Assembly (NCBI GenBank): GCA_945861125.1
Contig: CAMASZ010000002.1
Span: 1-26,589, forward strand
Direction of reading: 5' to 3'
From: Rickettsia typhi
GTDB taxonomy: Bacteria > Pseudomonadota > Alphaproteobacteria > Rickettsiales > UBA1997
Length of the DNA stretch: 26,589 bases
Every line of letters starts with the position of its first letter. Positions within the stretch are counted from its first letter, which is position 1. Shown here piece by piece: positions 1 to 26,589 of the stretch. Position numbers and translations under genes: made by a program. The notes beneath the pieces were generated by a model. It saw nothing but the letters and a program-made list of their open reading frames with translations. It was not told the origin of the DNA and did no database searches.

Positions 1-1
1 A

Positions 2-1366
2 TGTGGTAAAATAAGTGGATCACAACTCGGAGTTAGTGGTCCTGCTGCTGGACTTGCCATAATTGTTTTTAACTACATTACAGCCCTTGGTTCATTTGAG
101 AGTTTTCTTGTTGCAACAATGTTGGCAGGAATTATTCAAATAATAATGGGTAGCTTAAAATTGGGAACAATTGCCTATTATTTTCCTTCTTCGGTAATAA
201 AGGGCATGCTTTGTGGTATAGGGATTATAATAATTATCAAGCAAATACCACATGCTTTGGGGTATGATACAAATATTGTAAAAGATTTTGAAAATTATCT
301 AGATAAACCAATTACAGTAACATTTAATGAAACTATACAAAATCTTACTCCAAATGCAATTATTATCAGTATAATTTCATTAACAATTTTAATTGTTTGG
401 GAAAGTTACATATCAAAAAAAATAAAAAAATTAAAAATATTACCAGCCCCACTAATCGTGGTAATTATTGGTATTGTAATGAGTAAATTTGTTGATCTTG
501 CCAACCATCAAATTGTTCAACTTCCCTTATTTTCTAATGGCAAAGATTTTTTAGATCAAATAAGTAGACCAAACTTTGAAGCATTAAAAAATCCGGTAAT
601 TTATGAAATGGCTCTTGTAATTGCAATAGTTGCCAGCATTGAAACTTTGTTGTGTGTTGAGGCAACAGATAAACTAGATCCAATGAAAAGAATAACCCCG
701 ACAAACCTAGAATTAAAAGCTCAAGGCATATCTAATTTTTTATCTGGTTTATTTGGCGGATTGCCGATTACTCAAGTTATTGTTAGAAGTAGTGCCAATA
801 TATCATTTGGCGCTAGAAGTAAAAATTCAACAATACTGCATGGTTTTTTTCTGTTAGTATGTGCTGTTGCTATTCCAAACATATTAAACATGATTCCATT
901 AGCAAGTCTTGCATCTATTTTGTTGATAGTTGGCTATAAATTAGCACATCCTAAAATATTTCTAAAAACATATAAATTGGGTTATGAGCAATTTATTCCA
1001 TTTGTTACAACGATTATTGCCATGATAATCTTTGATTTATTAAAAGGAGTAATGCTTGGAATGTTAATATCAATAATATTTATTTTACTTCATAATTTTC
1101 GCAATGCTTATGAAAGAACTGTAGACCAACAGGGAAAAAATCATCAGCATTTTATAAATCTTGCAGAAGAAGTATCTTTTTTGAATAAAGGAGCAATTTT
1201 GCAACTCTTAAATGATATACCAGAAAACTCAAGAGTTACAATAGATGGCACTAGATCAAAAATTATTGATTATGATATTTATGAGATAATTAAAGATTTT
1301 CAAAGCAATGCAAAATCAAAAAAAATCGAACTTACCCTTAAAGGCATTAATCTTAACAAAATTTAA
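2..1366 (+). CDS. SulP family anion permease, 5' end outside window
   Basis: The reading frame is open from base 2, so the gene starts upstream of the window; the first internal Met is at 119 but is not the start. The visible part begins in the motif GSQLGVSGPAAG, which is typical of the N-terminal membrane core of SulP/SLC26 transporters. Many hydrophobic membrane segments follow. The last ~90 residues are soluble and end in a short STAS-like domain (around VTIDGTRSKIIDYDIYEII). SulP proteins carry sulfate, bicarbonate or other anions across the inner membrane. A beta-carbonic anhydrase gene starts 12 bp downstream, a pairing known for bicarbonate-transporting SulP proteins, so bicarbonate is the likeliest substrate. 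That is inferred from context; sulfate or a dicarboxylate cannot be excluded. Confidence 0.9.
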   Translation, partial: CGKISGSQLGVSGPAAGLAIIVFNYITALGSFESFLVATMLAGIIQIIMGSLKLGTIAYYFPSSVIKGMLCGIGIIIIIKQIPHALGYDTNIVKDFENYLDKPITVTFNETIQNLTPNAIIISIISLTILIVWESYISKKIKKLKILPAPLIVVIIGIVMSKFVDLANHQIVQLPLFSNGKDFLDQISRPNFEALKNPVIYEMALVIAIVASIETLLCVEATDKLDPMKRITPTNLELKAQGISNFLSGLFGGLPITQVIVRSSANISFGARSKNSTILHGFFLLVCAVAIPNILNMIPLASLASILLIVGYKLAHPKIFLKTYKLGYEQFIPFVTTIIAMIIFDLLKGVMLGMLISIIFILLHNFRNAYERTVDQQGKNHQHFINLAEEVSFLNKGAILQLLNDIPENSRVTIDGTRSKIIDYDIYEIIKDFQSNAKSKKIELTLKGINLNKI

Positions 1367-1378
1367 ACAATTAATAAC

Positions 1379-1993
1379 ATGATAACTTTAACTAAAGAAA
1401 AAAGAGATAAATTAACCCCCAAAGAAGCAATCAATTATCTCAAGGAAGGTAATAATCGCTTTGTAACAAATCTAAAAGTCAATCGTAATCTTTTGCAGCA
1501 GGTCAACGATACTTCAGATGGACAATATCCATTTGCTTTTATTCTTAGTTGCATTGATTCTAGAACTTCAGCAGAGTTAATTTTTGATCAAGGATTAGGA
1601 GATATTTTTTCATGTCGAATTGCTGGCAATATACTAAATGAAGATATTTTGGGAAGTATGGAATTTGCTTGTAAAGTTGCTGGTGCAAAACTTATAATGG
1701 TTTTAGGGCACACTGAATGTGGAGCGATAAAGGGGGCTTGTGATCATATTAAAATGGGTAATTTAACTAAGCTATTAAAAAAAATTAAACCAGCAGTAAA
1801 GATTGCCGAATCCTCAAAAAACAAATATCGCAATGAAAATATTGTTGATGAAGTTTCTTCTTTAAATGTTAAAGAGGTTATGAAGCAAATTCCTAAAAAG
1901 AGTAAGATAATACAAGATCTGGTAAAAAAGAATAAAATAGCTCTAATTGGAGGAATGTATGATGTTTCTAGTGGGAAAGTTGATTTTTATTAG
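1379..1993 (+). CDS. beta-class carbonic anhydrase
   Basis: This is a 204-residue cytoplasmic zinc enzyme interconverting CO2 and bicarbonate. The zinc ligands and the catalytic dyad are visible: Cys58, Asp60 and Arg62 in CIDSR, then His111 and Cys114 in GHTECGA. Length is usual for the beta class. The gene lies 12 bp after the SulP permease on the same strand, so the two are probably co-transcribed and may form a bicarbonate uptake and equilibration pair. The ATG at 1379 fits the usual N-terminus, in which a helix like LTPKEAINYLKEGNNRFV precedes the core. No Shine-Dalgarno sequence is visible upstream. Confidence 0.95.
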   Translation: MITLTKEKRDKLTPKEAINYLKEGNNRFVTNLKVNRNLLQQVNDTSDGQYPFAFILSCIDSRTSAELIFDQGLGDIFSCRIAGNILNEDILGSMEFACKVAGAKLIMVLGHTECGAIKGACDHIKMGNLTKLLKKIKPAVKIAESSKNKYRNENIVDEVSSLNVKEVMKQIPKKSKIIQDLVKKNKIALIGGMYDVSSGKVDFY

Positions 1994-2024
1994 GTATAAT
2001 CTAATATTGAAAAAGCTTGAGTAA

Positions 2025-3107
<1,083 letters not shown>

Positions 3108-3108
3108 T

Positions 3109-4488
3109 ATGCTTCAATCACTTTCAATCATTATACTTTCAGCTGGTAAGGGTAGTCGCATGAGATCGAATTTGCCAAAAGTAATGCACAAAATTGCCAA
3201 TAAGAGAATGATTGATATGGTTATTGAGCAGTCAATAAATCTTAACCCGCGCGATATTACTATAGTTATTTCTGAAGATATAAAACCATTTGAGAATGAA
3301 ATTATTGAGCATCACCAAAATTCTTTAAAAAATCACAAAATAAGTCTTCAATTTACAATTCAAAAAGAAAGATTAGGAACGGCTCATGCAGTGTCTTGCG
3401 GTATTAATCATTTAAAGAATTGTGACAAAAAATTAGGTGATAAAGTTTTGATTTTATATGGAGATACACCACTTATAAGCTCTGCAACTTTAAATAAAAT
3501 GCTAGAAAATCTTGATCAATCTGGACTCTGTGTTTTGGCGTTTGAAAATGATGAAGAAAATAGCTACGGTCGTTTAATTTTAGATGATCAAGAGCATTTA
3601 TTAAAAATTGTTGAATTTAAAGATGCAAATGATTCTGAAAGAAAAATATCTTTATGTAATTCAGGCGTTATCGCAATTGATGGTAAGCAATTAGAAAATT
3701 TAATTCCAAAAATTGATAATAAAAACTCAGCCCAAGAATTTTATTTAACAGACATTATTTCAATTGCTCAAAAACATGGGATCAAAAGAAGTTTTATCAA
3801 AACTAATAATTTGGAGGTTCTTGGGGTGAATTCAAGAAGTGAGCTTGCCAAAATTGAAAAAATTAAACAAAAGCAGTTAAGAAAAAAAATGCTCGAGAAT
3901 GGTGTTACCTTAATAGATCCAAAGACTGTCTATTTTTCTTATGATACTGAAGTGGATTTTGATGTTATTATTAATCCTAATGTTATATTTGGAGCTAATG
4001 TAAAAATTGATAATAATGTTGAAATAAAATCTTTTTGCCATATTGAAGGAGCTCATATAAAATCAGGCTCAGTAATCGGTCCTTTCGCAAGAATTCGTCC
4101 ACAGACAAAAATAGATGAAAATGTTAAGATCGGCAATTTTGTTGAAGTAAAAAAATCGACTATTAAAAAAGGAGCAAAAATAAATCATCTAAGCTATATT
4201 GGAGATTGTGAAGTTGGTGAAAATTCAAATATAGGTGCTGGAACTATTACTTGCAATTATGATGGTTATAATAAAAATAAGACTATTATTGGCAAAGATG
4301 TCTTTATTGGTTCAAATAGTTGTCTTATTGCCCCAATATCGGTTGGAAATTTAGCGGTAATTGGTGCCGGCAGTATTATTACTAAAAATATAAGCGATGG
4401 TGATTTAGCTGTATCAAGAGTTAAGCAAGATAACTTAAAAAATGGTGGAATTAAATACCATCAAAAGAAATTAAATAAAAATGATTAA
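3109..4488 (+). CDS. glmU: bifunctional UDP-GlcNAc pyrophosphorylase / glucosamine-1-phosphate acetyltransferase
   Basis: GlmU makes UDP-GlcNAc, the precursor of peptidoglycan and lipid A, in two steps: acetylation of glucosamine-1-phosphate and then uridylylation. The N-terminal nucleotidyltransferase domain (about 1-230) has the signature LSAGKGSRMRSNLPKVMH at 10-27, QKERLGTAHA at 85-94 and GDTP at 118-121. The C-terminal half is a left-handed beta-helix of hexapeptide repeats, with NHLSYIGD (catalytic His region) and CNYDG in the acetyltransferase site. I chose the ATG at 3109, giving 459 residues. A TTG in frame at 3088 would add seven residues inside the ilvC end and is less likely. The gene follows the ilvC stop by one base, and its own end overlaps the next gene by 8 bp. 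Confidence 0.97.
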   Translation: MLQSLSIIILSAGKGSRMRSNLPKVMHKIANKRMIDMVIEQSINLNPRDITIVISEDIKPFENEIIEHHQNSLKNHKISLQFTIQKERLGTAHAVSCGINHLKNCDKKLGDKVLILYGDTPLISSATLNKMLENLDQSGLCVLAFENDEENSYGRLILDDQEHLLKIVEFKDANDSERKISLCNSGVIAIDGKQLENLIPKIDNKNSAQEFYLTDIISIAQKHGIKRSFIKTNNLEVLGVNSRSELAKIEKIKQKQLRKKMLENGVTLIDPKTVYFSYDTEVDFDVIINPNVIFGANVKIDNNVEIKSFCHIEGAHIKSGSVIGPFARIRPQTKIDENVKIGNFVEVKKSTIKKGAKINHLSYIGDCEVGENSNIGAGTITCNYDGYNKNKTIIGKDVFIGSNSCLIAPISVGNLAVIGAGSIITKNISDGDLAVSRVKQDNLKNGGIKYHQKKLNKND

Positions 4489-5029
4489 TCATTTAAAAAA
4501 AATAATTTTTTTAACATTTGCTTTAACTCCAAATATTTCATTTCCTCAGCAAAAAGAAATTTTGGAGGTTAATTATTTTGCCTCCTTAAGAGCAAATGAA
4601 ACAAACATTCGCTCTGGACCTGGTCAAAATTATCCTATCAAATATACCTTTAAATTAAAAGGCATTCCGGTTCGTGTTATTAGTGAGTATGATAATTGGA
4701 ATGAGATCGAGGATTTTGATGGTGAAAAAGGTTGGGTAACTCAAAGTCTATTGACTAAAAAAAGAACTTTAATTGTTAATACTGATAAGAGTTTTGTAAA
4801 TATGCACAAGAAAGCTTCTGAAAAATCTAAAATTATTTATCGTCTCGAAAATTATGTAATTGGTGACTATCTAAAATGTAATGAAAAATGGTGTGCTATA
4901 AAAATTAACAATAATAGAGGATGGGTTGATAAAAAAGAATTATTTGGCGCTGATCGCGACAAAAAAGATATTGATATAAAAGATAAAAAAAATATCGAAA
5001 AGAATTCGCTTAATGAGGAAAGATTATAG
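4481..5029 (+). CDS. exported double-SH3-domain protein (COG3807 type)
   Basis: This 182-residue protein has an N-terminal hydrophobic segment (about 7-20) after basic residues, consistent with a Sec signal peptide ending near FPQQ. Two bacterial SH3-like repeats follow. The first, about 35-97, contains TNIRSGPGQNYPI and ends in GWVTQSLLTKKRT. The second, about 98-156, contains KWCAIKINNNRGWV. This arrangement matches the alphaproteobacterial COG3807 proteins (SH3_4 repeats), which are thought to bind cell-wall peptides in the periplasm; the exact role is unknown. The C-terminal ~25 residues are a Lys/Asp-rich tail. It overlaps the end of glmU by 8 bp, so translation is probably coupled, and the neighbour fits a cell-wall role. 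Confidence 0.85.
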   Translation: MINHLKKIIFLTFALTPNISFPQQKEILEVNYFASLRANETNIRSGPGQNYPIKYTFKLKGIPVRVISEYDNWNEIEDFDGEKGWVTQSLLTKKRTLIVNTDKSFVNMHKKASEKSKIIYRLENYVIGDYLKCNEKWCAIKINNNRGWVDKKELFGADRDKKDIDIKDKKNIEKNSLNEERL

Positions 5030-5089
5030 TAAAGCAAATTCTTTGTTTTTTACCATGCATTCAGAATTAATCTAATCTGGTTAGTTATT

Positions 5090-5324
5090 ATACCAAATCC
5101 CATCTTTAAAAGTTTTAAAAAAATTAAAATTCTAACTTCATACTTTTGGTACAAAAATCTCTAAAAAATTTTTCAGTCGCGCTAAAGCAAGCGACACGAG
5201 CCTCAGCTGTATGAATATACAGCTTCATTTTTTAAAGATTTTTATCTCAAAAACCGTGTCGTTGCCCTAGGGCACACTAATAAAATATTTTGTTACAATT
5301 TTATTTAAAGATGGGATTTGGTAT
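5090..5324 (+). repeat. palindromic dispersed element, copy A1 (235 bp)
   Basis: Bounded by inverted repeats ataccaaatcccatctttaa (left) and its complement, ending ggatttggtat (right). The interior carries a hairpin-bearing core: gtcgc (5176-5180) pairs with gcgac (5191-5195). An 8-bp perfect stem 5205-5212/5217-5224 has a GAAT loop. A 12-base palindrome tgccctagggca lies at 5263-5274. The same core recurs in the copies at 8390 and, inverted, at 10945. No reading frame. It fills the gap between the convergent SH3-protein and secF genes, and no clean target duplication is visible. Confidence 0.85.
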
Positions 5325-5358
5325 TAGTAGAAATTGTTTTAAGTTGACCTCGATAAAA

Positions 5359-6285
5359 TTAATCTCTAATTGAGTTTAATCTAGTTTTTTTGCCTCTTGT
5401 TGGATCGAAATAAATTAATATTGGAGCAGATATATAAATTGATGAGTAAGTCCCTATTAATATCCCAAAAAAAGTTGCGACACTAAAGCTAAATAGTACA
5501 TCACCTCCAAATATTATTAGTGCAAGCAATGATATTAGGGTAGTGCTTGCTGTTAGAACTGTTCTACTTAAGGTGGAATTGGTGCTTGAATTTATTATTT
5601 GTGATAAATTAGTTTTTTTATATTTTCTCATATTTTCTCTAATTCGGTCATATATAACTACTGAATCATTTATAGAGTATCCTATTATAGTAAGAATTGC
5701 GGCAATGGAAGTTAGATTAAATTCTAGTTGAGTAATAGCAAAAAACCCTAAAGTAACTATGGCATCATGAACTAATGCAAAAATTCCGCCCAACCCAAAT
5801 TGCCAGTCAAAGCGAATCCAGATATAGATCATTATAAAAATAAAAGAAAGAAATAGTGCAAAAAAGCCTTTATAAATTAATTCAGAACCAATTTGTGGAC
5901 CAACATAGTCAATTTTTCGATACTCAATGTTTGAGAAATTTTGTTGAAGAATTTTCTGAATAGATTTTACAACCAATGACTGTTCTTGATTACTTTTAGA
6001 GATCCTAATGAGAATATCTTTTTCTCCCGAGCTTTGGATTTGAACGTCTTTAATTTCTGAAGAGATAGTATTTCTTATTTTTGATATATCCACATTATCT
6101 TCAAATCTGGCTTCAATTAATATTCCGCCTGAAAAATCAATTCCTAAATTTAAACCTCTAGTAAATATGGCAATTAATGAAGCAATAATGCAAAGAATAG
6201 AAAAACCGATTGCAATCTTATGAATAGACATAAAATCAACCTTAGTGTTGCTAAAAAGAGATCTTATTTTGGTAAGTAATATCAT
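5359..6285 (-). CDS. secF: protein translocase subunit SecF
   Basis: SecF with SecD uses the proton-motive force to help pull exported proteins through SecYEG. The 308-residue protein has a first membrane segment at about 22-44, a periplasmic domain opening with the family motif GIDFSGG, and then five membrane segments. IGYSINDSVVIYDRIREN and RTVLTASTTL are the conserved SecF signatures in TM4/TM5. Length is normal for a separate SecF. There is no secD on either side here, so the two subunits are encoded apart or secD lies outside the window. It lies 180 bp downstream of rpsT on the same strand and probably has its own promoter. No Shine-Dalgarno is visible before the ATG. Confidence 0.97.
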   Translation of the reverse strand: MILLTKIRSLFSNTKVDFMSIHKIAIGFSILCIIASLIAIFTRGLNLGIDFSGGILIEARFEDNVDISKIRNTISSEIKDVQIQSSGEKDILIRISKSNQEQSLVVKSIQKILQQNFSNIEYRKIDYVGPQIGSELIYKGFFALFLSFIFIMIYIWIRFDWQFGLGGIFALVHDAIVTLGFFAITQLEFNLTSIAAILTIIGYSINDSVVIYDRIRENMRKYKKTNLSQIINSSTNSTLSRTVLTASTTLISLLALIIFGGDVLFSFSVATFFGILIGTYSSIYISAPILIYFDPTRGKKTRLNSIRD

Positions 6286-6465
6286 TTTTGCTTGAGATAT
6301 AAGACTATTAAAAAATAACTATATCGAAATTTAAAATTGTGGCAGTTTTTAGTAAAATCAATAGTCTTATGAAGTTTTGTTATTTGTAATAAAAGAATTT
6401 TAAGATACTGATCAGGAAAAATTTAGATCAAACCCTTTTAGAAAACTTTAAACTTGATGTAAAAT

Positions 6466-6744
6466 TTAGTTAGCTTGTTTACTTTTAATTTTACGAATTT
6501 GTAAGGATAATTTATTCAATTTGCGAGAAGCAGAATTTAGTTTCATTACTTTTTTGGTAACTCCTCTCATAATCTCTGGCTCTAGAGATTTGAGAGCTTC
6601 GCGAGCTTTTTTTTCATCACCACTTTTAATTGCTAAATCTACTTTTTTAATAAAAGACCTGATACGATTTATTCTTGAAGAATTAACTATATTTTTTCTT
6701 TTACTTACTCGATTAGCCTTTTGTGCCGATTTTGTATTAGCCAT
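6466..6744 (-). CDS. rpsT: 30S ribosomal protein S20
   Basis: A 92-residue, strongly basic, helical protein that binds 16S rRNA in the small ribosomal subunit. The N-terminus MANTKSAQKANRVSKRKN and the tail ASRKLNKLSLQIRKIK are characteristic of bacterial S20, and length is usual. It sits 61 bp downstream of serS on the same strand with no visible terminator between, so some readthrough from serS is possible. The 61-bp leader is AT-rich and has no obvious Shine-Dalgarno sequence, which is odd for a highly expressed ribosomal protein gene. Confidence 0.97.
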   Translation of the reverse strand: MANTKSAQKANRVSKRKNIVNSSRINRIRSFIKKVDLAIKSGDEKKAREALKSLEPEIMRGVTKKVMKLNSASRKLNKLSLQIRKIKSKQAN

Positions 6745-6805
6745 AGTTTGTGTTTATTTGTTATTTTTTAAAAAGAATTCAATAGACTATAGGTTTTATT
6801 GCTAT

Positions 6806-8068
6806 TTAGCAAGATATTTTCTTCTGATTTGCCATATAAGGTTGTAATTCTTTTGGAATATCAATTGAGCCATCGCTATTTTGATAGTTTTCAAGAATTG
6901 CAATTATTGTTCTTCCAACCGCAAGCGCTGAGCCATTTAGAGTATGGGCAAAATAAATCTTGCCATTTTTTGACTTATATTTAATTGAAGCTCTTCGAGA
7001 CTGAAAATCTCCACAATTAGAGCAACTAGATATCTCCCGATACTTATTTTGTGAAGGCATCCAGACCTCAATATCATATGTTTTTTTTGAACAAAATCCA
7101 ATATCTCCAGTGCAAAGAATTATTTTTCTAAATGGCAATTCGAGTTTTTTTAATATTTCGCAAGCAATTGAAGTCATTCTATCATGCTCATTTTCTGATT
7201 GATTTTCTGAGGTAATTGAAACTAGTTCAACTTTTTTAAATTGATGTTGTCTTATCATGCCCCTAGTATCTTTGCCAGCTGAACCAGCTTCTCTGCGATA
7301 ACAAGGAGTATAAGAGGTTAGTCGAATTGGAAGATCATCTTCATTGATAGTTTTTTTTGCTAAAATATTTACCAATGAAACTTCTGAAGTTGGAATTAAC
7401 CAATAACCATCATTGGTTGAAAAGGCTTCCTCTGAAAATTTTGGTAACTGCCCAGAGAATTTCATTGCTTCACTTTTTACTAAATTGGGAGGTGAAATTT
7501 CTTTGTAACCATTAGCTAAAGCTATGTCTAACATAAAATTTGAAAGAGCTCTTTCTAAACGAGCTAAATCTCCCATCAAAGTTGAAAATCTTGCTCCAGA
7601 CATCATTGCTGATTGTTCAAAATCAAGCATATTAAGCTTCTCTCCTATTTCTTCATGAGATAAGGGGGTAAATGAAAAATTTTTAATTATACCAAATTCT
7701 TCAATAACTTTATTATGATTTTCGTTATTACCAATTGGAACGTCATCAGCTGGTATATTGGGAATATTTAATAAAATGTTATTTAATTTTTCTTCTACTT
7801 CAAAATTATTTTCTGCTTCATGCAATAATTGATTGATTTGTTTTGATTCTTCGAGAAAAGGTTCAACATTGCCGTTATTTCTTTTTACTTCTGCGATATC
7901 TTTAGCAATCTTGTTTCTTTTTGATTGCAATTCTTGGATAAAGAAAATTTTTTTCCTTTTTTCTTCATCAAGCAACAAGATTTCTTTAATATTTGGATTG
8001 ATATTACGAGAAAACATAGCATTGTTAAACTTTTCACTATTATCACGAATCCACTTAATATCTATCAT
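6806..8068 (-). CDS. serS: seryl-tRNA synthetase
   Basis: SerRS charges tRNA-Ser (and tRNA-Sec where present) with serine. The 420-residue protein starts with the long antiparallel coiled-coil arm (about 30-100) that contacts the tRNA variable arm. The class II catalytic domain follows. Visible motifs are TSE at 227-229 (serine binding), motif 2 around CYRRE at 256-260 and MIRQHQFKKVEL at 271-282, and motif 3 NGSALAVGRTIIAILEN at 378-394. Length is typical. It is the first gene of a minus-strand group followed by rpsT. Its upstream gap holds two copies of the dispersed palindromic element. Confidence 0.97.
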   Translation of the reverse strand: MIDIKWIRDNSEKFNNAMFSRNINPNIKEILLLDEEKRKKIFFIQELQSKRNKIAKDIAEVKRNNGNVEPFLEESKQINQLLHEAENNFEVEEKLNNILLNIPNIPADDVPIGNNENHNKVIEEFGIIKNFSFTPLSHEEIGEKLNMLDFEQSAMMSGARFSTLMGDLARLERALSNFMLDIALANGYKEISPPNLVKSEAMKFSGQLPKFSEEAFSTNDGYWLIPTSEVSLVNILAKKTINEDDLPIRLTSYTPCYRREAGSAGKDTRGMIRQHQFKKVELVSITSENQSENEHDRMTSIACEILKKLELPFRKIILCTGDIGFCSKKTYDIEVWMPSQNKYREISSCSNCGDFQSRRASIKYKSKNGKIYFAHTLNGSALAVGRTIIAILENYQNSDGSIDIPKELQPYMANQKKISC

Positions 8069-8199
8069 CTTTTTAAAATAATTGTTTAAAGAAAATAATC
8101 AGTTGATTTAAAGATCACAAATTCTGTAGAATTAAATTTTTAAAACTTGTACTAAAACCATCTGAAAAAATTGGAGTCAAATTTTGTTGCTATGGTATA

Positions 8200-8388
8200 A
8201 TACCAATTATCTTTTTAAAATAAACATTTTTCACAAAAATTTTTAGATAAAAAAGTTAAAAAATGAAATGCTGTATACCCATACAACACGAGGCCCATAC
8301 AAAATAAATCCTTCTAGCTTTTTTAGCAAAAATTTTAAAGAAGATGTTTATAAAACTCTTTAGTATAATTTAAAATGATAATTGGTAT
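8200..8388 (-). repeat. palindromic dispersed element, copy B1 (189 bp)
   Basis: Bounded by inverted repeats ataccaattatc...aaa and tttaaaatgataattggtat. The same 189-bp sequence occurs in opposite orientation at 12325-12513 with only scattered differences, by eye about nine bases in ten alike. On the minus strand the interior contains a GCCTC...TATACAGC...TTTTTTAA core related to that of copies A1 and C1, although the terminal repeats differ. No reading frame. Together with copy C1 it fills the 576-bp gap between serS and dapE; the remaining AT-rich sequence at 8069-8199 holds nothing I can recognise. Confidence 0.88.
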
Positions 8389-8389
8389 A

Positions 8390-8601
8390 ATACCATTTCC
8401 ATCATAAAATGAATCATTTGCAAATAACAAATTAAGTTTCATCTTTTTGTTTTTGGCTAAAAATCTCTAAAAACTTTTTATTCAGTCGCGCTAAAGTGAA
8501 TGACATGAGCCTCAGCCCTATAGTTATACAACTTCATTTTTTAAAGATTTTTATCACAAAAATATTTCTCTTAATTTATCATTTTATGATGCAAACGGTA
8601 T
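8390..8601 (+). repeat. palindromic dispersed element, copy C1 (212 bp)
   Basis: The left end ataccatttccatcataaa and the right end (complement ataccgtttgcatcataaa) form an inverted repeat of about 23 bp with two mismatches. The interior, ttcagtcgcgctaaag through gagcctcag to cttcattttttaaagat, is closely similar to the core of copy A1 at 5170-5240, but the ends are different from both A and B types. One base separates it from copy B1. It ends about 43 bp before the dapE ATG, so it may lie in the dapE promoter or leader. Confidence 0.85.
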
Positions 8602-8644
8602 ATAAAACAAAAATTTTTCCTTCTTTTTATAAAAATTGCAAGCA

Positions 8645-9811
8645 ATGAAAATATCAGAGATTAATTTTTCACAAAACTTAATAAGAATCCCTTCATATAG
8701 TGGATTTAATCATGAAATAATAAATTTGATCAATGAAACTTTGTGTAATCTTGATTTTAAATGTGATATATTAGAATTTGATGGTAATAACTCTTATAAA
8801 GTCAATAATATTCACGCGATATACAATCCAAATAATCATTCAAAAACATTATATTTTGCAGGTCATACTGACATTGTAAAAGAAGGGAATATTGCACTAT
8901 GGAGCCATAGTCCTTTTGATGCAAAAATTGTTGATAATAAAATGATAGGTCGAGGAGCTTCTGATATGAAATGCGCTATAGCTTGTTTTATTTCAGCTAT
9001 TGCCGATTTATTAGAAAAAAATCCTTACCCTAATTTTGGAATTGGATTAATCATAACCAATGATGAGGAAAGTGATGGTATAAATGGTACTAAAAAAGTA
9101 CTGGAATGGATGAAAAATAATAATTATCCAATTTCATATTGTTTAGTTGGCGAACCAACAAATCCAAAAAAATTTGGTGACATGATAAAAATAGGTCGTA
9201 GAGGTTCAATTAGTTTTAAAATAAAAATTCAAGGCAAGCAGGGTCATGTTGCATATCCAGAAAACGCCCTTAACCCAATTACTGTGATAATTAATTTACT
9301 CAAAATTTTAAAAGATCACAAATTAGATGATGGTAATGAATTTTTTGACAGAAGTAATCTAGAAATAACTAATATTAGTTCAGAAAATCTAGGATCAAAT
9401 GTTATACCTTCTGAAGCTAGTGCTGAGTTTAATATCAGATTTAACAACATTCATAACTCGCAGGATATAATTAATCTTGTTGATTATGCTTGCAAAAAAA
9501 CCATAGGTTTTGGAGCAAATTATCAATTAGATTATAAATTAAGCGGTGAATCTTTTTTAAGCAAACCTGATGTTTTAGCAAAAGTTACTCAAGAGGTTGT
9601 TTTAGAAATTACGGGTAGAAAGCCAATTTTAAGCACCAGTGGAGGAACTTCTGATGCAAGATTTATCAAAGACTATTCAGAAGTGGTAGAAATTGGATTG
9701 GTAAATGAAACTGCTCATAGGGTTAATGAATATTCAAAAATTGAAGAAATTGAACAACTAAAAAATACTTATCTAAAAATATTAGAAAAAATGAATTCAG
9801 TCTTAAAATGA
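8645..9811 (+). CDS. dapE: succinyl-diaminopimelate desuccinylase
   Basis: DapE is a di-zinc M20-family hydrolase that removes succinate from N-succinyl-LL-diaminopimelate, giving the precursor of lysine and of the peptidoglycan cross-link. Metal and catalytic positions are visible: His74 and Asp76 in GHTD, Asp107 in GASDMK, Glu141/Glu142 in NDEESDG, the Glu in GEPTNP, and the late His in TAHRVNE. The GGTSDARF motif near the C-terminus is typical of DapE rather than other M20 peptidases. With the ATG at 8645 the protein has 388 residues; a TTG at 8636 in frame is less likely. Its last codons overlap the next gene by 4 bp (ATGA), so the two are translationally coupled. Confidence 0.95.
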   Translation: MKISEINFSQNLIRIPSYSGFNHEIINLINETLCNLDFKCDILEFDGNNSYKVNNIHAIYNPNNHSKTLYFAGHTDIVKEGNIALWSHSPFDAKIVDNKMIGRGASDMKCAIACFISAIADLLEKNPYPNFGIGLIITNDEESDGINGTKKVLEWMKNNNYPISYCLVGEPTNPKKFGDMIKIGRRGSISFKIKIQGKQGHVAYPENALNPITVIINLLKILKDHKLDDGNEFFDRSNLEITNISSENLGSNVIPSEASAEFNIRFNNIHNSQDIINLVDYACKKTIGFGANYQLDYKLSGESFLSKPDVLAKVTQEVVLEITGRKPILSTSGGTSDARFIKDYSEVVEIGLVNETAHRVNEYSKIEEIEQLKNTYLKILEKMNSVLK

Positions 9812-10614
9812 AAAAAAATAAAATTTTAGGAGTTTTAACTGTTATTTTTTTAAGTTCATGTTCGATATTTACTATCGAAAAAAATAATTTTGATTGCCAA
9901 GAAATTGATCATGAAATTGAATTAAAAAAATCTTTATTTAAAAAACTCAGCAAAAAAGAATTAAATAAAAGAAGTAAAATTGAAGTTCCTACTGTAAGCT
10001 CATTAGATAAGTTGAGTGTTTTTTCGGAAATTGTGAATGCAATTAAAAATGCTAAAGCAAATCAGGAGTTTATCGCCGTAGATTTGAGAGGTTATAAGAA
10101 AGTTGATTTGGGTAATATAGTTATTGCCAATTCAAGTCCCACACTTTTACATCAATATTTAAGAACAAGCAAATTTTCTCAAGGATTCTTTGCTTTAATA
10201 AATATTAACTCAAAATCAATTGATATTTATCCGCCAGAAGTTAACAAAATATTTAAAAAAGAGAAAATAAAGCGTGGCGATTTAGAAGATCTAGAAATAA
10301 TAATTAATGTTAGCAACTCGGAATATATTGATGGAAATATGAAATTTTCTTCTGGTCAAAAATTTTCTTTAATTGCTGATAACATATTAAAACCATATCG
10401 TTTAGATCTAAGAGAAGCAAGTAATATGCAATTTAATTTAAATAAGAAATGGATAATGAATCTATACAGCATAGAAAACAATAAGTTGGAGGGTGGAAAA
10501 ATCACAACTGGGTTATTTAAATACATTAATAATAAAAATTCAAAAATACTTATACATAAATTTGATAATTCATTTGCTTATTGTTATAAAGATATCAATG
10601 GACAAAAATTTTAA
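9808..10614 (+). CDS. predicted lipoprotein of unknown function
   Basis: I do not recognise this 268-residue protein. It begins with a basic N-terminus, a hydrophobic stretch and a lipobox L15-S16-S17-C18, so it is predicted to be lipid-anchored at Cys18. The mature part is mostly hydrophilic and Lys/Asn-rich, and nothing in it looks like a catalytic motif. It starts inside the last codon of dapE (ATGA overlap) and is followed after 7 bp by another small lipoprotein gene. The operon position suggests an envelope role, but that is inference from neighbours only. Confidence 0.75.
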   Translation: MKKNKILGVLTVIFLSSCSIFTIEKNNFDCQEIDHEIELKKSLFKKLSKKELNKRSKIEVPTVSSLDKLSVFSEIVNAIKNAKANQEFIAVDLRGYKKVDLGNIVIANSSPTLLHQYLRTSKFSQGFFALININSKSIDIYPPEVNKIFKKEKIKRGDLEDLEIIINVSNSEYIDGNMKFSSGQKFSLIADNILKPYRLDLREASNMQFNLNKKWIMNLYSIENNKLEGGKITTGLFKYINNKNSKILIHKFDNSFAYCYKDINGQKF

Positions 10615-10621
10615 AATTTAT

Positions 10622-10939
10622 ATGCATAAAAAAACTATCTCTATTTTACTGGTTCTATCATTATTTAGTTGCTATACTTATAACACAGATCTTAACAAGT
10701 TAGAAAAAATTGAAATTTCTTCAACAAAAGATATCAAAAAAGGGAAAGCGTGTGGCAATTACTTATTCGGTGGCTTTGAAATTCCTTATGTTGGAGAGAC
10801 TTCAATTAAACTTTCTGGTGATCAATCGGTTATTACCGCAATTAAGAATGGTAATATAAAAAAAATTTATGCCATAGATACACTTAAGAAAAGCTATGTT
10901 TTTTACAGTAAAAGATGTACGATAGTTTTTGGTGAATAA
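10622..10939 (+). CDS. TRL-like lipoprotein
   Basis: A 105-residue predicted lipoprotein with lipobox L14-F15-S16-C17 after a hydrophobic leader. The C-terminal ~65 residues follow the pattern of the TRL-like family: GKACGNYLFGG, then a Gly-Asp-x-Ser-x-x-x-Ala-x-Lys-x-Gly-Asn-x-Lys-Lys-Ile stretch, and TIVFGE at the end. Proteins of this family are small envelope proteins without a known function. I chose the ATG at 10622 because it starts exactly at the signal peptide. The frame is open further upstream to 10493, but that extension overlaps the preceding gene. The gene is the third of a dapE group, and a decayed palindromic element begins right after its stop. Confidence 0.7.
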   Translation: MHKKTISILLVLSLFSCYTYNTDLNKLEKIEISSTKDIKKGKACGNYLFGGFEIPYVGETSIKLSGDQSVITAIKNGNIKKIYAIDTLKKSYVFYSKRCTIVFGE

Positions 10940-10944
10940 TATTT

Positions 10945-11201
10945 TCTTTTAAATTAATATAACGAAATATTTTTGAGATAAAGACGCACTAAAGCAACGA
11001 CACTTTTTATTCAGTCGTGCTAAAGCAACGACACTTTTTATTCAGTCGTGCTAAAGCAACGACACGATTCTTTAGATAAAAATCTTTAAAAAATGAAGTC
11101 TTATAACTATATAGCCTGAGGCTTTTTGAAGATTTTTTTACCAAAAATATGAAGTTAGAATTTGAATATCATATTTAGTATCAAAAGATGGGATTTGGTA
11201 T
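10945..11201 (-). repeat. palindromic dispersed element, copy D (A-type end, expanded)
   Basis: On the minus strand it starts with the A-type terminus ataccaaatcccatctttt, then attctaacttcatatttttg as in copy A1. The shared core follows (gcctcag..., cttcattttttaaagatt), and then an expanded tandem array. Its other end (10945-10975) aligns with the right end of A1 only through aaatattt-gtta and has lost the terminal inverted repeat. It occupies most of the 302-bp gap between the convergent TRL-like gene and the receiver-protein gene. No reading frame is present. Confidence 0.8.
10986..11066. repeat. 31-bp tandem repeat, about 2.6 copies
   Basis: The unit gtgctaaagcaacgacactt followed by tttattcagtc repeats with a period of exactly 31 bases: copies start near 10986 and 11017, and a partial copy starts at 11048. 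The copies are nearly identical, the first differing at two positions (gcact instead of tgct). The unit corresponds to the hairpin region of the dispersed-element core, so this is an internal expansion of copy D. There are no spacers, so it is not a CRISPR. Confidence 0.9.
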
Positions 11202-11241
11202 AAGGTTTAATGCAAAATTCGGACCGATAAGATTATTTTAT

Positions 11242-12285
11242 TTAGGAAACTAATCTATATGAAGGAATTATAAGAATTGCAGTGTTTTGTTCGTTGCTTG
11301 GAATTTCAAAACGTAAATTTTGTTTATCTAAAATTTTTCCAATAGTTGATTCATCAAAATTAGCAGCAAAATTTGGGTTAGATGATTTTAAATAAAAAAT
11401 CACTGCTAGTTGATTTAGGTGGTCCATCATAATTGAAATTTGTACTGAAGCTTGATTATCAGATTTAAATATTCCTGCAAATATCTTCTTTAAAGCATCT
11501 AAAAAAACTGTTTTATCTGCTTTAATTTTTGATAAAGTTTTGTCTTCATCGGAGATTTCTATAGAAATTCTGTTTTTATATTTGTCATTTAAACTTGATA
11601 CAAAATCATTAATGAAATCATAAATGGAAAATATTTCTTGTTCAACATTTACTCTACTATCAATAACTGAATCGTCTAATGCGTTATATATTGTTGCATA
11701 AGCTTTCATAGCGTTAATGTAAATCTTGTTAATATCTTCTTCATAACGACGATGCGGAAATGCTCCGTATGGTTCTTTTCTAAGCGTGTCTGCGGTTTGA
11801 GCGATAACATTTAAGTAATTATATAAATCTTTTGGCAATAGAGATGATATTTGTTCTTTGATGTTGTTTATATGGCGATTATTTTGTTCAGAGTTTCTTT
11901 TTGCATTAACAGTTTTTTCTCTAATTTTTGAAATCATTAAATCAAAATCTACCGGTTTGATTAGGTAGTCATTGGCAAGAAGGTCTACCCCCTTCATTAT
12001 ATTTTCTTTTTGACCTAAGGCGGATAAAAATATAAAAGGGATATTATTGTTGCGAATGCTTTTTCCTTCTCTGATCATTTTTAAAAGTGAATAACCATCA
12101 ATTTCGGGCATCATTATATCTGAAACGACTAAATCGGGTTTATTTTGGACAAAGCTCTCATAGCCTTTTTTGCCATTCTCAGCTTCAAAAACTTCAAAAC
12201 CCTCATCGCGCAATATTTCAGCGATATTTTCACGAATTTCTTTTTCATCTTCTACACAAAGAATTTTAATTTTTCTATCTTCCAT
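11242..12285 (-). CDS. response regulator receiver fused to a degenerate histidine-kinase-like domain
   Basis: The N-terminal receiver domain (about 6-122) is complete: Glu12/Asp13 acidic pair, phospho-acceptor Asp56 in VSDIMMPEIDG, Ser88 in FLSAL and Lys110 in LIKP. Residues ~145-347 look like an alphaproteobacterial PleC/DivJ-type kinase module, with KEPYGAF..RYEEDINKI and the dimerisation-helix pattern. Where such kinases have His-Glu-Leu, this protein has Lys152-Asp-Leu, so the phospho-acceptor His is missing. The ATP-binding N-box position (LKKIFAGIFK) lacks its Asn, and the Gly-rich ATP motifs are absent. I infer a phosphorylation-controlled adaptor or pseudokinase, not an active kinase; a ChpT-like fold without the His is another way to describe it. 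It is a single-gene unit in a gap bounded on both sides by palindromic elements. Confidence 0.8.
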   Translation of the reverse strand: MEDRKIKILCVEDEKEIRENIAEILRDEGFEVFEAENGKKGYESFVQNKPDLVVSDIMMPEIDGYSLLKMIREGKSIRNNNIPFIFLSALGQKENIMKGVDLLANDYLIKPVDFDLMISKIREKTVNAKRNSEQNNRHINNIKEQISSLLPKDLYNYLNVIAQTADTLRKEPYGAFPHRRYEEDINKIYINAMKAYATIYNALDDSVIDSRVNVEQEIFSIYDFINDFVSSLNDKYKNRISIEISDEDKTLSKIKADKTVFLDALKKIFAGIFKSDNQASVQISIMMDHLNQLAVIFYLKSSNPNFAANFDESTIGKILDKQNLRFEIPSNEQNTAILIIPSYRLVS

Positions 12286-12324
12286 AATTTTAAAATTTAA
12301 TTGAAAAAATTTTTAAACATACTA

Positions 12325-12513
12325 ATACCAATTATCATTTTAAATTATACTAAATAATTTTATAAACATCTTCTTTAAAATTTTTGCTAAAAAATCTAGA
12401 AGGCTTTTTTTGTATGGGCCTCATTTTCTATGGGTATATAGCATTTCGTTTTTTAACTTTTCTGTCTAAGAATTTTTGTGAAGAATGTTTATTTTAAAAT
12501 GATAATTGGTATA
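12325..12513 (+). repeat. palindromic dispersed element, copy B2 (189 bp)
   Basis: An inverted copy of the element at 8200-8388, the same length, with the same terminal repeats (ataccaattatcattttaaa and its complement). Its interior shows ttttgctaaaaaatctagaa, then gtatgggcctcat, gggtatatagcat and tttttaacttttctgtctaa. It lies between the receiver-protein gene and the dnaX end, both on the minus strand. It takes up about half of that 401-bp gap; the rest (12605-12686) is AT-rich with no feature I recognise. Confidence 0.88.
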
Positions 12514-12560
12514 AGGGGTTTTTCAATCTTGTATTTACTTATTTTTATAATTGAGTTTTA

Positions 12561-12604
12561 TAGTAATTCTATCTTTAAACAAATTTAAAGAAAGGATTTG
12601 ATAT
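12561..12604. repeat. decayed minimal A-type palindrome
   Basis: The right arm tttaaagaaaggatttgatat resembles the A-type terminus (tttaaagatgggatttggtat) with a few changes. The left arm tagtaattctatctttaaa is a weak inverted match. The arrangement is like the 54-bp palindrome at 14120-14173 but more diverged. It sits just downstream of dnaX on the minus strand and could form an AT-rich hairpin in that transcript. Confidence 0.45.
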
Positions 12605-12686
12605 TGTAATATTAGCAATAAATTTTTCTAATAAGTAAGAAATAGTTAATGAAAACAAAAAAAATAAAGTAAATTGATTAAATTTA

Positions 12687-13943
12687 TTACAAAATTTTTG
12701 AACCTTCAAAATTTTTTAATATTTCTTTTATTAGCTCTTCTTCGTTGTCAAGCCGATTATTTTTTAGTTGGGAGTGATTATCGGTATTATTTTTAGTTTT
12801 ATTTAAATCGATAAGTAAAGATTTTAGATCAGGAATTGCAATAATGTGACATATTCTTGCCAACAAAACCTCAAATGAATTTTTTGGCATTAAAGAAAAA
12901 TTAATTTCTGAAATCGATTTTGTTATTAGTTGATAAATTCTAAGTAAAATTGAGATATCTACTTTGTTTGCTATTTCAAAAATTTTTTCATTCTGGTTTT
13001 TAGAATATCCTTCAATTTTATAATTCTTCAGTAATTTGGTTAATATAGATCTGTGATTTACCTCTATCAAATCTTGTAGAATTTGTGAAATATCAGAGGT
13101 AAAACTATAAATTTCTAGGAATTTATCTAATGCCATGCGAAACTGCCCAGTTAATAAAAATTCAAATAATTCAATAATTTTGAATCGATCATTAACGCCA
13201 AGCATTTCTTCAACAACAATTGCAGGAAGAAAAGAATCATGATTATTGGTTGCTAGGGCTCTGTCAAGAAGAGATAGTGAGTCACGAACTGAACCCTCAG
13301 AAAATTTTGCAATTAATTCAAGAGCTAAATCTTCTGCTGAAAAGTTTTCTTTTTGTAAAACATTTTTTAAATGATCAACAATTTCTTTTTCATCAAGTCT
13401 TCTCAAATCAAATCTTTGGCAGCGAGATAGAATTGTGATTGGAACTTTACGAATTTCAGTAGTTGCAAAAATGAATTTAACATGAGCTGGTGGTTCTTCT
13501 AAGGTTTTTAATAAAGCATTAAAAGCATTGTTGCTAAGCATATGGACTTCATCAATTATATATATTTTATATTTTGCTAAAACGGCAGAATAAGCTATGG
13601 AGTCGATTATTTCTCGAATATCATCAACACCTGTTCTGCTTGCAGCATCAATCTCTAAAACATCTTGGTGATGAGAATTTGCTATCAATTTGCAATTATC
13701 GCAAACTCCGCAGGCTTTGGCTTGTTGATTCGCTTCTATGTTTGTACAATTAAGAGTTTTAGCAATTATTCTTGCTGAAGTAGTTTTTCCTACTCCACGA
13801 ATTCCGGTAAGAATGTAGGCATGATGAAGACGATTATTTTTTATGGCGTTAGTTAGGGTTTTAACTAAAACATCTTGCCCAATCAGTTCATTGAAATTTT
13901 GAGGGCGGTATTTTCTTGCTAAAACTAGATATGATGAAGACAC
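12687..13943 (-). CDS. dnaX: DNA polymerase III subunit gamma/tau, short form
   Basis: DnaX is the ATPase of the clamp loader and, as tau, links polymerase to helicase. The 418-residue protein has the AAA+ domain with Walker A GIRGVGKT at 47-54, zinc-binding Cys66, Cys78, Cys81 and Cys84, Walker B IIDEVHM at 129-135, and sensor/arginine-finger SRC at 173-175. The collar domain III follows to about 365. After it comes only a ~45-residue tail ending ELIKEILKNFEGSKIL. From memory, alphaproteobacterial DnaX proteins are much longer but finish in a similar helix (FPGAxI-like), so the middle of the tau region appears deleted rather than the gene truncated. The start is GTG at 13943; no ATG is available nearby. 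The 4.5S RNA gene lies directly upstream on the same strand. Confidence 0.95.
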   Translation of the reverse strand: MSSSYLVLARKYRPQNFNELIGQDVLVKTLTNAIKNNRLHHAYILTGIRGVGKTTSARIIAKTLNCTNIEANQQAKACGVCDNCKLIANSHHQDVLEIDAASRTGVDDIREIIDSIAYSAVLAKYKIYIIDEVHMLSNNAFNALLKTLEEPPAHVKFIFATTEIRKVPITILSRCQRFDLRRLDEKEIVDHLKNVLQKENFSAEDLALELIAKFSEGSVRDSLSLLDRALATNNHDSFLPAIVVEEMLGVNDRFKIIELFEFLLTGQFRMALDKFLEIYSFTSDISQILQDLIEVNHRSILTKLLKNYKIEGYSKNQNEKIFEIANKVDISILLRIYQLITKSISEINFSLMPKNSFEVLLARICHIIAIPDLKSLLIDLNKTKNNTDNHSQLKNNRLDNEEELIKEILKNFEGSKIL

Positions 13944-13987
13944 AAAGAATTTTGTAAGTATGAATTATTAGGTTTTATTTAAAGACC

Positions 13988-14077
13988 TTAAGTGAGAGCA
14001 ACCCAAACTTTAATAAATTGAGATGCTTTTTTTCAAATCTGACTCTTTAAATAAAAAAATCTGCCCGCTCCCACCAA
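13988..14077 (-). ncRNA. ffs: 4.5S signal recognition particle RNA, small bacterial type
   Basis: On the minus strand, gagtcagatttgaaaaaaag followed by catctc lines up position by position with the conserved SRP RNA apical core (GGGTCAGGTCCGGAAGGAAG then CAGCCC in E. coli); all differences but one are G-to-A or C-to-T changes. The tetraloop becomes GAAA, still a GNRA loop, closed by UU-AA pairs instead of CC-GG. The asymmetric-loop bases tcag and agca are kept. The outer stem is visible: gtgggagc (14074-14067) pairs with gctctcac (13999-13992) with one G-U. The total of about 90 nt fits a small SRP RNA. Position directly upstream of dnaX is the alphaproteobacterial arrangement. Exact ends are approximate. 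It binds Ffh for co-translational targeting of membrane proteins. Confidence 0.9.
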
Positions 14078-14082
14078 CTCCG

Positions 14083-14110
14083 ATTGTAGTTTTTTTTTAT
14101 AAGTTATCAA
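14083..14110 (-). promoter_or_regulatory. sigma-70-type promoter of the SRP RNA gene
   Basis: On the minus strand there is a -35 box TTGATA (14110-14105), a 16-bp spacer containing a run of nine A, and a -10 box TACAAT (14088-14083). The predicted start, 6-7 bases on, falls at 14076-14077, where the SRP RNA outer stem begins. This agreement between promoter and RNA fold supports both. The A-run in the spacer may bend the DNA. Confidence 0.7.
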
Positions 14111-14119
14111 TGTTTTTTT

Positions 14120-14173
14120 ATATCAAATACTATCTTTAAAGTTTTAAAAAATTTTAAAGATGGTATTTGGTAT
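14120..14173. repeat. minimal A-type palindrome (54 bp)
   Basis: Only the terminal inverted repeats of the A-type element remain: left arm atatcaaatactatctttaa(a) at 14120-14140 and right arm tttaaagatggtatttggta(t) at 14153-14173, with two mismatches, separated by 12 AT bases. It lies between the end of the SPOR gene and the promoter of the SRP RNA, all read on the minus strand. It could form a hairpin ending the argS-SPOR transcript, although no T-run follows it. Confidence 0.8.
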
Positions 14174-14197
14174 AAGGTCTAGTGTTATATTTGGTAT

Positions 14198-15052
14198 TTA
14201 TTCAACAACAATGCAATCAGCTCTATTTCTTTGGGTTTGAATAATATATTTATTACAAAAACTTTCAGCTTCAATTTGATTAAAAAAATAACCAATTTGT
14301 AGTCTGTAGAAAATTCCTCTTCTACCAAGATCAACTTCTTCAATAATGGGTTTTAAACCTTTAAACAAAGAGTGGTGAGCATTATTAACTCCTTTCCATA
14401 TTTCTTCAGCGGTTTGTTTTTTTGACATTGCTGCCAATTGGACTCTGATCATTTTTTTTTCTTGGTTTTTTTTAATGCTTTCTTTTGATGAAGAATATTC
14501 TTCAGTGGAATTATTATTTATTTTTTGAGATTTATTTGGAGAAATAATTTTTTCTTGAGTGATTTTTTCATTACTTTGATTGGTTAAAATACTCTTCTGA
14601 ATATTTTTTTGATTATTATTGTCGTAAACAATAATTGATTGATCATTTGCGGAATTTTTTAGTGATGAGTTGTAATTTGAGTTAATTTCGTTGTCACTAG
14701 ATTTGTTTTTTTCTATTTGCGGAGGTAGAACTGGCTCCGAACTGCTTCTGATCTTAGTTTCTCTTTTTAAATTTTCCTTTTTGTTACCAAATATATCATC
14801 ATAAATAATATGCTTATTGTTATTTTCTTCTTCATTAAATTTAACTTCTTCTTTGATTTTAATTGGTCCCTCTGGAGATTTTATGATCTCAATGTTAGAA
14901 GATGAGTCTTGGTAAATAAAATAATAGGCGTTGATAGTTATGTAAATAAAAATACCAACGGATGCTGATATTCCAATGAGTAGGGCAAGTTTTTTAAAAA
15001 TCCCTAAAGATTTTTTTGGGGGAGTGTATTTTTTATATCCAAAATCTTCCAT
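14198..15052 (-). CDS. SPOR domain membrane protein
   Basis: This 284-residue protein has a basic cytoplasmic N-terminus, one membrane segment (about 20-48) and a long low-complexity Asn/Lys/Ser/Glu-rich linker (about 60-195). The C-terminal domain (about 200-284) begins MIRVQLAAMSKKQTAEEIW and contains GIFYRLQIGYFFNQIEAESF, the SPOR fold that binds denuded peptidoglycan at division sites. The conserved stretch IKSPEGPIKIKEE after the membrane segment is also seen in alphaproteobacterial relatives that follow argS. It starts 17 bp after the argS stop, so the two are an operon. The probable role is at the septum, as for FtsN/DedD-like SPOR proteins; which one is not clear from sequence. Confidence 0.88.
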   Translation of the reverse strand: MEDFGYKKYTPPKKSLGIFKKLALLIGISASVGIFIYITINAYYFIYQDSSSNIEIIKSPEGPIKIKEEVKFNEEENNNKHIIYDDIFGNKKENLKRETKIRSSSEPVLPPQIEKNKSSDNEINSNYNSSLKNSANDQSIIVYDNNNQKNIQKSILTNQSNEKITQEKIISPNKSQKINNNSTEEYSSSKESIKKNQEKKMIRVQLAAMSKKQTAEEIWKGVNNAHHSLFKGLKPIIEEVDLGRRGIFYRLQIGYFFNQIEAESFCNKYIIQTQRNRADCIVVE

Positions 15053-15069
15053 ATTATTTCATTTCTTCA

Positions 15070-16899
15070 TTATTTCATTTCTTCTAAAGCGTTGATGTTA
15101 AATATATCTAAGGCAGTAAAAATTATTTTTTTTACAGCTAGAACCAATAAAATTCTAGCCTCAGTTAATTCTATATTATCTTTTAAAATAAATTTAAGAT
15201 TTTTATTTTCTAAACCTTTATTCCAAAGACCATGAAATTCGGAACTTAGTTCTTGTAAATAAAACGCTATTCGATGTGGTTCAAAATTTACTGCAGACAT
15301 TTCAATTATTCTTGAAAAATTTGCAATTTTTTTTATCAAATTAATTTCACTTTCGTCTTGCAATAATTCTAACTTTTTTTCAAAACTAAAATTAATATTT
15401 ACTTCATGAAAATTACAATCATTTTTTGGAAAAATTTTTTTTGCTAAAACAGGGGTTTCTAAAAATAAATTTCTCAATATAGAACAACACCTTGCGTGGG
15501 CGTATTGAACATAAAAAATTGGATTATCTTTTGATTGTTCAATTACTTTTGATAAGTCAAAATCGAAAGGAGCATCATTTTTTCGAGTTAACATTAAAAA
15601 CCTTAAAACATCAGAACCAACTTCATCAATAACTTGTCTTGCGGTAATAAAATTTCCTGCTCTTTTTGACATTTTAAGTGGTTTACCGTCTTTAACAAAT
15701 TTTACCATCTGACATAAGATTACCTTTAAAATAGCTTGATTATTGGTTAAAGCCAAAACCGCCGCACTTAATCTTTTAACATATCCGGCATGATCATATC
15801 CTAGTGGCATAATAAAAATTTTTGCCCCTCTTTCAAATTTGCTTCTAATGTAAGCCAAATCAGATGCAAAGTAAGTCGGCGTACCATCTGCTTTTTTAAT
15901 AACTCGATCTTGATCATCTCCAAATAAAGAAGATCTAAAAAGAACTTGATCTTTTTCATCATAATCTTCAGGAATTAGGCCAACTCCTTTTTCTGTTTTT
16001 GGTGCCTCTAATTTGCCAACATATACTAAATTACTACTTTGTAAAACTTTTATTGTTTCATTGATTCTGTTATTGTCATGAAGATTTTTTTTCTCTGAAA
16101 AATAGTTATCATGTTTTATACCAAGAGCCAGTAAATCTGATTTTATAATTTCTAACATTTCATCAATAACAAAATTGCGAATTGTTGGAAAATATTCATC
16201 GGGTTTTTTATTTAAAAGTTTATCTTGAAAATTATTCTTTAACTTTTGCCCTATTTCAACTAAATATTCTCCTGGATATAGATCTTCGGTGATTGAAATT
16301 TTTTCTCCAAAGCATTCTAGATATCTTAAATATGCCGATTTAACTAAGTTGTTTATTTGAACGCCGGCATCATTGATATAGTATTCTTTTAAAACATTGT
16401 AACCAACTTTTTGTAATAATTTTGCCAAAACATCACCATAAATAGCTCCTCGTGTATGTCCAACATGAATTGGTCCGGTTGGATTTGGTGAAGCATATTC
16501 TAAATTTACTTTTATGCCTTGGCCAATATTAATAAAACTTAACTCTTTTTTGGAAATAACTTCTTCTAATAGTTTGTAAAAAATTTCATTATTGATGAAT
16601 AAATTAATAAATCCCGGTCCAGCTATTTCAAGTTTGTTTACATTTTTTATAAAAATTGAATCTTGTGATTCGTGTAATTTAGTAATTACTAAATTAGCTA
16701 AATCTCTAGGTGTAAGAGCAAAATCTTTTGATAGGACCATGGCAATATTGCAAGCTAAATCTCCATGAGATTTATCTTTGGAAGGCTCTACCGAAAAATT
16801 ATTTAGGTTATTTTCGTCAATCAAAATATTTCTTTCGCTAGATATTTTTTTTGCAACCAAATAAAATTCTTTTTTGTATAAATTAAAAATGTTGAGCAT
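15070..16899 (-). CDS. argS: arginyl-tRNA synthetase
   Basis: ArgRS charges tRNA-Arg with arginine; it is a class I enzyme that needs the tRNA for adenylation. The protein of 609 residues has the ArgRS N-terminal add-on domain (about 1-120), the HIGH motif as HVGH at 145-148 in ASPNPTGPIHVGHTRGA, and the KMSKS equivalent KMSKR at 409-413. The C-terminal DALR anticodon-binding domain includes QYAHARCCSILRN and FHGLWN. Length is slightly above the usual ~580. I take the ATG at 16899; a TTG directly before it is less likely. It heads an operon with the SPOR gene. Confidence 0.97.
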   Translation of the reverse strand: MLNIFNLYKKEFYLVAKKISSERNILIDENNLNNFSVEPSKDKSHGDLACNIAMVLSKDFALTPRDLANLVITKLHESQDSIFIKNVNKLEIAGPGFINLFINNEIFYKLLEEVISKKELSFINIGQGIKVNLEYASPNPTGPIHVGHTRGAIYGDVLAKLLQKVGYNVLKEYYINDAGVQINNLVKSAYLRYLECFGEKISITEDLYPGEYLVEIGQKLKNNFQDKLLNKKPDEYFPTIRNFVIDEMLEIIKSDLLALGIKHDNYFSEKKNLHDNNRINETIKVLQSSNLVYVGKLEAPKTEKGVGLIPEDYDEKDQVLFRSSLFGDDQDRVIKKADGTPTYFASDLAYIRSKFERGAKIFIMPLGYDHAGYVKRLSAAVLALTNNQAILKVILCQMVKFVKDGKPLKMSKRAGNFITARQVIDEVGSDVLRFLMLTRKNDAPFDFDLSKVIEQSKDNPIFYVQYAHARCCSILRNLFLETPVLAKKIFPKNDCNFHEVNINFSFEKKLELLQDESEINLIKKIANFSRIIEMSAVNFEPHRIAFYLQELSSEFHGLWNKGLENKNLKFILKDNIELTEARILLVLAVKKIIFTALDIFNINALEEMK

Positions 16900-16959
16900 C
16901 AATTTTTAATAAATCTTGTTTAATAAAATTTTAAAATTAGCTAAGCTAAAACTAGTTAT

Positions 16960-17044
16960 ATCAATTACACCCAATTACTAATGTTAGCGCGAATGCTAAA
17001 ATCTTATTTTTGTTGTAATTTGATTTAAAGATTGGATTTGGTAT
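16960..17044. repeat. partial A-type dispersed element
   Basis: The right end, ttgttgtaatttgatttaaa then gattggatttggtat, matches the right end of copy A1 (ttgttacaattttatttaaa then gatgggatttggtat). Only a small hairpin ttagc-gcgaat-gctaa is left of the core, and the left terminus is not convincing. It lies in the 329-bp gap between the divergent argS and ABC-exporter genes, where both promoters must be. The rest of that gap (17045-17228) is AT-rich, with only weak promoter-like hexamers. Confidence 0.6.
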
Positions 17045-17228
17045 TAGATAAATTCAAACTAAAATTTTGCAGTTTTAATTAGCTTTTATACATAATAACA
17101 TTTTAATTTAAAAACACCAAGTGTAGATTTACTATAATAAAAACATACTAAAAGCCATGATAAATAACAAATGGCACTGTCGCAAATCAATTTTTTTGTT
17201 GAAATTTTCATAATTTGAAAAATCTTGA

Positions 17229-19016
17229 ATGCATAAAATTCAAAACAGAAATTTCATGTCAACTGACTACTCAAGTACACCATATCTAATAAAAAGAATA
17301 ACCAAGGAATATATATTTCCACATTGGAAAACTTTCTTGATCTCAGTAGTATTGATGCTTGTTATTGCTGGAACAACATCTCTTCATGCTTGGTTAATCA
17401 AGCCAGCTTTAGATTCAGTTTTTGTTGAAAAAGATTATCACGCCTTAATCTATATTCCAATTGCAGTTTTAATGATCACTTTTATCAAAGGCTTTTCAAC
17501 CTACTACCAACTATTAACAATGAATATTCTTTCACTAAGAATAACTTCTGATATGCGCATAGTTTTATATAAACACTTTATTAAATCAGATATTTCAAAG
17601 CTACATAACAAATCATCGGGTGACATGACTGCAAGCATTATCAATGAGATTAATGCGATGGTTGGTTTGATAAATACATGTCTAAATGGATTTGTAAAAC
17701 AATTATTTACTTTAATTGCATTAATAATTGTAATGTTTAATCAAAGTTTTGAATTATCAATCGTTGCCTTTGTTGGTATGCCAATTGCTGCATATCCAAT
17801 ATATAAAATAGGTAGAAAATTAAGAAATTTGTCTTTTAAAAATCAAGAAATGTCAGCTAAGTTTAATTCACAGATGAGTGATACTTTGCAATATTCCAAA
17901 CTTGTAAAATCATATCATTGTGAAGATTTTGAAATAAAAAGAATGTCCTTAATTATTGAATCAATCTATAAAATGGGCAAAAAAATTTCTCGCATCTCTT
18001 TAATTTCATCTCCTTTTGTTGAAAGTCTTGCTGGTTTTGGTGTTGCGGCAGTAATATGGTATGGGGGACATCAAGTGATTACTGGAAAAACAACCCCTGG
18101 AGCTTTCTTTTCTTTTTTTGCAGCAATGATGATGGCTTATAAACCGCTAAAATCAGTATCAAATATGAATAGTGGTGTTCAATTTGGATTAGCGGCAGCT
18201 ACTAGATTTTATACAACAATTGATGAACCACAAAACATTATTGATAAAGAAGGGGCGATCGATATAAAAAATATTAAAGGTAATATTGAATTTAAAGACG
18301 TCACTTTTTCTTATAACAATGAAAAAAATGCTCTTGATAAAGTTACTTTTTCAATTCCATCAGGAAAAACTGTTGCTTTAGTTGGTCATTCCGGAGGAGG
18401 AAAATCAACTGTTATGAATATGATTTTGCGTTTTTATGATCCAAATTCAGGAGAGGTAAGTTTAGATGGATATAATATTAAAGACCTAACCATTAAATCC
18501 TTGAGAAGTTCTATGTCTGTTGTTAATCAAGAAGTTATGCTTTTTGATGATACGATAATTGAAAATATTAGATATGGTAAAGAAGATGCCACGGAAGAAG
18601 AAATAATCAAGGCTGCAAAATTAGCAGAAGCTGATGAATTTATTCAGGAATTGCCAGAAAAATATAATACACAAATTGGTCAAAATGGTATAAGGCTTTC
18701 AGGCGGACAGCGTCAAAGAATTGCAATAGCAAGAGCAATTTTATACAACGCCCCTATTTTATTACTTGATGAAGCTACTTCAGCGCTTGATCCAATCTCT
18801 GAGAAACTAATTAAAGATGCACTTGGTAATTTGATGAAAAATAAAACATCATTAGTGATTGCCCATAGACTATCAACAATAATTCATAGTGATAAAATTA
18901 TTGTTATTGCTCATGGAAAAGTTATAGAACAAGGAACGCATAAAGATTTATTGGAGAAAAATGGCTACTATGCTAGTCTGTATTTAAAACAATTTGAAAT
19001 TAATGAAGATGTATAA
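17229..19016 (+). CDS. MsbA-type ABC exporter (lipid/multidrug), fused membrane and ATPase domains
   Basis: A 595-residue half-transporter. Six membrane segments fill about 35-330, and the nucleotide-binding domain starts near 348. Key motifs are Walker A GHSGGGKST from about residue 386, signature LSGGQ at 490-494, Walker B ILLLDEA with Asp514/Glu515, and the H-loop His546 in AHRLST. The overall pattern is that of MsbA, which flips lipid A core across the inner membrane, and similar lipid or drug exporters; the substrate cannot be read from the sequence. The ATG at 17229 and an in-frame ATG at 17256 are both possible starts. The gene end overlaps a small basic ORF by 14 bp. Confidence 0.92.
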   Translation: MHKIQNRNFMSTDYSSTPYLIKRITKEYIFPHWKTFLISVVLMLVIAGTTSLHAWLIKPALDSVFVEKDYHALIYIPIAVLMITFIKGFSTYYQLLTMNILSLRITSDMRIVLYKHFIKSDISKLHNKSSGDMTASIINEINAMVGLINTCLNGFVKQLFTLIALIIVMFNQSFELSIVAFVGMPIAAYPIYKIGRKLRNLSFKNQEMSAKFNSQMSDTLQYSKLVKSYHCEDFEIKRMSLIIESIYKMGKKISRISLISSPFVESLAGFGVAAVIWYGGHQVITGKTTPGAFFSFFAAMMMAYKPLKSVSNMNSGVQFGLAAATRFYTTIDEPQNIIDKEGAIDIKNIKGNIEFKDVTFSYNNEKNALDKVTFSIPSGKTVALVGHSGGGKSTVMNMILRFYDPNSGEVSLDGYNIKDLTIKSLRSSMSVVNQEVMLFDDTIIENIRYGKEDATEEEIIKAAKLAEADEFIQELPEKYNTQIGQNGIRLSGGQRQRIAIARAILYNAPILLLDEATSALDPISEKLIKDALGNLMKNKTSLVIAHRLSTIIHSDKIIVIAHGKVIEQGTHKDLLEKNGYYASLYLKQFEINEDV

Positions 19017-19143
19017 AAAAACCAATCAAGATAATATTAACAAAACCAACAAGAAAAAGGCTCTTGCTAATGCTTTAAAAAAAAATCTACTTAGAAGAAA
19101 ATCTTGTGGAAAAGATAGTTTAAAAACATCTTCTAAAAATTAA
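19003..19143 (+). CDS. small basic protein overlapping the exporter gene
   Basis: A 46-residue reading frame that starts inside the last codons of the ABC exporter, overlapping it by 14 bp in another frame. It is very rich in Lys, Arg and Asn and contains KKALANALKKNLLRRK. That is the type of sequence found in short alphaproteobacterial proteins with an ALxxNLxRRK pattern whose function is unknown. A second in-frame ATG lies at 19009. The overlap suggests translational coupling to the exporter. The family link is from memory and the gene is short, so confidence is moderate. After it, 19144-19311 is AT-rich with no recognisable feature. Confidence 0.5.
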   Translation: MKMYKKTNQDNINKTNKKKALANALKKNLLRRKSCGKDSLKTSSKN

Positions 19144-19311
19144 AATTCTGATAAGATTTTTTAAAGATTAATTTTCAATAGTTTCAATAAATATTTAGAG
19201 AGTTTTTTAATAAAATTAACCATTTTGACTAAAGATTACTTAAAACATTTAAAATTTTAAAACAATCATTAGGATTTAGTAAAAATTCTTAAACTAAAAC
19301 TTTTATATTTT

Positions 19312-19674
19312 ATGTCTAAAGAAAATAATCACGACCAACCAATCGATCTTGACTTTTTGAATTCAATTATTGGCAACGATAATCAATTTGAGAAAGAGCT
19401 TTACTTAATTTACATCGAAAGTGCAAAATCAAATATTGAAAAACTTTATAGATCAATTATTGAAGATGATAACAATGCGTGGTACATGGCTTCTCATGCA
19501 TTTAAAGGTGCGTCTGCGGCGATAGGGGCTTTTAAGCTTTCAAAAGTTTTAGAATTGGCGCAGAAAAATCCAAAAGAAAATAGAGATAAAAAAAATAAAA
19601 TACTTAGTAATATTAAAGATGAATATCAATTGGTTGATGATTTTATAACGCAGAGATTAGAGCATTTAAAATAG
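19312..19674 (+). CDS. single-domain histidine phosphotransfer (Hpt) protein
   Basis: A 120-residue all-helical protein with the Hpt active-site motif SHAFKGASAAIGA; the phospho-accepting histidine is His62. Hpt proteins shuttle a phosphoryl group between receiver domains in multistep phosphorelays and act in the cytoplasm. No kinase or receiver gene is adjacent, so it is an orphan. The only receiver protein in the window is the degenerate-kinase fusion at 11242-12285, a possible partner but not shown by linkage. Its stop is 7 bp from the end of the convergent pilin-like gene, leaving almost no room for a terminator. Confidence 0.88.
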   Translation: MSKENNHDQPIDLDFLNSIIGNDNQFEKELYLIYIESAKSNIEKLYRSIIEDDNNAWYMASHAFKGASAAIGAFKLSKVLELAQKNPKENRDKKNKILSNIKDEYQLVDDFITQRLEHLK

Positions 19675-19681
19675 ACTCATT

Positions 19682-20560
19682 TTATTGTATTGGAATGTTA
19701 TATTTTTTTGACAAATAAGACTCCACAGCCATTCTTTCTGAACTCAATAACGATCTTTTAATAATTATTATTTCACCTATATCTCCGTTGTAACAAGAAG
19801 ATCCTGCGAAACAACCTATTGCAGGATTATCATAGGATGATATAGGAGATGTTTGCGTGGTGTTTGATTGATCTGGATTAATTCCGCCATTTAGCCAATA
19901 TTTTTTCCCATAACTATTGTTAAATATGAAAGTATGCATTCTTGGTTGTGGTTGATTATATGAAGGAATTAGTCCATAATCCATATCATTTGCATAGTGG
20001 GCTTGAGTTATTGTATTATCGTTGCGATATCCCAGAATTAAATTTGAATTACTTGTAGTATTTGATCCGCCAATTATTCCAAGAAAGCCAGCTCCAGTTC
20101 TTCTTTGTTCAACTATAAAAATTGTGTACGGACTGTTGATTAATTCAGTTCCATCAAAATTAAAAAAATCATTACCATCAAAGCGAAGCCCCGGAATTGA
20201 GTTATTAAAAACATTGAAGTAAAAAAGTGGTTTATTACTTTGGGTTGATTGACTGGCGTTGAATTTTTTAAGTGATGATGATTTGTTGTCATACCAATTA
20301 CTTATGGACGAGCCATTATTAAGTGTTTCCTCTTTATCAAAACTTGTTTCTAATGAAGTTTCGTACCATATTAATAGATCTTTTAAATTGTTTACAATTG
20401 AATTTTGTGTTAATGATTTAGCGTTTACATAGCGAGATTTTTTTAAAATATTTGCCCCCTTAACTGAACCAACAATTAATAAGGAAATTATCAATATAAC
20501 TAGAGACATTTCTATTAAAGAAAACGCTTTTTGAAGTTTTATTTTTTTATATTTTGACAT
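19682..20560 (-). CDS. type IV pilin-like protein with C-terminal LamG/lectin-like domain
   Basis: The 292-residue protein starts with a short basic leader and the prepilin signature KA-FSLIEMSLVILIISLLIV. Cleavage is predicted between Ala12 and Phe13, giving a mature N-terminal Phe and the conserved Glu5 (Glu17 of the precursor). Ala instead of Gly at -1 is less common. The hydrophobic helix runs to about 33. Residues ~105-292 resemble a concanavalin A/LamG-like beta-sandwich: IPGLRFDGNDFFNF, SPYTIFIVEQ, and the closing GDIGEIIIIKRSLLSSERMA with VESYLSKKYNIP. Two Cys (IGCFAGSSCY) may form a disulfide. No pilus assembly genes are nearby. It starts inside the end of the class IV aminotransferase gene (22-bp overlap). 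A minor pilin or pseudopilin with a sugar-binding tip is the likeliest reading. Confidence 0.78.
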   Translation of the reverse strand: MSKYKKIKLQKAFSLIEMSLVILIISLLIVGSVKGANILKKSRYVNAKSLTQNSIVNNLKDLLIWYETSLETSFDKEETLNNGSSISNWYDNKSSSLKKFNASQSTQSNKPLFYFNVFNNSIPGLRFDGNDFFNFDGTELINSPYTIFIVEQRRTGAGFLGIIGGSNTTSNSNLILGYRNDNTITQAHYANDMDYGLIPSYNQPQPRMHTFIFNNSYGKKYWLNGGINPDQSNTTQTSPISSYDNPAIGCFAGSSCYNGDIGEIIIIKRSLLSSERMAVESYLSKKYNIPIQ

Positions 20561-21384
20561 GTTTTGTGAAGAGAATCTTTAACTAATTTTTCTATTTCTA
20601 GGGTTATTTTTTTATTAAAATTTTTTTTAAATTTGATATTATTTTTGATAATAACTAGTTCATCAACAGATTTAATTAAAAATCTAGAATTAGTAATCAA
20701 AATTGCATCAGCATTTTCTAAATGAGAGATTTTAGTTTTAACCTGATTAATTTTTAATTGCTTTAAATTGAGTAAATGACTTCTGACGCAACCCTTGATA
20801 ATATTACATTCATCAGAAGGTGTAAAGATTTTTTTGTTTTTTATCCAGAAAATATTAGCTGAAGATGTTTCGCAAATATTATTTTTTTCATCTAGCATTA
20901 TTACATCAAATAAATTTCTTTGTTTGGCCTCTATTTTGGCAAGAATATATGGTATTGAATTTGTTGATTTAAAAGGAATTGAAGGGGCTTTTATTGATGA
21001 TATTCCTAGAATTATTTTTGATGGAGTTTGAGTTATTTTTGATGTTTGTATTATTGTTAATGGTTTGCAATTATTTTTCGGTAAATAACCAATGCTTCCA
21101 ATGCCACGACTTATTGAAATTCTTAGTAAGCCATTTTTAATTTGATTTTTTTTGATTAGGCGATAGCAGTTTTTTTCTAAATTATCAAGATCAGTCTTTA
21201 TTTTTAATGTATCCAAACCGATTTTTATTCTTTGAATATGATTGTTAAAATTAATTATTCTTTGATTAAAAATATGACATGTTTCAAATAAACCGTCACC
21301 GTATAAAAAACCTCTTTCATTAATTGAAATTAAGGCTTCTTTATCTTTAATTAGATTATTATTTTTTAAGATAAATTTATTCAT
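20539..21384 (-). CDS. class IV aminotransferase, PabC-like (aminodeoxychorismate lyase or related)
   Basis: A 281-residue PLP enzyme of fold type IV. RGFLYGDGLFET at 24-35 is the family signature, Lys139 (in PFKSTNS) is the probable PLP Schiff-base lysine, and ETSSANIFWIK from Glu172 follows as expected, then the GCVRSHLL motif. The family includes 4-amino-4-deoxychorismate lyase (folate synthesis), branched-chain aminotransferase and D-amino acid aminotransferase, which are hard to tell apart by eye. Its size and the LAKIEAKQR / ETSSANIFW context favour the lyase. With ilvC in the same window, a branched-chain role cannot be ruled out. The gene overlaps the pilin-like gene by 22 bp, although no functional link is apparent. 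Confidence 0.82.
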   Translation of the reverse strand: MNKFILKNNNLIKDKEALISINERGFLYGDGLFETCHIFNQRIINFNNHIQRIKIGLDTLKIKTDLDNLEKNCYRLIKKNQIKNGLLRISISRGIGSIGYLPKNNCKPLTIIQTSKITQTPSKIILGISSIKAPSIPFKSTNSIPYILAKIEAKQRNLFDVIMLDEKNNICETSSANIFWIKNKKIFTPSDECNIIKGCVRSHLLNLKQLKINQVKTKISHLENADAILITNSRFLIKSVDELVIIKNNIKFKKNFNKKITLEIEKLVKDSLHKTCQNIKK

Positions 21385-21493
21385 TTTTTTTAGATAAAAA
21401 AATATGCTATTAAAATTTAATTTTTTAATATAAAAATTGTTAAAAATAATTTTTATTGATTCAATCCTTTAAGCTTCCAAACAATTTTCAAAT

Positions 21494-23248
21494 ATGAAGT
21501 TTTTTAAATTTTTCTTAAAATGGGGTGTAATATTTTCGCTAATTACCACAATAGCTTTGGCGATCACAATTTTATTTTACTGTCATGACTTACCAGATAT
21601 TGATGATATTGAACAAAAATTAGAAAAACAAAAAATTATTCAAATTAATTATAGCAATGAAAATAAAATTGTTAATAGAGGTAATATATACAGCAATTCA
21701 GTAAGTTATTATGAATTACCAAAAAATCTTATTAATGCAGTAGTTTCAATCGAAGATAGAAGGTTCTTTTCACATAATGGTATTGATATTTTTGGAATTA
21801 TTAGAGCCTATCATGCCAACAAAAGCGCTGGTAGAATAGTGCAGGGTGGTAGTACAATTACTCAGCAATTAGCAAAATTACTATTTTTAAAATCTGAAAA
21901 AACTTTTAAAAGAAAAATACAAGAAGTTATATTAGCTATAAAACTAGAAAGGAAATATACCAAGGAACAAATATTAACTTTTTATTTGAATAGAGCTTAC
22001 TTTGGTTCTGGTAATTACGGGGTTATTGATGCTTCAAAACATTATTTTAACAAAACTATTTCCGATCTAAATTTGCAAGAATCAGCTTTATTAGCTGGCT
22101 TGTTAAAAGCTCCTTCCAAAATTTCTCCCAAGAACAATGCCAAGCTTGCTAAAGCAAGAACTAATACAGTTATTAAGGCGATGATCGATGCTGGTTATTT
22201 AAATGAAAAAGATTTTTCTAATATCGAAGAATCAATTAGTTATTATGATGATCATGGTCAACGCTTTTATTTTGCAGATTATGTTTATCAACAATTTAAT
22301 GATTTTTTAAATGACGAAGTTAATCAAAATGATAGTAACTTAGTAATCGACACCACTTTAGATGAAATCGTTCAGGAAAATTTAGAAAAAACTCTTAACA
22401 AATTTGTTAAAGATAATCATAAAAAACTTGGCAAATCTGAAATTGCGGTAGTTATTATGGATAAAACCGGTGGAGTTATTGGTATGTCTGGAGGTAAAGA
22501 TTATCAATCAAGTCAATTTAATCGAGCAATCTACTCAAAAAGACAAGCTGGATCAGCTTTTAAAACCTTTGTTTATTTGACAGCTCTTGAAGAGGGTATT
22601 AATTTTAATGATGTTTATGAAGATAAAAAAATAAATATCGGAGCTTGGATACCAGAAAATTATGATGGTAAATATTTTGGCGAGGTATCACTCAAGGAGG
22701 CTTTTGCTAATTCTCTAAATTCAATTGCTATTCAATTATCACGTAAAGTTGGCGTCGATTCAATTATTAAAATGGCTAGAATGTGTGGCATTGTTTCACC
22801 AATCACTAAAAAAGATTTAACAATTGCTTTAGGAAGTGCTGAAGTTTCTCTTTATGAATTAACCAGCGCTTATACAACTATCGTTAATAACGGTTTTCCC
22901 ATAATTCCTTACACTATAACAAAAATAAAAAATGAAAAAAATCAAATTTTATATCAAAGAAACTCTTCGGGTATGGATCCAGTTATTTCAAAAGAAAATA
23001 TAAAAAGTATTAAAGAGATGATGCGAGAAGTTGTTGATAGTGGTACAGGAAAAAATGCCAATGTAAATAGAAATATTTATGGTAAAACAGGAACCAGTCA
23101 AGATTATAGAGATGCTTGGTTTATAGGATCTGATGATGAAAAGATTGTTGGAATATGGATTGGAAATGATGATAACTCACCAACAAACAAAATAACAGGT
23201 GGCTCTTTGCCAGCAATTCTATTTGCGAATATAATCAATAATGTTTAG
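21494..23248 (+). CDS. class A penicillin-binding protein (transglycosylase/transpeptidase)
   Basis: A bifunctional peptidoglycan synthase anchored by one N-terminal membrane segment (about 10-30). The GT51 glycosyltransferase domain shows the catalytic Glu87 in EDRRFFSHNG, GGSTITQQLAK and the motif RKIQEVILAIKLE. The transpeptidase domain has the Ser354-x-x-Lys357 motif (SAFK), Ser407-Leu-Asn409 and Lys531-Thr-Gly. All catalytic residues are present, so the protein should be active and beta-lactam sensitive. At 584 residues it is short for a PBP1A, lacking the extra OB-fold region. It stands alone on the plus strand between the divergent aminotransferase gene and a tRNA gene. Confidence 0.93.
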   Translation: MKFFKFFLKWGVIFSLITTIALAITILFYCHDLPDIDDIEQKLEKQKIIQINYSNENKIVNRGNIYSNSVSYYELPKNLINAVVSIEDRRFFSHNGIDIFGIIRAYHANKSAGRIVQGGSTITQQLAKLLFLKSEKTFKRKIQEVILAIKLERKYTKEQILTFYLNRAYFGSGNYGVIDASKHYFNKTISDLNLQESALLAGLLKAPSKISPKNNAKLAKARTNTVIKAMIDAGYLNEKDFSNIEESISYYDDHGQRFYFADYVYQQFNDFLNDEVNQNDSNLVIDTTLDEIVQENLEKTLNKFVKDNHKKLGKSEIAVVIMDKTGGVIGMSGGKDYQSSQFNRAIYSKRQAGSAFKTFVYLTALEEGINFNDVYEDKKINIGAWIPENYDGKYFGEVSLKEAFANSLNSIAIQLSRKVGVDSIIKMARMCGIVSPITKKDLTIALGSAEVSLYELTSAYTTIVNNGFPIIPYTITKIKNEKNQILYQRNSSGMDPVISKENIKSIKEMMREVVDSGTGKNANVNRNIYGKTGTSQDYRDAWFIGSDDEKIVGIWIGNDDNSPTNKITGGSLPAILFANIINNV

Positions 23249-23305
23249 CTTAAGTTGCTTATTTTTTTGTAAATGTTATTCTTGATTATTATTGGAAGAA
23301 AATAA

Positions 23306-23380
23306 TGGAGCGGGTGAAGGGACTTGAACCCTCGACACCAACCTTGGCAAGGTTGTACTCTACCACTGAGCTACACCCGC
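23306..23380 (-). tRNA. tRNA-Gly (anticodon GCC)
   Basis: On the minus strand the gene starts GCGGGTGTAGCTCAGTGGTA and ends CACCCGC, T, CCA. The 7-bp acceptor stem is GCGGGTG/CACCCGC, the D-arm has GCTCAGTGGTAGAGT, the anticodon stem is CAACC/GGTTG with loop TTGCCAA, and the T-arm is AGGGTTCAAGTCCCT. The anticodon GCC is at 23348-23346. CCA is encoded. It is a single tRNA gene, not in a cluster. Confidence 0.98.
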
Positions 23381-23399
23381 GCTTAGTGTTTATCAAAAT

Positions 23400-23428
23400 A
23401 TTCTACTCTTCTTAAAAATAATTTGCAA
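23400..23428 (-). promoter_or_regulatory. sigma-70-type promoter of tRNA-Gly
   Basis: On the minus strand there is a -35 box TTGCAA (23428-23423), a 17-bp spacer, and a -10 box TAGAAT (23405-23400), placed 19 bases before the tRNA 5' end. That leaves a short leader of about 12 nt. Spacing is ideal and both boxes match four or five of six consensus bases. Confidence 0.6.
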
Positions 23429-23470
23429 TCTTCAAGTAAATTTCAATTAAAAAATAAATTAGAAGTGATC

Positions 23471-24301
23471 ATGAAAACTAATGATATTCGTTCATCTTTT
23501 TTAAATTATTTTGCTAAAAATTCTCATCAAATTTTACCATCAAGCTCTTTAATTCCGCATAATGATCCAACCCTTATGTTTTCCAATGCTGGAATGAATC
23601 AGTTTAAAAATTATTTTACCGGTGTTGAAGTTCCAAAATATAACAGAGTAGCAACTGCTCAAAAGTGCGTAAGAGCTGGTGGAAAGCATAATGATCTTGA
23701 TAATGTTGGCTTCACAGCGCGTCACCATACTTTTTTTGAAATGTTAGGAAATTTCTCTTTTGGCGATTATTTCAAAGAAGAAGCCATTTTTTATGCATGG
23801 GAATTTCTTACTAAAGAGCTTGCGATAAATAAGAATAAGTTATTAGTAACCGTTTATTATAATGATGATGAGGCAAGAAATTTTTGGAAAAAAATTGCTC
23901 AATTAGAAGATGACAAAATAATTGCGATTAATACTGATGATAATTTTTGGTCTATGGGTGAAATTGGACCTTGTGGCCCATGTTCAGAAATTTTTTATGA
24001 TCATGGTGATAAAGTTTTTGGTGGCCCTCCAGGTTCAAAAGACCAAGACGGAGATCGTTTTATTGAGATTTGGAATTTAGTTTTTATGCAATTTGAAAAG
24101 ACTAAAGATGGAAAAAAAATCAATCTTCCTAAACCATGTATTGATACAGGAATGGGTTTAGAGAGGATTGCTTCTGTAATGCAAGGTAAAAATGATAATT
24201 ATGAAATTGATCTATTTGAAAATATAATTGATGAAGTTAAAAATATTTTACCAAAAAATAAATCAGATTCAGTATTGGATAGAGTTAAATCAATTACCTA
24301 A
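23471..24301 (+). CDS. truncated alanyl-tRNA synthetase: catalytic core only
   Basis: The 276 residues correspond to the N-terminal aminoacylation core of AlaRS, which normally has about 870. Present are the start [18 protein letters not shown], motif 2 ([15 protein letters not shown] at 66-80, [18 protein letters not shown]), [14 protein letters not shown] at 167-179 and motif 3 [18 protein letters not shown] at 222-239. The frame then ends at two consecutive TAA codons. The tRNA-binding helical domain, editing domain and C-terminal domain are absent from all frames downstream. The core shows no internal stop or frameshift. It is either a recent duplicate fragment (pseudogene) of a full alaS elsewhere, or a retained adenylation-domain paralogue. 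I chose the ATG at 23471; a TTG at 23423 overlaps the tRNA-Gly promoter. Confidence 0.85.
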
Positions 24302-24464
24302 TAAAAAATAAGAGAAAAAAGCGAGGAAATAACAAATCAAAACCCTAAGCAAGTTGCCAAAGATAATATTGATAGTAAATTTTAAAAAATGTAAGGTAAA
24401 TCCTGAATTTTACTAACTCCACTTAAAAGTTTCAAATTAACTTTAATCTTTTTGATTAGAAATC

Positions 24465-25169
24465 TTAAAAAGATTCTAACAAGTTTATTATTTCGATATG
24501 GTCAAAATAAACTGGAATTTTGCCCTCATTAATCATTTGTAGTGAAATAGATTTTGATATTTGATTGTTCGAGTGTCCATAGATTATTGGGGTGCAATTG
24601 GCATTATGAGCACATTCGATATCGGAAATAGTGTCACCAATAAACCAAATTTCGTCTTTTGATAAATCTATTTCTGAACCAAGAACAGCAAAGTCAACAA
24701 CTGATTTATCTGGTTTATCAAAATTAGCATCTTGAGAGCCAACTATTGAGAAGAACAATTTATCAATCTGCAATTTTTTTACTTCTTTACGAAGCGTTGA
24801 TCCAATTTTATTGCTAATAATAAATTGCATAATTCCTAATTCACTAATTTTTTTTATTAAGTTTAATGAATTTGGCAGGAGTTGGATTTTATCTATGTTT
24901 ATAGCATGATAAGAGTTTCTATAGATTTCTCCGGCTTGTTGCCAATTATCGCCAAATATTTCTGGAAATGAATCGCGCATTGATTTATGAACAGTGTTTT
25001 TAACCTTTTCAAGATCCCAGTTATCCTTACCCATTTTATTCATTGTGTTATTTATGGCAGTTTGAATTAAGGGCCAAGTGTCAACTAAGGTATTATCCCA
25101 ATCAAAAATTATTGCTTTTGGTTTTTTTAAATTTTTTAGTAAAATTTTTTGATTAGATGGATCGATCAT
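24465..25169 (-). CDS. HAD-family phosphatase, phosphoglycolate phosphatase-like
   Basis: A 234-residue HAD subfamily IA hydrolase. Motif I is DWDNTLVD with nucleophile Asp23 and acid/base Asp25. A helical cap lies at about 35-95. Motif II has the Ser of ISN, motif III the Lys of FDKPDK, and motif IV is GDTISDIECAHNA. Relatives dephosphorylate phosphoglycolate or other small phospho-sugars; the substrate cannot be told from sequence. The gene starts 9 bp after the fdxA stop on the same strand, so the two are co-transcribed. Confidence 0.88.
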   Translation of the reverse strand: MIDPSNQKILLKNLKKPKAIIFDWDNTLVDTWPLIQTAINNTMNKMGKDNWDLEKVKNTVHKSMRDSFPEIFGDNWQQAGEIYRNSYHAINIDKIQLLPNSLNLIKKISELGIMQFIISNKIGSTLRKEVKKLQIDKLFFSIVGSQDANFDKPDKSVVDFAVLGSEIDLSKDEIWFIGDTISDIECAHNANCTPIIYGHSNNQISKSISLQMINEGKIPVYFDHIEIINLLESF

Positions 25170-25178
25170 ATTTTAAAA

Positions 25179-25508
25179 TTATTTATTTGGACGAGGATCA
25201 AAGAATTTTTCAAATTTATTTTTTATTCCATCCATTTCTTTTGCTTCTGGAAGAGCATCTTTTTTCTTTGTAATATTTGGCCATTTTTTAGAATATTCAC
25301 GATTAATTTCAACCCATTTTAAAAGTTCGGGTGATTCTGGTGAAATAGCTTCAGCTGGGCATTCAGGAACGCATACTCCGCAATCTATGCAAGCATCAGG
25401 ATCAATAACTAACATGTTATTTCCTTCGTAAAAACAATCAACTGGACATACAGAAACGCAGTCGGTATACTTGCATTTAATGCAATTGTCAGTAACTACA
25501 TATGTCAT
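25179..25508 (-). CDS. fdxA: seven-iron ferredoxin (3Fe-4S/4Fe-4S)
   Basis: A 109-residue ferredoxin. Cys9, Cys17 and Cys50 are placed to bind the [3Fe-4S] cluster and Cys21, Cys40, Cys43 and Cys46 the [4Fe-4S] cluster, the same spacing as Azotobacter ferredoxin I, with extra Cys12 and Cys25. The ~50-residue C-terminal extension with [14 protein letters not shown] is typical of alphaproteobacterial FdxA. It carries electrons in the cytoplasm; the partner is unknown. It is divergent from hscA with 105 bp between the genes, and the HAD phosphatase follows it. The 105-bp gap holds TATAAT at 25567-25572 on the plus strand, but no well-spaced -35. Confidence 0.96.
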
Positions 25509-25613
25509 AAATATTATTTTTAGTTATTTATAAGTACCTAATTGTATCATTTATTAGTGGAAATGTTATAATACCTTTTGTCTCGATAAAATCTACTAAT
25601 TATTATTTTTTAA

Positions 25614-26589
25614 ATGCCATTAATTCAGATTCAAGAACCAATTGAAGAAAAAAATCATCATTTATCTTTAGAAACGATAATTGGAATAGATCTTGGTACA
25701 ACTAACTCATTGGTTGGGGTGGTTGACAATAATCAAGTCAAATTGTTTTTTGATAATCAAAAAAAAAATATAATTGCATCGATTGTAAATTTTGATAATC
25801 AAGGAAATGTTGTCAGTATTGGTGAAGATCAAAACGAAAAAATAGCTTACAAAATTAGTTCAATAAAGAGATTAATGGGAAGAAATTATGAAGATATTAT
25901 TGATGATAAAACTATTGAACACCTTGCCAAAAACTTAAATAATCAAGATATAATTTACTTACAAATTGGTCAAAAAAAAATTTCAGCGATCGAAATTGCT
26001 AGTGAAATATTAAAATATTTAAAAAAAATTGCTGAAAATAATTTAGGAAAATCAGTAAATAAAGCTGTTATAACGGTACCAGCATATTTTGATGAATCTG
26101 CTAAAAATGCCACAAAGAAAGCTGCAAATTTAGCTGGCCTAGAAGTTGTTAGATTAGTCAATGAACCGACCGCTGCGGCGTTTGCTTATGGTTTAGAAAA
26201 TAATAATCAAGGACTTTACTGTGTGTATGATTTGGGTGGGGGAACTTTTGATGTTTCTATTTTAAAAATTCAGCAAGGAGTTTTTAAAGTTCTTGGAGTT
26301 GCTGGAAATAATGCGCTTGGTGGAGATGACTTTGATAAAATATTACAAAACAAAGGTTTTCAAAATGCTAGAGAAATAAAGGAAATATTATCTTTAAAAA
26401 AAGAAACTGCAGAAATATCAAGATCAGAATTTGAAGATTTAATTAATGATAAAATAAAAGAAACCATAAATTTAACTATAAATCTGATTGATGATTTAGA
26501 AATAAATAAATCAGATATTGATGGTATTATATTGGTTGGCGGTTCAACCAGAATTCCTTTGATTAAAAAAAAATTATCAAAAATATTTA
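25614..26589 (+). CDS. hscA: HscA-type Hsp70 chaperone, 3' end outside window
   Basis: The frame is open from the ATG at 25614 to the window end (325 codons). It shows the Hsp70 nucleotide-binding domain: IGIDLGTTNSLVG at 23-35, VPAYFDESAKNATKKAA, VNEPTAAAFAYG, the phosphate-2 loop DLGGGTFDVS and VGGSTRIP. The N-terminal extension before the phosphate-1 loop (MPLIQIQEP...) and LGGDDFD are typical of HscA, which with HscB helps transfer Fe-S clusters from IscU, rather than of DnaK. The stretch between LGGDDFD and ISRSEFE is only about 27 residues, shorter than in E. coli HscA, so part of subdomain IIB appears trimmed. The adjacent divergent ferredoxin fits Fe-S metabolism, although it is not the ISC-type Fdx. 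Confidence 0.92.
   Translation, partial: MPLIQIQEPIEEKNHHLSLETIIGIDLGTTNSLVGVVDNNQVKLFFDNQKKNIIASIVNFDNQGNVVSIGEDQNEKIAYKISSIKRLMGRNYEDIIDDKTIEHLAKNLNNQDIIYLQIGQKKISAIEIASEILKYLKKIAENNLGKSVNKAVITVPAYFDESAKNATKKAANLAGLEVVRLVNEPTAAAFAYGLENNNQGLYCVYDLGGGTFDVSILKIQQGVFKVLGVAGNNALGGDDFDKILQNKGFQNAREIKEILSLKKETAEISRSEFEDLINDKIKETINLTINLIDDLEINKSDIDGIILVGGSTRIPLIKKKLSKIF

Follow-up and report, generated by a model that had tools for sequence, protein, structure and literature searches.

The palindromic repeats found in the 26,589-nucleotide stretch of DNA analysed here (the window) are MITEs, gene-less small transposons with inverted ends starting TACC. They are probably IS630 MITEs on which class-specific transposases would act in trans, with a shared passenger hairpin exchanged between vehicles. 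Pieces appear to have been swapped among mobile elements in these little-known Rickettsiales-like bacteria, and of the ways in which this could come about, several transposases mobilising one common hairpin fits best.

Direct reading and scans confirmed that a palindromic intergenic family runs across the window, as the original prediction had it. The window contains four two-ended elements (A1, B1, B2, and C1), a solo palindrome of 52 bp, and two remnants with one end each, all outside the main ORFs:

5091..5323, no strand assigned: A1, 233 bp, class-A ends TACCAAATCCCATCTTTAAA, identical over 20 bp
5174..5198, + strand: module M in the left arm of A1, CAGTCGCGCTAAAGC..GACACG
5199..5234, + strand: central hairpin core of A1, a terminator-like stem (5205-5224) plus T run
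8201..8387, no strand assigned: B1, 187 bp, class-B ends TACCAATTATC, TAA/TAA duplication
8391..8600, no strand assigned: C1, 210 bp, class-C ends TACCATTTCCATCATAAAAT / TACCGTTTGCATCATAAAAT
8483..8507, + strand: module M in the left arm of C1
10950..11200, no strand assigned: D, A-type right end at 11200, then TAA; core in reverse orientation
10982..11074, + strand: module M inside D, three tandem 31-bp copies
12326..12511, no strand assigned: B2, 186 bp, class-B ends, TAA/TAA duplication
14121..14172, no strand assigned: S, 52-bp solo palindrome made of two class-A ends, flanks TTA/TAA
17027..17043, + strand: F, class-A right end at 17043, then TTA

A1 is flanked by a TTA/TTA target duplication (5088-5090 and 5324-5326), and reading of its sequence pointed to a diverged inverted copy of module M at about 5254-5277. 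B1 and B2 lie in opposite orientation and are 90-94% alike. C1, which adjoins B1 directly, has mismatched ends and a duplication that is not intact (flanks TAA/TAT). The left end of D has decayed, S is devoid of a core, and a left end of F at about 16958 was unconvincing. A1 and C1 have in common an 85-bp stretch that is 85% alike, and their ends differ. The arms of A1 are nearer to those of an element in another genome (L288 of G037) than to those of C1, and module M of the A1 and C1 left arms is missing from the corresponding place in that element. Outside the window, module M was rare, with one good match (L102) and one likely chance match (L047) in the relatives then examined. Rfam at gathering thresholds returned tRNA only.

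With up to 3 mismatches allowed, the class-A end pattern gave 6 matches in the window versus 0.15 on average over 100 shuffles. A de novo screen for TWA followed by TACC ends with a 17-bp inverted match detected 5 pairs versus 0 in one shuffle; the pair 8059-8387, which uses the right end of B1, was discarded as spurious, leaving A1, B1, B2, and S. The predicted coordinates were correct to a few bases and the seven predicted loci held, but the possible eighth, at 12561, was recovered by neither scan of the window and is at best a decayed copy. The two-ended exact end pattern had 0 matches in genome_contigs, and the one-ended pattern 0 in viral_contigs.

The elements are short, have terminal inverted repeats beginning TACC or TACT, carry no transposase gene, and are flanked by TNA. 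Target duplication was studied in G015, a relative in the same family that stands in for the window's own genome; the bases read came to 1,139,746 out of roughly 1.4 million, the first stretches being picked where matches lay. Among its 104 core loci, 68 copies are clear-ended and 54 of these have TWA on both sides; the left and right W agree in 49 such copies (Fisher 4.7e-10). The picking of ends rewarded TACCA and TWA, so that the share of TWA copies is biased while the agreement in W is not. When all copies were turned to one core orientation, TTA/TTA was found 28 times and TAA/TAA 21 times. Since both occur at one orientation, the duplicated W is part of the target and not of the element. 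Moreover, one empty site was found: the filled locus (L139, 198-368) has a paralogue (3525-3617) that matches it over 93 bp at 98.9% and holds a single TTA. IS630 elements duplicate a 2-bp TA; here, the duplication is a 3-bp TNA. A TWA duplication would at first suggest IS5/IS1031. As an IS5-type partner, 14 DDE_Tnp_1 + DUF4096 loci were tried and rejected: an end-like match (at most 5 mismatches) lay near 7 of them, and none was bracketed.

The original prediction had proposed one core with different ends, a mosaic that would fail if the family drifted gradually as a whole with no sharp change between core and ends. We looked for such a change among the 61 of 68 G015 copies that remained once 7 mixed-end copies were excluded, with end classes that had been redefined before the test, as the first expressions left many copies as 'other' (CTTAAT variants were merged into E1). 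End class did not separate the core hairpin (Fst 0.085, p 0.198), which varied within classes (0.174) about as much as between them (0.190). Contrarily, the left arm (Fst 0.766), the right arm (Fst 0.577), and the ends (Fst 0.54-0.57) were all separated by end class (each p<=0.002). Individual copies showed the same break: the E3 copy at L269 shares its exact core sequence with E1 copies, chimeras with E3/E1 and E1/E5 arms are present, and 7 of the 68 copies bear two different end classes. Two observations count against the mosaic: with 12-20 stem columns included on each side, cores fall apart by class (Fst 0.425, p 0.002), and the copy at L247, labelled E4, has E1-like arms. On the whole, a single gradually drifting family was not what G015 displayed and the mosaic stands, and we infer that it extends to the window's own species. 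Together with the distinct IS630 ends described below, it supports module exchange, several transposases with one passenger hairpin, or both, as had been suggested.

Each end class of the window resembles, by sequence, the end of a different IS630-family element in relatives, so that the search proposed earlier for elements or transposases with the same ends found candidates. The window itself showed no IS630 gene; the parents were found in G041, G226, and G009. Class A matched IS ends at 17/18. Class B had no standout in the first IS set (p 0.06-0.18) and matched IS-d at 14-15/18 (p 0.02-0.045). For class C, the agreement is short: the left end of C1 agreed with G015 ends at 12/12 and then 14/18 (p 0.013) and with IS-b at 13/18 (p 0.12), and the right end reached 11/18 (p 0.22). 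Because IS-d and the class-C ends of G015 came out of searches with the B and C patterns, their p values are not independent tests; the IS630 genes lying beside such ends formed no part of those patterns. Over 61 genomes, the class-C pattern had matches in 19, against 8 control matches, with G015 (16), G042 (7), and perhaps G033 (3) standing out. IS-d (G009, L309 1504-2593) spans 1,090 bp with TAA/TAA flanks and two frames both matching NF033545. IS-b (G041) spans 1,116 bp, also with two frames, and has unlike flanks, TTA/TAA; the second ORFs of IS-b and IS-d are 54% identical. For IS-a, 9 loci at contig ends in G041 gave 11 ends, and IS-c is cut by a contig end. Where class-C ends of G015 lie at contig ends, an IS630 C-terminus was encoded in 3 of 8 inspected. 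In two other relatives, one end of a MITE equals at 19-20/20 the end of IS-b (G042, L175), IS-c (G042, L188), or IS-a (G014, L195), and class E3 agrees with its best IS counterpart at 12/20. The G014 and G011 stretches were all picked at matches; G042 was sampled blind, with up to 20 kb from each of its first 20 contigs. The parent transposases belong to the IS630 family (DDE_3, NF033545). The 61 genomes come from a little-known Rickettsiales-like group; class-A ends occur in 19 of them, and DDE_3 was detected in 9 of these 19 versus 4 of the 42 others (Fisher 0.0017). The lack of a DDE_3 match in the remaining 10 may reflect repeats collapsed at contig ends, a pattern seen only in G015 and G041. 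By eye, the 600-3633 bp stretches between ends in G015, G042, G014, and G011 held no transposase, nor did 125 other ends in G015, judged by ORF lengths only.

In the reading we favour, the elements would be non-autonomous mini-transposons of IS630-family insertion sequences, and each end class would be the recognition site of a different, related IS630 transposase working in trans. The transposase would insert the element at TNA, mostly TWA, and duplicate these three bases. The hairpin of 40-44 bp at the centre, an A run followed by a stem and a T run, would be the common passenger. It would move among differently ended elements when their cores recombine or undergo gene conversion, an exchange that would also yield the copies with two unlike ends. 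Both movement in trans and recombination as the exchange route are what we infer from these comparisons. More speculatively, and with a low probability, the hairpin could itself be a second-order selfish unit that parasitises MITEs and is passed between mini-transposon lineages through conversion; if so, it would outlast the loss of any single IS630 transposase and could switch vehicle.

Could a single MITE family with a single transposase have produced the same picture, its ends drifting and its core preserved by selection, for instance as a terminator, and with no exchange? This is unlikely, although the TACC or TACT starts and TNA flanks would suit it, as would an inner stem kept by different pair types (four Watson-Crick types at pair 4 in 10/13, and pair 8 in 13/13, of representatives that were chosen for a 4-base loop, with other-loop families omitted and pairs 1-3 fixed by that choice). 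The core, however, varies as much within as between classes, and since the same variable alleles are found in different classes, selection on one core sequence is disfavoured. The arm chimeras also speak against drift, as do ends that resemble distinct IS630 elements and not one.

Still less probable is that the elements are kept mainly for a cell function, as mobile bidirectional terminators or mRNA-stability hairpins. The layout of the core, with its A run, stem, and T run, is consistent with this, and so are the stable predicted folds of A1, B1, B2, C1, and D (-38 to -81 kcal/mol, computed without a shuffle control) and the position of the family between genes, with 0 of the 104 G015 core loci inside ORFs of at least 100 aa. 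One terminator-like match lies in A1 and speaks weakly for the transcript-end or stability role once proposed, but the 6 such matches in 4900-17300 are near chance (mean 3.6, sd 2.2), and the core is missing from the solo palindrome. Gene orientation around 84 placed G015 loci (46 co-directional, 19 convergent, and 19 divergent) is likewise close to background, and how strongly convergent pairs are in excess depends on the baseline chosen (by count, p 0.14; by length, p 0.013). The poorest candidates by far are Rickettsia palindromic elements (RPEs), or REP/REPIN sequences mobilised by a tyrosine (RAYT) transposase, which the Rickettsiales-like host and the palindromic form would bring to mind. 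Elements moved by RAYTs are not expected to have long inverted ends, DDE parents, or a duplication of 3 bp. None of the 104 G015 core loci sits within a reading frame of at least 100 aa, and this intergenic position, unlike that of RPEs, agrees with the original prediction; RPEs, according to PMC10969869 and PMC2229807, are often inside ORFs and peptide-encoding, whereas the G015 elements combine their place between genes with DDE-type ends and duplications. The same papers describe RPEs as palindromic, about 105-150 bp long, and forming several families in Rickettsiales.

The usual view of a MITE is that it derives by deletion from a single parent element and remains tied to it. In the present family, one interior carries several end types that resemble different IS630 parents. 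The closest known system is RUP of pneumococcus, described in PMC2229807 and PMC3049150 as a 107-bp, AT-rich, intergenic MITE with 108-110 copies, stem-loop transcripts, and ends similar to those of an IS630 element, IS630-Spn1. RUP resembles our elements in having IS630-like ends on a short intergenic AT-rich MITE and differs in its TA-containing targets and simple repeat, as opposed to a 3-bp TNA duplication and elements of mostly 160-235 bp; it also differs from the family of the window and G015 in that the latter has several end classes on a common core, plus chimeras. The BOX elements of pneumococcus are likewise modular composite small repeats, but according to PMC3049150, the number of boxA, B, and C modules varies within one type, while here the core stays constant and the ends vary. 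TIMEs (Tn3-derived inverted-repeat miniature elements) are also non-autonomous and called mosaic, but belong to the Tn3 family and, by the title of PMC4133298, build mosaic transposons; here, the family is IS630. Among open-licence PMC papers, we found no report of different-ended MITEs sharing one interior. Recombinants (7/68) are frequent enough to measure, which opens vehicle switching by non-autonomous elements to a direct test, and the mosaic MITE reading would account for the repeat family in the 19 genomes with class-A ends.

Seven related palindromic loci had been proposed for the window, which is AT-rich (28% GC) and carries housekeeping genes (SecF, SerS, M20 peptidase, DnaX, ArgS and others). 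We found both ends in four of these elements (A1, B1, B2 and C1). S consists of nothing but ends, which form a 52-bp palindrome, whereas a single recognisable end remains in each of D and F. A1 and C1 have a common interior and different ends. Both contain the core, a central hairpin between an A run and a T run, and in the left arm module M, a GC-richer unit of 25-31 bp. Five matches to M were detected in the window, in A1, C1 and D, the last containing an array:

Window 10982-11074: element D, three 31-bp copies of module M in tandem.

The arms of A1 are closer to those of an element in the relative G037 than to the C1 arms; the G037 element carries M on the right but not on the left.

For comparison, we used 61 genomes of the family of G002, the genome that contains L001; the relatives L001-L003 are 69-74% identical to the window in SerS. 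Among 120 SerS relatives listed, five full-length entries, probably including the window's own, were 94-100% identical, and the remaining full-length ones 67-76%; the few named entries were Proteobacteria, Alphaproteobacteria or Rickettsiales bacteria. Class-A ends (at most 2 mismatches) occurred in 19/61 family genomes, with 153 matches in G015, a single match in 6 of the 19, and 3 matches across the 61 for the reversed control. With a slightly different pattern, they were found in 26 of 262 genomes at the level of the order, for which the control listing showed no match. Class-B ends occurred in 4/61 family genomes (control matches, 0). A core profile search of G015 detected 104 distinct loci in 1.14 Mb. 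As had been noted for the window, these elements lie between genes: ORFs of 100 aa or more cover 85% of the sequence, yet none of the 104 core midpoints fell within one. Elsewhere in the order, 123-157 bp elements with TACC ends, different interiors and mostly TWA-matched flanks (TWA being TTA or TAA) were seen in G162, G285 and G181 (L278, L285 and L282).

The original claim of one core with different ends, which required a sharp change between the two, was supported in G015, where several end classes are present. Both ends were clear in 68 copies; of these, 61 had the same class at both ends (E1 49, E3 8, E4 4) and 7 had unlike ends. In these 61 copies, arms and ends were separated by end class (Fst 0.54-0.77, p<=0.002), whereas the 44-column core hairpin was not (Fst 0.085, p 0.198), the shift being sharp at the resolution of 8-column steps. 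When stem columns on both sides were added to the core, separation appeared (Fst 0.425, p 0.002), and the shared module is therefore only the hairpin with its A and T runs. Of the eight E3 cores, three differed from an E1 core by no more than 0.02, including two that were identical to one, and the E4 core of L144 was unlike every other core. Five mixed copies (L121, L246, L153, L235 and L144) had one arm per type, their mixed character reaching past the end itself. The two ends of one copy differed less than ends dealt randomly at positions 6-10 (1.29 vs 2.05 mismatches) and 11-17 (2.31 vs 3.04), beyond all 2000 permutations, indicating that the two ends of a copy change together in their inner parts; at positions 1-5, the G015 permutation test detected no difference.

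IS630-family elements with resembling ends were present in relatives:

G041: IS-a, IS-b and IS-c.
G009: IS-d, outline complete, 1,090 bp, inverted ends, flanks TAA/TAA, two open frames (164 and 180 aa).
G226: L307, about 1187-2453, flanks TAA/TAA.

In G042 and G014, MITE ends matched those of IS-b, IS-c and IS-a at 19-20/20, one MITE each. Window ends matched less exactly: class A to IS-a at 17/18, class B to IS-d at 14-15/18, and class C to G015 contig-end sequences at 12/12, then 14/18, and to IS-b at 13/18 (p 0.12). The B and C patterns had themselves been used to find IS-d and the G015 class-C ends, so that part of this similarity is built in; the IS630 genes between or beside these ends came from a separate family search, and their position is an independent point. 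Of eight contig ends inspected in G015, where an element with class-C ends lies, three code for the C-terminal end of an IS630 protein (50% over 30 aa), four are the opposite element end and one is too short. IS-b and IS-d are different elements, as their ORF2 proteins are 54% identical. The transposase domain DDE_3 was found in 9/19 family genomes with class-A ends vs 4/42 without (Fisher 0.0017).

We read the elements as probable IS630 MITEs that share one hairpin and have ends belonging to several transposases; the partly built-in similarity of B and C slightly lowers our confidence in this reading. It agrees with the earlier suggestion of several transposases mobilising one passenger hairpin, the window A, B and C ends resembling different IS630 elements. 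The hairpin would be transferred by recombination, gene conversion or replication template switching; from the core boundaries and chimeras, we favour exchange inside the core. In 13 chosen representatives, the inner stem was kept with different pair types, which indicates that either the fold matters or the palindrome itself renews it, and does not point to a role.

Two other sequences were observed. L307 contains a separate palindromic insert (about 2214-2359) with AGACCTCTTGCATAACC and its complement at its borders. The insert overlaps the longer transposase frame in the 5' part of that frame, and similar sequence is present in three of the first four G226 loci examined. Window 17172-17192, TGGCACTGTCGCAAATCAATT, resembles GAGGGGACCGTCGCAAATCAAATC, the inverted repeat of a G015 insertion sequence of the DDE_Tnp_1 type (L164), and is perhaps a remnant insertion-sequence end.

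Copies are flanked by TWA triplets, and the middle base was the same on both sides in 49/54 G015 copies with TWA twice (Fisher 4.7e-10). After all copies were turned to one core orientation, both TTA/TTA (28) and TAA/TAA (21) were found, indicating that the middle base is the target's; the site therefore cannot be read as 2 bp of duplicated TA plus a base contributed by the element. The paralogue of one G015 site is uninterrupted, with a single TTA (98.9% over 93 bp). IS-a is flanked by TAA, TTA, TGA and TCA. MITE copies abutting head to tail, GGTA/TACC with no triplet between, were seen in G015 at L142 9312-9655 and L253 11023-11388 (reverse-strand coordinates), an arrangement such as slippage or an intermediate of circular or rolling form would give.
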